A stretch of 64,000 nt of DNA. Origin: Devosia sp. RR2S18 (GTDB lineage: Bacteria; Pseudomonadota; Alphaproteobacteria; Rhizobiales; Devosiaceae). The position numbers and the translations under genes are program-made. The DNA lies in contig NZ_CP126539.1 in the NCBI RefSeq assembly GCF_030177755.1, positions 2,194,001 to 2,258,000 on the forward strand, read 5' to 3'. This document shows, in pieces, positions 1 to 64,000 of the stretch. Below the pieces are notes generated by a model that saw nothing but the letters and a program-made list of their open reading frames with translations, searched no databases and had not been told where the DNA came from. Numbering within the stretch: the stretch's first letter is position 1; each line of letters starts with the position of its first letter.

Positions 1-219
1 GCCCGCCATGCCGCAAACCAAGACTTCAGTGGGCTGGCCCTCTTGTCCAGTGTCGGCGAGAAGCTCCATCAGAACACCAGCGAATTGGTCGCGCTGGAGC
101 TTGCCCATGCCTTTGTCGGAGCGGCGCTCAAAAATCACCGAGCCATCGGCAGCGATGCCCCAGACCCTGAGGTTGGATGTGCCCCAGTCCACCGCTATCC
201 AATCCATCTTGGCGCTCAA
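1..219 (-). CDS. dgoK: 2-dehydro-3-deoxygalactonokinase, N-terminal part (cut by window edge)
   Basis: Phosphorylates 2-keto-3-deoxygalactonate in De Ley-Doudoroff-type sugar-acid catabolism. Only the first 70 or so residues are inside the window; the reading frame stays open to base 1. The start carries the sugar-kinase phosphate-1 motif typical of the DgoK family (DWIAVDWGTSNLRVWGI) followed by a conserved KGMGKL stretch and VCGMAG. Two starts are possible: ATG at 207, or TTG at 219. I chose TTG because GGGGAG lies about 7 bases before it, while the ATG is too far from that site. The gene diverges from a sugar-acid dehydratase at 503, which suggests that both belong to one catabolic locus. 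The family call is firm; substrate specificity is inferred. Confidence 0.8.
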   Translation of the reverse strand, partial: MSAKMDWIAVDWGTSNLRVWGIAADGSVIFERRSDKGMGKLQRDQFAGVLMELLADTGQEGQPTEVLVCGMAG

Positions 220-390
220 TCTATTCTCCCCGTCCGCCTCGGCGGGCGACACTAGTGACCGAATCTAATTCCAGCCAGCCCCATTCTCCGCCTGCGTCGC
301 GACAGCAAAGGACGGCCGGGTCGACCTGTCTCCTCCTTGAGTAAGGCCCGACGCGCGTTGCGGCAGGTCGCGACGGGTTCTCCACTTCCG

Positions 391-404
391 ATCATTAGTA
401 TGAT
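391..404. promoter_or_regulatory. small inverted repeat in the dgoK/dehydratase divergent region
   Basis: ATCAT-TAGT-ATGAT, two 5-base arms around 4 bases, lies in the 283-base space between the divergent sugar-acid genes, about 100 bases before the dehydratase start. It could be an operator for a sugar-acid regulator, but arms this short can arise by chance. Nothing else recognisable was seen in 220-502. Confidence 0.25.
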
Positions 405-502
405 TTTTTCGGTGCCAAGGCATTTAATCTCGGTGCAGCCGTGTTAGAACTGTTCCAACGTTGGCGCTTGCGCCGACGGCCACTCAAGGAAAGATACGAC
501 AG

Positions 503-2311
503 ATGACGGCAGGTAATGGCAACGGCGCGCCCAAGCAGCTGCGCTCGCGAGCCTGGTTCGACAATCCAGACAATCCCGACATGACCGCGCTTTATCTCGA
601 GCGCTACATGAATTTCGGTGTCTCTCGCGAGGAATTGCAGTCCGGCAAGCCGATCATCGGCATCGCCCAGACAGGCTCGGATCTCAGCCCTTGTAACCGG
701 CACCACATGGTCCTCGCCGAGCGTGTTCGCGAAGGCATTCGCGAGGCCGGCGGCATTGCAATCGAGTTTCCGGTTCATCCGATCCAGGAAACCGGCAAGC
801 GGCCAACTGCCGGGCTCGACCGCAATCTCGCCTATCTTGGCCTCGTTGAAGTGCTTTACGGCTATCCGCTGGATGGTGTGGTGCTCACCATTGGCTGCGA
901 CAAGACCACGCCGGCAATGCTGATGGGTGCGGCGACGGTCAACATCCCGGCCATTGCCCTGTCTGTTGGGCCCATGCTCAATGGCTGGCACAAGGGCGAA
1001 CGCACCGGTTCGGGCACCATCGTGTGGAAAGCTCGCCAGATGATGGCCGCTGGCGAAATCGACTACCCGCAGTTCATCGAACTTGTGGCGTCTTCGGCAC
1101 CTTCGACCGGCTACTGCAACACCATGGGGACGGCGACCACGATGAACTCGCTGGCCGAGGCGCTCGGCATGCAGCTTCCGGGCTCGGCGGCGATCCCTGC
1201 GCCTTACCGCGACCGGCAGGAAATCGCGTACCGCACCGGCAAGCGCATCGTCGACATGGTGCATGAGGACCTCAAGCCCTCCGACATTCTGACCAAGGAC
1301 AATTTCGTCAACGCCATCGTCGTGAACTCCGCTATTGGCGGCTCGACCAACGCGCCCATCCATATCAACGCGATTGCCAAGCACATCGGCGTCGAGCTCA
1401 ACATCGATGACTGGCAGGAGCACGGCCACAAGGTGCCGCTGCTGGTCAACCTGCAGCCGGCTGGTGAGTATCTAGGCGAGGACTACTATCACGCCGGCGG
1501 CGTTCCGGCCGTCGTAAACGAGCTGATGAAGCAGGGACTGATCCGCGAGGGCGCGCCCACGGTCAACGGCAAGTCCATTGGTGAGAATTGCCGCAGCACG
1601 CCCATTCAGGACGACAAGGTCATCCGTCCCTTCGATCAGCCGCTCAAGGGCGAAGCGGGCTTCCTGGTGCTCCGTGGCAATCTGTTCGACAATGCCATCA
1701 TGAAGACCAGCGTGATCTCGCCCGAATTTAAGGAGCGCTACCTTTCGGACCCGGTGCATCCCGGCATGTTCGAAGGCAAGGCCGTGGTGTTCGACGGGCC
1801 TGAGGATTACCACCACCGGATCGATGATCCGTCGCTCGAGATCGACGAGCACACGCTCCTGTTCATGCGCGGCGCGGGGCCCATCGGCTACCCTGGTGCG
1901 GCTGAAGTGGTGAACATGCGGCCACCCGATTACCTCATCAAGAAGGGCATCCATTCCCTAGCTTGCATCGGTGATGGTCGTCAGTCGGGTACTTCTGGCT
2001 CTCCCTCGATCCTCAACGCTTCGCCAGAAGCGGCAGCTGGCGGCAACCTCGCCATTCTCCAGACTGGCGATCGGGTTCGCATCGATCTCAACAAGGGTGA
2101 AGCCGACATCCTGATTTCGGACGAGGAAATCGCGTCCCGCCGTCAGCAACTGGCCGAAACGGGCGGCTACAAATACCCAGCCCATCAGACACCCTGGCAG
2201 GAAATCCAGCGCAACATCGTTGGCCAGCTGGGCGAGGGGGCGATTCTCCGAGGCGCTGACAAATATCAGCGGATTGCCCAGACCAACGGCGTCCCTCGCG
2301 ACAATCACTAG
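503..2311 (+). CDS. IlvD/Edd-family sugar-acid dehydratase (xylonate/arabinonate/galactonate type)
   Basis: Fe-S dependent dehydratase that turns a sugar acid into its 2-keto-3-deoxy form in the cytoplasm. Of about 602 residues, it follows the D-xylonate/L-arabinonate dehydratase branch rather than biosynthetic IlvD: an early [21 protein letters not shown] block, then the three cluster cysteines in [22 protein letters not shown] and [10 protein letters not shown], and the C-terminal [15 protein letters not shown] catalytic block. The open frame extends to a TTG at 461, but ATG 503 is preferred because AAGGAAAG lies about 10 bases upstream. The neighbour DgoK, which uses 2-keto-3-deoxygalactonate, hints at a galactonate or related substrate. 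Xylonate or arabinonate remain possible, since paralogues of this family cannot be told apart by eye. Confidence 0.82.
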
Positions 2312-2319
2312 GAATGCAG

Positions 2320-2343
2320 AAGGCCCGCCAATCGGCGGGCCTT
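2320..2343. terminator. bidirectional rho-independent-like hairpin
   Basis: A perfect 10-bp stem, AAGGCCCGCC / GGCGGGCCTT, with loop AATC. It sits between the convergent dehydratase gene (stop at 2311) and lexA (stop at 2366) and can serve both strands. The T-run is short on either side. Confidence 0.75.
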
Positions 2344-2365
2344 GTCTCATGTCAGCTAAATCTAC

Positions 2366-3079
2366 TCAGTACTTGCGCAGCAGGCCCACCAGCCGACCTT
2401 GCACCTTGACGCGGTCCGGCGGGAAAATGCGGGTTTCATAAGCCGGATTGGCCGCTTCCAGTGCCACAGTGTTCCCCTTGCGGCGCAGGCGCTTGAGGGT
2501 TGCTTCCTCGTCGTCCACCAAGGCCACGATGATCTCGCCCGTCGAGGCTTGATCCTGCTTCTTGATGAGCACGGTGTCGCCGTCGAAAATGCCTGCCTCG
2601 ATCATCGAGTCGCCGCGCACTTCCAGTGCGTAGTGCTCGCCGGGCCCCAGCATTTCCGGTGGCACGGCGATGGTGTGGGAGTGGCTCTGGATAGCTTCAA
2701 TGGGCGTACCGGCAGCAATGCGGCCCATGACCGGGATGGAAATCGGCCGAGCATAGTCCTCGCCGGCGCTGATGCGAGATGGGGGCGAAGCGACCTTGCC
2801 GAGATTGCCTTCGATGACTGAAGGTTCGAAGCGGGCGCGGCGACCACCGAGCGTTGGGTTCATCGAGTCCGGGAGTTTGACCACTTCAAGCGCACGCGCC
2901 CGATTGGGGAGGCGGCGGATAAAACCGCGCTCTTCCAGGGCGGTGATCAGCCGGTGAATGCCGGATTTCGACGCCAAATCGAGGGCATCCTTCATCTCAT
3001 CGAAGGACGGCGGAATGCCGCTTTCTTTCATCCGTTCGTGGATGAACATCAGCAGCTCGTGTTGTTTGCGCGTCAGCAT
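2366..3079 (-). CDS. lexA: LexA repressor, SOS regulator
   Basis: Transcriptional repressor of the SOS regulon that self-cleaves when RecA filaments form. It has 237 residues, the usual alphaproteobacterial length. The N-terminal winged helix covers roughly residues 1-65 ([19 protein letters not shown], then the [23 protein letters not shown] recognition region). The C-terminal S24 protease domain shows the Ala-Gly cleavage site in [12 protein letters not shown], the catalytic serine in [15 protein letters not shown] and the catalytic lysine in [12 protein letters not shown]. The ATG at 3079 has GAGGGG just upstream. It lies after moeA in the same direction, but a 125-base gap with two SOS boxes gives it its own autoregulated promoter. 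Confidence 0.97.
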
Positions 3080-3099
3080 TGGCCCCTCGGCGAGAATCG

Positions 3100-3114
3100 G
3101 AACATAGGCAGAAC
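3100..3114 (-). promoter_or_regulatory. SOS box, lexA-proximal
   Basis: Read on the minus strand this is GTTC-TGCCTAT-GTTC, an exact match to the alphaproteobacterial LexA operator GTTC-N7-GTTC. It ends about 20 bases before the lexA start codon. Confidence 0.9.
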
Positions 3115-3124
3115 GACTATAGGT

Positions 3125-3139
3125 GTTCCAGTTATGTTC
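3125..3139 (+). promoter_or_regulatory. SOS box, lexA-distal, opposite orientation
   Basis: GTTC-CAGTTAT-GTTC on the plus strand, a second exact GTTC-N7-GTTC site. Its first base lies 25 bases from the first base of the proximal box, and it is oriented in the opposite direction. Confidence 0.88.
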
Positions 3140-3204
3140 TGCAATATCTCCATTGCCATTCCGTGGGACTTAAAGATGAACGGATCCTGAACGACTTTCT
3201 CGCT

Positions 3205-4407
3205 TCAGAATCCGTCTATCGGTAGTGCTTCGACAACTGCTCTGGCGGGCTGGCCGGGATCATGCTCGGGTTGCACGATCAGCATGTCGGCATCTGCGAG
3301 CGAGGAGGTGTGCCCGCTATCGGTTTGGGCGATCGGGTCGAGCATCGGCCCGGCATCCGTCTGCACGAGGCGGGCCCGCATGAAGTGCCGACGCGCGGTG
3401 TTTGGCGGCGTGGGGCCGACGAGAGGCAGGCGCCAATGCGCAGGCTCGTCGTAGCCCAGCCAATGGCGGAGTGCCGGCTTGATGAAAACAGTGGCCGTGA
3501 CCATGGCCGAGACGGGATTGCCCGGCAGGCCGAACACCAGGGTTCGTCCATTGCTGCCGAACATCAGCGGCTTGCCGGGGCGCATGTTGATGCGCCAGAA
3601 GTCGAGCGCGACACCCAGATCTTTCAATGCACCTTGGACGAGGTCGTGCTCGCCCACGGACGCGCCGCCGGTGGTGATGAGGATGTCCGGCTCGGCAGCC
3701 AGCGCCGCACCCAGGCGAGAGCGCAGCAGGGCTGCGTCATCAACAATGATGCCGTGATCCGTCACTGCCTCGGCATAGGGCGCGAGCATGGCAGCAAGCC
3801 CAAAGCTGTTGGAGGCGACGATCTGGTCGGGACCTAGTGGAGTACCGGGGAGAACAAGCTCATCGCCCGTCGCCACGAGGGCAATCTGCGGCCGGTGGGC
3901 TACGGTTAGCCCGGCGCAATTGGCTGCAGCCGCCACGGCGATCTGCATGGGCGTGAGGCGCGTGCCCGCCGCGACCAGCGTCTGACCAGTAGCGAAGTCA
4001 GCACCCGTGGGGCGGATGCTGTGGCCAAGCCGGGCAGGGGCCGTGAAGCGGACGAGGTCGCCCTCGCGCACCGCCTCTTCCTGCATGATCACGGTGTCGG
4101 CGCCGACGGGGACTGGCGCGCCAGTGAAGATGCGGACCGCTTCTCCTTCCCCAACAGACCCGCTGAAGGCTGCGCCGGCCTGAGACATGCCAACGACCCG
4201 AAGCTGCGCCCCGTCGCTCACGTCCGCGGCCCGCATGGCATAACCGTCCATGGCGCTGGCATTGAAGGGCGGCTGGTCGTGCGTGGCAATGATCGGGTCG
4301 GCGAGGACGCGGCCCACCGCCTCGGGCAGGGCCACAATTTCCGGCGTTACTGGGGGAACACGGCTGAGGATTTGGGCCAGCGCGTCGTCGACCGGAAGAA
4401 GGCTCAT
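3205..4407 (-). CDS. moeA: Molybdopterin molybdotransferase MoeA
   Basis: Inserts molybdate into adenylylated molybdopterin, the last common step of Mo-cofactor synthesis, in the cytoplasm. The 400 residues show family landmarks in order: PFNASAMDGYAMRA near residues 47-60, the GADTVIMQEEA block, GDELVLPG near 190, TTGGASVGEHD near 250 and GLPGNPVSAMV near 310. Its start overlaps the moaC stop by four bases (4404-4407), so it is translationally coupled and shares the trp-moa message. Confidence 0.95.
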   Translation of the reverse strand: MSLLPVDDALAQILSRVPPVTPEIVALPEAVGRVLADPIIATHDQPPFNASAMDGYAMRAADVSDGAQLRVVGMSQAGAAFSGSVGEGEAVRIFTGAPVPVGADTVIMQEEAVREGDLVRFTAPARLGHSIRPTGADFATGQTLVAAGTRLTPMQIAVAAAANCAGLTVAHRPQIALVATGDELVLPGTPLGPDQIVASNSFGLAAMLAPYAEAVTDHGIIVDDAALLRSRLGAALAAEPDILITTGGASVGEHDLVQGALKDLGVALDFWRINMRPGKPLMFGSNGRTLVFGLPGNPVSAMVTATVFIKPALRHWLGYDEPAHWRLPLVGPTPPNTARRHFMRARLVQTDAGPMLDPIAQTDSGHTSSLADADMLIVQPEHDPGQPARAVVEALPIDGF

Positions 4408-4886
4408 GGCGCCCGCATGTAGTCGCCGGATTTGCCACCCGACTTCTCGAGCAGGCAGATATCGCTGACGACCATGGCGCGGTCGATTGCCTTGGCCATG
4501 TCGTATAGCGTGAGGGCCGCGGTAGAGGCAGCAACCAGTGCTTCCATCTCGACGCCGGTCTGTCCAGTTGTTTCAGCCGTCGCGGTGATGCGGATGGCCT
4601 CGGCGCTCTCGGCTTCGATTTCGACGTTGACCTTGGTGAGCGGAATGGGATGACAGAGCGGAATGAGCTCGGAAGTCTTCTTGGCACCCATGATGCCGGC
4701 CACGCGCGCCACTGCGAGTGCGTCGCCTTTCTTGAGGCCACCGCCCATAATGGTGCTGATTGTCGAGGGTTGACCGGTCAACCGCGCCTGCGCCGTGGCT
4801 CGGCGACGCGTAACCGCCTTGTCACCAATATCGACGATGTGCGCCTCGCCCCGGGCATTGAGATGGGTGAGGGCTTGGTTGCTCAT
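4404..4886 (-). CDS. moaC: Cyclic pyranopterin monophosphate synthase MoaC
   Basis: Acts with MoaA in the first stage of molybdopterin synthesis, forming cyclic pyranopterin monophosphate. The 160-residue length is usual. Landmarks are the [31 protein letters not shown] core and the [21 protein letters not shown] block. Its start overlaps the stop of trpC and its stop overlaps the start of moeA, each by four bases. This places it inside one translationally coupled operon linking tryptophan and Mo-cofactor genes. Confidence 0.96.
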
Positions 4887-5698
4887 GAGCGAACCGTCTC
4901 GACTTGGCCCATCAGGAGAGCCCGCGTCGCGGCGACCACATCGTCCTGCCGCATCAAACTCTCACCAACGAGGAAGGTCCCGATACCCGCTTCGCGATCC
5001 AGCAGTTGCAGGTGGGCGTGGTCCACGATGCCGCTTTCGCTGACCAGGGTCACGCCTTCCGGAACACCGCCTGCGAGCTTGATGGAGGTTTCGAGGGTTG
5101 TTTCGAAGGTGCGCAGATTGCGATTGTTGATGCCGATGAACTGGGCGCCCAGCCCTAGCGCACGATCGAGTTCAATCTGGTCATGCACCTCCACCAGTGC
5201 ATCCATGCCCCATTCCTCGGCGGCGTCGAGCAGGTAGCGCGCCACGTCGTCGCCGACCGCGGCGAGGATGATGAGGATGCAGTCCGCGCCCCAAGCCCGT
5301 GCCTCGGCAACCTGATAGGTCTCGAACAGGAAGTCCTTGCGCAGCACCGGCAGGCGCGTCGCAGCGCGGGCCTCGATCAGATAGCTGGGCGAGCCCTGAA
5401 AGCTCGGCCGATCCGTCAGCACAGAAAGGCAAGCTGCGCCCGCCATTTCATAGCTCCGGGCGATCTCGGCGGGGTTGAAGTCGGGCCGGATTAAACCCTT
5501 GGACGGGCTGGCCTTCTTCACCTCGGCAATCAGGGCATACTGCCCCGCAGCGCGCTTGCTCTTGAGAGCCTTGAGGAAACCACGTGGAGCGGGCTGGTCA
5601 TGGGCCTGTGCCACCACCTCTGCCCATGGGTGCATCGCCTTGGCAGCAGCGATTTCCTCGCGCTTGTAGGCTTCGATCTGCTGGAGAATATCGGTCAT
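4883..5698 (-). CDS. trpC: Indole-3-glycerol phosphate synthase
   Basis: Closes the indole ring of tryptophan by decarboxylating and cyclising carboxyphenylamino-deoxyribulose phosphate. It is a single-domain TIM barrel of 271 residues, not fused to TrpF. Visible family segments: [17 protein letters not shown] with the catalytic lysine near residue 60, [21 protein letters not shown] near 118, [16 protein letters not shown] near 187 and LVSESGI near 218. It overlaps trpD and moaC by four bases on either side. Confidence 0.96.
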
Positions 5699-6717
5699 GC
5701 GTCCCGTCCGTTTGACACCGCCACCAGGCGGGCGAGAGTGCCCTTGGCCTTGCCCTCATCGATGATCGTGCTGGCCACGGCAATGCCGTCCTCGATGCTG
5801 CCAACGCGATCCGCGACGAAAATGGCCGCTCCGGCATTGAGCAGTACGGTTTCCCGGTAGGCACCCGGTGCTCCGTCGAACAAAGCCCTGATCGCCTGCG
5901 CATTCTCTTCCGGCGTGCCCCCCAGTAAGTCTTTGGGGTCGGTCAGTGGCAAGCCGATCTGCTCGGGGTGAAGCTCAAAGCTGCGGAGATCGCCATCGAC
6001 GATCTGGGCGACGAAGTTGGGTCCAGAGGTCGAGAGTTCGTCGAGCCCTTCGCTGGAGTGAACCACCCAGGCCTTGATGGCGCGATTGGCCAGCAAGGCC
6101 GCTGCAACCGGCTCGACCCATTCCTGCGCGTAGACGCCCAGGAGGTAGCGGCGAACCCCGGCGGGATTGGATTGCGGTCCGAGCAGATTGAAGAGGGTGC
6201 GCACGCCCATTTCGACGCGCGACGGGCCTACATGGCGCATCGCGGGATGGTGGGAGGGCGCGAACATAAAGCCAATACCGGCTTCATGGATGCAGCGCGA
6301 GATTTCCTCGGGAGAGAGATCCAGCTTGACGCCGAGAGCCTCCAGCGCCTGAGACGAGCCAGACCGCGAGGACAGGGCCTTGTTGCCATGCTTGGCGACG
6401 GGTATTCCCGCCGCAGCAACCACCACGGCGGTCGCGGTCGAAATATTGAGGCTGCCGACGCCATCGCCGCCGGTACCCACGATGTCGATTGCATCCTGCG
6501 GTGCCGCGACGGGGATCATCTGCTCGCGCAAGATGGACACGGCGGCGGCAATCTCGCCCACCGTTTCGCCCTTGATCCGCATGCCCATGAGAAAGGCGCC
6601 GATCTGGCTGGGCGTAGCTTCACCCGCCATGATGATGCGCATGACGCTGCGCATTTCCTCACCGGTCAGGTCGCGGCGATCAGCGATTTTGTGGAGGGCC
6701 GCCTTGATGTCCATCAC
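5695..6717 (-). CDS. trpD: Anthranilate phosphoribosyltransferase
   Basis: Transfers phosphoribose from PRPP to anthranilate in tryptophan synthesis. It has 340 residues, normal length. The PRPP site [17 protein letters not shown] is near residue 82, followed by [21 protein letters not shown] and the magnesium-binding segment [11 protein letters not shown] near 225. Starts and stops overlap trpG and trpC by four bases. It is a stand-alone enzyme, not fused to the glutaminase domain. Confidence 0.96.
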
Positions 6718-7313
6718 GCTGCCTTCCGGGTTTTAAAGTCGCGGGCGATATTCAAGAAGTTCTGCAGCAAGGCATGGCCGTTCTCCGAGGCAATGCTCTC
6801 GGGGTGAAACTGCACGCCATGGAGCGGCAGGGTCTTGTGCTGCATGCCCATGATCAGCCCGTCCGCCGTGCTGGCGGTGACCTCCAGCGTTTCGGGCAGC
6901 GTCTCCTGCTTGACAATCAGCGAGTGGTAGCGTGTCGCCTCAAAGTTCGAATTGAGGTCCTGGAACAGTCCCTTACCGGTGTGTTCGATCGGGCTTGTTT
7001 TGCCATGCACCAGGTGGGGCGCGCGGATCACTTCGCCACCCATAGCCTGGCCGATGGCCTGATGGCCAAGGCACACGCCAAGCATGGGGATTTCGCTCTT
7101 GAAGCGGTCGATCACATCGAGGCAGATGCCGGCTTCGGTCGGTGTGCAGGGGCCGGGAGACAGCACGATCGCCTCGGGCGCCATCTCTGCGATTTCGTCG
7201 GGCGTGATCTTGTCATTGCGCACCACGGTGATGTCGGCGCCGAGTTCGCCCAGGAAGTGGACAAGATTGTAGGTAAAGCTATCGTAGTTATCGATGACGA
7301 GGGTCTTGGTCAT
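6714..7313 (-). CDS. trpG: Anthranilate synthase glutaminase subunit (component II)
   Basis: Supplies ammonia from glutamine to TrpE. The 199-residue class I amidotransferase shows the opening [20 protein letters not shown], the nucleophile cysteine in [12 protein letters not shown] near residue 80, and the His-Glu pair in [12 protein letters not shown] near 168. A para-aminobenzoate role (PabA) is also possible, because many bacteria share this subunit. It is separated from trpE by a 112-base gap that contains a palindromic repeat, while its 3' end overlaps trpD by four bases. Confidence 0.93.
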
Positions 7314-7341
7314 TTGGGGTGTTTCCTAAACCAGGGGGACA

Positions 7342-7359
7342 TTCCCGCACCTGCGGGAA
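7342..7359. repeat. REP-like palindromic hairpin between trpE and trpG
   Basis: TTCCCGCA-CC-TGCGGGAA is a perfect 8-bp stem. With its flanks (GACATTCCCGC and GCGGGAACC) it resembles both arms of the repeat at 22737-22814, so it appears to be a dispersed extragenic palindrome family. In this position it would fold in the trpE-trpG message. Confidence 0.6.
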
Positions 7360-7425
7360 CCTCTGTTCAGAGTTGACCCCGCCATCGAAAAACGTGGGTG
7401 ACGAGCCGGGTAGATATCTGCGCAC

Positions 7426-8934
7426 TCATTGGCCGATCCTTGCCTCGCCAGCATAGCGCAGAGCTTCCTCGGCGGCACTAAAAAGAGCGCGAGCCTTGTT
7501 CTCGCACTCGAGCTGCTCGAGTTCGGGCTTGCTATCGGCAACGATGCCTGCGCCAGACTGCACGAACACCTTGCCATCCTTCAGGATGGCCGTGCGTAGC
7601 ACAATGCAGGTGTCCATGGTGCCATCGGCGCCGAAATAGCCGACGCAGCCGCCATAGATCCCGCGACGCGATCGCTCGAGCTCATCGATGATCTCCATGG
7701 CCCTTACCTTGGGAGCGCCAGAAACCGTTCCCGCAGGAAAACCGGCGGACAGCGCGTCAATGAAATCGTTCCTGGGATCGAGTTCGCCCACCACGTTGGA
7801 GACGATGTGCATCACATGGGAATAGTATTCGAGGAAGAACTTGTCCGTAACCTTGACGCTACCGGTCTTGGCGACCCGGCCGACATCGTTGCGACCCAGA
7901 TCGAGCAGCATCAGATGCTCGGCGCGCTCCTTGGGATCGGCGAGCAGTTCGGCTGCTAATTCCTGATCCCGCGTCGGGGTGGAACCACGCTTACGGGTGC
8001 CAGCGATGGGCCGGATGGTGACTTCGCCATTTTGCACTCGCACCAGGATCTCCGGGCTGGACCCCGCCACGGCAAAGTCGCCGAAGTCCAAAAAGTACAT
8101 ATAGGGCGATGGATTGGTGCGGCGCAGGGCACGGTAGAGGGCGGTCGGCGGCAGGGTGAAATCGGCGGAAAAGCGCTGGCTGAGCACCACCTGGAAGATG
8201 TCACCGGCTGCGATGTATTCCTTGGCCTTCGCCACCATGGCGAAATAGTCGTCTCGCGAGGTGTTGCTGGTGACCGCAAGAGATTCCAGCTGGGGCAGGG
8301 CGCTGGTGGCGGGGAGGGACCGACCCAAGCGGCCGATTGCATCGTCGATCCGCGCCTGGGCGGCTTCATAGGCCTGACGCGCCGAGACACCGCTGCGGAC
8401 ATAGACTGGCGCAGTCAGATAAAGCTCATCCTTGAGCGTATCGAAGATGGCCAAGAGCGAGGGACGGATCAGAATGGCTTCCGGCGTACCCAGCTCGTCT
8501 GGATTGCTGTCGGGCAGCACCTCCATATACCGGACCATGTCATAGCTGAGATAGCCATAGATGCCCGCCGATTGCGGCGGCAGGCCCTCGGGCGCTTCGA
8601 TGGCGCTTTCCGCAACGAGGGCCCGCAATGCATCAAGCGGTTTGTCGCTGATCGCCTCGAAGACCGAGGCGTCGAGATGCGCCGAGCGGTTGATTGACGG
8701 CTGCCCGCCCTCAACCTTGAGGATCACGTCGGGCAGCAGGCCAATAATGGAATAGCGACCGCGGGTCGTGCCATCCTGCACCGATTCCAGCAGGTAGGAA
8801 TTGGTGCGCCCCTCGGCGAGCTTGAGATAGGTGCCGATCGGCGTTTCGAGGTCCGCGACAATACGGCGCCAGACAATCTGCGACTTCCCAGCATCGTAGT
8901 GTTCACCGAAGCGCTGAAAGTCGTCGTCGCCCAT
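7426..8934 (-). CDS. trpE: Anthranilate synthase component I
   Basis: Makes anthranilate from chorismate using ammonia from TrpG; first committed step to tryptophan. The 502-residue protein has the N-terminal tryptophan-sensing signature SYLLES near residue 46, which predicts feedback inhibition, and the chorismate-binding core: FQVVLSQRF near 243, PSPYMYFLDFGDFAVAGSSPE, IRPIAGTRKRG near 316, LGRNDVGRV near 355 and FPAGTVSGAPKVRAMEIID near 404. Unlike the fused trpE(G) of Rhizobium and Brucella, the subunits are separate genes here. Only 38 bases separate it from the ppiD-like gene upstream, so it has little room for its own leader or attenuator. Confidence 0.95.
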   Translation of the reverse strand: MGDDDFQRFGEHYDAGKSQIVWRRIVADLETPIGTYLKLAEGRTNSYLLESVQDGTTRGRYSIIGLLPDVILKVEGGQPSINRSAHLDASVFEAISDKPLDALRALVAESAIEAPEGLPPQSAGIYGYLSYDMVRYMEVLPDSNPDELGTPEAILIRPSLLAIFDTLKDELYLTAPVYVRSGVSARQAYEAAQARIDDAIGRLGRSLPATSALPQLESLAVTSNTSRDDYFAMVAKAKEYIAAGDIFQVVLSQRFSADFTLPPTALYRALRRTNPSPYMYFLDFGDFAVAGSSPEILVRVQNGEVTIRPIAGTRKRGSTPTRDQELAAELLADPKERAEHLMLLDLGRNDVGRVAKTGSVKVTDKFFLEYYSHVMHIVSNVVGELDPRNDFIDALSAGFPAGTVSGAPKVRAMEIIDELERSRRGIYGGCVGYFGADGTMDTCIVLRTAILKDGKVFVQSGAGIVADSKPELEQLECENKARALFSAAEEALRYAGEARIGQ

Positions 8935-8963
8935 CTTGGATCTATCCAGTTTGGTGTGAAACC

Positions 8964-8981
8964 GGCCTGTGGTTACAGGCC
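8964..8981 (-). terminator. hairpin at the end of the ppiD-like gene
   Basis: A perfect 7-bp stem (GGCCTGT/ACAGGCC, loop of four) holds the stop codon of the upstream gene. There is no clear T-run, so it may be a weak or attenuating structure that lets part of the transcription enter trpE. Confidence 0.4.
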
Positions 8982-10847
8982 AGTGTTGAGTGCTAGCGCC
9001 TGCTGCAATGCCGGCTGGTTGATGCGTAGGCCCAGATCATTGGTCATCGCCGAGACGAAATCGCTGTAGAGACCGACGCGCAGCTCGTTTTCGAGGCTCT
9101 CCTGGGCGTCGGCTTCCAACGCGCCCTCAGCGGGCGTCGTGCTGATGACGTCGAAGACGACGAACTGGCCGGACTGGCTGACGGCGCTGCCGTGATGATC
9201 GGGACCGCCGGCAAAAACTGCGGAAGCTACGGTGGTGTCGATAGTGCCGTCATCGGCGCCGAAGCGCGTGAAAGGTTGGCTGAGCTGAGGGAAGGCATTG
9301 TAGGAGGCGGCGACCTCCGCCAGCGCTTCCCCGTTGTCGAGCCGCGCTACCGCATCATCAGCAGCCGCCAGGAGGGCGTCGTTCACCGCTTCGCTGGTAT
9401 AGGCAGCCGCGATCTCCTCACGCGCCTCCTCGAGTGTTTGATCCCGCGCCGGCTCAATAGTGCTGACGTTGAAGAAGAGGTTGCCGCTGCCGCCGAGCGG
9501 GAGAGACGGCGTTAGTGCATCGGTTTCAGCGCGGAAGATGGCCTCGGCAACCCGTTGACGATCTTCCTGGGGCAGGCCCTCGACCGCAGCAAGCTCTGTG
9601 CCACCGGCGGTGACGTCGAGCTCATAGAGTTCGAGACCGAAGCGTTCGGCGATCTCGGGCAAGGGACGGAAGGCCGCGCGGAGTTCCTCCACCTGATCGA
9701 GAATGTCGGAGATCTCGTTGCGTGCTTCGGTCATGGCCAAATCTTCGGCGATCTGGTCCCGAACATCCGCCAGCGCGGGTTCGCCGCCGGCTTCGATGGC
9801 CGAAACAAAGACGGCACGCTGACCGGCAACGCCGGGGATGAGGGCAAACGTCCCTTCTTCGAGCCCAAAGGCAGCGGAAGCGAGATTGCGGTCGGTGATG
9901 CCGCTCTGGGGCAGGGTGCCTAGCTGCGTGGCGGTGAGGCCTGCATCGGCAACCAAGGTCTCGAATGGTGTACCGGCGGCAAGGCCTGCTTCGAAGGCCG
10001 CGACCTGCTCGGGGGTAGAGAGCACGACCTGCTGGATGGTACGTCGCTCTGGAACGCTGAGATTGGTGCGCGTCCGCTCATACTCAGCCGCGATGGCTTC
10101 GTCCGAGATGGTCCTGCCAGCCGCGAGTGTGGCTGGAGAGAGCACCAGCACCTGTGTGCTGCGCGTCTCGACCGTACGGAACTCGGCCTGACGTTCTGCC
10201 AGATACGCGGCCAGTTCTTCTTCCGTCGGGGCGGGCGGTGTGGGGATGCTGAGCTCGGAGAGCGTGAAATAATCGATGGTGCGCTGGTCGCCGGCATAGC
10301 GGTTGACCAGTCGGGAAGCGGCTTCGGGCAAAGCGGCCTGGCTGAAGAGCGTCAGCGACAGCTGCTGCCGGCGTGCGGCATCGGCCTGGTTCTCGAAATA
10401 CTCCCGCTCGGTGACGCCGCTCATTTGCAGTACCTGCTGGAACGAGGCGGGATCGAACGTGCCTAGTGTTCCCTGAAAACTGGGATCTTCGCGCACCATC
10501 TGGCTCAGTTGCGCTTCGGAGACGCCGAGGCCGAAATCGCTCGCCATCTGCGTCAGCGCCGCTTCCTGACCCAGTTGCTGGAGCACCGCGGAGGGAATGC
10601 CGAAGTTCATCGCCTCCTCGGCAGTTGGCACTGAACCGAGCTGCTGGGCGATGCGGTTGAGCTGGTTCTGATAGGCGCGCAGGAATGTGCTCGACTCGAT
10701 CTCCTGATCGCCCACGGTGGCAACCGTGTTGCTGCCGAGCCCGGTGATGACATTGTTGATGCCGAAGCCTGCAAGCCCCACCAGGAGAAAGACACCGAGG
10801 ATTTTCCCGGGCCAAGATTTTGCAAAGGCACGCAAACTATCGAGCAT
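8973..10847 (-). CDS. ppiD: Peptidylprolyl isomerase/chaperone, PpiD-SurA type, membrane anchored
   Basis: Periplasmic folding factor for exported proteins, held in the inner membrane. The 624-residue protein starts with MLDSLRAFAKSWPGKILG and one membrane helix (about residues 17-36). A SurA-N-like domain follows (VGDQEIESSTFLRAYQNQLNRI near 45), then a parvulin-like region around 240-370, weakly conserved as in other alphaproteobacterial PpiD proteins, and a long C-terminal helical part. It diverges from tpiA and leads the minus-strand run into trpE, the usual place for this gene in related genomes. Family certain from N-terminal architecture; catalytic competence of the parvulin domain is not evident by eye. 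Confidence 0.85.
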   Translation of the reverse strand: MLDSLRAFAKSWPGKILGVFLLVGLAGFGINNVITGLGSNTVATVGDQEIESSTFLRAYQNQLNRIAQQLGSVPTAEEAMNFGIPSAVLQQLGQEAALTQMASDFGLGVSEAQLSQMVREDPSFQGTLGTFDPASFQQVLQMSGVTEREYFENQADAARRQQLSLTLFSQAALPEAASRLVNRYAGDQRTIDYFTLSELSIPTPPAPTEEELAAYLAERQAEFRTVETRSTQVLVLSPATLAAGRTISDEAIAAEYERTRTNLSVPERRTIQQVVLSTPEQVAAFEAGLAAGTPFETLVADAGLTATQLGTLPQSGITDRNLASAAFGLEEGTFALIPGVAGQRAVFVSAIEAGGEPALADVRDQIAEDLAMTEARNEISDILDQVEELRAAFRPLPEIAERFGLELYELDVTAGGTELAAVEGLPQEDRQRVAEAIFRAETDALTPSLPLGGSGNLFFNVSTIEPARDQTLEEAREEIAAAYTSEAVNDALLAAADDAVARLDNGEALAEVAASYNAFPQLSQPFTRFGADDGTIDTTVASAVFAGGPDHHGSAVSQSGQFVVFDVISTTPAEGALEADAQESLENELRVGLYSDFVSAMTNDLGLRINQPALQQALALNTGL

Positions 10848-10971
10848 CTGAGACGTTCCAATTCGGCGATGCTAGGCTTTACCGCATGAGCGGCGGCACC
10901 TAGTAATCCAGTTTGACAGCCGGGGTTAGGGCAAAGCCCGCCATGGTGCAAGAGGAATGCAGGAGCAAACA

Positions 10972-11727
10972 GTGACCATGACCATCACGCCGCTTATCGC
11001 AGGTAACTGGAAGATGAACGGCCTTCGCAGCTCGCTCGACGAGGTGGCGGAGCTCGCGGGGCTGCTGACCACCGGGGAAGCGCCGCGCGCACTTGTGGTC
11101 ATCTGTCCCCCTGCAACTATCCTCCATACGGTCGCCTCGGCCGGAGCGACCAGCGGGATTCTGGCGGGTGGCCAGGACTGCCACACCGCTGTCTCCGGCG
11201 CCCACACTGGCGACCTTTCCGCCTCGATGCTTGCCGATGCCGGCGCGCAATATGTCATCGTGGGCCACTCCGAACGTCGCGCTGCGCATGGCGAAACCGA
11301 CGAGGTGGTGCGGGCCAAGGCGGAGGCCGCCATTGGCGCGGGACTGAAGCCAATCATCTGCGTGGGCGAGACCGAAAGCGAGCGCGACGCGGGCAATGCG
11401 GAAGCCGTGGTCGCTAGCCAGATCACCGGATCGATTCCCGATGCCGCAGGCCAGCATGAGGTGATCGTCGCCTATGAACCCATCTGGGCCATCGGTACCG
11501 GGCGGACCCCGAGCTGCGAAGAGATCGGACAGATGCACAATGCCATCCGCCGGCAATTGGTGGAGCGGTTTGGGGAGAAGGGCGCCAGCACGCGCATTCT
11601 CTATGGTGGGTCGATGAAGCCGATGAATGCGCGCGAGATCCTCGACATCGAGAATGTGAATGGTGGCCTTGTTGGCGGCGCCAGCCTCTTGGCAAAAGAC
11701 TTCTACACCATTATCTCGGCGGTATGA
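10972..11727 (+). CDS. tpiA: Triosephosphate isomerase
   Basis: Interconverts dihydroxyacetone phosphate and glyceraldehyde 3-phosphate in glycolysis. About 250 residues form the TIM barrel with AGNWKMNG at the start, the catalytic histidine in VIVGHSERR, the catalytic glutamate in AYEPIWAIGTG and the phosphate loop ILYGGSMKP and GGLVGGASL. Three starts are in frame: ATG 10957, GTG 10972 and ATG 10978. GTG 10972 is favoured because AGGAG lies six bases upstream, but ATG 10978 is nearly as likely. It diverges from the ppiD-like gene. Confidence 0.96.
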   Translation: MTMTITPLIAGNWKMNGLRSSLDEVAELAGLLTTGEAPRALVVICPPATILHTVASAGATSGILAGGQDCHTAVSGAHTGDLSASMLADAGAQYVIVGHSERRAAHGETDEVVRAKAEAAIGAGLKPIICVGETESERDAGNAEAVVASQITGSIPDAAGQHEVIVAYEPIWAIGTGRTPSCEEIGQMHNAIRRQLVERFGEKGASTRILYGGSMKPMNAREILDIENVNGGLVGGASLLAKDFYTIISAV

Positions 11728-11833
11728 GCGGATGCTGGAGGCGGGCTAAAACTTGGCCGGCGCCTCTGGCCTTTGCCGTTCGAGGCGTGTATGACGCGCC
11801 ATCTTTTGACCAAGACCGATTGACTGAGACACG

Positions 11834-12346
11834 ATGGCGAACGTCCTGATTGTGGCCTATCTGCTGATCGTCCTGGCGCTGATTGCGGTGATCCTGCTGC
11901 AGCGCTCGGAAGGTGGCGCGCTGGGCATTGGCGGCGGTGGTGGCGGCGGGCTGATGACCGCGCGCGGCTCTGCAAACCTGCTAACCCGCACCACGGCGAT
12001 CCTGGCTACGCTCTTTTTCGCCACGGCAATCGGGCTGACGATTCTTTCCGAGCTGGATCGCGGCACCTCGGGCATTCTCGAGCGCGCGGCGCAGGGTCAA
12101 GACGGGGCTGCACCCACCAGCGTGCTTGATGCGCTCAATTCGCTGCAGGGCACCGAGACGCTTCCTGTTCCTGCCGCTGAGACGCCTGCCGCTCCCGAGG
12201 GTGCTGACCCGGTGACCGACCCGACGCTACCGCTGCCAGCGACCGATGTCGCACCTGCTGCGGAGCCCGTGGTGGTGGAGACTGCTCCGGCCGGTTCGAG
12301 CGATCTACCGGTGCCTTTGGCTCCGGCTGAGACGCCGGCCAACTAA
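11834..12346 (+). CDS. secG: Protein translocase subunit SecG
   Basis: Small accessory subunit of the SecYEG channel in the inner membrane. Two membrane helices are visible (about residues 3-22 and 53-72) on either side of the conserved LLQRSEGGALGIGGG / SANLLTRTTA loop. The C-terminal 80 residues are a low-complexity Ala/Pro/Glu-rich tail, as is common in Hyphomicrobiales. It lies between tpiA and pyrG, its standard neighbourhood in this order. Confidence 0.94.
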   Translation: MANVLIVAYLLIVLALIAVILLQRSEGGALGIGGGGGGGLMTARGSANLLTRTTAILATLFFATAIGLTILSELDRGTSGILERAAQGQDGAAPTSVLDALNSLQGTETLPVPAAETPAAPEGADPVTDPTLPLPATDVAPAAEPVVVETAPAGSSDLPVPLAPAETPAN

Positions 12347-12369
12347 CCCGCCGAAAGGCGAAACGGAAA

Positions 12370-12399
12370 AAGGGGATGGCGACATCCCCTTCTTCTTTT
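12370..12399 (+). terminator. rho-independent terminator after secG
   Basis: AAGGGGATG-GCGA-CATCCCCTT stem-loop (stem 12370-12391) followed by TCTTCTTTT. A good intrinsic terminator separating secG from pyrG. Confidence 0.88.
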
Positions 12400-12451
12400 G
12401 TGTAGAGCGCCTCCTGGCCTCTACGAATCGACGCTGATGTGATTAAGGTGA

Positions 12452-14086
<1,635 letters not shown>

Positions 14087-14094
14087 CTCGCACA

Positions 14095-14271
14095 ATGGCC
14101 GAGATCGTCAATCTCCGCACTGTTCGCAAGCAGAAGGCGCGTGCGGAGAAGGCCACCCAGGCTGAGCAAAACCGCATCACCCATGGCCGCACCAAGGCGG
14201 AGAAGCTGCGCAGCAAGGCCGAAGCCGAGCTCGCCGCCAAGCGGCTCGACAGCCACAAGCTTGACGAATAG
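14095..14271 (+). CDS. DUF4169-like small basic protein
   Basis: A 58-residue frame begins eight bases after the pyrG stop: MAEIVNLRTVRKQKARAEKA and so on to LDSHKLDE. It is almost entirely Lys/Arg/Ala/Glu, predicted as one long charged helix. The MAEIVNLRxxRKxxARxxK opening is what I know of the DUF4169 family, small proteins found widely in Alphaproteobacteria. Function unknown. It is very close behind pyrG and probably co-transcribed. Confidence 0.8.
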   Translation: MAEIVNLRTVRKQKARAEKATQAEQNRITHGRTKAEKLRSKAEAELAAKRLDSHKLDE

Positions 14272-14362
14272 CGCCGTTGCGTGAATTGCTCGCAACCCTT
14301 GGGCAGGCTGCATGTTGCAGCCCGTCGACTTCAATCACCGTGAACAACTGACAGGATTTGCT

Positions 14363-15439
14363 ATGCGACTTCTCATGCTCGGCACCGGCGGCATGGCCCG
14401 GCTTCATGTGAAGGGGTTCAGGGAAGCCGAGGGCGTGGAGATCGTCGCGGCTGTGGATACCGATCCCAACCGCCTGCAAGCTTTCCGGGAGGCCAACGAC
14501 ATCCCGCGGGGTTTCGCCTCGCTGGACGCAGCTTTGGCTTGGGGCGAGTTCGACGCGATCACCAATATTACGCCCGACAGCGTGCATTACCCCACCACCA
14601 TGGCGGCCCTGAAGGCTGGCAAGCACGTCTTCTGCGAGAAGCCACTCGCCACCGATCACGCCAAGGCTTTCGAAATGACCGAGACCGCCGAGCGGCTCGG
14701 TCTCGTCAACATGGTCAATCTGACCTATCGCAACGTGCCGCAGCTGCAGAAGGCGCATGAACTCATTGCGTCAGGGCAGATCGGAGCGGTGAAGCACATC
14801 GAAGCGAGCTATCTGCAGAGCTGGCTGGTGTCGAAGGCCTGGGGCGATTGGCGCACCTCGCCGACCTGGCTCTGGCGCCTCAGCACCAAGCATGGCTCCA
14901 ATGGCGTGCTGGGTGATATTGGCATTCATATTCTCGACTTCGCCGCCTATGCGGCCGGCACCGAATACAAGAACGTCTTCTTTCGCCTGCAGACCTTCGA
15001 CAAGGCGGAAAACGGGTCCATTGGCGAATACAAGCTCGACGCCAACGACACCTTCGTCATGACCGCTGAGATGACCAACGGCGCCATGGCGGTGATACAT
15101 GCCACCCGCTGGGCATCGGGGCACCTCAACGATCTGCGGCTGCGTATCTATGGCGAGAAGGGCGGCATCCATCTGGTCGATATCAACCACACGCCCAAGC
15201 TGATGGTCTGCCTGGGCGACGATGTTGAAACCGCGACCTGGACCGAAATGGAAGTCGAGCCGGTGCAGACCAATTATGCCCGCTTCGTGGAAGCGGTGCG
15301 CGCCGGGCAAAACATGGAGCCGTCTTTCCGTCACGCCGCCAATCTGCAGAAAATCCTTGATCTAGCGGCCGTGACGGAGCGAGATCGGAGCGAGCACTTA
15401 GCCGCCGCGCCCGCCAAGCCCAAGGTCGTGATCGACTAA
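14363..15439 (+). CDS. Gfo/Idh/MocA-family NAD(P)-dependent oxidoreductase
   Basis: Probable sugar or inositol dehydrogenase of the cytoplasm. The 358 residues start with a Rossmann glycine motif (LMLGTGGMARLHVKGF), continue with the family signature GKHVFCEKPLATDHAKA near residue 90 and the helical segment GVLGDIGIHILDFAAYAAG that carries the catalytic histidine region. ATG 14363 is preceded by AGGA at a good distance; an in-frame upstream ATG at 14312 lacks a site. The substrate cannot be named. A strong terminator follows. Confidence 0.85.
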   Translation: MRLLMLGTGGMARLHVKGFREAEGVEIVAAVDTDPNRLQAFREANDIPRGFASLDAALAWGEFDAITNITPDSVHYPTTMAALKAGKHVFCEKPLATDHAKAFEMTETAERLGLVNMVNLTYRNVPQLQKAHELIASGQIGAVKHIEASYLQSWLVSKAWGDWRTSPTWLWRLSTKHGSNGVLGDIGIHILDFAAYAAGTEYKNVFFRLQTFDKAENGSIGEYKLDANDTFVMTAEMTNGAMAVIHATRWASGHLNDLRLRIYGEKGGIHLVDINHTPKLMVCLGDDVETATWTEMEVEPVQTNYARFVEAVRAGQNMEPSFRHAANLQKILDLAAVTERDRSEHLAAAPAKPKVVID

Positions 15440-15448
15440 CGAAACCAA

Positions 15449-15475
15449 AAGGCCGGTGTCGAAAACACCGGCCTT
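15449..15475. terminator. bidirectional terminator
   Basis: AAGGCCGGTGT / ACACCGGCCTT, an 11-bp stem with a 5-base loop and a T-rich tail on the plus strand. It lies between the convergent oxidoreductase and the glyoxalase-like gene. Confidence 0.88.
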
Positions 15476-15482
15476 GTTGTTT

Positions 15483-15913
15483 CTACCAATTCACTTGGCA
15501 TTCGGCGCCGCGCGGGCCGAACTGCATGCTGTCCTCGGTATACTGGAAGATTTCCAACTTGACCCCGTTGGGATCAGCCATCCAGGCCTGCCAAGTGCCG
15601 TCAACGCCCAGCTTCTTGTCGGTAATCTCCGCGCCCTTGCTGCGGACGGCCTCGATGAACCCATCGATGTCCTCCGTTTCAAGGCAGATGTGGTTGATCT
15701 GGTCGGTTTCCGCGAAGCGTGACTCCCCCTTGCGGAACACCTCGATAAAGGTGCGTTCCCCAAGTCGAGATAGTAGCCGATGCGTTCTTCGCCGCGCTTA
15801 AAGGTAAACGCTAGCGGCAGGCCAAGAACCTCGCAGTAGAATTTCTCGGTCGCATCGAGGTCGCGAGCGAAGATGCAGGTGTGGGCGATCTGCTTGATGT
15901 GCGGTGTGGTCAA
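15483..15913 (-). pseudogene. Lactoylglutathione lyase-like VOC protein, interrupted by a single-base frameshift
   Basis: Two overlapping frames together make one glyoxalase/VOC protein of about 143 residues. The first gives HIKQIAHTCIFARDLDATEKFYCEVLG up to GYYLDLG. The second continues with VFRKGE, INHICLETEDIDGFIEAVRSKG and ends PNGVKLEIFQYTEDS. The break is at 15758-15761, a run of four C (GGGG on the coding strand); a fifth G would restore the continuous reading LDLG-ERTFIEVFRKGE. The start is TTG at 15913 with GGAGG seven bases upstream. One missing base in a homopolymer can be a real mutation or a sequencing error; otherwise both halves are well conserved with no other stops, which favours error or a very recent event. 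Confidence 0.85.
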
Positions 15914-16017
15914 TTGGAGCCTCCTTCTTCCTGTCCATGCGTCTAACGGTTCGCGCGGGCGGAACGAACCCATCTTTTTTGCCCCGCCCCCTTTTCCTTG
16001 TCACATGGCGCGTCTAG

Positions 16018-17337
<1,320 letters not shown>

Positions 17338-17345
17338 GCTCTCTC

Positions 17346-17372
17346 AAGCCCGGCAGCGATGCCGGGCTTTTT
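17346..17372 (+). terminator. rho-independent terminator after eno
   Basis: AAGCCCGGCA-GCGA-TGCCGGGCTT perfect 10-bp stem, followed by a T-run. Confidence 0.9.
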
Positions 17373-17460
17373 CTTGTCAGCTGTTCTTCACTTTTGCTGT
17401 GACCGGCAACGGGCTGGTGCGCGACCCGTTGGGACACGCAGGCAGCAAAGGAGACAACTA

Positions 17461-18252
17461 ATGGCTGAACGCGCCAAACTCGCCGTCGTGACCGGCGCCT
17501 CTTTGGGCATCGGGCTCGAACTGGCCAAGCAGTGCATCGAGCACGGCTACGACCTCATTATTGCGTCCGATACTGAGGAGATCCAGGAGGCTGCGGCCGT
17601 ACTGCGCGGTCTCGGTGGCACGGTTGAGGCGGTGCAGGCCGATCTCGCGACCCGGATCGGCATCGACCAACTCTATACGACCGTGGCGCGGCAGGGGCGC
17701 CCCGTTGACGTGCTGATGGCAAATGCCGGCCGTGGCCTCGGCGAGGCCTTTGTCGATCAAGACTTCGCCGACATCCAGCGGGTGATCGACACCAATGTGT
17801 TCGGCACCACATATTTGCTGCATCGGTTCCTGCGCGACATGCGCAATCGCAACGAGGGCAAGGTGCTGATCACCGGCTCTATCGCGGGCGCGATGCCGGG
17901 CGCCTTCCAGGCGGTCTACAATGCCACCAAGGCCTATGTAGATTCTTTCGCCTATGCGCTCCGCAACGAACTCAAGGACACCGACATCACAGTCACCTGT
18001 TTGATGCCGGGGCCGACCGATACGGACTTCTTCGAGACGGCTGACATGCTCGACACCAAGGTCGGTACCGACAAGAAGGACGATCCGGCCATGGTGGCCA
18101 AAAAGGGCTTCGACGCCATGATGCGCGGCGAGGGCCACGAGGTCACCGGCTTTGCCAACAAGATGCAAGCCATGATGGCCAATATCATGCCTGACGATGC
18201 CCTGGCCGAAATGCACCGCAAGATGGCGCAGCCCGGCACCGCCAAGCACTAG
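17461..18252 (+). CDS. Short-chain dehydrogenase/reductase (SDR)
   Basis: NAD(P)-dependent oxidoreductase of unknown substrate. The 263 residues contain the cofactor motif VVTGASLGIGLELAKQ (residues about 9-24), NAG in MANAGRGLG, the catalytic serine in LITGSIAGAMPGAFQ and the catalytic YNATKAY (Tyr-x3-Lys). The C-terminal part, with VAKKGFDAMMRGEGHEVTG, resembles the DltE/short-chain group with a lid near the end. ATG 17461 has AAGGAG eight bases upstream; the frame is open further upstream but without a start site. Confidence 0.86.
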   Translation: MAERAKLAVVTGASLGIGLELAKQCIEHGYDLIIASDTEEIQEAAAVLRGLGGTVEAVQADLATRIGIDQLYTTVARQGRPVDVLMANAGRGLGEAFVDQDFADIQRVIDTNVFGTTYLLHRFLRDMRNRNEGKVLITGSIAGAMPGAFQAVYNATKAYVDSFAYALRNELKDTDITVTCLMPGPTDTDFFETADMLDTKVGTDKKDDPAMVAKKGFDAMMRGEGHEVTGFANKMQAMMANIMPDDALAEMHRKMAQPGTAKH

Positions 18253-18255
18253 AGC

Positions 18256-19731
18256 CTACTGGAACGCCGTCTCGGCAAAACTTCTGAGCTTGCGCGAATG
18301 CAGCCGCTCCGGCGGCTGGTCGCGCAGGATCTCCATCGCTCGCAGGCCGATCTGCAGATGCCGGTTAACCTGCGTGCGGTAGAAGTCCGAGGCCATGCCG
18401 GGCAGCTTGAGCTCGCCATGGAGCGGCTTGTCGGAGACGCAGAGCAGGGTGCCGTAGGGCACGCGGAAGCGGAACCCATTAGCAGCGATGGTCGCCGACT
18501 CCATGTCCAGGGCGACAGCGCGAGACTGGCTAAGGCGCCGCGTAATCTCGGCCTGGTCGCGCAATTCCCAATTGCGATTGTCGAAGGTCGCGACTGTACC
18601 GGTGCGCATGATCTTCTTGGTCTCAACGCCATCGGTCTGGGTCACTTCCCCCACCGCCTGCTGCAGGGCAACCTGCACCTCGGCCAGCGCCGGTATCGGC
18701 ACCGAGAGCGGCAGGTCGGCGTCGAGCACGTGGTCTTCCCGCACATAGGCATGCGCCAGGACGAAGTCGCCCAACTCCTGCGAATTGCGCAAGCCGGCAC
18801 AGTGCCCCAGCATGATCCAGGCATGGGGCCGCAGCACTGCGATATGGTCGGTGATCGTCTTGGCGTTGGATGGCCCCACGCCGATATTGACCATGGTGAT
18901 GCCGCGCTTGCCGCCGGCGGTCAGGTGATAGGCGGGCATCTGTGGGGCCCGCACCGGGGCCGAACCGGCCGTGGTGCCGCCGCGCAGCATGTTGTCTGTC
19001 ACCACATTGCCCGGCTCGATGAAGCTCTCGTAATGCGGATGCCCCTCGCGCATATATTCCTTCGCGACCCGGCAGAACTCGTCGATGTAGAAGGCGTAGT
19101 TGGTGAAGATGACGAAGTTCTGGAAGTGCTGGGCGGCAGTGCCCGTATAGTGGCTTAGCCGGAACAGCGAATAGTCCACCCGCGGTGCGGTGAAGGCCGA
19201 GAGCGGGTATGGCCCGCCCTTGCGTGGCACAAAGCTGCCATTGGCGATCTCGTCGTCGGTATGGGCTAGGTCCGGCGCGTCGAACACGTCACGGAGCGGC
19301 ACGCTCAACGCATTCAGGGCTTCCCCATCCACCCGCTCATCGGGCGGCATGGAGAAATGCAGCGGAATGGGGGTGTCGGATTCTCCGATGTCGATGGTGC
19401 CGCCATGATTCTTCAGAATCGCGGCGAACTGCTCCTGTAGGTAGCTCCGAAAGAGATCCGGCGCGGTCACCGTCGTTCGGTAAATTCCGGGCGTGTGGAG
19501 AAAACCATAGGGCAGGGTGCTCTCATGCTTGCTGTAGCTGGTCGAACGCACTTCGACCTGGGGATAGCAGGCGCGCACCCGCCCTTCCGGTGCCTTGCCC
19601 GACGCCAGGGCATCGAGGTGGGCGCGGATGAAGCTCGTATTGCGATGATAGATATGCGCGAGATGGCTCCAGGCCTGCTCGGGGTCGGTAAAGGACTGGG
19701 TTTCGAGGCGGGGCGGGCTGATTGTCGTCAT
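18256..19731 (-). CDS. amn: AMP nucleosidase
   Basis: Cleaves AMP to adenine and ribose 5-phosphate, helping to set adenylate levels. Of 491 residues, the N-terminal half is the AMN-specific domain (PRVDYSLFRLSHYTGTAAQHFQNFVIFTNYAFY, residues about 175-215). The C-terminal half is the purine phosphorylase fold with ITMVNIGVGPSNAKTITDHIAVLRPHAWIMLGHCAGLRNSQ and the catalytic acid region AVALDMESATIAANGFRFRVPYGTLLCVSDKP. It ends four bases from the convergent SDR gene. Confidence 0.95.
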   Translation of the reverse strand: MTTISPPRLETQSFTDPEQAWSHLAHIYHRNTSFIRAHLDALASGKAPEGRVRACYPQVEVRSTSYSKHESTLPYGFLHTPGIYRTTVTAPDLFRSYLQEQFAAILKNHGGTIDIGESDTPIPLHFSMPPDERVDGEALNALSVPLRDVFDAPDLAHTDDEIANGSFVPRKGGPYPLSAFTAPRVDYSLFRLSHYTGTAAQHFQNFVIFTNYAFYIDEFCRVAKEYMREGHPHYESFIEPGNVVTDNMLRGGTTAGSAPVRAPQMPAYHLTAGGKRGITMVNIGVGPSNAKTITDHIAVLRPHAWIMLGHCAGLRNSQELGDFVLAHAYVREDHVLDADLPLSVPIPALAEVQVALQQAVGEVTQTDGVETKKIMRTGTVATFDNRNWELRDQAEITRRLSQSRAVALDMESATIAANGFRFRVPYGTLLCVSDKPLHGELKLPGMASDFYRTQVNRHLQIGLRAMEILRDQPPERLHSRKLRSFAETAFQ

Positions 19732-20208
19732 GCTTTTCTCTCTCGCCGGCTTTTGGGGAGCCGGTATCCTCCGGTCGTCCTCGTGGCCATTTCAGGGGCC
19801 TCGACTAGCTCCATCCAATGACAGTTTCTCAACAGCGCTTCAACTGCGGCTGGCAGGGCTGGGCCCCTTTCACATAGCGGTGAGGGCGCCTTTTCTCGCC
19901 GCATTTGCCTCCCATCTTGTAGGCAAGTTCATCGGCACGGCAAGCGACCCATGCAACCGGTGAGCGTGGAGTGCCGTGTTGGCCGCTTGTCCCCCAAGCC
20001 CTCAACAGTGCGGCAGGCCGGCACTCCCAATTGGCTGCGATGGCAGAGATGCCGTCGCAGCCTCGTCGTTTCTGGCCTGCGCTTTCCCCACCTTCCGTCC
20101 ACACGCCAAGCTGCCTTGCGGCAAAAAGCATGGACGCCGCATGCGGCATTTCCTATTGCAGCGGCATGGCCGCAGCGGCCGCTCCCATTCCAATCATCGG
20201 AGGCTCCC
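19732..20208. other. 477-base intergenic region between amn and folD
   Basis: Divergent promoter region for amn (minus) and folD (plus). A short inverted repeat, GCCGGCT near 19747 and AGCCGG near 19762, lies in the amn leader. Several frames are open here on both strands, including one fused in frame to folD, but their residue make-up is Arg/Cys/Pro-rich and has no family resemblance. I see no RNA gene or known riboswitch. Confidence 0.5.
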
Positions 20209-21111
20209 ATGACGGCTAAGATTATCGACGGCAAGAGTTTCGCCGAGGGCCTGCGTGGCCGGATCGCCGAGCATGTGGGTCGGCTTAAGCAAGATCATGG
20301 CATCACGCCGGGGCTGGCTGTGGTCATCGTCGGCCATGATCCAGCCAGCCAGGTCTATGTGACCAACAAGGCCAAGCAGACCGCTGAAGTGGGGATGGCT
20401 TCGTTGAAGCATGAACTGCCCGAGGACACCTCCCAGGAAGCGCTCCTGGCATTGGTGCAGGCGCTCAACAATGACCCGGCTGTGCACGGCATTCTCGTGC
20501 AGATGCCGCTGCCCGCGCAGATCGATCCGGTCCGCGTGATCGAGACTATCGCGCCCGAAAAGGACGTCGACTGCTTCACCCCCGCCAATGTCGGCAAGGT
20601 GCAGATCGGCTTGCCAGGGCCTGTGTCCTGCACCCCTTTGGGGTGCCTCATGCTGCTGCGCGATCAGCTTGGCTCGCTGGCAGGGCTCAACGCCGTGATC
20701 GTCGGCCGCTCCAATTTGGTCGGTAAGCCGATGGCTCAGTTGCTGCTGCGCGAGAACTGCACCGTGACGGTCGCGCACTCAAAGACGCAAAACCTGGCCG
20801 ACGTGGTGCGCCAGGCCGACATCGTCATTGCCGCTGTCGGTCGTCCGCAGATGATCAAGGGCGAGTGGATCAAGTCGGGTGCTACAGTGATCGACGTAGG
20901 CATCAATCGCATCGATGCGCCCGAGCGCGGCGATGGCAAGACCCGGCTCGTGGGCGATGTGGCCTATGCGGAAGCCTCGAAAATCGCCGGGGCCATCACC
21001 CCCGTTCCGGGCGGCGTCGGTCCGATGACCATCGCGTGCCTCCTTGCCAATACCGTCACCACCGCGTGCCTCATCAACGGCTTGACACCGCCGAGCGACC
21101 TCACCGCATGA
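20209..21111 (+). CDS. folD: Bifunctional methylenetetrahydrofolate dehydrogenase/cyclohydrolase
   Basis: Interconverts 5,10-methylene-THF and 10-formyl-THF, feeding one-carbon units to purine and methionine synthesis. The 300-residue protein has the substrate lysine region [17 protein letters not shown], the family signature [13 protein letters not shown], the dinucleotide site [19 protein letters not shown] and the C-terminal [21 protein letters not shown] 20209 has GGAGG six bases upstream and starts exactly at the conserved AKIIDGK; the longer frame from 19951 is rejected. Its stop overlaps the next gene (ATGA). Confidence 0.97.
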
Positions 21112-21656
21112 TCGACGGCACCGGTCACGATCCCGGCGGCCGGGTGCGGCTGCGCCTGCTGCCGGGCGTAAAGGGCGACGCCATCTTCACCGATCACGAG
21201 CATCGCCAGCAGATGCGGCGATGGACCGGCGAAAGCTTCCCCAATCGCTACATCATGTTCATCGGCATGAATCCGTCCACCGCCGACGCCACGGTGAACG
21301 ACCCGACCTGCGCCCGCGAATGGACCTTTGCGCAGCGGGAAGGCTATTCGGCCATGATCAAGACCAATGTCGGCGATTATCGCGCCACCGACCCAAAGAT
21401 GCTGCTGCAACCGGGAGTCGTGGCATCATCGCCGGCCAATCTCCCCGTGATCCGTGCGGCGGCGGCGAGTGCCGAAAAGGTCGTTCTCTGCCATGGCAAG
21501 CTCAACAAGGCGCTGGCGCCTGCTGGTCGCGAGATCGTCGCGGCGTTGCGCGCCGACGGCATCGAACTATGGTGTTTCGGCACCAATGCGGATGGCTCAC
21601 CCAAGCATCCGCTCTACCTGCGCCTCGATACGCCATTGGTGCTTTTCGAACACTGA
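21108..21656 (+). CDS. DUF1643 family protein
   Basis: Uncharacterised 182-residue protein translationally coupled to folD by a four-base ATGA overlap. The family hallmark [25 protein letters not shown] is near residue 50, followed by [13 protein letters not shown] and a C-terminal [13 protein letters not shown]...[19 protein letters not shown] segment. DUF1643 resembles uracil-DNA-glycosylase-like folds in the MNPS loop, but no activity is established to my knowledge. The tight linkage to folD hints at a nucleotide or folate link, which is inference. Confidence 0.85.
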
Positions 21657-21755
21657 GACCGGAGAAATCTCCGTCGATACGGCGGAACGGTTTCACCTGC
21701 TTTGATGTTGTCGTACCGTTAGGCCACGGGGGCGCCTACGTCAGGGTCTATCTAT

Positions 21756-22352
21756 ATGCGGTTAAGGTTATCGGCGGCGGTTGTCGTCAGTGCGATGTCT
21801 TTGATGCCGGTTTCGGCTCAAGAAGCGGCAGACCAGCGGGATCAAGCCGTGTTCTTTTTCGGTGGCCGCTTCACCGATCAATACTTCGAATACAGCTTTG
21901 CCCCTTTCACCGTAAGTTATGAAGACAACTACGTTGTCGGCGCCGGCTATCAGGAGTTTTTCCTGGGCGATCGCGGTGGTCTGATGCTCGGTGCAGAACT
22001 GGGCGTCGCAGGCCGATTTGGCGATCGCACTTCAACAGAGCTCTGGGGCGGCGTGGTCGCCCGGGCCGACGACCTGCTCGCAACCGAGGATTTCGGCGTT
22101 TCTTTCAGTCTCACCACCGGCCTGTCGGTTGCCAGCGATACCATCGGCATCGAATCGCCGCGTGAACTTGAGAGCGGTGGCGACACGACGCTGCTGTTCT
22201 ATCTTGGGCCCGAGGTGAGCGTGAACGTGGCGCAACTGCCGAACACTGAGTTCTTCTGGCGCATTCATCACCGCTCGGGCGCTTGGAAAACCCTAGGCGG
22301 CATGCAGGACGGCGCCAACGCCACCGTTTTGGGCGTGCGGTGGAAGTTCTAA
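21756..22352 (+). CDS. Secreted beta-rich outer-membrane-like protein, possibly PagL-like
   Basis: A 198-residue protein with a clean signal peptide (MRLRLSAAVVVSAMSLMPVSAQ) followed by alternating hydrophobic/aromatic strands and a terminal phenylalanine (GVRWKF), typical of a small outer-membrane beta barrel. Near the C-terminus, WRIHHRSGAWKTLGG contains an H-x-S arrangement similar to the catalytic His-Ser of PagL lipid A 3-O-deacylases; this similarity is weak and by eye. The ribosome binding site is poor. Otherwise unknown. Confidence 0.6.
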   Translation: MRLRLSAAVVVSAMSLMPVSAQEAADQRDQAVFFFGGRFTDQYFEYSFAPFTVSYEDNYVVGAGYQEFFLGDRGGLMLGAELGVAGRFGDRTSTELWGGVVARADDLLATEDFGVSFSLTTGLSVASDTIGIESPRELESGGDTTLLFYLGPEVSVNVAQLPNTEFFWRIHHRSGAWKTLGGMQDGANATVLGVRWKF

Positions 22353-22366
22353 GCTGAAGAGCTTAG
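22349..22366. terminator. convergent-gene hairpin
   Basis: CTAAGCT-GAAG-AGCTTAG, a 7-bp stem that overlaps the stop of the outer-membrane-like gene and lies six bases from the end of the opposing gene. There is no T-run on either side, so the terminator role is tentative. Confidence 0.4.
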
Positions 22367-22371
22367 TGGGT

Positions 22372-22716
22372 CTAGCCGACCAAAAAGAATGTGCGTGCCA
22401 CGGTATGGTCCCGCAACGCCTGCGCGGGCAACTTCCCGGTCAAGGCAAGAACAACCTGCTGTGGGTCTTTGACCGCGCTGGCGTCCACCACCACGCGGCT
22501 GAAGGCAGGACGGAGCCCACGGCGCTGGCTTTCCAGCAGATTGAACAGCAAAGCACGAACATCCGCCTGAGCGGCACACGCGATGCAGTGGTCGCCATCA
22601 TCATGGCCGTGGCTGGTGTTGGCCGGCAGCCGGATCAGCGCAGTGTCGGCGTCGAGCGACAGAAGTTGGCCGGGCTTGGTGATGAGCGTGACGGGGATAG
22701 GCTTATTGCTCGTCAT
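22372..22716 (-). CDS. Small CobW-like protein lacking the P-loop
   Basis: A 114-residue protein. The middle, DHCIACAAQADVRALLFNLLESQRRGLRPAFSRVVVDASAVKDPQQV, aligns by eye with the CxCC metal motif and following helix of CobW/COG0523 GTPases (CxCCTxRxDLxxxLxxLxxR...FDxVxIETSGxADP). The preceding segment begins IPVTLITKPGQLLSL where CobW has the G-x4-GKT P-loop, but no P-loop is present, and a His-rich HGHDDGDHC stretch precedes the cysteines. It looks like a degenerate, GTPase-dead derivative, possibly metal binding. It lies downstream of metH on the same strand, 172 bases away; a cobalamin or zinc link is inference. Confidence 0.55.
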   Translation of the reverse strand: MTSNKPIPVTLITKPGQLLSLDADTALIRLPANTSHGHDDGDHCIACAAQADVRALLFNLLESQRRGLRPAFSRVVVDASAVKDPQQVVLALTGKLPAQALRDHTVARTFFLVG

Positions 22717-22736
22717 GAAGTACCCCCGACCACAAT

Positions 22737-22814
22737 GTCATTCCCGCGCAAGCCGGAACCCTGTTCCTCTGTCCCAACACCCCGAACCGAGGTTCCCGCT
22801 CGCGCGGGAATGAC
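22737..22814. repeat. REP-like inverted pair between metH and the CobW-like gene
   Basis: Two 24-base arms in inverted orientation, 22737-22760 and 22791-22814. The left reads GTCATTCCCGCGCAAGCCGG and on; the reverse complement of the right is the same apart from two bases. They share the ATTCCCGC core with the hairpin at 7342-7359. This is the layout of paired extragenic palindromes and may act as a transcript stabiliser or terminator after metH. Confidence 0.7.
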
Positions 22815-22888
22815 CCTGTGGTGGAAACGAACGATCACGCACCAACAGGACCACTCCTCCTCCCAGGGGGAGGTCGGGTGGGGCTATC

Positions 22889-25800
22889 CTACTCCGCTGC
22901 CACAATGCTCGGCCTTGGGATGTAGTTGAGCACTGGCCCAAGCCACCGCTCCACCTCGTCCACCGCCATGCCTTTGCGCTCGGCATAGTCCAGCACCTGG
23001 TCGCGCTCCACCTTGGCTACGCCAAAATAATACGCCTCGGGATGGCTGAAATAGAATCCTGACACCGACGATCCTGGCCACATGGCATAGCTCTCGGTCA
23101 GGCTTACTCCCGCGTTCTTCTCCGCCTCAAGCAGACGGAACAGCGTGGTTTTCTCAGTATGGTCCGGCTGTGCCGGATAACCGGGGGCAGGGCGGATGCC
23201 ACGGTAGGTCTCGGCGATCAGCTCTTCGGGCTTGAGGACCTCGTCGCTGGCATAGCCCCAGAACTCCTTGCGGACCCGCTCGTGCATGAACTCGGCCAAG
23301 GCCTCCGCATAACGGTCCGCCAGGGCCTTCACTAGGATCGATGAATAATCGTCGTGCTGCTTCTCGAAGCGTTCGGCAATCGCCACCTCTTCGAGACCCG
23401 CCGTAACGACGAAGCCGCCCATGAAGTCGGACTTGCCGCTCCCTTCAGGGGCCACGAAGTCGGCAAGAGCCATGTTGGGCTTGTCGCCGCGCTTGGAAAG
23501 CTGTTGCCGCAGGGTGAAGAGCGTTGCGAGTTCCTCCTCGCGCCCTTCATCGGCATAGAGTTTGATATCGTCGCCCACCGCATTGGCGGGCCAGAAGCCG
23601 ACGACGGCGCGCGGCCGGAACCAGTTCTCATCGATGATCTGCTTGAGCATGGCTTGTGCATCGGCAAACAATTGCCGCGCCGCTTCGCCCTGGCGCTCGT
23701 CCTCGAGAATGGCCGGGTAGCGGCCCTTGAGCTCCCAGGTCTGGAAGAAGGGAGTCCAGTCGATGTATTCTGCCAGTTGCCTAAGGTCGAAATCGTCGAA
23801 GACCTTGGTGCCCAAGAAACTCGGCTTGGGTGGCTCATAGCCACTCCAATCTGGCTTGAACGCATTCTGCCGGGCAGCAGCAAGCGGCAGGCGCTGCTTG
23901 TCGCTTTCTGCCCGCTCATGCGCAGCCGCGGCCTTGGCATATTCCGCCCGCACCTGCTCAATAAAGGTCACTTTGGTGTCGGCCGAGAGCAGGTTCGACA
24001 CCACGCCCACCGCGCGGCTGGCATCGTTCACGTGTACGGCTTGGCCGTTGCTGTAGCGCGGGTGGATCTTTACCGCCGTATGTACCCGGCTGGTGGTCGC
24101 CCCACCGATCAAGAGCGGGATGTCGAAGCCCTCGCGCTCCATTTCGGCGGCCACATGCACCATCTCGTCGAGCGAGGGTGTGATGAGGCCCGAAAGCCCG
24201 ATCACGTCGACATTCTGGTCCCGTGCGGTCTGCAGGATCTTGGCTGTGGGCACCATCACGCCTAGATCGATGATCTCGTAATTGTTGCAGGCGAGAACGA
24301 CCCCGACGATGTTCTTGCCAATGTCGTGCACGTCCCCCTTGACGGTGGCCATCAGCACCTTGCCAGCGGCCTTACGCTGCTCGCCGCCGTTGAGGCGCTT
24401 TTCCTCCTCCATATAGGGCAGGAGATGGGCCACGGCCTGCTTCATCACGCGGGCCGATTTGACCACCTGCGGCAGGAACATCTTGCCCGACCCGAAAAGG
24501 TCGCCCACCACATTCATGCCGGCCATCAGCGGGCCCTCGATCACGTGGAGCGGGCGCTCGGCCTCGAGCCGTGCCTCCTCGGTGTCAGCCTCGATGAATT
24601 CGGTGATGCCATTCACCAGCGCGTGGGTAATCCGGTCCTGGACGGGCTTCTCACGCCAGCTCAAATCCTTGGCGCTAGGTCCCTTGCCGGCGGTGCCGCG
24701 ATAGCGTTCGGCGAGTTCGAGCAGCCGGTCGGTTGCGTCCGGCCGCCGGTTGAGGATCACGTCCTCGCAAGCGTCCCGCAATTCTCGATCGATCGTTTCG
24801 TAAACCGCCAACTGGCCGGCATTGACGATGCCCATGTCCATGCCGTTCTGGATGGCATAGTAGAGGAATACGGCGTGCATCGCTTCGCGCACCGGCTCGT
24901 TGCCGCGGAACGAAAACGACAGATTGCTGATGCCGCCCGAAATGTGCACATGGGGCAGGGTGTCGGTGATCTGCTTGGTGGCCTCGAGGAAAGCCACCCC
25001 GTAACCATTGTGTTCCTCGATGCCGGTCGCCACCGCGAACACATTGGGATCGAAGATGATGTCTTCGGGCGGAAAACCCACTTCTTCGGTGAGCAGCTTA
25101 TAGGCGCGCGTACAGATCTCGACTTTGCGCTCGAGCGTATCGGCTTGGCCCTGCTCATCAAACGCCATCACCACCACGGCAGCGCCATAGGCGCGGACGA
25201 GGCGCGCTTGCTGGAGGAAGCTCTCCTCACCCTCCTTCATGGAGATCGAGTTCACCAGCGCCTTGCCCTGCACGCATTTGAGGCCCGCCTCGATTACCTC
25301 CCATTTGGAGCTGTCGATCATCAGCGGCACTTTGGCGATGTCGGGCTCGGCGGCCAGCAGATTGAGGAACTCGATCATCACCTGCTTGGAGTCGATCAGT
25401 CCCTCATCCATGTTGATGTCAATGATCTGGGCGCCATTGGCGACCTGATCGCGCGCCACGTCCAGCGCGGCGGCATAGTCACCGGCGGTGATCAGCTTGC
25501 GGAAGCGGGCCGAGCCGGTGACGTTGGTCCGCTCCCCGATGTTGACGAAGGGAATGTCTGAGGTGAGCGTGAACGGTTCGAGCCCAGCCAGCCGCAGGAG
25601 GCGGTCGGCCTCTGGCACCTGCCGCGGCTTATGCCGGCTTACCACCTCGGCTACGGCGCGGATATGGTCGGGCGTTGAGCCGCAGCAGCCGCCCACGATG
25701 TTCAGGAGGCCTTCCTCCGCGAAGCTATTGAGTTGCGCGGCCATTTGCTCGGGCGATTGGTCGTAGGCGCCCATCTCATTGGGCAGCCCGGCATTGGGAT

Positions 25801-26650
25801 AGGCGCAGATGAACGTATCAGCGACGCTAGACAGCTCGGAAATATGCGCCCGCATCAGGTCCGCGCCCAGCGCGCAGTTGAGCCCGATGGTCAGAGGATT
25901 GGCATGGCGTATCGAATACCAGAACGCCGTTGGCGTCTGGCCCGAAAGCGTGCGGCCGGATAGGTCGGTGATCGTTCCGGAGATCATGATCGGCACATCA
26001 ATGCCGCGTTCTTCAAACAGCCGCTGCGCCGCGAAAATGCCAGCCTTGGTGTTGAGCGTATCGGTGATGGTCTCGAATAAGAGGAGGTCGGCGCCGGCGT
26101 CGACAAGGCCGCGAATGGCCTCTCCATAGGCTTCCACCAGTTCATCGAAGGTGATCGCGCGATGGCCTGGGCTGTTGACGTCCGTAGACATGGACGAGGT
26201 TTTGTTGGTCGGTCCCAAAGCGCCAGCGACGAACCGCCGCCGCCCGTCTTCGGCTTCAGCCCGCAGCGCCGCCCGGCGTGCCACCACGACGCCCTGGAAG
26301 TTGATGTCGTAAACCGCCTCTTCGGTGCCGTAATCCGCCTGCGCTACGGACGTCGCCGAAAAGGTGTTGGTCTCGGCGATATCAGCGCCGGCCATGAAAT
26401 ATTCGAAGTGGATGTCCTCGATCCGCTTGGGCTCAGTGAGAACCAGCAGGTCATTGTTGCCCTGCAGCGGATGGCTCCAGTCCTTGAAGCGTTCGCCGCG
26501 GAAGTTCTCCTCGGTCAGCTTGAGCCGCTGTATCATGGTGCCCATGGCGCCATCGAGGATGAGGATGCGTTCGCCCATCGCCGCCGCAAGCGCTGCACGC
26601 ACCTCCGACCAATCGGGGATATGAGGCGTATCAGAAGCGGTGGAGGTCAT
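22889..26650 (-). CDS. metH: Cobalamin-dependent methionine synthase
   Basis: Transfers a methyl group from methyl-THF to homocysteine via B12. About 1253 residues hold all four modules in order: homocysteine domain ([15 protein letters not shown] at 30 and zinc cysteines in [11 protein letters not shown]), pterin domain ([14 protein letters not shown]), cobalamin domain with [22 protein letters not shown] (the DxHxxG histidine ligand) and C-terminal activation domain ([36 protein letters not shown]). The frame is open to 26719, but ATG 26650 with GAGG upstream is the better start and leaves a palindrome at 26695 in the promoter. Downstream lie REP-like repeats and a CobW-like gene. Confidence 0.97.
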
Positions 26651-26694
26651 AGTGTCCTCATCGGAGAAGGGGCGGCGCAAGGCTTTCCGTAGAC

Positions 26695-26710
26695 ATAAAG
26701 ATATCTTTAT
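26695..26710. promoter_or_regulatory. perfect palindrome upstream of metH, probable operator
   Basis: ATAAAGAT-ATCTTTAT, a perfect 16-bp palindrome 45 bases before the metH ATG, inside the metH/rlpA divergent region. It resembles sites that I associate with ArsR-type SAM/SAH-sensing repressors (SahR group) of methionine genes in Proteobacteria. That link is from memory and inference. No S-adenosylmethionine or SAH riboswitch was recognised here. Confidence 0.55.
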
Positions 26711-26885
26711 ATCCGTCAACCAGCAACGCCTCGCGTTAGCATTCGCGCTCTTGTGCGACGCTCAAGGCTAACACTCCGTTCCCCTTAACGCCTCCGAAAC
26801 CAGAAAATGTTGTTTTTGGTACAAATGCGACGGAGCCGGCGTACCATCGGGCTCCGCAGACCCACGAGCGTGTGTATTGAGTACC

Positions 26886-27884
26886 GTGACAACCTCCTGG
26901 CGCCATGCCGTCCGCCTTCTTTCCCTGTCCCTCGCCGCAGCTACCGCGCTGTCGGCCTGCTCGAGCATGGGCCTCGGCCCAACTGTGAAGCGCGCCGCCT
27001 TCACCTCCGAAGAATTCGGCGTCAAGTCGTCTCCCCGGGTGACAAGCAACCCCAATCCGCCCCGTGGTGGCGGGCGGAACCTCATCGGCAAACCCTATGT
27101 GGTGCGCGGCCAAACCTATGTGCCGCAGGAAAATCCGATCGGCTATGTCGGCTCCGGCAAGGGCTCCTGGTACGGAGCCGACTTCCACGGCCGCCTCACG
27201 GCAAATGGGGAAGTTTTTTCGGCCAATGCCATCACCGGCGCCCACCCGACACTGCCGCTGCCATCCTATGTCCGCGTGACAAACCAGGAAAACGGCCGCT
27301 CGCTGATCGTCCGGGTGAATGACCGAGGGCCTTACTTGGCCGGCCGGGTGATGGACCTTTCCTATCGCGCCGCTGCCATGCTCGGCTATGTCGAAAAGGG
27401 CAGTGCACCCGTTTCCGTCGAATATCTCGGCCGGGCTCCGCTCGAGGGCGACGATACCCGAATGCTCGTGGCGAGCTATAGTGGGCCTAATGAGTTCGGC
27501 AGTCACACTCGCGTCGCCGCTGTCGACAACACCAACAGCCTGGCCGATATGGCAGGCAATTTCTTGGGCGGCCTGTTCTCCTATGCCGAGGCGGCGCCAG
27601 CCCAAAGCAGCCCAGAAGGTACTGCGATGGCGGCCGTCAACGCGCTTGCCACTCAGGCATTGCCGCCGGACACCCAGCCTGTGCGGCTTGCACTTGGCAG
27701 CTACACGGATGCAGCCGGAGCAAACAACATCGCTCAGCAGTTCGCTGTTCTTGGTGCGGTGGAGAGCATCTCTGGCGATGGCAGCACGGAGCTGCGGATG
27801 ACGGCATTGAAGCCAGGCGCGAGCACTGCCGACGTTCAACATTTAGCGCAGGAACTTGGCCTGCCTGGGATAGTTCTCTATTAG
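26886..27884 (+). CDS. rlpA: RlpA-like septal ring lipoprotein (double-psi beta-barrel plus SPOR)
   Basis: Probable outer-membrane lipoprotein that acts on denuded glycan strands at the septum. About 332 residues: signal peptide with lipobox TALSACSS (lipidated Cys near residue 24), RlpA-like double-psi barrel from about 95 to 185 (GKGSWYGADFHGRLTANGEVFSANAITGAHPTLPLPSYVRV, VNDRGPYLAGRVMDLSYRAAAMLG), and a C-terminal SPOR-like repeat (RLALGSYTDAAGANNIAQQF). No ATG fits; GTG 26886 is taken, with TTG 26877 as an alternative. It diverges from metH and heads the run towards dac and tmk. Confidence 0.85.
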   Translation: MTTSWRHAVRLLSLSLAAATALSACSSMGLGPTVKRAAFTSEEFGVKSSPRVTSNPNPPRGGGRNLIGKPYVVRGQTYVPQENPIGYVGSGKGSWYGADFHGRLTANGEVFSANAITGAHPTLPLPSYVRVTNQENGRSLIVRVNDRGPYLAGRVMDLSYRAAAMLGYVEKGSAPVSVEYLGRAPLEGDDTRMLVASYSGPNEFGSHTRVAAVDNTNSLADMAGNFLGGLFSYAEAAPAQSSPEGTAMAAVNALATQALPPDTQPVRLALGSYTDAAGANNIAQQFAVLGAVESISGDGSTELRMTALKPGASTADVQHLAQELGLPGIVLY

Positions 27885-27932
27885 TTCAGGGCGGCTTGGC
27901 AGTTAAGCCAGCTACGGACAGGGAGAGCGGAC

Positions 27933-29078
27933 TTGAAGAGGATTTTCGTCGCGGTTGCCACTGCATTGCTGCTGACGGCATCAGCATTGGCGCAAGCTAC
28001 GTTCGAAACCAAGGCCAAGTTCGCCGTCCTAATGGATGAGCAGTCCGGCACCGTTATCTTCCAGAAGGACGCTGACGAGCGCCTAGAGCCCGCCAGCATG
28101 ACCAAGCTCATGACAGTGGCCGTGGTGTTCAACGAACTCCGCGCTGGCCGCATCACCATGGATGACGAATTCTTCGTCTCTGAGAACGCCTGGCGCACCG
28201 GCGGTGCAGCTTCTGGCGGCTCAACCATGTTCGCGGAATTGAATTCCCAGATCCGCGTGGAAGATCTCATTCGCTCCGTTATCATCCAGTCGGGCAACGA
28301 TGCATCGATCGTTCTGGCTGAAGGCATCGCCGGTTCCGAGGCGAGTTTCGCTGCGATGATGAACGAACTGGCTCGAGAAATCGGCCTGACCGGTTCCAAC
28401 TTTACCAATTCCAACGGCCTGCCGGATCCGGACGAATACTCGACTGCGCGCGATCTGGCGCTGATCGGTCGGTACCTGATCCAGGAATTTCCCGAGTACT
28501 ATCACTACTTCTCGGAACCTAGCATGGAGTGGAACGGCATCAACCAGCCCAACCGCAACTCGCTTGTGGAGATGGGAATCGGGGTGGACGGACTGAAGAC
28601 CGGTCACACGGAAGCTGCCGGTTACGGGTCTGTCACCTCGACCAACCAAGGCGACCGGCGCCTCATCGCCGTAGTGCATGGCTTGACGTCGATGCGCGAG
28701 CGCACCGAGGAGGCGCGGAAGCTGCTCACCTGGGGCGTACGCGCTTTCGAGCGCGTAGCCGCTTATCCCGAAGGCAGCGTCATTGCCCATGCAAACGTTT
28801 ATGGCGGCACCAGCGGCAGCGTTGGTCTGGTCGGTAATGGCGAGTTGTCGCTCTATCTGCCTCGTGGCTCGCGGCAATGCCTAAGCGCCGAGGTGGTCTA
28901 TGTCGGTCCCCTGATGCCGCCCGTTATGGCTGGAAGCCAGATCGCCGAACTGCGCGTGTTCTGTAACGACCAGCTGGTGCAGGCAGCACCTCTCTACGCT
29001 GCTGAAACGGTGGAAGAGGGTGATTTGGTGCGCAAGGCTACCGATGCGCTCAAGCAGTTGGCTCTTGGCTGGCTCTAA
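27933..29078 (+). CDS. dacC: D-alanyl-D-alanine carboxypeptidase (PBP5/6 type)
   Basis: Trims the terminal D-Ala from peptidoglycan stem peptides in the periplasm. The 381-residue protein has a signal peptide (MKRIFVAVATALLLTASALAQA), the SxxK catalytic motif in EPASMTKLM, SGN in IQSGNDASIV and KTG in DGLKTGHTEAAGYG, then the beta-rich PBP5_C domain and a C-terminal amphipathic helix (ATDALKQLALGWL) for membrane attachment. It starts with TTG at 27933 behind GGGAG. It follows the rlpA-like gene by 48 bases. The exact paralogue letter is not decidable. Confidence 0.93.
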   Translation: MKRIFVAVATALLLTASALAQATFETKAKFAVLMDEQSGTVIFQKDADERLEPASMTKLMTVAVVFNELRAGRITMDDEFFVSENAWRTGGAASGGSTMFAELNSQIRVEDLIRSVIIQSGNDASIVLAEGIAGSEASFAAMMNELAREIGLTGSNFTNSNGLPDPDEYSTARDLALIGRYLIQEFPEYYHYFSEPSMEWNGINQPNRNSLVEMGIGVDGLKTGHTEAAGYGSVTSTNQGDRRLIAVVHGLTSMRERTEEARKLLTWGVRAFERVAAYPEGSVIAHANVYGGTSGSVGLVGNGELSLYLPRGSRQCLSAEVVYVGPLMPPVMAGSQIAELRVFCNDQLVQAAPLYAAETVEEGDLVRKATDALKQLALGWL

Positions 29079-29099
29079 GACTCGTATACAACGAGCTTC

Positions 29100-29786
29100 A
29101 TGCTTGAGGCGTCCACCACCAGCCGCGCCCGGTTCATCACCTTCGAGGGTGGTGAGGGCGTCGGAAAATCGACACAAGTCAAGCGTCTGCAGCAGCAGCT
29201 GCAGCGCAGTGGCATAGACGTCGTCCGCACTCGTGAGCCGGGTGGAACGGCAAAGGCCGAAGCCATCCGCGCCTTTATTCTCCAGGGGCGATCTGAAGGT
29301 TGGGGGGCAGGCGGCGAGGCCGTCTTGTTTGCTGCCGCGCGCCACGACCACGTGAACCAATTGATTGCGCCAAACCTGCGGCGCGGTACCTGGGTGCTGT
29401 CCGACCGCTTCCATGACTCGACCCGCGCCTACCAGGGTTTGACCGGAGGGGTCGACGACAAGCTCATCGATGCGCTTGAACGCCTCGCACTCAACGGTCA
29501 CACGCCTGATCTCACCATAGTCCTCGACATGGATCCTGAACTCGCTTTCGAGCGGGTTGCCCGCCGCTCTGTGGAGGATGGGTTGGCCCTCACCGGTGAT
29601 CGCTTCGAAAAAGAAGAACTCGACTGGCACAAGCGCCTGCGAAACGGCTTTCTGGCGATTGCCAGCGCCAATCCCGATCGCTGCGCAGTGATTTCCGCCG
29701 ACCAAGGTGAAGAGCCGCTTGAAGCCGCCATCTGGTCGGTCGTTGCGGAGCGCTTCGGTGAGCAACTGGGTGGCGGGCGGGCGTGA
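29100..29786 (+). CDS. tmk: Thymidylate kinase
   Basis: Phosphorylates dTMP to dTDP for DNA synthesis. The 228-residue protein shows the P-loop FEGGEGVGKSTQVKRL, the DR motif in VLSDRFHDSTRAYQG, REPGGT near 45 and a lid region with RRSVEDGLALTGDRFEKEEL. It follows dac by 21 bases and its stop overlaps holB by four bases, matching the usual alphaproteobacterial order. Confidence 0.97.
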   Translation: MLEASTTSRARFITFEGGEGVGKSTQVKRLQQQLQRSGIDVVRTREPGGTAKAEAIRAFILQGRSEGWGAGGEAVLFAAARHDHVNQLIAPNLRRGTWVLSDRFHDSTRAYQGLTGGVDDKLIDALERLALNGHTPDLTIVLDMDPELAFERVARRSVEDGLALTGDRFEKEELDWHKRLRNGFLAIASANPDRCAVISADQGEEPLEAAIWSVVAERFGEQLGGGRA

Positions 29787-30808
29787 GCGATCCCGACGCG
29801 CTAACGGGTCTGCCTTTGCCCGAACGCCGGCAGGCTGTTCTGGGCCACGAAGCTGCAAAAGCTGCAGTGCTCGATCAGTTGCACGCGCGGCGGTTACCCG
29901 GCGCTATTCTCCTCCACGGACCGCAAGGCATTGGCAAGGCGACACTCGCTTTCGAACTGGCGACTGAAATTCTTTCCGCCACCGGCGATGAGGAGGCGCA
30001 CCGTGTCTCTGAGCAAGTCGCCGCGCTTTCCCATCCCAACCTCTTTGTGCTGCGGAGGAGGTCCAAGGACAGCAAGGGCTTCTATACCGTGATCCGGGTG
30101 GAGGAGGTGCGTGACCTGCGCGACAGTCTGCACCACACCAGGGGAAGATCAGGACATCGAGTGGCGGTGATAGATCCGATCGACGACTGCAATCCTTCTG
30201 CTGCCAATGCTCTGCTCAAAACACTTGAGGAGCCTCCCGCCGACACCACCTTCCTGTTGATCTCGCATCGCCCCGGATCGCTCTTGCCGACCATCAAGTC
30301 TCGTTGCCACAACCTTGCGCTGCGGCCTGTTTCTGCGGAGACTGTGCGGGCACTTCTGGTTCAGTCGGATGAGAGTCTTGGACGTGAGGAAGTCGACAGA
30401 GCTGTGGAGTTGTCCGCCGGGCGCCCGCGGCGTGCCTTCGAGACCTTGGCTCTCGAGGCGGATTCATCGCTGGGCGCATTGCAAGGCTGGCTGGCCGATC
30501 CACTGAGGCACCCGACCGCGATTGTCCTAGGCCTTGCCGATGCGCTGGGCGCTAGCCCACAGAGTGCAGAGCACAGCTTCGCTCGTGAGATGATCGACGA
30601 CTGGATGGCTCATGAGGCGCGCTTGGCGGCCATGCAGCCGCATGACCGCAAGCGGCTTGCCTCCATCAATGAGCTATGGGAGAAGGTCCACGCCCTCTTC
30701 GCCGAGGCCGACAGCATCAATCTGGATATGAAGCAGACGTTGGCCGCCGTATTCGACGCGATCAGGAAGCATGTGTCGACCACCTCTGTTCCCGCCGAGT
30801 CCCAATGA
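29783..30808 (+). CDS. holB: DNA polymerase III subunit delta prime
   Basis: Clamp-loader subunit. The 341-residue AAA+ protein has a P-loop-like [16 protein letters not shown], the conserved [22 protein letters not shown] block and the SRC motif in IKSRCHNL. The zinc-binding cysteines that most delta prime proteins have between the P-loop and DEAD-like region are not visible, as in other alphaproteobacterial copies. Start GTG overlaps the tmk stop and its stop overlaps metG (ATGA). Confidence 0.92.
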
Positions 30809-32355
30809 CCACCGAGCCATTCTACGTCACGACCGCGATTTCCTACCCGAATGGCGCGCCCCATATCGGCCATGCCTACGAGATGATCGCGACTGACGCC
30901 ATCGCCCGTTTCAAGCGGCTGGAGGGTCGCGATGTATTCTTCCTCACCGGCACGGACGAGCATGGCATTAAGATGGTGCAGACGGCCGCCGCGCAAGGCA
31001 TCACGCCGCGTGAACTCGCCGATCGAAATGCGGCCGAGTTCCAGCGGCTCGCGGCCGAGCTCAATATCTCCAATGACGATTTTATCCGCACCACCGAGGA
31101 GCGGCATCACGAGTCTGCTCAGGCGATCTGGAAACGGATGGAGGCCAGCAGCGATGGCGACATCTTCCAGTCCACCTACAAGGGTTGGTACTCGGTGCGC
31201 GATGAGGCCTACTTCGACGAGGATGAGCTGACTGAGCGCGACGGGAAGCGCTTCGCTCCCTCGGGCGCCGAGGTCAGCTGGGTTGAAGAACCGACCTACT
31301 TCTTCCGCCTTTCGGCCTATCAGCAGAAACTGCTCGACCTCTACGAGGCAAATCCAGATTTCATCGCGCCCAAGGAGCGGCGTAACGAGATCATCTCTTT
31401 CGTCAAAGGCGGCCTGCAGGACCTCTCCATCTCACGTACCACTTTTGACTGGGGCATCCCCGTTCCGGATGCGCCCGGGCACGTGATGTATGTGTGGGTC
31501 GACGCGCTCACCAACTACATTACCGGCGTGGGCTTCCCAGACGAGACAAGCGAGCTGTTCAAGAAATTCTGGCCCGCCGACCTCCACGTGATCGGCAAGG
31601 ACATCATCCGCTTCCATACCGTCTATTGGCCAGCCTTCCTGATGAGTGCCGGCCTACCGGTGCAGCATCGCGTCTTCGCTCACGGCTTCTTGACGGTCGA
31701 TGGTCAGAAAATGAGCAAGTCGCTGGGCAACGTTATCGACCCCTTTGAACTCGTCGCCGAGTTCGGCGCCGACCCGGTCCGCTACTTCCTCCTGCGTGAA
31801 GTTTCGTTCGGGCATGACGGCGACTACAGCCGCGAAAAACTGACCAATCGGGTCAATGCCGACCTCGCCAACAACCTTGGCAATCTTGCACAGCGTTCTC
31901 TCAGCATGATCAACAAGAACTGTGGTGGACAGGTGCCACAGTTCGGTGCCGCTTCTGCTGAAGATGAAGCACTCGATCAGGAGGTCGGTGACGCTCTTGC
32001 AGCCGCTCGCAAGGCCATGGATGAGCAGCTTGTCCACGAAGCCGCTGGGGCGATCATCGGGGCCCTGAGCGCCGCCAACAACTACTTTGCCGCCCAAGAG
32101 CCATGGGCACTCAAGAAGACCGACCCAGAGCGCATGGCGTCTGTTCTCTATCGCACCGCTGACACAGTGCGGCGGCTTGCCATTCCCATGCTCGCCTTTG
32201 TTCCAGTCTCAGCGGCACGCCTGCTCGACCAGTTGGCGGTGCCTGAAGCCGAGCGCCTGCTGTCGTTTGCAGAAGAGGCGAACCGCCTAGCACCCGGCAC
32301 TGAATTGCCTGTTCCACAAGGCGTTTTCGCCCGTATTGAGCGTGAGGCGGACTGA
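30805..32355 (+). CDS. metG: Methionyl-tRNA synthetase
   Basis: Charges tRNA-Met. The 516-residue class I enzyme has the HIGH-type motif in [24 protein letters not shown], the KMSKS loop in [17 protein letters not shown] and a helical anticodon domain ending near 510. It belongs to the short type without a C-terminal EMAP-like tRNA-binding domain. The open frame extends upstream to 30676 inside holB, but ATG 30805 overlaps the holB stop in the ATGA manner seen throughout this run. Confidence 0.97.
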
Positions 32356-33134
32356 TGTTGATCGACAGTCACTGCCACCTCGACTTCGAGGCTCTGGCCG
32401 CCGATATCGACGGCGTGCTCGCTCGGGCAGACACTGCCGGCGTGAGCGGCATGGTGACGATTTCCACACATGTGGAAAAGTTCTCCACATATGCAGGGCT
32501 GGCGGAACGTTATGCGAACGTCTGGTGCTCGGTCGGTACGCACCCGCATCATGCAGATGAAGAATTGCACATTCAAACGGAAGACCTGGTTCGGCTAAGT
32601 GCCCATCCCCGTTGCGTTGCTATCGGCGAAGCAGGGTTGGATTACTTCTACGACAATGCTCCAAGAGAGGCACAGGCGACGGGCCTGCGTCGGCACATCG
32701 CAGCCTCGCGGATAACCGGTCTTCCACTGGTTATCCACAGCCGGCAGGCTGACGACGACATGGCGAAGATCCTCGAAGAGGAGGCAAGGCAGGGCGCATT
32801 CCCGTTCGTCCTGCACTGCTTTACGGCAGGCGCAGAGCTGGCCGAACGGGCTTTGGCGCTCGGCGGCTATATCTCTTTTTCCGGCATCATCACCTTCCGC
32901 AATGCTGAAGAGATTCGCGAGGTCGCCAAAGCAGTCCCGGCCGACCGCTACCTGGTCGAAACGGATGCGCCCTACCTTGCGCCCACTCCACACCGGGGCC
33001 AGTCCAACGAACCAAGCTTTGTAAGGCACACCGCCGGCAAGGTCGCCGAGGTTCGCGGGATCACGTTGGAGCAGGTCGGAGCGGAGACAACTGCCAATTT
33101 CGCACGGCTCTTCAGCAAGACCGGACTTGCGTAG
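32355..33134 (+). CDS. TatD-family metal-dependent DNase
   Basis: Metal-dependent hydrolase, probably a deoxyribonuclease in repair or quality control. The 259-residue TIM barrel carries all metal ligands: HxH in IDSHCHLDF, Glu in GEAGLDYFYD, His in VIHSRQADDD and HCF, and Asp in VETDAPYLAPTPHRG. It overlaps metG by one base (TGATG). The tmk-holB-metG-tatD order is standard. Confidence 0.93.
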   Translation: MLIDSHCHLDFEALAADIDGVLARADTAGVSGMVTISTHVEKFSTYAGLAERYANVWCSVGTHPHHADEELHIQTEDLVRLSAHPRCVAIGEAGLDYFYDNAPREAQATGLRRHIAASRITGLPLVIHSRQADDDMAKILEEEARQGAFPFVLHCFTAGAELAERALALGGYISFSGIITFRNAEEIREVAKAVPADRYLVETDAPYLAPTPHRGQSNEPSFVRHTAGKVAEVRGITLEQVGAETTANFARLFSKTGLA

Positions 33135-33138
33135 AGCT

Positions 33139-33975
33139 ATGCCGATCGCGCAGCGGATCATTGCGACCATTCTGGGCTGCGGTTCGTCGGGTGGTGTGCC
33201 GCGCATCGGCAATGTTTGGGGCGACTGTGACCCCGATGAGCCAAGAAATCGCCGCCGTCGCTGCGCCTTGTTGCTAGAGGGTTGGAGCGAGGGAAGCGAC
33301 ACACCTACCCGCGTTTTAATCGACACCGGCCCCGATCTTCGCCAGCAGATGCTCGACGCCGAAGTGGACCGCGTAGAGGCAGTGCTCTATACGCACGCCC
33401 ATGCCGATCACATCCATGGCATAGATGACCTGCGTGTCCTGGCCCTGCACAACCGCAAACGGGTGGACGTCTATTTCGACCCGGAGACTGGGGCGCGGCT
33501 GCATGAAGCCTTCCGCTATTGCTTTGTTTCCCCGCCAGGCAGCGACTATCCCCCCATCCTCAATGGCCATCAGATCAGTCCTGGTCAGGAGCTTGTGATA
33601 GACGGGCCGGGGGGCATAATCCATACTACAGTGTTCGAGCAGACCCATGGTCAGATCACCTCGCTCGGATTTCGAGTAGCAGATTTTGCTTACTCAGTGG
33701 ACCTTTCAGGCTTTCCCGATCAGTCGATCAGTGCACTGCAAGGGTTGTCGCTCTGGGTTCTGGATTGTCTTCGCCCAACTCCGCACCCGAGTCATCTCAG
33801 CCTGCCTGAGGCACTGGACTGGATAGAGAAAGTGCAACCGCGAAGCGCCGTGCTCACCGACATGCACATCGACCTCGATTACAACCGGCTCGAGGCAGAA
33901 ACACCGGAGCACATAACTCCGGCGTTCGACGGCATGCAGATCGACGTTGTGGCGGGCAAGGTGCTGAACCGCTGA
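33139..33975 (+). CDS. MBL-fold metallohydrolase, PhnP-like
   Basis: Probable phosphodiesterase of the metallo-beta-lactamase fold. The 278 residues show GCGSSGGVPRIGNVWGDCDP near the start (the PhnP-type opening), the metal motif THAHADHIHGIDDLR near 78, FEQTHGQITSLGFRVADFAYSVDLSGFPD and a terminal ILTDMHIDLDYN histidine. ATG 33139 is used; an in-frame TTG at 33127 would overlap tatD. It is the last backbone gene before the F420 cassette, whose last gene ends two bases away on the other strand. Confidence 0.87.
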   Translation: MPIAQRIIATILGCGSSGGVPRIGNVWGDCDPDEPRNRRRRCALLLEGWSEGSDTPTRVLIDTGPDLRQQMLDAEVDRVEAVLYTHAHADHIHGIDDLRVLALHNRKRVDVYFDPETGARLHEAFRYCFVSPPGSDYPPILNGHQISPGQELVIDGPGGIIHTTVFEQTHGQITSLGFRVADFAYSVDLSGFPDQSISALQGLSLWVLDCLRPTPHPSHLSLPEALDWIEKVQPRSAVLTDMHIDLDYNRLEAETPEHITPAFDGMQIDVVAGKVLNR

Positions 33976-33977
33976 GA

Positions 33978-34979
33978 TCAGCGGAACGCGGGGATTACAT
34001 GCCGACCGTAATTGGCGATAATTTCTTCCTCGTCGCCGCTATCGAGATAGATGTTGAACTGGGTAACGCCAGCATCCTTGAGCGCATGCATTTTGGCAAT
34101 GTGGTCGTCGGGCTCTCCCAGCACACAGAAGTTCTCGACCACATCTGGCGTTATGAAGTCCAGAAACGGGTTGTCCGACTGGCCGTGCTTTGAATAGTCG
34201 TAGCCCCGACGCTTCTCGATGTAGCTGGTAAGGCTCTTGGGGATTTGGTCGTTGTCGGCGCCATATTTTTCGACGATGTCGGCCACGTGGTTGCCAACCA
34301 TGGCTGGGAACCACTTGGTAGCTTCAACGGCCCGCGCCTTGTCGCCGAAATAGGCTGGTGCGGCCGCCATCGAGCGGTAATTGCTCATGTTCCGGCCAGC
34401 AGCCTTGCCTGCATCCAGGCACTGATCGGTAAACCACTTGCAGAGGCCGGGATCGGCCAGCTGCAGCACGACACCATCAGCGTGCTCACCCGCTGTTTTC
34501 AGCGCCAGAGGACCATAAGCCGCGATCCAACTGGGCATCTCGTGGCCCACTGCCCAAGGAAACTTTACCGGTTCGGCGACATCGCCATAGGTGACTTCTT
34601 CACCGCGAACCATGGCCTGGGTCTTGTGGATGAACTCGGCGACACGGGCCAGCGTAGCAGGCTTTTTGCCCATGACGCGGCGCGAACTGTCACCACGACC
34701 GACAGCAAGATCGAAGCGGCCGCCGCTCTGCTTGGAGAGAGAGCCAAAGATGGAAGCCGCGACTGACCAGTCCCGCACGTCGGGATTGGTCACCAGCGGA
34801 CCGAACCGCATGGTATTCGTGTTTTCCATGCACATGGCGATTGCGGCGTAGCAATCGCGCCAGAGGATATGGGAGTCGTAGAACCAGCAATAGCTAAACC
34901 CCGCATATTCTGCCGCACGAACCAGGTACCTTGCCCGCTCCGCCTCAACGAAGCCCTTGAACGTGATGCCGAATTCCAT
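33978..34979 (-). CDS. Luciferase-like F420-dependent oxidoreductase (TIGR03842-type)
   Basis: TIM-barrel LLM-class oxidoreductase expected to use F420 rather than FMN. The 333 residues begin MEFGITFKGFVEAERARYLVRAAEYAGFSYCWFYDSHILW and include GRFDLAVGRGDSSRRVMGKKPA and YGPLALKTAGEHADGVVLQLADP, the pattern I associate with the CPS_4043/TIGR03842 group. Substrate unknown. ATG 34979 has GGAGGGCGGC just upstream. It is the last gene of the F420 cassette, 74 bases behind the ABC ATPase gene; that gap has its own palindrome, so it may also have its own promoter. Confidence 0.84.
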   Translation of the reverse strand: MEFGITFKGFVEAERARYLVRAAEYAGFSYCWFYDSHILWRDCYAAIAMCMENTNTMRFGPLVTNPDVRDWSVAASIFGSLSKQSGGRFDLAVGRGDSSRRVMGKKPATLARVAEFIHKTQAMVRGEEVTYGDVAEPVKFPWAVGHEMPSWIAAYGPLALKTAGEHADGVVLQLADPGLCKWFTDQCLDAGKAAGRNMSNYRSMAAAPAYFGDKARAVEATKWFPAMVGNHVADIVEKYGADNDQIPKSLTSYIEKRRGYDYSKHGQSDNPFLDFITPDVVENFCVLGEPDDHIAKMHALKDAGVTQFNIYLDSGDEEEIIANYGRHVIPAFR

Positions 34980-35010
34980 GCCGCCCTCCGCTGGTTGGCT
35001 GCTGCAAAAA

Positions 35011-35028
35011 TTTGACCAGCCGATCAAA
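35011..35028. promoter_or_regulatory. palindromic operator in front of the LLM oxidoreductase
   Basis: TTTGACCA-GC-CGATCAAA, matching the palindrome at 39722-39741 in 15 of the 16 arm positions when both are aligned except for the inner CG/TG and A/G differences; both fit TTTGACCA-N2-(T/C)G(G/A)TCAAA. It is embedded in a wider inverted repeat AAAAATTTGA...TCAAATTTTT (35006-35033). Probably a binding site of the same unknown dimeric regulator. Confidence 0.6.
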
Positions 35029-35053
35029 TTTTTGGGCGGAGGCTAAAGGATTG

Positions 35054-35863
35054 TCAATTGCTATTCTGCTGACCATCGGGCGAAAGCAAGTCATAGGCGA
35101 TGATGGGCCGGCCAGTTGTAGGGTGGCGCAGTAAGCTTGCGGACACGTCGTAGACACTGTTCAGCCGGGCAGGGGTGAGGACCGCCTCCGGAGCGCCCGT
35201 GGCTATCACGCGTCCCCTATTCATTAAGACAAGATCGTCGCAGAACCCTGCTGCCAAGTTGAGGTCGTGCAGGGCAATCAGCACCGTCATGCCCTCTGCA
35301 GCCTTCTCCCTGAGGAGTTGAAGGACGGATAGTTGTGCCTGTACGTCAAGGTGGTTGGTGGGCTCGTCTAGGATCAGCAACTGCGGCTGCTGCACAAGTG
35401 CGCGGGCGATATGCAAGCGTTGCTGCTCTCCGCCGGAGAGGGTCGAGAAGTCGCGTTCAGCGAAACGCGACATGCTCACGGCACTGATTGCTGCCGACGC
35501 CAGTTCCCCGTCGTCCGGTGAGGGGACGGACTGCCAGATGGATTGAAACGGTATGCGCCCGAGCAGCACCACCTCACGGGCAGACAGGTGGACGTCGGCG
35601 CTGTGGGATTGCTCGACGAAGGCCGCCATTTGGGCACGGTCTCTCCGCGACATAGCGAGAAGGTCGATACCGGCATAAAGAATCGTGCCCGCAGCGATGC
35701 TTGTGAGCCCAAGCATCGCCCTCATGAGCGTCGACTTACCGGCTCCGTTCGGTCCCAGCAAGCCAGTCACTTTTCCCGTCCGCATGTCCAACGAGATATC
35801 CTCGATGAGGGCTTTGCCTCCAACTCGAACTGTCAAATTGCGGATTATCAGGTTCCCGCTCAT
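35054..35863 (-). CDS. ABC importer ATPase, proposed F420-0 (BtuD/FecE type)
   Basis: Energises the importer encoded by the next two genes. The 269 residues contain Walker A LLGPNGAGKSTLMRA near 36, Q-loop AAFVEQSHSADVHLSAREVVLLGR, signature LSGGEQQRLHIARAL near 140, Walker B LLILDEPTNHLD near 162 and the switch His in IALHDLNLAAGFCDD. By sequence alone it is a FecE/BtuD-like type II importer ATPase. Assignment to F420-0 comes from its place between cofE and F420 enzymes, as in the cassette described by the TIGR03873 model. Its start overlaps the permease stop by four bases. Confidence 0.82.
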   Translation of the reverse strand: MSGNLIIRNLTVRVGGKALIEDISLDMRTGKVTGLLGPNGAGKSTLMRAMLGLTSIAAGTILYAGIDLLAMSRRDRAQMAAFVEQSHSADVHLSAREVVLLGRIPFQSIWQSVPSPDDGELASAAISAVSMSRFAERDFSTLSGGEQQRLHIARALVQQPQLLILDEPTNHLDVQAQLSVLQLLREKAAEGMTVLIALHDLNLAAGFCDDLVLMNRGRVIATGAPEAVLTPARLNSVYDVSASLLRHPTTGRPIIAYDLLSPDGQQNSN

Positions 35864-36876
35864 GTCATGCGCCTATAACGCAGCAGCACCAGGAGGAAGA
35901 TGGGAGCGCCCACAAGGGCGGTGATGATGCCCACCGGAAGTTCTCGCGGCTCGAAGAGGGTGCGAGCGGCAGTATCGGTCCATACCATGAACACAGCGCC
36001 CGTCAGCATTGTAAGCGGGAGCAAGGTACGATGCCGGCTGCCGGTAGCAAGGCGTACAACATGGGGAATGACGAGCCCGACAAAGCCAATGGCGCCGCCG
36101 ATCGAAACCAATATTCCCGTCAGCAAAGCCGTAGTGCCCAGCACGAGCCAGCGCAAACGAGCGACGTCGACGCCCAGAGCAGCAGCGGCTGTGTCGCCGA
36201 AGGCGAATGCGTCCAGTGAGCGCGCTGCCAGGCAAACTGGAAGCCCGAGGACCGCGATTGCCCCCATTGCCAGAAGCGCATCCGTCCAGAGAACACCGCT
36301 GAGCGAACCCAAGAGCCAGCTCAGGATTTCTCGATACGAGTCCCCTGTTGCTGACCAGAAGATCAAAAGCGAGGTCGCCGCAGCGGCAAGCGAGGACACC
36401 GCGATGCCCGCGAGAATGGCGCGCGCAGGCGTTGCGCCTCCCAAAAGTCGCGTAATGAGCAGTGTCAACGTAATAGCGGCGAAGGCGCCAAGAAAGGCGC
36501 CGAACGGCATCAGCAAGGCTGCGCCGAGCAGAAGAAAGCTGACCGCACCCAGGGAGGCACCCGATGAAAGCCCAAGCAGATAGGGGTCCGCTAGTGGATT
36601 GCGGGTCAGGGCCTGCATGGCGGCACCGCAGAGCGCGAGGCCCGCACCAACAGCCGCTGCAACAAGCACTCTTGGCAAACGCAGTTCCCAGATGATGGCT
36701 TGGCGCAAGTTTGAGGCAGCGTCGACCTGCACCAGTCCGAGACGATGGACAATGGTGGTCCACACTTCACCTGGCGCAATATCGGCGGGGCCGACAGTCA
36801 CGGCGATGGTCATGCTCGACAGCAGGGATAACCACAAGGCAGGGAACGCAAGCGCACGGGAGCGCGCTAGGTTCAT
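35860..36876 (-). CDS. ABC importer permease, proposed F420-0 (BtuC/FecCD type)
   Basis: Inner-membrane channel subunit with about nine to ten helices over 338 residues. FecCD landmarks: LRLPRVLVAAAVGAGLALCGAAMQALTRNPLADPYLLGLSSGASLGAV near 65-115 and FVGLVIPHVVRLATGSRHRTLLPLTMLTGA near 265-295, the coupling region, followed by ELPVGIITALVGAPIFLLVLLRY. The family usually carries cobalamin, haem or ferric siderophores. Here the operon context points to the deazaflavin F420-0 (cf. TIGR03869). It overlaps both neighbouring transporter genes by four bases. Confidence 0.82.
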   Translation of the reverse strand: MNLARSRALAFPALWLSLLSSMTIAVTVGPADIAPGEVWTTIVHRLGLVQVDAASNLRQAIIWELRLPRVLVAAAVGAGLALCGAAMQALTRNPLADPYLLGLSSGASLGAVSFLLLGAALLMPFGAFLGAFAAITLTLLITRLLGGATPARAILAGIAVSSLAAAATSLLIFWSATGDSYREILSWLLGSLSGVLWTDALLAMGAIAVLGLPVCLAARSLDAFAFGDTAAAALGVDVARLRWLVLGTTALLTGILVSIGGAIGFVGLVIPHVVRLATGSRHRTLLPLTMLTGAVFMVWTDTAARTLFEPRELPVGIITALVGAPIFLLVLLRYRRMT

Positions 36877-37817
36877 TGTTCGAACGTCAGCTGGTCTAGC
36901 TGCTGCGCCATGTCAGCGGCAGCTCCGACATTGCGTACTCCGGCTTCGGAAGCAGGAAATGGAACCACCAGGTAGCGCTGGTTCGCCACTGCCGAGAGTT
37001 GGCTGGTAACCGGATTTTCTGCCAGCAAGCGTCTCTTCTGCTCCGCGGAGTTCCATTCGGAATCCACCAGAACAATGACGTCTGGGTCAGCATCGACGAC
37101 CGTTTCCCAACTGGCCGAAATCCAGGACTCGTCTGTTCCGTCAAAGATGTTTTCTAAACCGACAGTCTCAAAAATCATCTGAGGCGCACCGTTTCCAGCG
37201 CCCACATAAGGGGTTTTCGTGCCGGAAGAGTACCAGAGCGCTGTCAGGCCTCGCTCGTCTAGTTCAATAGAGTCCAGTTCGGTGCGCAGTTGGTTCGTCA
37301 GCCCGGCCGCAGCCTCGGTGACTCCGAAGATGTCGCCGATTTCTTCGATCTGGCTGAACAATGCTTCAAAGGTGAGCTTCTCTGGCGTGTGGGAGCGACA
37401 CGCTGCAGGCGAAACATAGCTATCGATTCCCAAAGTCGTGAGTGTCTGCCGCTCACCCGCACCATCGGCGGAGAAATTGCTTTCCCAGCCGCCGTAGATA
37501 AAGTCGGGCTCCAGCTCAAGCACTACCTCCTGCGAGGGCAGCTTCTCTGAGATCACCGGGATCGCCGATGCTGCTTCCGCCCATCTTGTAGGTACCGGCG
37601 CATCCAGGAAAGCAAGGCCGATCATCCGATCTTCCAGGCCGAGGGCAAGCAGCAGCTCGGCGGATGTCGACTTAATCGCTACCACCCGTTCGGGTGGGGC
37701 CTCGAAGATCACCTCCATTCCGCAGTTCTGCACAGCCAGCGGGTAGGTTTCCTGAGCGCGGGAAACGCCGGGAGAGGCAAGGAGGAGGGCGAGTGCTACA
37801 GCGATTACGGAGCGCAT
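36873..37817 (-). CDS. Periplasmic substrate-binding protein, proposed F420-0
   Basis: 314 residues with a signal peptide (MRSVIAVALALLLASPGVSRAQ). The mature part has the type III (FecB/BtuF) pattern: APPERVVAIKSTSAELLLALGLEDRMIGLAF, then LEPDFIYGGWESNF, a bridging helix around 155-180, and DADPDVIVLVDSEWNSAEQKRR. It lacks a lipobox, so it should be free in the periplasm. The ligand is not visible from sequence; the gene sits three bases behind cofE, and the arrangement fits the TIGR03868 proposal of an F420-0 binding protein. A siderophore or cobalamin ligand remains the alternative. Confidence 0.78.
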   Translation of the reverse strand: MRSVIAVALALLLASPGVSRAQETYPLAVQNCGMEVIFEAPPERVVAIKSTSAELLLALGLEDRMIGLAFLDAPVPTRWAEAASAIPVISEKLPSQEVVLELEPDFIYGGWESNFSADGAGERQTLTTLGIDSYVSPAACRSHTPEKLTFEALFSQIEEIGDIFGVTEAAAGLTNQLRTELDSIELDERGLTALWYSSGTKTPYVGAGNGAPQMIFETVGLENIFDGTDESWISASWETVVDADPDVIVLVDSEWNSAEQKRRLLAENPVTSQLSAVANQRYLVVPFPASEAGVRNVGAAADMAQQLDQLTFEQ

Positions 37818-37820
37818 AAC

Positions 37821-38654
37821 TTAGTCCTGTTGCTGCTTTTGCCGTTTCGGCTCTGCATGGCCGTCTCGAAGTTCCGCAAGCGCCGCTTCATAGCCGAGCC
37901 GGTAGGCTTCGGCGGAGCCGAAACGAAACATATCGTCATCTACGGAGCGAACCAGAGTACGTGCTCCAGGCGCGTCCAAGTCGGCCACGAGGCGCGACAA
38001 TCCGCGCACCACGGCGACAGGGATGTTGCTCGCTTTGCCCTTCACCAGATCGGCAGCGCCAGCCAGTTCATCGGCCAACACAGTTACGGTGACCTGAAGC
38101 GGACGACCGTTGGCGTCCGCGCCACCACGCAGGTCATCTGTGACGGTCAAGCCGGCGGCCCCGATGGCAACGTCGGTTTGTCCGACGCGCCATGGTCGCC
38201 CAAATGTATCAGTTATGATAACGCCAATGCGGACGCTTAATTTGTGCCTCAGGCCCTCACAGAGGTACCGGGCAGACAAGTCGGGATCTTCTGGCAGCCG
38301 CAGTGCCACGCCATCGGGGACATTGCTCGTGTCAATTCCAGCAGCTGCCATGATGAGGCCGTGCCGCGTCTCCACTATTTGAGTCACGCCCCCTGGGTGC
38401 ACGCGTTCAGCAACGATCCGGACGGTGTCTTGGGCGATCGCCTTCTCACGTTCTGCCGCGGGTACCTGACGGCCTTCACTCTTAGAAATTATCTTGCTGG
38501 TTACGACAAGAATATCTCCGTCCCGCAGCATGAACTCAGGATCTTCTGCCGCCTGCGCATCGATCGCTTCAACGAGCAGACCTATGAGATCATCACCCGG
38601 CCCGATTTCTGGAAGGCCGGTAACGCCCCAGATGCTATATCGCGGAATTGGCAT
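37821..38654 (-). CDS. cofE: Coenzyme F420-0:L-glutamate ligase
   Basis: GTP-dependent enzyme that adds gamma-linked glutamates to F420-0, making F420. The 277 residues show the family core: [17 protein letters not shown] near 44-60, [17 protein letters not shown] near 98, [24 protein letters not shown] near 145 and [23 protein letters not shown] near 205. It is the stand-alone form; the nitroreductase-like FbiB extension of mycobacteria is absent. The ATG has GGAGG upstream. It follows the glucose-6-phosphate dehydrogenase gene by 30 bases and precedes the binding protein by three. No other F420-synthesis gene (cofC, cofD, cofG/H) is in the window. Confidence 0.93.
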
Positions 38655-38684
38655 CGAGGTCCTCCTCTAAAGCAGGGGCAGGGG

Positions 38685-39683
38685 CTATTGCAGCTTTCTC
38701 AGCCGCGGCAGAATCTCCTTGGCATAGAGATCGATGAAGCGGCTCTGATCGTCACCGGGCGCATGAAAGACCAGGTGGTCGAACCCATAATCAATATAGG
38801 CCCTGATGGCCTCGACATGCTCATCGGGGTCGCTCGACACGATCCATCGCTTGGCGATCCTCTCGATGGGCAGTTGGGCGGCCAGTCGCTCCATTTCCTC
38901 TGGATCTTCAACCGAGTGCTTCTCTTCAGCTGTCAGGGACAGCGCAGCCCAGCCGCGGGTATTCTCCATCGCCTGATGAGCATCGGGGTCGAATGACACC
39001 TTCACTTCGATCATGCGCTCGAACGGTTTGGATGCAAGCTGCGATTCTGCGCGCCCAGCAGCAACGTTGGGCAGCAGCGTCTCAGTATAGAGCTCCTGGC
39101 CTTTGCCCGACGTACAGATGAAACCATCTCCAGCACGTCCGGCATATTTCGCGTTGAGGGGCCCGGCGCCGGCGATATAGATTGGCACCATCTCGTCGGG
39201 CTTATCGTAGATCGTGGCATTCTGCGTTTTGTAGAATTCCCCCTCGAACGTTACGCGATCTTCGCTCCAGAGCTTACGAACGAGCTGGACCGCTTCCCGC
39301 AGGCGAGCCGATCTTTCCTTGAGCTCAGGCCACACCATGCCGGTTGACGGTACTTCGTTGAGGGACTCGCCCGTACCAACGCCGAGAATGACTCGGCGCG
39401 GAAACATGGCGCCGAGCGTTCCAAAGGCGTGCGCCACAACCGAGGGATGCAACCGGAAAGTTGGTGTGAGCACCGATGTACCAAGAACAACATTGCTGGT
39501 CCGTGCGAGAACCGCAGCCATCCATGCGGGCGCGAATGGTGCATGACCATCGGTGTGCTTCCAGGGCTGGAAGTGATCGCTCACAAAAACGGAGTCGAAG
39601 CCAGCTTGCTCTGCCTGCACAGCAAAGTTGAGTAGTTCAGTTGGGGCAAACTGCTCTGCCGATGCCTTGTAGCCCAAGCGCAC
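38685..39683 (-). CDS. fgd: F420-dependent glucose-6-phosphate dehydrogenase
   Basis: Oxidises glucose 6-phosphate and reduces F420 to F420H2. The 332 residues follow mycobacterial FGD1 closely: [12 protein letters not shown] at the start, catalytic His and Trp in [10 protein letters not shown] (His37, Trp41), catalytic Glu in [11 protein letters not shown], and the phosphate-contacting Lys/Lys/Arg equivalents in [22 protein letters not shown] and [13 protein letters not shown]. The frame is open up to 39749, but GTG 39683 with GGAGG five bases upstream begins exactly where family members do. It is the first gene of the cassette; a palindrome lies 39 bases upstream. Rare outside Actinobacteria, so transfer is likely. 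Confidence 0.93.
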
Positions 39684-39721
39684 GATGACCTCCGCTGATA
39701 TCCTCTGGACAGCAGGCCTAG

Positions 39722-39741
39722 TTTTGACCAACTGGTCAAAA
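39722..39741. promoter_or_regulatory. palindromic operator in front of fgd
   Basis: TTTTGACCA-AC-TGGTCAAAA, a perfect inverted repeat with 9-base arms, 39 bases before the fgd start codon and placed where a repressor would cover the promoter. The same core recurs at 35011-35028 in front of the last cassette gene. It is typical of a dimeric HTH regulator of the TetR or GntR kind; none is encoded nearby. Confidence 0.7.
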
Positions 39742-39966
39742 AAGTCCATGCAGAACCGCTATGATGGCGGACAACAACCCCCAAGCTTAACCAGGATGTG
39801 CTTACAAGTTCCATAATATATATTACGCGAATGGCGGAGCTGGTGATCCGTCTCGTCCCTCCCTCCTCCTGTTCCGTTGTGTGCATCCATAGGAAGTGGC
39901 TGGTCTGGCAGACGCTTGCTGCTAACCTCATCGTGCAAGGCAATTCGAATCCAGTGGAGGCTTTCC

Positions 39967-40776
39967 GTGCAACCGTCCCGAGATATCGCCCGGCTGATTG
40001 AAATCATGGCTGCGCTGCGTGCCCCTACGTCCGGTTGCCCGTGGGATCTCGAGCAGGACTTTGCGAGCATCCGGCACTACACGATCGAAGAAGCCTATGA
40101 AGTCGCGGATGCCATCGAGCGAAATGATATGGGCGACTTGCGGGAGGAGCTTGGCGACCTGCTGCTTCAGCCCGTCTATCATGCACAGATGGCTACTGAG
40201 GCTGGGCTGTTCGATATCGGTGACGTGGTCTACGCCATTACCGAGAAACTGATCCGCCGTCATCCGCACGTCTTCGGCGAGACACGAGCGGATAGTTCCG
40301 ATGCAGCCAAGGGTCGCTGGGAAGCGATCAAGGCCGAAGAGCGTGCGGAGAAAGCTGCACGGTCTGGCGATCATGTCCCGTCCGTACTGGATGACGTACC
40401 TAATGTGTTACCGGCGCTTGCTCGTGCCGAGAAGTTAGCCAAGCGTGCAGCAAAGGTGGGCTTCGATTGGCCAGACCTTCCGTCGGTCATGGCCAAGGTT
40501 GTGGAAGAGTTAGAGGAAGTGAAGGAGGCTTCGGTACGCCAGGATGCTGCAGCCATGCACGAGGAGATCGGTGACCTTCTGTTCGCTGTGGCAAACCTTG
40601 CGCGCCATTCAGGAGTGAGCCCTGAGGCGGCCCTGCGGGACGCAAATGTTAAGTTCACACGCCGCTTTCACTACGTCGAAGAACGGTGTCGAGAAGACAG
40701 AATTGTGCCTTCTGACGCCGGGCTGGATCGCTTGGAGAGATACTGGAACGAGATCCGAGAAGCTGACAAGGCTTAA
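39967..40776 (+). CDS. mazG: Nucleoside triphosphate pyrophosphohydrolase MazG
   Basis: Hydrolyses (d)NTPs to monophosphates, a house-cleaning role. The 269-residue protein has the tandem MazG domains of the long form: the first with CPWDLEQDFASIRHYTIEEAYEVADAIE and LREELGDLLLQ (ExxE-12-ExxD metal motif), the second with VVEELEEVKEAS and HEEIGDLLFAVANLARH. GTG 39967 has GGAGG six bases upstream. It diverges from the F420 cassette; its last four bases overlap the convergent hflX. Confidence 0.93.
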   Translation: MQPSRDIARLIEIMAALRAPTSGCPWDLEQDFASIRHYTIEEAYEVADAIERNDMGDLREELGDLLLQPVYHAQMATEAGLFDIGDVVYAITEKLIRRHPHVFGETRADSSDAAKGRWEAIKAEERAEKAARSGDHVPSVLDDVPNVLPALARAEKLAKRAAKVGFDWPDLPSVMAKVVEELEEVKEASVRQDAAAMHEEIGDLLFAVANLARHSGVSPEAALRDANVKFTRRFHYVEERCREDRIVPSDAGLDRLERYWNEIREADKA

Positions 40777-42140
40777 AGATCTGCTCCCTCTAGTCGGCCA
40801 TTGAAGCGTTCCAAGAACGCCGCGCGATGGCGTGGCTCCACCCGCACCGAGTATTGGGTCCCCTGCTCCGTCGGCTCCTCACGTGATATGATTTCCGTAT
40901 GCGAGTGCAGCCAGCCAATGTCACTTCCGGCGGAATGAGGGACATGCACCTTGTAGGTTCTGCTGTTCTCACCCAGTGCAGTTTCGATCGCGAGCTTCAG
41001 AGCATCAAGTCCTTGCCCGGTATGAGCGGATACCGGCACAACTCCTGCCACCCGTCCTGCTGGTGCGATGCCACTCAATTGATCTTCGACGGGAATGCCC
41101 TCGCTCCCCAAAAGATCGACCTTGTTCCACACTTCAATGATGGACGTCGTTTCTGGCGAAACTCCGAGCTCGGATAGAACCTGTAGAACATCCTGCGCCT
41201 GTGCGACGTGGTCAGGGCTGGCGATGTCACGCACGTGGAGGATGACGTCCGCTTCAAGCACCTCTTCAAGCGTCGCCCGGAACGCAGCGACGAGGTCGGT
41301 TGGCAGGTCGGCTACAAAACCAACCGTATCGCTGATCATCACCTCTCGTCCGTGCGGTAGCTCGAGCTTCCGCACTGTTGTGTCAAGGGTGGCAAACAGG
41401 AGATCCTCAGCGAACACCCCTGCCCCACTAATTGCGTTGAACAGGCTAGACTTACCAGCATTGGTGTAGCCGACCAGCGCAACGATGGGCATGTCCAAGC
41501 GCTTTTGGCGCTGTTGCGCACGGGTCTTCTTCACCTTCTCGAGCCGCTCCTCAAGAAGGACGATGCGCTCGGTGAGTTGGCGACGATCACTTTCGATCTG
41601 CGTCTCGCCCGGCCCGCCCATGAAACCCAGGCCGCCAGTACCGCGCTGGCGCTCCAGGTGCGTCCAAGATCGAACGAGGCGGCTCTTTTGGTAGTTGAGA
41701 TGGGCGAGTTCAACCTGCAGAACACCCTCGCGCGTGGCGGCGCGTTCACCGAAAATCTCGAGAATTAGCGCGGTGCGGTCGAGCACCTTTGCCTTGGTTT
41801 CCCGCTCGAGATTGCGCTGCTGAATGGGTGAGAGCGCGGCATCGACCAGGATGAGGTCTATTCCCTCTGTCTGGACGCGCTCAGCGAGTGTCTCAACTAG
41901 GCCACCACCGATGAAAGTAGCAGGCTTGACCTCACGGACGCGAACTGTTTCCGAAAAGGCTATTTCGAGATTTATCGCTTCAGCGAGCCCTTCGAACTCG
42001 GCCTTCCTAGCCTCCAGGCTATGCTGGGAGTGGGTGCCGCGGACATCGGGACAAAGAAGGCCGGCACGCGTCGGTTGGGCCCGCCGGTCTATGAATGGCT
42101 GCGGCCCCGTCCGGCCATCCTCGTCCTCGAAGTCTCCCAT
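40773..42140 (-). CDS. hflX: Ribosome-associated GTPase HflX
   Basis: GTPase that splits stalled or stressed ribosomes. About 455 residues: the glycine-rich linker GTGGLGFMGGPGETQIESDRRQL after a coiled coil near 165-210, then the G domain with G1 ALVGYTNAGKSSLFNAI, G2/G3 TLDTTVRKLELPHG and ISDTVGFVADLP and G4 WNKVDLLG. ATG 42140 lies five bases after the hfq stop; the longer frame upstream is inside hfq and rejected. The hfq-hflX pair is conserved across Proteobacteria. Confidence 0.95.
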   Translation of the reverse strand: MGDFEDEDGRTGPQPFIDRRAQPTRAGLLCPDVRGTHSQHSLEARKAEFEGLAEAINLEIAFSETVRVREVKPATFIGGGLVETLAERVQTEGIDLILVDAALSPIQQRNLERETKAKVLDRTALILEIFGERAATREGVLQVELAHLNYQKSRLVRSWTHLERQRGTGGLGFMGGPGETQIESDRRQLTERIVLLEERLEKVKKTRAQQRQKRLDMPIVALVGYTNAGKSSLFNAISGAGVFAEDLLFATLDTTVRKLELPHGREVMISDTVGFVADLPTDLVAAFRATLEEVLEADVILHVRDIASPDHVAQAQDVLQVLSELGVSPETTSIIEVWNKVDLLGSEGIPVEDQLSGIAPAGRVAGVVPVSAHTGQGLDALKLAIETALGENSRTYKVHVPHSAGSDIGWLHSHTEIISREEPTEQGTQYSVRVEPRHRAAFLERFNGRLEGADL

Positions 42141-42144
42141 AAGC

Positions 42145-42396
42145 TCAGTCGCTATCCTGGCTCTGCTCCGGATCGAACAGTTGGATGGGCGCGCCAGGCA
42201 TAATGGTAGAGATCGCGTGCTTATAGACAAGTTGCGACTGCGCATCCCGGCGCAGCAGCAGGCAGAAATTGTCGAACCAGGTAATCACTCCCTGGAGCTT
42301 CACGCCGTTGACCAGGAATATGGTAACGGGGACCTTCTGCTTGCGAACGTGATTGAGAAAGGAGTCCTGCAGGTTTTGCTGCTTCTCACTGGGCAT
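42145..42396 (-). CDS. hfq: RNA chaperone Hfq
   Basis: Hexameric Sm-like protein that pairs small RNAs with mRNAs. The 83 residues show Sm1 ([43 protein letters not shown]) and Sm2 ([13 protein letters not shown]) with the YKHA proximal-face motif, followed by a short acidic tail. A 172-base gap separates it from ntrX upstream, where related genomes often have trkA; that gap holds no gene. Confidence 0.98.
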
Positions 42397-42568
42397 TTGG
42401 GCCTCTATTTTCGCGGCATTGTATGTCGCTGTTCTCGTTGTCTAAAATTCGGCCAGAGAGCTGCCGCGCGGCCCCCGAACCTTCTCTAATCAACTCACTC
42501 ACTATTGCACAGAACACCGTGGGTGCATACCCGCACTGCTTGCATGCCCCGACAGCGCGCTAGGAAGG

Positions 42569-43951
42569 TCAAAGTCCGAGTGACTTGATTTTCCTGTGCA
42601 AAGCACTGCGTTCCATCCCGACGAACTCTGCGGTCTTGGAAATGTTCCCCCCGAACCGTTCGATTTGAGCCAGCAGATACTGGCGCTCGAACACCTCGCG
42701 CGCCTCTCGCAAAGGCAGGCTCATCAGGTGGGCAGAGGCATCCGTGTCGCCCACCGTGGGCAACACTTCGCCGATGTCGGATGGCAGCATGGCGGCAGTG
42801 ATCACGCCGCCTTCTGGCTGCTGGTCCTTCATCAGGATCAACAAGCGTTCGATGGAATTGCGAAGCTGGCGAGCATTGCCGGGCCACTCTTGGGCCTGGA
42901 GTACCGCCATAGCATCATCGCCGATGATCATCCGCTGCAGATTGTGCATACGGCAGACCTGCTCGATGAAGACATTGACCAGTGGCGGCACGTCTTCCCG
43001 GCGCTCCTTGAGCGGCGTTAAAGGCAACGGAACAATGGAGAGCCGGTGAAAGAGATCAGAGCGGAATTCGCCCGCCTCGATTTGTGCCGCCACGTTTTGC
43101 GAGCTGGCGGAGATGATGCGGACATCTATAGGCACTGCTTGTGTGCCCCCGACACGTTGGAACCTATTTTCGACCAGCGTTCGTAGCAAGGCGGCCTGCG
43201 TCTGTGCCGGCAAGGTAGACACCTCGGAAAGATAGAGAGTGCCACCATGGGCCTTTTCGAGGGCGCCGACCTCTACTTTGAGAATGCCGCTCTTTTCTCG
43301 AGTCTCCCGACCGAAAAGAACCACTGGCACCTCGTCGGGTGCGTATAACGAGGCGTTGATTTCCACAAATGGGGAACTCGCCCGAGGGCTGCGATGGTGG
43401 ATCAACCGAGCCACCAGCCCCTTACCCGCACCCGATGGACCGGAGATGAATATTCGTGAGTTGGTGGGAGCGGACTTCTCGATTATCCCGCGCACCTGGT
43501 GCAGCGCCGGTGACGTTCCCACCATGTCCGCGCTTTTAGACGGAGACCGCTCTTTAAGCTCCGCGACCTCGCTACGAAGCCGCGTCGCCTCCATTGCGCG
43601 CTGCGTAATATGAAGTAGCCGATCTATCTTGAACGGTTTTTCGATGTAGTCATAGGCGCCGCGGCGAATGGCAGATACGGCAGTCTCAACATTGCCGTGG
43701 CCAGAAATCATCACAACCGGCATCTCTGGGTGTTGTGTTTGAAAAACATCCAGCAACTGCAGTCCATCCAGACGTGATCCCTGCATCCAGATGTCGAGAA
43801 ACACAAGGCTCGGCCTACGGCGCGCAATCTCGTTGAGGCCGCTATCAGCATCATGGGCCTGACGAGCCTCATATCCTTCGTCTTCCAGAATTCCTGCGAT
43901 TAAGTCTCGAATGTCGTCTTCGTCGTCGATGATGAGGATGTCGAGTGCCAT
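42569..43951 (-). CDS. ntrX: Response regulator NtrX with degenerate AAA+ ATPase site
   Basis: Partner of NtrY in nitrogen and redox/envelope regulation. 460 residues: receiver domain (IIDDEDDIRDLIAGILEDEGYEA, phospho-acceptor Asp in LVFLDIWM near 53), AAA+ domain and Fis-type HTH at the C-terminus (ERFGGNISKTAEFVGMERSALHRKIKSLGL). Walker A is present as GPSGAGKG, but the GAFTGA loop that contacts sigma-54 is missing and Walker B reads GGTLYLSEV where the first acidic residue is Ser. Loss of GAFTGA is usual for NtrX; the Walker B change is notable. It probably works as a DNA-binding regulator without sigma-54 activation. Its start overlaps the ntrY stop by one base. Confidence 0.94.
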   Translation of the reverse strand: MALDILIIDDEDDIRDLIAGILEDEGYEARQAHDADSGLNEIARRRPSLVFLDIWMQGSRLDGLQLLDVFQTQHPEMPVVMISGHGNVETAVSAIRRGAYDYIEKPFKIDRLLHITQRAMEATRLRSEVAELKERSPSKSADMVGTSPALHQVRGIIEKSAPTNSRIFISGPSGAGKGLVARLIHHRSPRASSPFVEINASLYAPDEVPVVLFGRETREKSGILKVEVGALEKAHGGTLYLSEVSTLPAQTQAALLRTLVENRFQRVGGTQAVPIDVRIISASSQNVAAQIEAGEFRSDLFHRLSIVPLPLTPLKERREDVPPLVNVFIEQVCRMHNLQRMIIGDDAMAVLQAQEWPGNARQLRNSIERLLILMKDQQPEGGVITAAMLPSDIGEVLPTVGDTDASAHLMSLPLREAREVFERQYLLAQIERFGGNISKTAEFVGMERSALHRKIKSLGL

Positions 43952-46308
43952 TAGTTGTGAACCACCGCCGAGTAGAGCGGTTCCTTCTGTTGGAGCAGAT
44001 CATGGGTTGCGGTGGATGAGTCGCCTGCTTTCGTCATCGCGCCAGGGGCGTTCAGGGGCAGCGTGAAGGTTACGCAGGCGCCAACGCGACCTGCAGAATC
44101 AGGCTCAGCGTCAATTAATTCCACGATACCCTCATGCTGCTCAACGATCTTGGCCACGATTGCCAAGCCCAGCCCCGTCCCCTTCTCCCGTGTCGTCATG
44201 TACGGCTCGAGAAGGCGCTGGCGATTGTCCTTGGGCCAGCCTTTGCCGTTATCGGATACTGAGACACGCGCATGACTGCCCTCGATGTGCGCCTCTACGG
44301 CAATGGTTGGCTGCCAGTCCGTTGACCGCTCGACGCTCTCGAAGGCTTCTACCGCGTTCTTAATGAGATTGGTGAGAACTTGTGCAACCAAACGATTGTC
44401 GAACCAAGCCAAAATGGGCTCTGGCGGCAGATCAGTGTCGATCGTGACCTCGGGTAGACGAACGCTCTCCAGGAACACTGCCTGCCGGATAGTGTCTGAG
44501 AGGTCTGCCACCTCGGGAGCGGCCTCGGGCATCCGCGCAAAGGCGGAGAACTCATCGACCATCCTACCGATATCTCCAACTTGCCGGACGATGGTATTGA
44601 TGCACTTGTCAAAGACATCCCGGTCGTCCTCAAGTTTGCTGCCATAACGCCGGCGCAGCCGCTCGGCGGAAAGCTGGATCGGGGTCAACGGGTTCTTGAT
44701 TTCGTGCGCAATCCGGCGCGCCACGTCTGCCCAAGCACTGGTGCGCTGCGCCGATTCCAAATCGGTGATGTCGTCGAAGGTGAGCACGTATCCCTTGGAT
44801 TCAGTTATCGATCCCTCACGGGTAAGCTGCACTTGATAGGTGCGACGGTCGGTCTCGTTCCCGATGTGAATTTGATCCCGCACCTGGCCGCGCCGCGCAG
44901 ATTTCGCCCGCTCCAGGATAAGGCCTAATTCCGGCATGACCTTCTCGATACGCTCTCCCATCAGATCGATTTCGCTGCGACCAAGCATTTCGCATGCTCT
45001 CGCATTCACGAGAGTGACCGCACCAAATGGATCCAATCCGATAATGCCAGCCGAAACGCCCTCCACCACCGCCTCGGTAAACTGGCGACGCTTTTCGTTC
45101 ATCTCGTTGGCGGTCAGCAACGCCTCTCGCTGAGTCTTGAGCTGCTGAGTCATCCGATTGAAGCCGTTGGACAGATCACGCAGGTCCCCCCTACCCTCCT
45201 GCACCGGCACCTGGACATCTAGATCTCCGCCGCTCACTCGGCTTGACGCAATCATGAGGTTGCGAATTGGGTCCACGAAGCGGTTCGCCAAAGCGATACC
45301 AGTCCAGAGCGCTGCCAGCAGCAACACCAGCGCTAAGCCGATGTACATAATGGTGAAGGTGATCTGGAAGACTAGCCGGTTGGAGGCGTATTCTCGATAC
45401 TCACTGATGTTCTCATCTGTGAGCCGCATATACTCGAGCACTTCGGCGTCCACCGGGCGAGCCACGAACAGAAATGTGTTTTCGTACCCGCGCAATTTGA
45501 TGACTGAGCCAACAAGATTGATCTTGCCGGGCGCGATGGCCGCCGGAACACCCTCCACCAACCCCTCGGTGATCCCGGCAGGCATTTGCGGATAGGCTCC
45601 TTGCACCGCTATTTGCGCCCGCATGATGGTGTTGCCATTTGCATCCACCAGCGAAGTGAAGGGCAGCGACCGGGTAACAGCAAGCGCGGTCAAAATGCGT
45701 TCAAATCGCTCTGGCTCGGCTTCGTAGGTCGTTCTGGCTCGCTCCAGTTCCTCGGCCACCCAGATTACGTCGTCGCGGAGCACCTGAGCATGCTCAAGCA
45801 TGTAAGACCGCGCGACTAGGCGCGAGCTTTCCACCATCGCTCGAGTGCGCTCCGAGAACCACTGATCCAGGCCCTGGTTAAGCGCAATACTGGCGATGAT
45901 CGCAACAATGGCGGCGGGCACCGCCGCAACCAACGCGAACATCCCCACCATTCGGATCTGGAGCCCGGCTCCGGCTAGTCGTTTTATGCGCGCCTGCACG
46001 AGCAGCACGGCTTCGGTCACAACAAGTGCAATCACCAGAAGGACCAATATGCCAGTAACGATCCAAATGGCGGTCCACAGCGCCGCCGAAGGCTCGATGC
46101 TAGTGGTTCCAGAGAGGATCAGAAAGGACAGGGAACTCATCAACACCGAGGCGGCCACGATGATGAAGCCGACGATGCGCAGGGCTCTGTTGTTGCGCGC
46201 AGCAAAGATCAACGAGCGCTGGCCACGCTTGTCCGTCGGAGTCGCTACTTCCTCGTTGATACTAACAGCTTCACTCATTAATGCCGACAGGCACTCCACC
46301 TCTGCCAT
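43951..46308 (-). CDS. ntrY: Sensor histidine kinase NtrY
   Basis: Membrane sensor that phosphorylates NtrX. 785 residues with an N-terminal cluster of helices (about residues 42-145), a long periplasmic part (about 150-300), a further helix near 315-338, HAMP (LANRFVDPIRNLMIASSRVSGGDLDV), PAS (AVVEGVSAGIIGLDPFGAVTLVNARACEMLG), the H-box [27 protein letters not shown] and the ATPase with NLIKNAVEAFE and DNGKGWP / GTGLGLAIV. The upstream ATG 46308 has no good ribosome site; an in-frame ATG at 46278 is an alternative. 88 bases separate it from ntrC. Confidence 0.95.
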   Translation of the reverse strand: MAEVECLSALMSEAVSINEEVATPTDKRGQRSLIFAARNNRALRIVGFIIVAASVLMSSLSFLILSGTTSIEPSAALWTAIWIVTGILVLLVIALVVTEAVLLVQARIKRLAGAGLQIRMVGMFALVAAVPAAIVAIIASIALNQGLDQWFSERTRAMVESSRLVARSYMLEHAQVLRDDVIWVAEELERARTTYEAEPERFERILTALAVTRSLPFTSLVDANGNTIMRAQIAVQGAYPQMPAGITEGLVEGVPAAIAPGKINLVGSVIKLRGYENTFLFVARPVDAEVLEYMRLTDENISEYREYASNRLVFQITFTIMYIGLALVLLLAALWTGIALANRFVDPIRNLMIASSRVSGGDLDVQVPVQEGRGDLRDLSNGFNRMTQQLKTQREALLTANEMNEKRRQFTEAVVEGVSAGIIGLDPFGAVTLVNARACEMLGRSEIDLMGERIEKVMPELGLILERAKSARRGQVRDQIHIGNETDRRTYQVQLTREGSITESKGYVLTFDDITDLESAQRTSAWADVARRIAHEIKNPLTPIQLSAERLRRRYGSKLEDDRDVFDKCINTIVRQVGDIGRMVDEFSAFARMPEAAPEVADLSDTIRQAVFLESVRLPEVTIDTDLPPEPILAWFDNRLVAQVLTNLIKNAVEAFESVERSTDWQPTIAVEAHIEGSHARVSVSDNGKGWPKDNRQRLLEPYMTTREKGTGLGLAIVAKIVEQHEGIVELIDAEPDSAGRVGACVTFTLPLNAPGAMTKAGDSSTATHDLLQQKEPLYSAVVHN

Positions 46309-46396
46309 GCAAAGGCAAAGTCTGACTCAATTCGAGCAACCCTTCAAGACAAATGTTGCCAAAATGTGACACCTATCATTAAGGGCGGGTGGGCTG

Positions 46397-47842
46397 TTAG
46401 CTGCGGCGGCTATGCTTCACAATCTCGATAGAGTGAGTGCGGATCTTCTTCCTAAGCGTGTTGCGGTTGAGCCCTAGGAGGTCCGCGGCTTTGATCTGAT
46501 TGCCGCCACAGGCATTGAGCGCCATGGCGATGAGCGGGGCTTCCACCCTGTCGATCACTCGCTGATAGAGCCCTGCCGGTGGCAAGTTTGGCTCGTGCTC
46601 CCTAAGTAGCTGTCCCACATGCGTCTCTACCGCCATGGAGACGTCCACCGGACCAGCGATGCCGTTTGCAGAAGGCCGCTCAGCTATGTTGAGTTCGTTC
46701 TGAACGATTTCGGCCGAGATACTCTCGTCAGCATACAAGGCCGACAGCCGCCGAACGAGATTCTCCAGTTCCCGAATATTGCCGGGCCAAGAATAGTTCT
46801 GCATGAGTCGGATCGCTTCGGGAGAGATAGATTTTACAGGCTCCCCTTCCCGCTGCGCTGTGCGTAAGAAATGCGTGGTGAGATCGCCGATGTCATCGAC
46901 GCGCTCGCGCAAGGGCGGCAGACGAATGGGAACGACATTCAGGCGGTAGTAGAGATCTTCCCGGAAAAGTCCTTGGCGGATCATCTGGGTCAAATCGCGG
47001 TGGGTGGCGGCAACGATCCGAACGTTGGTCTTTATCGAGCTGCGCCCGCCGACCATCGTGTATTCGCCTTCCTGCAGCACGCGCAGGAGGCGAGTTTGTG
47101 CGTCCATTGGCATGTCGCCGATCTCGTCGAGAAACAGCGTCCCGCCCTCGGCTTGCTCAAACCTGCCTGATGACCGCGTGTTGGCGCCCGTGAAAGCGCC
47201 CTTTTCATGCCCGAAGAGTTCGGCTTCGATAAGGTCGCGCGGAATGGCTGCCATGTTGATCGCGACGAAGGGGCCGTTGCGCCGCTTGCCGAAGTCGTGG
47301 AGGGCTCGAGCAACAAGTTCCTTGCCGGTGCCGCTTTCGCCGGTGATCATCACCGTCAGATCCGTTTGCATCAGGCGGGCTAAGGCCCGATAGATGTCCT
47401 GCATGGCGGTAGAGCGGCCGACCAGCGGCATGGTTTCGCCGGGCTCCTCCGACTTGCGGTCCGCGTTGGTGGGCTTCTTGGCATCTGCCAGAGCGCGCGC
47501 AACCACAGAGAGAACTTCCGTGATGTCGAACGGCTTCGGAAGATACTCGTAGGCTCCAACTTCCGAGGCCCGGATGGCCGTCATGAACGTATTCTGAGCG
47601 CTCATCACGATCATCGGCAGCTCCGGTCGGAGCTTCTTTATCTTGGGCATCACCTCAAAGGCATTGCCATCGGGCATGGCCACATCGGTGATGAGGATAT
47701 CCCCTTCCCCACGGCTCACCCAATTCCACATTGTGGAGATGTTGCCTGTCGGACGAACCTCATAGCCGGCACGGGTCAGCGCCTGGTTGAGCACCATGCG
47801 GATGGCGGCATCATCATCCGCGAGCAGCACGACATGGCTCAT
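46397..47842 (-). CDS. ntrC: Nitrogen regulator NtrC (NRI), sigma-54 activator
   Basis: Activates nitrogen-assimilation promoters with sigma-54 after phosphorylation by NtrB. 481 residues: receiver ([13 protein letters not shown], Asp in [13 protein letters not shown]), a complete AAA+ domain with [14 protein letters not shown], the intact GAFTGA loop ([12 protein letters not shown]), Walker [14 protein letters not shown] and a C-terminal Fis HTH ([27 protein letters not shown]). It is an intact contrast to the degenerate NtrX. It overlaps ntrB by four bases. Confidence 0.97.
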
Positions 47843-48975
47843 TTGACCGGTTCTCCGTCGATGGGGGCGTTGAATGTTCCGCTCGCCACCGGCAGCAGAA
47901 TACGGAAGCGAGTGCGTCCTGGTCTGCTTTCGCAGTCGATTACGCCGCCATGGTCACCAACGATCTTGGCGACCAGAGCCAAACCAAGCCCCGAACCATT
48001 GCTTTTCGTGGTGACGAAGGGATCAAAGAGGAACGGCAACAAATCAGGTGGGACACCGGGGCCATTGTCTTCGATGACGATTTCCAGGGGCAAAGATATG
48101 CGCTCGGATACGCCCGTTACGCTGATGCGGATACCAGGGCGGAAGGCAGTCGAGAACTTGATTTCGGGCTTCTGAACGCGCTCAAGGGCTTCAGAGGCAT
48201 TTTTGACGAGGTTGAGGAAGACCTGAATCAGCTGATCGCGGTTGCCGAAGACTGGCGGAAGCGAGGGATCGTATTCCTCGCCAAACGTGATCCCACGCGC
48301 GACTCCGTTCCTGGCCAGAAGCTTAACACGATCCAACACCACATGGATGTTGAGCGGCTCACGTTCCATGGGTCGTTCGTCGCCGAACACTTCGACCCTG
48401 TCGATCAGCCCAACAATGCGGTCGGTCTCTTCCCGGATCAATCGGGCCAAAGGGATTTCGTCGGCGGCAACGGTCTGCTCCAGAAGCTGAGCCGCGCCAC
48501 GAATGCCTGAAAGGGGGTTCTTGATCTCGTGCGCGAGCATGGCCGCCAGACCGGTCACTGAGCGTGCCGCGCCGCGGGAGACCATCTGCCGGTCGATCTT
48601 GTCGGCCATGGTGCGCTCTTGAATAAGCAGCGCTACCCGACCATCGCTGTCGGACAGGGGACTGGCGAAGACATCGGCGATACGCTCATCGCCAAAACGA
48701 GATGAACCGACCCGCACGCGGTACTCGGTCATGGGCGCACGCCGATGAGCGACGGTCTCCACGAGTGTAATGATAGGCGAACCAAAGGCGATCAGATCGT
48801 CAAGATTTTGCCGGGTTAGGACACTCGACGAGGCACCAAAGAATGCTTCGGCGGCATAGTTGACGAAAGTGATGCGGCGGTCTTCCTCACACACGATAAT
48901 GGGCTGGGGCAGCGATTGCAGCACTGCTGTGGAGGGGACGAGTTCGTGCTGGGCAGATGCAGTTACAGCGCTCAT
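47839..48975 (-). CDS. ntrB: Nitrogen sensor kinase NtrB (NRII)
   Basis: Soluble kinase/phosphatase for NtrC, controlled by PII. About 378 residues: PAS domain near 15-120 ([29 protein letters not shown]), H-box [25 protein letters not shown] and ATPase motifs [41 protein letters not shown] 48975 overlaps the dusB stop (ATGA) and is chosen over the in-frame TTG at 48990. Confidence 0.96.
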
Positions 48976-49982
48976 GCGGCAGCTTTCCAATTACCCGAGA
49001 AGATGGTGCCGATCATGCCGATCACCTTGGCCGGCGATTCATTGTTGAGGAGTTCGCTGCGCGTAGGCTTATCCAGCGAGATTTGCGCAGCCTGGGAATA
49101 CCAGTCGAGGTGCTTCCGAGCGGCGCGCAGGCCTACGGCCGTTCCATACTCGACCAGAATTCCCTCGTAGTGCTCAGCAACGACGTCAGCGAGAGCTTGC
49201 CCGACCGGCGCCTCAGTTGCGGTCTGCCCGTCGAGCTGGGCGCCGATTTGACCAACAGCCCAGGGGCGCCCTTGTGCCCCTCGGCCCAACATAACAGCCG
49301 CAGCCCCCGATTGTTCAAGCGCGCTTTTCGCGGTGGCGAGATCAACGATATCGCCATTGACAATCACTGGCACGCGGACGGCTTCCACGACGGATCTCAC
49401 GAGCTCCCAGCGAGCCGTGCCCTTATAGAACTGCTCTCGCGTACGACCATGAACGGTAACCAACTGCACACCAGCGTCTACTGCGCGCCGTGCAATATCA
49501 GGGGCATTGAGACTCTCGTCGTCCCAGCCCAGGCGCATTTTGACCGTGACAGGGAGTGGCGTTGCCGATGCAACCGCTTCAATCAGCTTCATCGCGTGAT
49601 CGGGAACCCGCATCAGCGCCGAACCCGAATAGCCGTTCGTCACTCGTTTGGCGGGGCAGCCAAAGTTGATATCGATGATGTCAGCACCGGAATCGTAGGC
49701 GATCCGAGCCCCACGCGTCATCCACTCCGCCTCGCACCCGGCAAGCTGCACCATGTGCGGCAGGGTGTCCGGTCGCCCCAGCTTCCGCACCATGTCGGAA
49801 TTGCCGGTGCTAAGGGCATTGCTGGCGACCATCTCCGACACCACCATGCCAGCCCCGAACCGCTCGGCAAGGCGCCGAAACGGGCGGTCGGTTATGCCAG
49901 CCATTGGCGCCAGGAAGGCCCGATTGCGGAGCTTCAGGCTTCCTATGCTCAGGTCGTGGGCACCTTCAGACACTAAATGCAC
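48972..49982 (-). CDS. dusB: tRNA-dihydrouridine synthase (DusB/NifR3)
   Basis: FMN enzyme that reduces uridine in tRNA D-loops. 336 residues with the FMN-binding opening FLAPMAGITDRPFRRLAERFGAGMVVSEMVAS, DINFGCPAKRVT near 100, the catalytic-loop region KMRLGWDDES and VHGRTREQFYKGTARWELV. As nifR3 it classically leads the ntrBC operon, which is the case here with a four-base overlap to ntrB. Confidence 0.96.
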   Translation of the reverse strand: MHLVSEGAHDLSIGSLKLRNRAFLAPMAGITDRPFRRLAERFGAGMVVSEMVASNALSTGNSDMVRKLGRPDTLPHMVQLAGCEAEWMTRGARIAYDSGADIIDINFGCPAKRVTNGYSGSALMRVPDHAMKLIEAVASATPLPVTVKMRLGWDDESLNAPDIARRAVDAGVQLVTVHGRTREQFYKGTARWELVRSVVEAVRVPVIVNGDIVDLATAKSALEQSGAAAVMLGRGAQGRPWAVGQIGAQLDGQTATEAPVGQALADVVAEHYEGILVEYGTAVGLRAARKHLDWYSQAAQISLDKPTRSELLNNESPAKVIGMIGTIFSGNWKAAA

Positions 49983-50145
49983 CAGAAATAATCATCGAGA
50001 GAACTGTGCCCGCACAATAATCAAAAGCGCTGCCTGCGCAACACCCAAAGTGCCTAGTTGCTGGGGAGCCAGCCTTGCACTTGCCGCATGCCGGTAGGGG
50101 CGCTAGACCACGCCAAGATGACGGTTTAAAGTCGAGTTCTGCCTG

Positions 50146-51333
50146 ATGCGCCAAAAGTCCCTCGCCGTCGTGATTGTAGCTGCGGGCAAGGGAGAGCGGG
50201 CGGGCGGCGACACTGGTGAACCCAAGCAGTATCGCTTGGTGGCGGGCGAGCCCGTGCTGGCACATACGGTCGCAGCATTTCTGGGTAGTCCGCTGGTAAA
50301 CCGAGTGCTGGTCGTGATCGGTGCTGACCATCAGGAAGCTTATGCCACCTTGCAGATTTCTGATGTACGGCTGATGCCGCCGGTATTTGGAGGTGCCACG
50401 CGCCAGGCGTCCGTGCTGGAGGGGCTCAAGGCGCTCGCACCGCACCAGCCAGATCTGGTTCTCGTCCACGACGGAGCACGGCCTTTTGTCGAACCCGGCC
50501 TGATAAAGGCAGTCTTGGACGGTTTAGCCGAGCACGATGGAGTTCTCCCCGCCACCGCGGTGACTGACACCATCAAGCGCTCCCCAGACGGTTTCGCAGT
50601 AACGAGTACAGAAGATCGGGCTACCCTCTTCGCCGCACAGACGCCGCAAGGCTTCCGCTTCCCACAAATTTTTTCTGCCCATATGCGCGCCGTCAGCGTG
50701 CCGAGGCAGTTCACTGACGACGCTGAGATCGCCGAATGGGCGGGCCTCCGCGTCGCGCTGGTGGAAGGCAGTCCTCAGAACTTCAAAATCACTCATCCCG
50801 CAGACTTCGAGCGGGCCGAACGCATGCTGGCGAAAGGACGACAGATGGAAACCCGTATCGGCACCGGATACGATGTCCACCCTTTCGAGCCTGGAAGCGC
50901 CGTTTGGCTTGGCGGAGTTGAGATCCCCCACTCCGCTAAGCTCAAGGGCCATTCGGATGCCGATGTGGCACTGCATGCCCTAACCGATGCGATCCTGGGC
51001 GCAATTGGCGAAGGGGACATCGGTGTCCACTTTCCACCTTCAGATATGCAGTGGAAAGGTGCCCGGTCGACCGTTTTCCTTAAGCACGCTGGAGATCTGG
51101 TTGCGAAGGCGGGGGGACGGATCGTCAATCTGGACGTGACAATCGTCTGCGAAAGGCCCAGGATCGGTCCTCATGTAGCGGCTATGCAAGCCGTTATCGC
51201 TCAAACACTGGGTGTCGCTACCTCGCGCATCGCGATCAAGGCGACGACTAGTGAACAGCTCGGGTTTACCGGGCGGGAGGAAGGTATCGTGGCCATGGCG
51301 AGCGCTAGCATAGAGATGCCGAGGGCCGACTGA
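50146..51333 (+). CDS. ispDF: Bifunctional IspD-IspF enzyme of the MEP isoprenoid pathway
   Basis: Fuses MEP cytidylyltransferase and 2-C-methyl-D-erythritol 2,4-cyclodiphosphate synthase. 395 residues. IspD: VIVAAGKGERAGGDTGEPKQYRLVAG at 8-33 and VLVHDGARPFVEPGLI near 105. IspF from about 235: GTGYDVHPFEPGSAVWLGGVEIPHSAKLKGHSDADVALHALTDAILGA with Asp/His zinc ligands and GDIGVHFPPSD. This fusion is typical of Alphaproteobacteria. It diverges from dusB across 163 bases and overlaps the next gene by one base. Confidence 0.97.
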   Translation: MRQKSLAVVIVAAGKGERAGGDTGEPKQYRLVAGEPVLAHTVAAFLGSPLVNRVLVVIGADHQEAYATLQISDVRLMPPVFGGATRQASVLEGLKALAPHQPDLVLVHDGARPFVEPGLIKAVLDGLAEHDGVLPATAVTDTIKRSPDGFAVTSTEDRATLFAAQTPQGFRFPQIFSAHMRAVSVPRQFTDDAEIAEWAGLRVALVEGSPQNFKITHPADFERAERMLAKGRQMETRIGTGYDVHPFEPGSAVWLGGVEIPHSAKLKGHSDADVALHALTDAILGAIGEGDIGVHFPPSDMQWKGARSTVFLKHAGDLVAKAGGRIVNLDVTIVCERPRIGPHVAAMQAVIAQTLGVATSRIAIKATTSEQLGFTGREEGIVAMASASIEMPRAD

Positions 51334-51839
51334 TGGCGGCTGACACTGCCCTTGCGACTGGCAAGCAGATCATCGAATGGCTCGCTGCAGCGAAAAAAAC
51401 CCTCGTCACAGCAGAGAGCTGTACGGGTGGGTCAGTCGCAGCGACCCTGACGGACATTCCGGGTGCCTCGGCCGCGTTCTACGGCGGTTACGTGACCTAC
51501 GCGAATGCAGCCAAGTCTCGCATGATAGACGTCCAGCCGCGGCTGATCCGGGATTTCGGTGCGGTTTCAAATCAAGTCGCCCGCGCTATGGCGGATGGGG
51601 CCAGGAACACAGCCCGGGCTGACTATGCGGTTGCGGTCACCGGCATCGCGGGTCCTGATGGCGGCACCGAGAAAAAACCGGTTGGTCTCGTCTACGTTGC
51701 CGTCTCTTCCGAGCTTGCAACCGTGGTTATTGAACACCGCTTCGGCGACCTTGGGCGTGAAGGTGTTCGGCAGGCCAGCGTCGCTGCAGCACTCGACCTC
51801 GTGCTGCAGGTGATCACCAGCGACACCACAAACCGGTAG
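51333..51839 (+). CDS. pncC: Nicotinamide-nucleotide amidohydrolase (PncC/CinA C-terminal type)
   Basis: Deamidates NMN in pyridine-nucleotide recycling. The 168-residue protein is a stand-alone CinA C-terminal domain: KKTLVTAESCTGGSVAATLTDIPGASAAFYGGYVTYANAAKSRMI with the catalytic serine, VAVTGIAGPDGGTEKKPVGLVYVAV and a C-terminal FxGDLGREGVRQASVAAAL helix. The N-terminal molybdopterin-like domain of full CinA is absent. Start overlaps ispDF (TGATG). Confidence 0.92.
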   Translation: MAADTALATGKQIIEWLAAAKKTLVTAESCTGGSVAATLTDIPGASAAFYGGYVTYANAAKSRMIDVQPRLIRDFGAVSNQVARAMADGARNTARADYAVAVTGIAGPDGGTEKKPVGLVYVAVSSELATVVIEHRFGDLGREGVRQASVAAALDLVLQVITSDTTNR

Positions 51840-51842
51840 ATC

Positions 51843-52286
51843 TCAAGCGCCGTATCGCCGGTCCGCCTCTTCGCAAAAAGCGCGCATGATCTCCTGCTGC
51901 TTGGCGGCAAAGGCTGGCTCCGCAACGGCAGCAATGAACGGGTTCGAGATTTTAAAGTTGATCTCGAACCGAACGCGCGTCCCCATGCCTTCGGGTTCGA
52001 AACTCCAAACGCTGTCCAGATAAGCGAACGGCCCATCAACGGCTTTGGCGCTGATGGTCAACTGCTCATGATCCACGGTAACGCGGCTCGTATAAGCCTG
52101 GGTGATCGGGCCGAAGTGCAACGTCATTCGAGCCAGCCGAACGTCTTCAGGCCCGGCGCCTGGATCCTGGCGAACTTCCATGGCCCGGCAATTGGGCACG
52201 AACCGGGGATAGTCCTCGAGATCGGCAACGATCTCAAACATGCGTTGGGGCAGATGCGGCACATGCCGCTCGAAGAAGCGCTTCAT
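51843..52286 (-). CDS. RatA/Coq10-like START-domain protein
   Basis: 147-residue helix-grip protein beginning [40 protein letters not shown] and containing LTISAKAVDGPFAYLDSVWSFEPEG. The family includes Coq10, a ubiquinone-binding chaperone for respiration, and RatA, described as a 70S-assembly inhibitor. In Alphaproteobacteria a Coq10-like lipid role seems likelier. It overlaps lipA by one base and ends four bases from the convergent pncC. Confidence 0.85.
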   Translation of the reverse strand: MKRFFERHVPHLPQRMFEIVADLEDYPRFVPNCRAMEVRQDPGAGPEDVRLARMTLHFGPITQAYTSRVTVDHEQLTISAKAVDGPFAYLDSVWSFEPEGMGTRVRFEINFKISNPFIAAVAEPAFAAKQQEIMRAFCEEADRRYGA

Positions 52287-53239
52287 CAGTGTCCTAGCTT
52301 CGCAATCCGGGCGGCCTTAAGCCGCGCGAAGTCTTCACCGGCATGATGCGACGAGCGGGTCAATGGGCTTGAAGAAACCAGCGAAAAACCCTTGGCAGTG
52401 GCGACCGTGGCGTAGGACTTGAACTCTTCGGGCGTCACAAAGCGCTGGAGAGGATAGTGCTTCTTGGTCGGCTGCAGATACTGCCCTATGGTGAGGAAAT
52501 CCACCTCAGCTGACCGCAGATCATCCATCAACTGGAGCACTTCGTTTCGCTCCTCGCCCAACCCAACCATAATTCCAGACTTGGTGAACATGGCGGGATC
52601 GAGTTCTTTCACCTTCTGCAGCAGGCGTATCGAGTGGAAGTAGCGGGCGCCTGGGCGCACCTTCAGATATTTGGACGGAACGGTCTCAAGATTGTGGTTG
52701 AACACGTCGGGCTTCGCCTCGACCACGACCTCCAAAGCCCCGTCCTTGCGCAGGAAGTCGGGAGTCAGGATCTCGATGGTTGTTTTCGGGTTGCGCGCAC
52801 GAATGGCTAGGATCACATTGGCAAAATGCTGAGCGCCGCCATCTGCCAGGTCATCGCGGTCCACCGACGTGATGACCACATGTTCGAGGCCAAGCTTCTC
52901 AACGGCTTTCGCCACGTTTTCGGGTTCGTTCGGATCCAGCGGTCCTGGCAGGCCAGTCCGGACGTTACAGAAGGCGCATGCACGCGTGCAAATTTCGCCC
53001 ATGATCATCATGGTTGCGTGCTTCTTGCTCCAACACTCACCGATATTGGGGCAGCCAGCCTCTTCACAGACCGTCACGAGGTTGTTCTCGCGCACGATCT
53101 GCCGTGTTTCATTATAAACAGCCGATCCAGGCGCCTTGACGCGGATCCAGTCCGGCTTGCGCAGCACAAGGCTGTCGGGCCGGTTGGCTTTTTCGGGGTG
53201 CCGCGGCTTAGCCGTGGACGTGTCGATGAGCGTAACCAA
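52286..53239 (-). CDS. lipA: Lipoyl synthase
   Basis: Radical-SAM enzyme that inserts two sulfurs into octanoyl groups, making the lipoyl cofactor used by PDH encoded upstream. 317 residues with the auxiliary cluster motif [13 protein letters not shown] (C-x4-C-x5-C), the radical-SAM motif [26 protein letters not shown] and the C-terminal [15 protein letters not shown] with the conserved RSS serine. Its place after lpd in the same direction as pdhABC gives cofactor and user in one locus. Confidence 0.97.
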
Positions 53240-53324
53240 GATAAGGTCCTGACTGGGCAGATTGCCCTTTATATCGCTCCCAAGGCCCGCCGGTTCAACC
53301 CGGCTTCTGTCTTATAGTGGCGCC

Positions 53325-54371
53325 CTATGCGCTTGCCATGATCTCAGCAATGTCCACCCACTCGCCTTCCTGGGCAGCCGAGGCGATTGTTGCCTGCACC
53401 AGTGCCAGAGAGTGCAGATTGTCGTGGCCCGAACTGAAGCGCGCAGGCGTCGAACCGGTCTCGATCACCTTGGAAATAGCGGCCAGGGTGCCCAGGCGGT
53501 CGGTGAAGGGCGACGGGGTGAGTTCAACCGGCTGGGCCTCTCCGCCACGCGGCCGGACCACCAAACGGTCGGGACCCGTCTTGCCCATCAAGTTGTCGCG
53601 AGAGGCCCAGAAGATCTCACCTTCTGAGCAATCCATCGTCCATTCGCCGGCCCAAGGCGTTGCCGGACCACTGCTCATCCAGCTGCCGCGATAGGAGACC
53701 ATGGTGCCGTGTTCGAACTCGATCGTCGCCACCCCAATGGGGTCATGCCCAAAGGGACTAGCCTCAGGATTCCAGGTGCGGCAGGAGACGCGCTTGGGTT
53801 CATCGCCCAGCACCATACGCATCAGGTCGAAATGGTGGATCGACATATCGGCGAGGAGTGGATCGGGCATATCCCAGTAGCGGTAGCCTTGAGACGGTGC
53901 GTGCCGGCGAAAATCGATTGAGACGAGATTTACTGAACCAAAGCGCTGGGCACCGATGAGCTCAGCCACTGCTATCGGGGCGGGCTGGAAGCGGTAGTTC
54001 TGGCTCACCATCAGCACGCGCCCATGATCCTTGGCTAATTGCACCAGTTCCTTGGCTTGCGCGATGGTGGAAGCGAAGGGCTTTTCTACCAGCACGTTCA
54101 GACCCAGTTGAAGGCAGCGCTTGACGACCGGATAGTGCGCTTCCGTGCGCAAGGTACAGATCGCGAGATCGGCATCAACCGCCTTGGCTGCCCGTTCAAG
54201 ATCGGTAAAGCAAAGCTCTTCAGCGATACCGAGCTCGTCCTGCGCGCGTTTCAGCGCCGCAGGATTGGCGTCGACATAGCCCAGCATCTCAATACTGGGA
54301 ACATTGGGGATGACTTCTTGGGTCCAGTTAAATCCCCAGTGTCCCAAGCCGATCTGGATGGCCGTGACCAT
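53325..54371 (-). CDS. Gfo/Idh/MocA-family oxidoreductase
   Basis: NAD(P)-dependent oxidoreductase of 348 residues. Rossmann start AIQIGLGHWGFNWTQEVIPNVPS, then ADLAICTLRTEAHYP and LNVLVEKPFASTIAQAKELVQLAKDHGRVLMVSQNYRFQ (EKP motif near 95) and YWDMPDPLLADMSIHHFDLMRMVLGDEP with the catalytic histidines. Substrate unknown, probably a sugar or polyol. Its insertion between lpd and lipA is unexpected; no functional link to lipoate is evident. Confidence 0.83.
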   Translation of the reverse strand: MVTAIQIGLGHWGFNWTQEVIPNVPSIEMLGYVDANPAALKRAQDELGIAEELCFTDLERAAKAVDADLAICTLRTEAHYPVVKRCLQLGLNVLVEKPFASTIAQAKELVQLAKDHGRVLMVSQNYRFQPAPIAVAELIGAQRFGSVNLVSIDFRRHAPSQGYRYWDMPDPLLADMSIHHFDLMRMVLGDEPKRVSCRTWNPEASPFGHDPIGVATIEFEHGTMVSYRGSWMSSGPATPWAGEWTMDCSEGEIFWASRDNLMGKTGPDRLVVRPRGGEAQPVELTPSPFTDRLGTLAAISKVIETGSTPARFSSGHDNLHSLALVQATIASAAQEGEWVDIAEIMASA

Positions 54372-54427
54372 GTGGACAACTCCTTGTATTTTCGCGAATC
54401 TGGTGGGCGAATAGGCGCCCTGCCAGA

Positions 54428-55867
54428 TCAGACGTTCAGCGCACGCCCATACGCATCAAGAACGCTTTCCTTCATCGTCTCGCTCAGCGTTGGGTGCGGG
54501 AAAATGGTGTGGATCAGCTCTTCCTCGGTGGTCTCGAGGTTCATGGCCACCACAAAGCCCTGGATCAACTCGGTGACTTCGGCACCGACCATATGGGCAC
54601 CGAGCAGTTCTCCAGTCTTGGCATCGAAGATGGTTTTCACCAGCCCGTCAGGCTCGCCCAGGGCAATCGCCTTGCCATTGCCCACGAACGGGAAGCGGCC
54701 AACCTTGATCTCGCGCCCCAGTTCTTTCGCCTTGGCTTCGGTCAGGCCGACGCTGGCTACCTGAGGCTCGCAGTAGGTGCAGCCCGGCACCTTAGTCTTG
54801 TCCAGCCCGTGCACCGGCAGACCAGCAATCTTTTCAACGGTAATCACCGCCTCGTGCTCGGCCTTGTGCGCCAGCATGGGCGGGCCGGCGACATCGCCGA
54901 TGGCCCAGATGCCGTCAACATTGGTCTTGCCGTAGGCGTCGATCACGATGGCGCCGCGCTCTGTCTTGACGCCGACAGTCTCGAGACCGATACCCTCGAT
55001 GTTGCACTGCACGCCCACCGCAGAGATGAGCCGGTCTCCGGCGATCTGCTGCTTCTCGCCCGATTTGAGCTCCACATGAGCAACCACGCCATCGGCAGTC
55101 TTGTCGACCTTGGCCACCTTGGCTTCCGTAAGGATCTTGATTCCGCGCTTTTCGAGCCGCTTGCGTGCCAGCGCTGAGATCTCGGCATCCTCCACCGGCA
55201 TGATCTGCGGCAGCAGTTCGATAATGGTCACATCAGCGCCCATGGAGCGGTAGAAGGAAGCAAACTCGACGCCAATAGCGCCCGAGCCCATCACCACCAG
55301 CGACTTGGGCATTGTGGCCGGTTTCATGGCCTCGAAATAAGTCCAGATTTTCTCGCCGTCCGGTTCGATGCCGGGCAGAACGCGTGGTCGAGCCCCCGTC
55401 GCGATGATGATGTTCTTGGCCTTGTAGGTCCCCTCGCCCAAGGTGTTCTTTGGGATCGGCCCCTGGGGTTGCACGATCTCTTTCTTGGTGGGGGCGACCT
55501 TGACCTCACCGGGATTGGTGATGACCGCTTCACCCCAAATGATGTCGACCTTGTTCTTCTTCATGAGGAACTGGACGCCATTGTTCATCTGCGCGGCGAT
55601 AGCGCGGGAGCGCTTGACCACGCCATCAATGTCGAAGCCGAACTTTTCGGCTGTCAGGCCGTAGTCTTTGGCATGGCCCATATGGCCGTAGATTTCGGCA
55701 GAACGCAGCAGCGCCTTGGTAGGAATGCAGCCCCAGTTGGAGCAGATACCCGCCATGTGCTCGCGCTCGACAATGGCCACCTTCATACCCAGCTGGGCGC
55801 CACGAATGGCCGCGATATATCCGCCGGGTCCGGCGCCGATGACGAGAAGGTCGTATTGGTCAGCCAT
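54428..55867 (-). CDS. lpdA: Dihydrolipoyl dehydrogenase (E3)
   Basis: Reoxidises dihydrolipoamide of the PDH complex with NAD. 479 residues: FAD motif LLVIGAGPGGYIAAIRGAQLG, redox disulfide in MAGICSNWGCIPTKALL (C-x4-C), NAD motif LVVMGSGAIGVEFASFYRSMGADV, central VDGIWAIGDVAG and the C-terminal interface with catalytic histidine HTIFPHPTLSE. It belongs to the pdh operon, behind pdhC and the SGNH gene. Confidence 0.96.
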   Translation of the reverse strand: MADQYDLLVIGAGPGGYIAAIRGAQLGMKVAIVEREHMAGICSNWGCIPTKALLRSAEIYGHMGHAKDYGLTAEKFGFDIDGVVKRSRAIAAQMNNGVQFLMKKNKVDIIWGEAVITNPGEVKVAPTKKEIVQPQGPIPKNTLGEGTYKAKNIIIATGARPRVLPGIEPDGEKIWTYFEAMKPATMPKSLVVMGSGAIGVEFASFYRSMGADVTIIELLPQIMPVEDAEISALARKRLEKRGIKILTEAKVAKVDKTADGVVAHVELKSGEKQQIAGDRLISAVGVQCNIEGIGLETVGVKTERGAIVIDAYGKTNVDGIWAIGDVAGPPMLAHKAEHEAVITVEKIAGLPVHGLDKTKVPGCTYCEPQVASVGLTEAKAKELGREIKVGRFPFVGNGKAIALGEPDGLVKTIFDAKTGELLGAHMVGAEVTELIQGFVVAMNLETTEEELIHTIFPHPTLSETMKESVLDAYGRALNV

Positions 55868-55891
55868 GTTGGCCTCCAGATAAGTAGAGGG

Positions 55892-56539
55892 TCAGAGACC
55901 CAGCACGGATTTCACGAGCGGCACGAGACCCTCGCCAATGGCACGGGTATTGGCGAGGTCGAGATGCACGCCGTCGCGCGGATCCGCCTTAGCCACGGTA
56001 GCGGAATCGAAGAAGGCGACGCCCGTCTCCTCGGCATGGCGACGATAATGGCGCGCAAATTCGTGGGATTCGTGCAAGAGGTGCTCCATCCCGCCAAAAT
56101 TGCTCAGCATGTTTTCATTGCTGGTCTCGACAACATGGGGCGGCGAGACGAGGATGATCTGCGGCGCCAGCTCGCCCACCGCGGCGAAGTGCCCGCGAGT
56201 GATTTCGATCAGCCGCCGCGCTCCACGTGCGGCAATCGCTGCGGTGCCCGCCACGAACGGCTTGAGATCGTTGGTCCCCAGCATGATGATGACGAGGTCG
56301 AGCGGTGCGTGGCTGGCGAGCAGCGTGGGCAGTATCCGCGCACCATTGCGGTCGGCGGCTGCCGTCCAGTCGTCATAAGCCGTGGCGCGACCGCCCAGCC
56401 CTTCGGCAATCACTCGCGCCTTGCCGTCTAAGCCCACTTCCAATGTTGTTGGCCAACGATCTTCGTAATCATGCCGCGGACCGCCGCCGGGGTCCGCGCC
56501 GTAGGTCAAGCTGTCGCCATAGGCGAGAATGGTTTTCAT
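55892..56539 (-). CDS. SGNH/GDSL-family hydrolase (arylesterase-like)
   Basis: Esterase or lipase of unknown substrate. 215 residues with the nucleophile block ILAYGDSLTYGADPGGG (GDS), glycine block GLGGRATAYDD, the asparagine in IIMLGTNDLKP and the catalytic Asp-His in DPRDGVHLDLANT. No signal peptide, so cytoplasmic. A gene of this kind between pdhC and lpd recurs in Hyphomicrobiales, spaced by 12 and 24 bases here, so it is part of the operon. Its link to pyruvate dehydrogenase is unexplained. Confidence 0.9.
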   Translation of the reverse strand: MKTILAYGDSLTYGADPGGGPRHDYEDRWPTTLEVGLDGKARVIAEGLGGRATAYDDWTAAADRNGARILPTLLASHAPLDLVIIMLGTNDLKPFVAGTAAIAARGARRLIEITRGHFAAVGELAPQIILVSPPHVVETSNENMLSNFGGMEHLLHESHEFARHYRRHAEETGVAFFDSATVAKADPRDGVHLDLANTRAIGEGLVPLVKSVLGL

Positions 56540-56551
56540 GCGCCCTGCACC

Positions 56552-57931
56552 TTAGGCCAGCATCATAACGGGAGTTTCGATCAGCCCTTTGAACACGCCC
56601 AACACTTCGGCACCGAGCGCCCCGTCAACAGCGCGGTGGTCGCAAGACAGGGTCACCGTCATGAACTGACCAATCTTGACTTGCCCGTTGTCTGGAAAGA
56701 CGCGCTCTTCGCCTGCGCCGACAGCGAGGATCGTGCCATGGGGTGGATTGATCACTGCTGAGAAATGTTTGATGCCAAACATGCCCAGATTGGACACGGA
56801 TGTTGCGCCCCCCTGATATTCGTGGGGCGCCAGCTTCTTGTTGCGAGCACGGGTCGCGAGATCCTTCACTTCTTCGGAAATCTCACGAAGCGTCTTCGTG
56901 TCGGCTGATTTCACTACGGGAGTGAACAGGCCACCTGGAACAGCGACCGCCACGGCGACATCGCTGCGCTTATGGTAGAGGATTGAGTCGCCAGCCCAGG
57001 TCGCATTCGCAGCAGGGACGCGCTGCAGGGCAACAGCCCACGCTTTCATCACGAAGTCATTTACCGACAGCTTATAGGCCGGCTTGCCTTCCTTATTCTT
57101 GGGAGCCTGCGCATTGATCTGCTCGCGTGCCGACAGGAGCGCATCGATGCGACAGTCCACCGTCAAATAGAAATGCGGCACTGTCTGCTTGGACTCAGTG
57201 AGACGCGCGGCAACCGTCTTGCGCATGCCGTCATTGGGCACGAGCTCGTAGGTTCCTTCCTCGAACATGGCGAGGACCTGCTGCTTGGACATGCCTCCGG
57301 CTATGGGGGCGCCGGCGCCGGGTGCTGTGGCGGCAGTCGGAGCCGCTTTGGCGCTGCCCTTGCCCGATTTTGCCGCCTCGATGTCCGCCTTGATGACTCG
57401 GCCCTTGGGTCCAGAGCCAGCAATGCTCGCGACATCGAGGCCGGCTTCTTTGGCAAGGCGACGCGCGAGTGGCGACGCAAAAACCTTGCCCGCGGGCGCT
57501 TCAGACTTCTGCGGTTTGGGCGTGCCCGGCTGAGCGCTAGGTTTTGAATCGACCGGGGCACTTGAGGTCGTATCGGTACCCTTGTCGTACATCAGCGTAC
57601 CAGCGTCTGGCTTGGGCGCTTCGGTCGTTGCCGTTGGCGCGGCTTTCTCTTCGGCCTTGCCGGACGAACTGACCGCCGAAGCATCCTCGCCCTCCTGCAG
57701 CAGCACGGCGATGACGGCGTTGACCTTCACGCCGTCGGTGCCTTCCGCAACCATGATCTTGCCGATCTTGCCCTCGTCCACGGCCTCCACTTCCATGGTA
57801 GCCTTGTCGGTCTCGATTTCGGCGATCACGTCACCGGAGGAGACACTATCGCCTTCCTTGACGTGCCATTTGGCGAGCTTGCCTTCCTCCATCGTGGGAG
57901 AAAGAGCCGGCATGGTGATATCGATCGGCAT
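56552..57931 (-). CDS. pdhC: Pyruvate dehydrogenase E2, dihydrolipoyl acetyltransferase
   Basis: Core of the PDH complex. 459 residues: one lipoyl domain (residues 1-75, lysine in [17 protein letters not shown]), an Ala/Pro/Lys-rich linker, the E1/E3-binding domain [35 protein letters not shown] near 150-185, a second linker and the catalytic domain ending with [18 protein letters not shown], containing the active-site His-x3-Asp. It follows pdhB by 12 bases. Confidence 0.97.
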
Positions 57932-57943
57932 TTCTGTCTCCCT

Positions 57944-59338
57944 TTACGAGCGGTAGGTCACGGCATTCACCGCCGCGATCACTTCATCGACGTTGGGCAG
58001 CGCTAGCTTTTCGAGGTTGGCTGCATAGGGCATGGGGACGTCCTTGCCCGTAACACGTATCACTGGCGCATCCAGGTAGTCGAAAGCCTGCTCGGAGACG
58101 CGCGCCGAAAGCTCGGCTCCAATGCCGCCCTGCGGCCAACCTTCCTCAACAGTGACCAAGCGGCCGGTCTTTTTGACCGACTCGATCACCGTATCGCTGT
58201 CCATGGGGCGCAGGGTACGAAGGTCGATCAGTTCAACGTCCACCCCGGCCGCAACCAGCTTTTCAGTGGCTTGCGTGGCGTAGCGCATACCCATGGAGAA
58301 AGACACGATGGTGACATCAGCGCCCGTACGGGCAACACGAGCCTTGCCGATGGGCAGCAGGAAGTCGTCCATCTTCGGCACAAGGCCGGTGGAGCCGTAG
58401 AGAATTTCGTTTTCAAGGAACACGACCGGGTTCGGCGACCGGATAGCCGACTTCAGCAAGCCCTTCGCGTCGGCGGCGCTATAGGGCGCGACTACGGTCA
58501 GCCCAGGAACATGCGCATACCAGGCCGAGAAGTCCTGGCTATGCTGTGCGCCCACTCGGGCCGCCGGACCGTTGGGGCCCCGGAAAACCATAGGCGCCGT
58601 TACCTGCCCACCAGACATATAGAGCTGCTTGGCCGCCGAATTGATGATCTGATCGATGGCCTGCATTGCGAAGTTGAAGGTCATGAACTCGACCACAGGC
58701 TTGAGGCCCGCGAAAGCGGCACCCACGGCCAAGCCCGCAAAGCCGTGTTCGGTGATGGGCGTATCGACGACCCGCTCGGGCCCGAACTCTTCCAGCAGGT
58801 TTTGCGTAATTTTGTAGGCGCCCTGATACTGGGCGACTTCCTCGCCCATGATGAAGACGTCCTTGTCGCGGCGAAGCTCCTCGGCCATGGCCTCGTTAAG
58901 AGCTTGGCGGACAGTCATCTCGACCATCTCAACGCCTTCGGGCAGTTCAGGGTCGCTCTCAGCGACAAACTTTGGAGCTTCAGCGGCTCCGGATTTCGGC
59001 TCGGCCGGGACAGTGCCGCGCTGGGGCGCCGCCGACTCATCCTCAGGGTCCGAAGACGTCGCCTGTGCGGCCGACTTGGTGGCCTCACCCAACTCTTCGC
59101 CCTCGCCAAGGACCAGAGCGATAGGCGTATTGACCTTTACGCCTTCCGTACCCTCATCGATCATCAGCGATTGAACGGTGCCGCTGTCGACGGCTTCAAC
59201 TTCCATCGTAGCCTTGTCAGTCTCGATCTCGGCCAGGACATCGCCCGGCGCGACCGTGTCGCCAACCTTGACTAGCCATTTGGCGAGCTTGCCCTCTTCC
59301 ATGGTGGGAGACAGCGCAGGCATGAGGATTTGGGGCAT
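57944..59338 (-). CDS. pdhB: Pyruvate dehydrogenase E1 beta with N-terminal lipoyl domain
   Basis: Beta half of the alpha2beta2 E1. 464 residues, longer than plain E1 beta (about 330) because of a lipoyl domain at 1-78 ([17 protein letters not shown]), as is typical in Alphaproteobacteria. The transketolase-like core starts near 138 ([38 protein letters not shown]), with [24 protein letters not shown] and the C-terminal domain [15 protein letters not shown]. It begins directly after the stop of the preceding small gene. Confidence 0.97.
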
Positions 59339-59746
59339 TCAGCTCTCCAACAAAGTAGCGCCGGGCATTGCGGCCTCGCGGCGAATAGGAAGTTCAGTGT
59401 TCAGCGCAAATTGCGCAGGAAGCACGCGCCAGTCGTTTAGTGGTCGTGTGCCGATTGAGGCTCGGTCGCCCGGCTGGGTGCTGTTGACCGCCCAACCGCT
59501 CAGCACGAGACCCAGAAGCAGAAAGGTGATAAAGGCGATGACCGCTCGCTGGTAGACGGTGACATGGGTCACTCCTGCTGGTCCGGCGCTGGAGCGAATG
59601 TCGTCGAACTTCCACCATCCGAACAACCATTCCCGCCAGCCCCTGCCCTGCCTGGCCGTCAGGCGCATCAGGACGACGGCTTGCCCGGCTGCAATCAGCC
59701 AGGCAAGCCCCGCACACAATGCTATGACGCCGAGCAGAGCGATCAT
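59339..59746 (-). CDS. Unknown two-helix membrane protein inside the pdh operon
   Basis: 135 residues, not recognised. Helix 1 covers about residues 2-24 (ALLGVIALCAGLAWLIAAGQAVVLM), helix 2 about 68-88 (AVIAFITFLLLGLVLSGWAV). The cytoplasmic-type loop between them has Arg and Trp (RQGRGWREWLFGWWKFDDIR) and the C-terminal 45 residues should lie outside. It starts nine bases after pdhA and its stop codon touches the pdhB start, so it is fully embedded in the operon and must be co-translated. It could anchor or sense something at the membrane; this is speculation. Confidence 0.75.
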   Translation of the reverse strand: MIALLGVIALCAGLAWLIAAGQAVVLMRLTARQGRGWREWLFGWWKFDDIRSSAGPAGVTHVTVYQRAVIAFITFLLLGLVLSGWAVNSTQPGDRASIGTRPLNDWRVLPAQFALNTELPIRREAAMPGATLLES

Positions 59747-59755
59747 GGATGCGCC

Positions 59756-60775
59756 TCAGGCCGAGATGGTGATGTCAGTCCAGAGTTCGGAGGCATCGGG
59801 TTCAGAATCGTTCGTGGCGAAGTCGGCAGCTTCGGTGACGATCGCACGGATCTTGCTCTCGATTTCCTTGAGCGTTTCCTCGGTAGCGGCACCAGACTCA
59901 AGCAAGCGCGCTTTGACCTGCTCAATCGGATCGCGCTCCTGGCGGAACTTGGTGACCTCATCCTTGGTCCGATACTTGGCCGGATCTGACATCGAGTGAC
60001 CGCGATATCGATAGGTCAGCATCTCGAGAATATAGGGGCCTTTGCCGGACCGGGCATGTTCAATGGCGCGCTGGGCGGCGTCGTACACCATGCGGACATC
60101 CATGCCATCGACCTGCTCGCCAGGAATGTCGAAGGACAACCCGCGCTTGGAGAAATCGGTGGTGGCAGAAGAGCGCTCGGTAGATGTCCCCATCGCATAT
60201 TTGTTGTTTTCGATGATGAAGACGACGGGCAAGCTCCACAGCTTAGCCATATTGAAGCTCTCGTAGACCTGGCCCTGATTGGCGGCACCGTCGCCGAAAT
60301 AGGTGAGGCTGACGGTGTTGTCGCCGCGGTACTTGGCAGCAAACGCAAGGCCTGTACCCAGCGACGCCTGCGCCCCAACGATGCCGTTTCCGCCGTAGAA
60401 GCGATGCTCATTACTAAACATGTGCATGGAGCCGCCCTTCCCCCTGGACAGACCACCCTGCCGGCCGGTCAGCTCGGCCATGACTCCTTTGGGATCAAGC
60501 CCCATAACCAGCATGTGCCCGTGGTCACGGTAGCCTGTAATCTGAGCATCTTTGCCTTTCTCAGATGCCATGGTAACGCCGGTAACCACTGCCTCCTGGC
60601 CGATATAGAGGTGGCAAAAACCACCGATCAGCCCCATGCCATACATCTGACCAGCCTTCTCCTCGAAACGCCGGATCAACAGCATTTCGCGATAAGCCTC
60701 GAGCTCTTGCTCGGTGGTGAATTGGGGGACGTTGGACTGCGTCTTGGCTTGATTAGCCACAGCACTTCGAGCCAT
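59756..60775 (-). CDS. pdhA: Pyruvate dehydrogenase E1 alpha
   Basis: Thiamine-diphosphate half of E1, committing pyruvate to acetyl-CoA. 339 residues: MLLIRRFEEKAGQMYGMGLIGGFCHLYIGQEA near 30, GYRDHGHMLVMG, GKGGSMHMF, the TPP motif YFGDGAANQGQVYESFNMAKLWSLPVVFIIENN and the phospho-loop-like YRYRGHSMSDPAKYR. The frame is open to 60826, but ATG 60775 has GGAG eight bases upstream. It leads the pdh genes, 115 bases after ftsB. Confidence 0.96.
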   Translation of the reverse strand: MARSAVANQAKTQSNVPQFTTEQELEAYREMLLIRRFEEKAGQMYGMGLIGGFCHLYIGQEAVVTGVTMASEKGKDAQITGYRDHGHMLVMGLDPKGVMAELTGRQGGLSRGKGGSMHMFSNEHRFYGGNGIVGAQASLGTGLAFAAKYRGDNTVSLTYFGDGAANQGQVYESFNMAKLWSLPVVFIIENNKYAMGTSTERSSATTDFSKRGLSFDIPGEQVDGMDVRMVYDAAQRAIEHARSGKGPYILEMLTYRYRGHSMSDPAKYRTKDEVTKFRQERDPIEQVKARLLESGAATEETLKEIESKIRAIVTEAADFATNDSEPDASELWTDITISA

Positions 60776-60890
60776 GAGAGCGCTCCACATCGAAAGGAAA
60801 ATTGCCGCCGTAGCCAATCTGGCCACACTAATCCATCATAGTGCAAGGCAGAGGCGTTAAGCAATGGGCGCAGCAACGGCGCAAATGACG

Positions 60891-61289
60891 CTACAGCGTT
60901 GAATCCGCTTCAATAAGCGTCATTAACTCGTCGCTGGCTAATTCCTTGTATTTACCAGAAATCGGTTCACCGGTACCCGGATGAACCATCACGAGGATGT
61001 CGTCTGTATGGGCCATATTGAGCATCGCCCGAGCACGTTCCGTTATCAGATCGGGGTCCAAGCGCCGCGTATCCATGAGAGTTGCGCGGTGGCGATAGGC
61101 GTCAATTTCGGCTTGCAGAGCCGCAGAGCGGGATTTGAGCTGGTCGATGTCCAGGAGGATTTGGCCGCGGTTCTCGATGCCAAATTGTCCTTGGAGCGCT
61201 GAGTAGGCCAAATAGCCCTGAAAGCCCAGAAGAGCTATAGCGAGAGCCAATGGACGCCAGAAGGGCGGACGTTTGAGGCGGGTGGGCAT
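60891..61289 (-). CDS. ftsB: Septum formation initiator FtsB/DivIC-like
   Basis: Small divisome protein. 132 residues starting MPTRLKRPPFWRPLALAIALLGFQGYLAYSALQG: one membrane helix at about 13-32, then a periplasmic coiled coil (ENRGQILLDIDQLKSRSAALQAEIDAYRHRATLM) and a C-terminal ERARAMLNMAHTDDILVM segment. The frame upstream of 61289 is open but lacks family character. Located before pdhA as usual in the order, although its customary partner eno is elsewhere. Confidence 0.88.
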   Translation of the reverse strand: MPTRLKRPPFWRPLALAIALLGFQGYLAYSALQGQFGIENRGQILLDIDQLKSRSAALQAEIDAYRHRATLMDTRRLDPDLITERARAMLNMAHTDDILVMVHPGTGEPISGKYKELASDELMTLIEADSTL

Positions 61290-61386
61290 GAAACAACCGA
61301 AACTGAACGCACCCACTATAGCCAAGGAGGCCTTAACGGGGCGTTGTTCCCGGAGGCAGGGTTCAGGTTTTGAGCCCGTGCCCGTT

Positions 61387-63672
61387 TTATTCCGTGAGAG
61401 CCTCCGTCGCCGCAATGGCTGCCATGTTGACAATGCCGCGGCTGGTTACCGACGGCGCCAAGATATGCGCCGGCGCCCGCGGCCCCATGAGTATCGGGCC
61501 AACCGAGAGTGCGTTGTTCATCTCCTTGAGCAGGGTCATGGAGAGGTTGGCCGCGTCGAGATTGGGGAAGATCAACAGGTTGGCTTCTCCACGCAAGATG
61601 GAGTCGGGAATATAGCGGTCGCGCAGTGCTTCGTTCAGCGCCAGATCGCCCTGCATCTCGCCTTCCACCACCATGTCGGGTGCGAGTGACTTCAATTTCT
61701 GGTAGACCTCCCGCATCTTGTAGGCACTGTCGCCATCGCGCGAACCGAAATTGGAATAGCTTAACAGCGCCACACGAGCCTCGATGTTGAACCGCTTGAG
61801 GTGGCTGCGCGCCTGCATGGCGATGCTGACGATCTCGTCGGCGGTAGGGTCGATGTTCACGTAGGTGTCGGCGAGGAAGAAGGCGCCGCGTGGCATGATT
61901 AGCATGGACAACGCCGACGCGTCGGTGATGCCTTCCTGCAAGCCGATGACCGAGCGGATATCGCGAACATGCTTGATGAAGCGTCCCTGGAGCCCGCAAA
62001 TGAGCGCATCTGCCTCTCCTCGTTTCACCGCGAGAGCGCCGATGACCGTAGTATTCGTGCGGACCACCTGACGCGCAGTGTCCGGCGTCACGCCGGCACG
62101 ACCTACCAGAGAGTGGAACAGTGAGACATAATCGCGATAGCGCGGATCGTCTTCGGGGTTGATCACCTCGAAGTCCTGCCCGGGCCGCAGGTTGAGTCCG
62201 AAGCGCTCGATACGAGCCTCTATGACGCTCGGTCGGCCAATGAGTATCGGGCGGGCGATCCGCTCCTCGAGCAGAACCTGCGTTGCCCGCAAGACCCTCT
62301 CGTCCTCACCGTCCGCGAAAGCGACTCGCTTCTCCTGGCCTTGCGCTCGGTCGATGATTGGCTTCATCACCAGGCCGGAGCGGAATACAAAACGGTTGAG
62401 GCTATCCTGATAAGCTTGCCAGTCGGTGATTGGGCGCTTGGCGACCCCGGACTCCATGGCTGCACGCGCCACGGCAGGGGCGATACGCAGGATCAGGCGC
62501 TGATCAAACGGATTGGGAATGATGTGCTCGGCGCCGTACACCGCCGGAGCCCCAGAGGGCGAGACCTCCAGACCCGGTTCGTGGGCGAGCTTGGCGATTG
62601 CGCGGACGGCAGCGAGCTTCATCTCCTCGTTGATCGTGGTCGCGCCGACGTCGAGTGCCCCGCGGAAGATAAACGGGAAACAAAGGACGTTATTGACCTG
62701 GTTGGGGTAGTCCGACCGCCCGGTGCAAACCATCGCGTCCGGACGCGTCTCTTTGGCCAATTCCGGCATGATTTCGGGATTTGGATTGGCGAGCGCAAGG
62801 ATCAGCGGCTTCGGCGCCATTTTGGCGAGCATCTCCGGCCTGAGCACACCGGCGGCCGAGAGACCGAGGAAAATGTCTGCTCCATCGATGACTTCTGCGA
62901 GTGAGGTCGCATCGCTGGTCCGCCGGAATTGGCCCCGCCACTTGTCGTTGACGTCGTTACGCTTGTGCGTAACCAGGCCATCCTTATCCGCTACCCAGAT
63001 ATTTTCATGCCTGGCGCCCAGTGCCACGAGCACGTTCAGGCACGCTATCGCCGCTGCCCCTGCCCCGGACGTGCAGATCTTGACGTCCTCAATTCTTTTC
63101 CCGGCAAGTTCGAGCCCGTTGAGCACCGCGGCACCCACGATGATTGCTGTTCCGTGCTGGTCATCGTGAAATACCGGGATCGGCATGCGCTCGCGCAGCG
63201 CTTCCTCGATTTCGAAGCAGTCGGGTGCGCGTATATCTTCGAGGTTGATGCCCCCGAATGTCGGCCATAGGGGCGCTACTGCGTCGATGAATTTCGGCGG
63301 GTCGATCTCATCGATCTCAAGGTCGAAGACGTCAATGCCGGCGAACTTCTTGAAGAGAACCGCCTTGCCCTCCATCACGGGTTTGGACGCCAGCGCACCA
63401 ATATTCCCCAGCCCCAAAACGGCAGTGCCGTTTGAAATTACAGCAACTAGATTCTGCCTGGAGGTGAAGCGTGCCACCGCCTCCGGATCGGCCGCGATCT
63501 CCTCGCAAGGCGCCGCTACGCCAGGGGAATAAGCAAGCGCCAAGTCCCGCTGATTTCCCAGCGGTTTGGTTGGCTGGATTTCAAGTTTTCCGGGCTTGGG
63601 GAATTCATGAAAGTGCAGTGCCGCTTCGCGCAAGGCTTTGCGCTGCTCATTAGCATCGGTGGTCACTGGCAC
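61387..63672 (-). CDS. maeB: NADP-dependent malic enzyme with phosphotransacetylase-like domain
   Basis: Decarboxylates malate to pyruvate, feeding the PDH encoded downstream. 761 residues: malic N-domain ([66 protein letters not shown]), NAD(P) domain with [24 protein letters not shown], then from about 430 a Pta-type domain ([25 protein letters not shown] to the end) that is regulatory in the hybrid family. GC-rich and full length. NADP rather than NAD use is inferred from family and not certain. Confidence 0.94.
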
Positions 63673-63776
63673 GCCTCCAAACTCCGTCCTGTCGCACGGC
63701 TTGCCCGCGCTTTCGGGCTGTTGGTGCCATCAATCGGCAGCGAAGGAAAGGGCATTTCGGCGAAGGCAGAACCAGT

Positions 63777-64000
63777 TCAAGCCGCAGTAGCTGTCACATC
63801 AGCCTCTGCCGAAGCTGGGTTCTTGGGGGCATGCAGCGCGTACACCAGCTCCTTGAAGGCATCGACCCGCAAGGCAGGAGCGAAGATGAAGCCTTGTGCC
63901 TGCACCACTCCATGTGAGCGCAGATATAACGCCTGTTCTTCGGTCTCGACTCCCTCGGCGACGATCTCGCAATTAAGGTCCTGCGCCATTGTAATAAGCC
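63777..64000 (-). CDS. EAL-domain protein, C-terminal end (cut by window edge)
   Basis: The last 75 or so residues of a cyclic-di-GMP phosphodiesterase-type EAL domain: IITMAQDLNCEIVAEGVETEEQALYLRSHGVVQAQGFIFAPAL, where EGVET and QGFIF are the late EAL motifs (the usual QGYLFSxP appears as QGFIFAPAL). The catalytic EAL motif and any N-terminal domains lie beyond the window, so activity cannot be judged. It is followed by an Ala-rich tail. Confidence 0.85.
   Translation of the reverse strand, partial: LITMAQDLNCEIVAEGVETEEQALYLRSHGVVQAQGFIFAPALRVDAFKELVYALHAPKNPASAEADVTATAA

Follow-up and report, generated by a model that had tools for sequence, protein, structure and literature searches.

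Since the definition of TIGR03868, F420-0 import has stood as a proposal from bioinformatics, reportedly made by Selengut and Haft in 2010 and concerning the importer families TIGR03868, TIGR03869 and TIGR03873. In the literature searched we found no paper testing F420-0 import and no biochemical data on binding or transport. Our sample comprised the best 80 of 422 importer loci. Of the actinobacterial loci, 28/76 were linked to CofE and 10 rows of true FGD (at least 50% identity) lay beside the importer, both counts coming from loci cut at approximately 9 kb or at contig ends. The majority (39/41) of the actinobacterial importer genomes tested lacked a cofH over the cut-off; the other two carried one, showing that importer and synthesis can coexist. 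In the Rhodobacterales, operons of cofG-H-D-C-E-npdG are closed by an LLM-class oxidoreductase 68–70% identical to that of Devosia in Paracoccus alcaliphilus and Leisingera caerulea, both on plasmids. For the Alphaproteobacteria, a 2021 review places a question mark on Fgd and speaks of predicted producers (PMC8498797).

Here we analysed a window of 64,000 nucleotides (the whole stretch of DNA under study) from Devosia sp. RR2S18. It contains six genes at 33978–39749, encoding FGD, CofE, three importer proteins and a TIGR03842 LLM oxidoreductase (Table 1), located at the place given in a preliminary description, on the minus strand, with short spacing or overlaps at the core. Family calls were made by comparing profile scores with the curated cut-offs of the TIGR models. 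ORF coordinates give 4-base overlaps between ATPase and permease and between permease and binding protein, a gap of 3 bases between binding protein and CofE, and one of 30 bases between CofE and FGD; the gap between ATPase and LLM is 74 bases, given an LLM start at the ATG at 34979. FGD has two candidate starts, the ATG at 39749 or an in-frame GTG at 39683, the latter implied by the end of the locus in the preliminary description. An Rfam scan of 32000–41500 gave no match, and a scan for promoters and terminators found 3 and 7, respectively, vs 1.6 and 5.0 in shuffled sequence. The sequence shows which genes are present, the families to which they belong, their active-site residues, the lack of matches to cofG, cofH and CofD and the strict co-occurrence; on these grounds we regard the locus, with a probability of roughly 80%, as an operon by which the genus Devosia salvages and uses F420-0.

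Table 1. Genes of the putative F420-0 salvage-and-use operon, with positions in the window.
Feature	Position	Strand	Evidence
FGD	38685..39749	-	TIGR03554 498.7 bits (cut-off 420); PDB FGD1 3b4y E 3.8e-140
CofE (coenzyme F420-0:L-glutamate ligase), single domain	37821..38654	-	TIGR01916 223.9 bits (cut-off 180.65)
Substrate-binding protein, putative F420-0 importer	36873..37817	-	TIGR03868 426.4 bits (cut-off 392.4); Sec-type signal, without lipobox
FecCD-type permease, putative importer	35860..36876	-	TIGR03869 454.8 bits (cut-off 437.35)
ATPase, putative importer	35054..35863	-	top match TIGR03873 338.6 bits, below cut-off 372.4
LLM-class oxidoreductase, presumed F420H2-using client	33978..34979	-	TIGR03842 483.6 bits (cut-off 295.45)

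Judged by the TIGR03554 cut-off and by its kept F420 and glucose 6-phosphate residues, the predicted FGD is a true FGD, a class assignment that does not reach the choice between glucose and other sugar phosphates (PMC6279831). Against its best PDB match (3b4y, FGD1), 206 of 334 aligned residues are identical. The F420 and glucose 6-phosphate/phosphate residues checked, whose roles are given in PMC3859598 and PMC5352752, are all identical in the mapping (His40, Val74, Glu109, Lys198, Lys259 and Arg283), bearing out the FGD1-type active-site motifs first noticed. With its very long branches and an outgroup not confined to one side of a branch, the FGD tree serves for grouping only. The ligase scores over the TIGR01916 cut-off and is distinct from the folate-type ligase, reaching 69.1 against 350 with the model TIGR04132, and on these family criteria it is CofE. 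Moreover, the FbiB-type model matches it over positions 13–261 of 449 only, and Pfam finds F420_ligase alone, without the nitroreductase half seen in FbiB.

The importer proteins carry the Pfam domains Peripla_BP_2, FecCD and ABC_tran. It could be argued that they form a common importer of siderophores, heme or cobalamin lying amid F420 genes by accident, with FGD and LLM working on another flavin. The FecB/FecCD fold class is indeed held in common, and the runner-up models are those of siderophore, heme and B12 importers. However, the F420-0 models score approximately two-fold or more above the runner-up for the binding protein (426 vs 140 for EitA, the best other-importer model) and the permease (454.8 vs 232.4 for BtuC); for the ATPase the runner-up, a heme importer, reaches 249.4 vs 338.6. 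The suggested assignment to TIGR03868, TIGR03869 and TIGR03873 holds for the binding protein and permease, which pass their cut-offs, whilst the ATPase has TIGR03873 as top match at a score below the cut-off. In the binding-protein tree, which took in 93 of 156 rows, Devosiaceae and Actinomycetota lie opposite 20 lower-scoring alphaproteobacterial paralogues (branch SH-aLRT 95), with locus L074 outside the main Devosiaceae group. Thus, in the trees that had been called for, the binding protein falls with the actinobacterial TIGR03868 proteins, and in the permease tree, too, Devosiaceae and Actinomycetota stand side by side. The accidental arrangement is further opposed by linkage of importer and CofE in 57/57 cassette loci and by a second cluster in one genome (G060), where CofE, npdG and an LLM accompany an importer of this class.

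Six columns of the binding protein (K49, S50, D72, S113, W255 and E291) are conserved in at least 95% of the 136 rows of the F420-0 clade, as against 15% or fewer of the 20 paralogues. The lipobox pattern occurs in 2/59 binding proteins on the Devosia side vs 75/76 actinobacterial ones. The nearest solved relative is PDB 4mlz (E 4.7e-86, 47% identical), whose entry is titled 'Periplasmic binding protein' and is listed without a stated function; presumably it comes from Jonesia denitrificans. In databases, proteins of Devosia already carry the name 'putative F420-0 ABC transporter substrate-binding protein', such that the claim that the cassette is undescribed from this group stands for the papers searched and falls for database annotation.

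The LLM enzyme is related to the solved F420-dependent Mer (E 1.1e-29), and we infer its use of F420 from co-occurrence and from the cof operons. Four more LLM genes exist in the genome. One has its best match in the FMN family TIGR03885 (465.5, cut-off 398.7) and also exceeds the cut-off of the F420 subfamily TIGR03557 (271.9 vs 210.4); the remainder match TIGR03858, TIGR03860 and TIGR03558. As a set, these family matches argue neither for nor against another F420 enzyme. The FMN-family match lends some colour to the idea that FGD and LLM employ another flavin, yet the F420 residues are kept in FGD, and we consider an ordinary importer with such enzymes highly improbable.

Searches for cofG, cofH and CofD, each of which gave matches in control genomes, found none in the genome of Devosia sp. 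RR2S18 (one contig, 3.97 Mb), as had been anticipated for salvage. Thus, the genome lacks matches to these genes and nonetheless holds CofE, FGD and LLM. The observation named beforehand as contrary to salvage, a full synthesis set elsewhere in the genome together with an importer grouping with siderophore or cobalamin types, was not made. Across the family, a CofD match and a cofH match over the cut-off were each found in 0/121 genomes. This bears on the suggestion that the importer carries FO, which would be turned into F420 inside the cell. FO occurs in the supernatant of the producer Mycetohabitans rhizoxinica, according to PMC11104420. However, conversion of FO to F420-0 requires CofC and CofD, and with CofD in 0/121 genomes and no candidate in RR2S18, FO is scarcely a credible cargo.

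To place the operon in its family we sampled 121 genomes of Devosiaceae, and 60 of the genus Devosia. Importer, CofE and LLM occur in exactly the same 58/121 family genomes and are absent from the remaining 63. This co-occurrence is drawn from related genomes and represents far fewer than 58 independent events. Because the three recur jointly in 57 further family genomes, a chance arrangement is ruled out. FGD is present in 51/58 importer genomes and nowhere else in the family sample; the other seven have an FGD-like LLM in its place. Within the genus, the cassette is found in 49/60 genomes and is missing from 11. Gene order varies among the family cassettes, and 17/57 of the other cassettes share one or both flanks of the RR2S18 cassette. 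The preliminary description saw the cassette as an insertion between backbone genes; its presence in 49/60 genus and 58/121 family genomes, in differing gene orders, speaks against this, and a recent insertion or mobile cassette is ruled out as the main reading. Wide family presence, varied gene order and the flanks common to 17/57 are in line with a trait long resident in the lineage, with some losses and relocations. Could the operon be a non-functional or recently inserted leftover? The genomes without it, and a 2.0 Mb genome (G094) that retains CofE and LLM as fragments only, are in keeping with decay. However, open reading frames persist in 58 genomes, the LLM proteins are 82–95% identical to that of RR2S18 across 56 loci, and identities of the core proteins correlate with each other, such that a leftover is already contradicted and close to inconceivable. 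A binding-protein search of plasmids returned 1243 records, all below 60% identity, the best-ranked among the matches listed being 41% (Nostoc); no TIGR03868-like plasmid copy stood out among 40 matches listed, judged without model scores. In a thin draw of 385 genomes from the class, where the matches listed included just four further members of the order, a high TIGR03868 score was seen only in RR2S18 itself.

With salvage preferred, the form of the cargo must be considered. An importer might take up glutamylated F420-n, CofE merely lengthening or remodelling the tail. Tail length is not told by the cassette itself. CofE homologues of known producers add a tail of variable length, as described in PMC8498797, and environmental F420 may thus be mostly tailed. 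However, such an importer would have no need of CofE, which is nonetheless present in 58/58 importer genomes and decays along with the cassette in G094; moreover, what the cassette lacks in comparison with the Rhodobacterales operons is the set of genes acting up to F420-0. We therefore consider tailed cargo unlikely. The importer in Devosia stands at the place of cofGHDC, pointing to F420-0 as the cargo, and together with the 58/58 vs 0/63 profile this would define the cargo to about the limit of what sequence permits.

For salvage of F420-0, we infer the following route. Neighbouring F420 producers would release F420-0, free F420-0 in soil being assumed, and this small molecule would cross the outer membrane, perhaps by a porin. 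A soluble periplasmic binding protein would catch it and the FecCD-type ABC importer pump it inward, CofE would attach a glutamate tail, FGD would reduce the F420 using glucose 6-phosphate, and the TIGR03842 LLM would consume F420H2 on some substrate. Import would substitute for the cofGHDC section of the pathway. In composition the operon looks like a chimera, with CofE and the transporter nearest to actinobacterial proteins, a true FGD and a client nearest to Rhodobacterales, and the binding protein lacks the actinobacterial lipobox. In CofE trees Devosiaceae are nested among Actinomycetota, and trees with Actinomycetota as one group were not rejected by AU tests (p 0.135; p 0.155). It is rather probable that Devosia is a genus-wide F420 auxotroph that joined an actinobacterial-type module (importer, CofE and FGD) to an alphaproteobacterial client, in which import replaced cofGHDC and the lipid anchor was lost for the Gram-negative periplasm.

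With these data, the question of F420-0 import can be put to Gram-negative bacteria of which named strains are deposited, including a DSM strain of Devosia. If the salvage reading is true, at least the Devosiaceae would be F420 users without synthesis, and importers would stand alongside producers among the alphaproteobacteria that have Fgd. F420-0 would in that case circulate between soil phyla as a shared good, and F420, like B12, would be a cofactor that microbes trade.

Compared with known systems, the operon resembles the BtuFCD, FecBCD and EitABC importers in its Pfam domains, and the best of their models score 140 (EitA) and 232 (BtuC) where the F420-0 models reach 426 and 455. The Rhodobacterales cofG-cofH-cofD-cofC-cofE-npdG-LLM operon likewise ends in an LLM and holds CofE and an F420-reducing enzyme; however, it has cofGHDC and no importer, npdG instead of FGD, and a CofE that is 37–40% identical to that of Devosia and placed elsewhere in the tree. 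The putative F420-0 importer cassettes of Actinomycetota share the importer families with Devosia. In contrast to these, the six Devosia genes are arranged as a single unit in which CofE and FGD precede the importer, the client is of alphaproteobacterial type and the binding protein lacks a lipobox.

The cassette consists of six minus-strand genes flanked by an MBL-fold gene and mazG, names that were taken from the preliminary description and from homologues, in a host genome that forms a single contig of 3,965,430 bases. Neighbouring genes overlap or almost abut, except for 30 bases between CofE and FGD and 74 bases ahead of the TIGR03842 LLM oxidoreductase. Five of the six proteins score over their curated NCBIfam cut-offs. 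Of the transporter proteins, the binding protein (BP) passes TIGR03868 and the permease TIGR03869, while the ATPase has TIGR03873 as its best match but falls under that cut-off. CofE is a single domain in NCBIfam and Pfam, without the nitroreductase half of FbiB. The best reading of the cassette is import of F420-0, followed by its glutamylation, reduction and use. Here, the periplasmic BP would capture F420-0 and the importer would bring it in, CofE would glutamylate it, FGD would reduce the F420, and the LLM enzyme would use reduced F420 on a putative substrate. A sigma-70-like match (10/12) lies between the ATPase and LLM genes and may be chance, because shuffles give 1.6 matches of this kind and the region itself has 3.

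Coordinates of window features and of loci in other genomes
Feature	Sequence	Strand	Coordinates
Cassette	window	minus	33978-39749
BP	window	minus	36873-37817
Sigma-70-like match	window	minus	35028-35057
Second cluster, L074	G060:C16		6556-12925
Second set, L075	G101:C1		1522-19789
CofE- and LLM-like fragments, L133	G094:C52		about 8900-11200
Second importer, L088			13590-16385
Second importer, L090			13128-15923

Across 121 Devosiaceae genomes, the host's among them, the importer BP, full-length CofE and the TIGR03842 LLM occur in an identical set of 58, and each is absent from the other 63. True FGD is present in 51 of these 58 and nowhere else among the 121; in the remaining seven, all of one genus (g16), an FGD-like LLM (33-34% identical) replaces it. 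Thresholds (BP at least 366 bits, CofE at least 158, LLM at least 476, true FGD at least 486) were placed at score gaps (366 to 269, 158 to 31, 476 to 81 and 486 to 223, respectively). The CofE score of 31 is a fragment in genome G094, and sub-gap BP relatives, which are common (98/121 genomes have some BP match), were left out of the count. The Fisher value for co-occurrence is 5.8e-36 over 121 related genomes, which share kinship, and thus it does not count independent events. Tailed F420 is a possible cargo, but such strict retention of CofE would then be hard to account for. Scores, tree and linkage make it unlikely that the importer is an ordinary transporter of iron or cobalamin. F420-0 remains the preferred cargo.

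The order FGD-CofE-BP-permease-ATPase-LLM is found in 37 of the 57 cassette loci outside the window, with the LLM first in 11 and the FGD-like gene first in seven; one locus lacks FGD locally (it lies elsewhere in that genome) and one is interrupted by a contig end. In 17/57 the cassette is bordered by at least one of the two flanking gene sets of the window (metG-tatD-MBL or mazG-hflX), some stretches being short. Pairwise identities of the five core proteins correlate among 57 cassettes, the window's included (r 0.68 to 0.89), as expected under co-inheritance. In G094, which belongs to the same genus and has a reduced genome of 2.0 Mb, only CofE- and LLM-like fragments are left between damaged hflX/mazG pieces and MBL, the CofE piece containing a stop. 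At L088 and L090 a second FecB/FecCD-type importer, 33-42% identical to that of the window, sits on the opposite strand between cassette and mazG.

The preliminary description proposed a genome-wide check for F420 synthesis, and for the three genes searched its expectation was borne out: the host genome (99.94% complete) has no cofG, cofH or CofD match at E 0.001. The control searches gave matches in 11, 11 and 10 of 14 genomes, respectively. Among the 121 family genomes none has a CofD match and none a cofH match over the cut-off (seven are weak, at most 27.6 bits). With CofD giving no match, import of FO is unlikely.

The closest solved relatives of FGD are FGD1 structures (E 3.8e-140; 206/334 residues identical). 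Alignment mapping shows that FGD keeps His40, Val74, Glu109 and the phosphate-pocket residues Lys198, Lys259 and Arg283, with Ser73 inside an identical TSV stretch. The roles of the F420 and phosphate residues are described in PMC3859598 and PMC5352752. According to PMC6279831, a broader sugar-6-phosphate clade has the same phosphate residues, and thus they do not establish strict glucose specificity.

Besides its main cassette, G060 carries a second cluster in which importer, CofE and an LLM lie with npdG, whose product reduces F420 with NADPH (BP 366.3 bits, under the cut-off; CofE 246.7; npdG 195.5, cut-off 149.8). The importer class therefore also adjoins CofE with another F420-reducing enzyme. 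The neighbours of the G060 cluster, by eye, are CoA-transferase, enoyl-CoA hydratase-like and thiolase-like genes. The second set of G101 comprises CofE, BP and permease, with FGD some 11 kb off, and the stretch stops where the ATPase would follow. Judged by eye, this set probably belongs to a cluster for amino-acid catabolism, which also has FGD, a further LLM, an ABC importer of the dipeptide type and a lyase. The window BP is unusually divergent: it averages 64% identity to its counterparts in syntenic cassettes, whereas these are 80% identical to one another (76% for the lowest row); the window permease, CofE, FGD and LLM diverge less. In the tree the window BP pairs with the G101 second copy, perhaps because the gene was replaced or because long branches attract.

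Scanning genome contigs gave 422 importer loci, and the best 80 comprise 77 actinobacterial loci plus L197, L201 and L210, which come from Devosia or its relatives. Among 385 alphaproteobacterial genomes, a high importer score is confined to the host genome. The cofH search covered the genomes, of unstated completeness, of 42 of the best 80 loci (41 actinobacterial, one Devosia), with matches over the cut-off in Arthrobacter hankyongi and Myceligenerans pegani and weak ones (at most 32 bits) in six more. CofE lies inside the fetched stretch in 28/76 actinobacterial loci from the best 80 of 422, and many actinobacterial stretches have the importer without CofE nearby. Four Agromyces and Naasia loci (L154, L157, L195, L202) have a true-FGD relative (59-63%) and an FGD-like LLM (36-38%) near CofE and importer, so both Devosiaceae FGD forms occur together there.

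From sequence comparison the cassette looks like a chimera, with CofE nearest actinobacteria and the LLM nearest Rhodobacterales. Main-cassette and actinobacterial CofE share one side of a branch (100/99, the tool warning of long branches), with Paracoccus, Leisingera, Novosphingobium, Paraburkholderia, Sinorhizobium and two second copies opposite. Identities point the same way, at 49-59% to actinobacterial and 37-45% to other proteobacterial CofE. AU tests of the CofE trees (p 0.135 and 0.155) do not settle the direction of transfer. The cassette LLM groups with Rhodobacterales (68-70% identity, support 90/79) and is distant from actinobacterial TIGR03842 proteins (41-43%). In the FGD tree the sole g16 FGD-like protein included joins actinobacterial CofE-linked LLM proteins, with support of 100 for the 12-row side and 84 for the inner fork. 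A simple lipobox pattern is found in 75/76 actinobacterial versus 2/59 Devosiaceae BPs.

TIGR03868 was proposed as an F420-0 importer family, reportedly by Selengut and Haft in 2010. Databases already use this family name for Devosia proteins; the annotation is thus known, and the present analysis appears unreported within the open-licence literature searched. There, no paper was found on an F420-0 ABC transporter or on F420 salvage, uptake, auxotrophy, import or transport. Among the matches listed, wider F420 papers do not have F420 import as a topic by title or abstract start, and of the nine on F420 and Devosia, eight concern, by title, mycotoxins or their control and one a ciliate consortium. 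Portions of an F420 review (PMC8498797) name one putative exporter, list Fgd for Alphaproteobacteria with a question mark and do not mention salvage, uptake or Devosia. Taken together, the cassette is well supported as a real, apparently new and testable variant of a proposed, putative F420-0 import system.

A plasmid search with the LLM returned 13 records (10 Leisingera and one each of Paracoccus, Streptomyces and Caballeronia, the last partial), and gene neighbourhoods were inspected in three. In the Streptomyces record the stretch around the LLM carries no annotation. Paracoccus alcaliphilus and Leisingera caerulea each have one run of cofG, cofH, cofD, cofC, cofE and npdG, then the LLM, the third gene in P. 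alcaliphilus being annotated as 2-phospho-L-lactate transferase. CofE, an F420-reducing enzyme and the LLM as presumed client are common to the Devosia cassette and the Rhodobacterales operons. Judged from these two operons, the importer in Devosia occupies the place of cofGHDC, whose steps finish at F420-0, the substrate of CofE.
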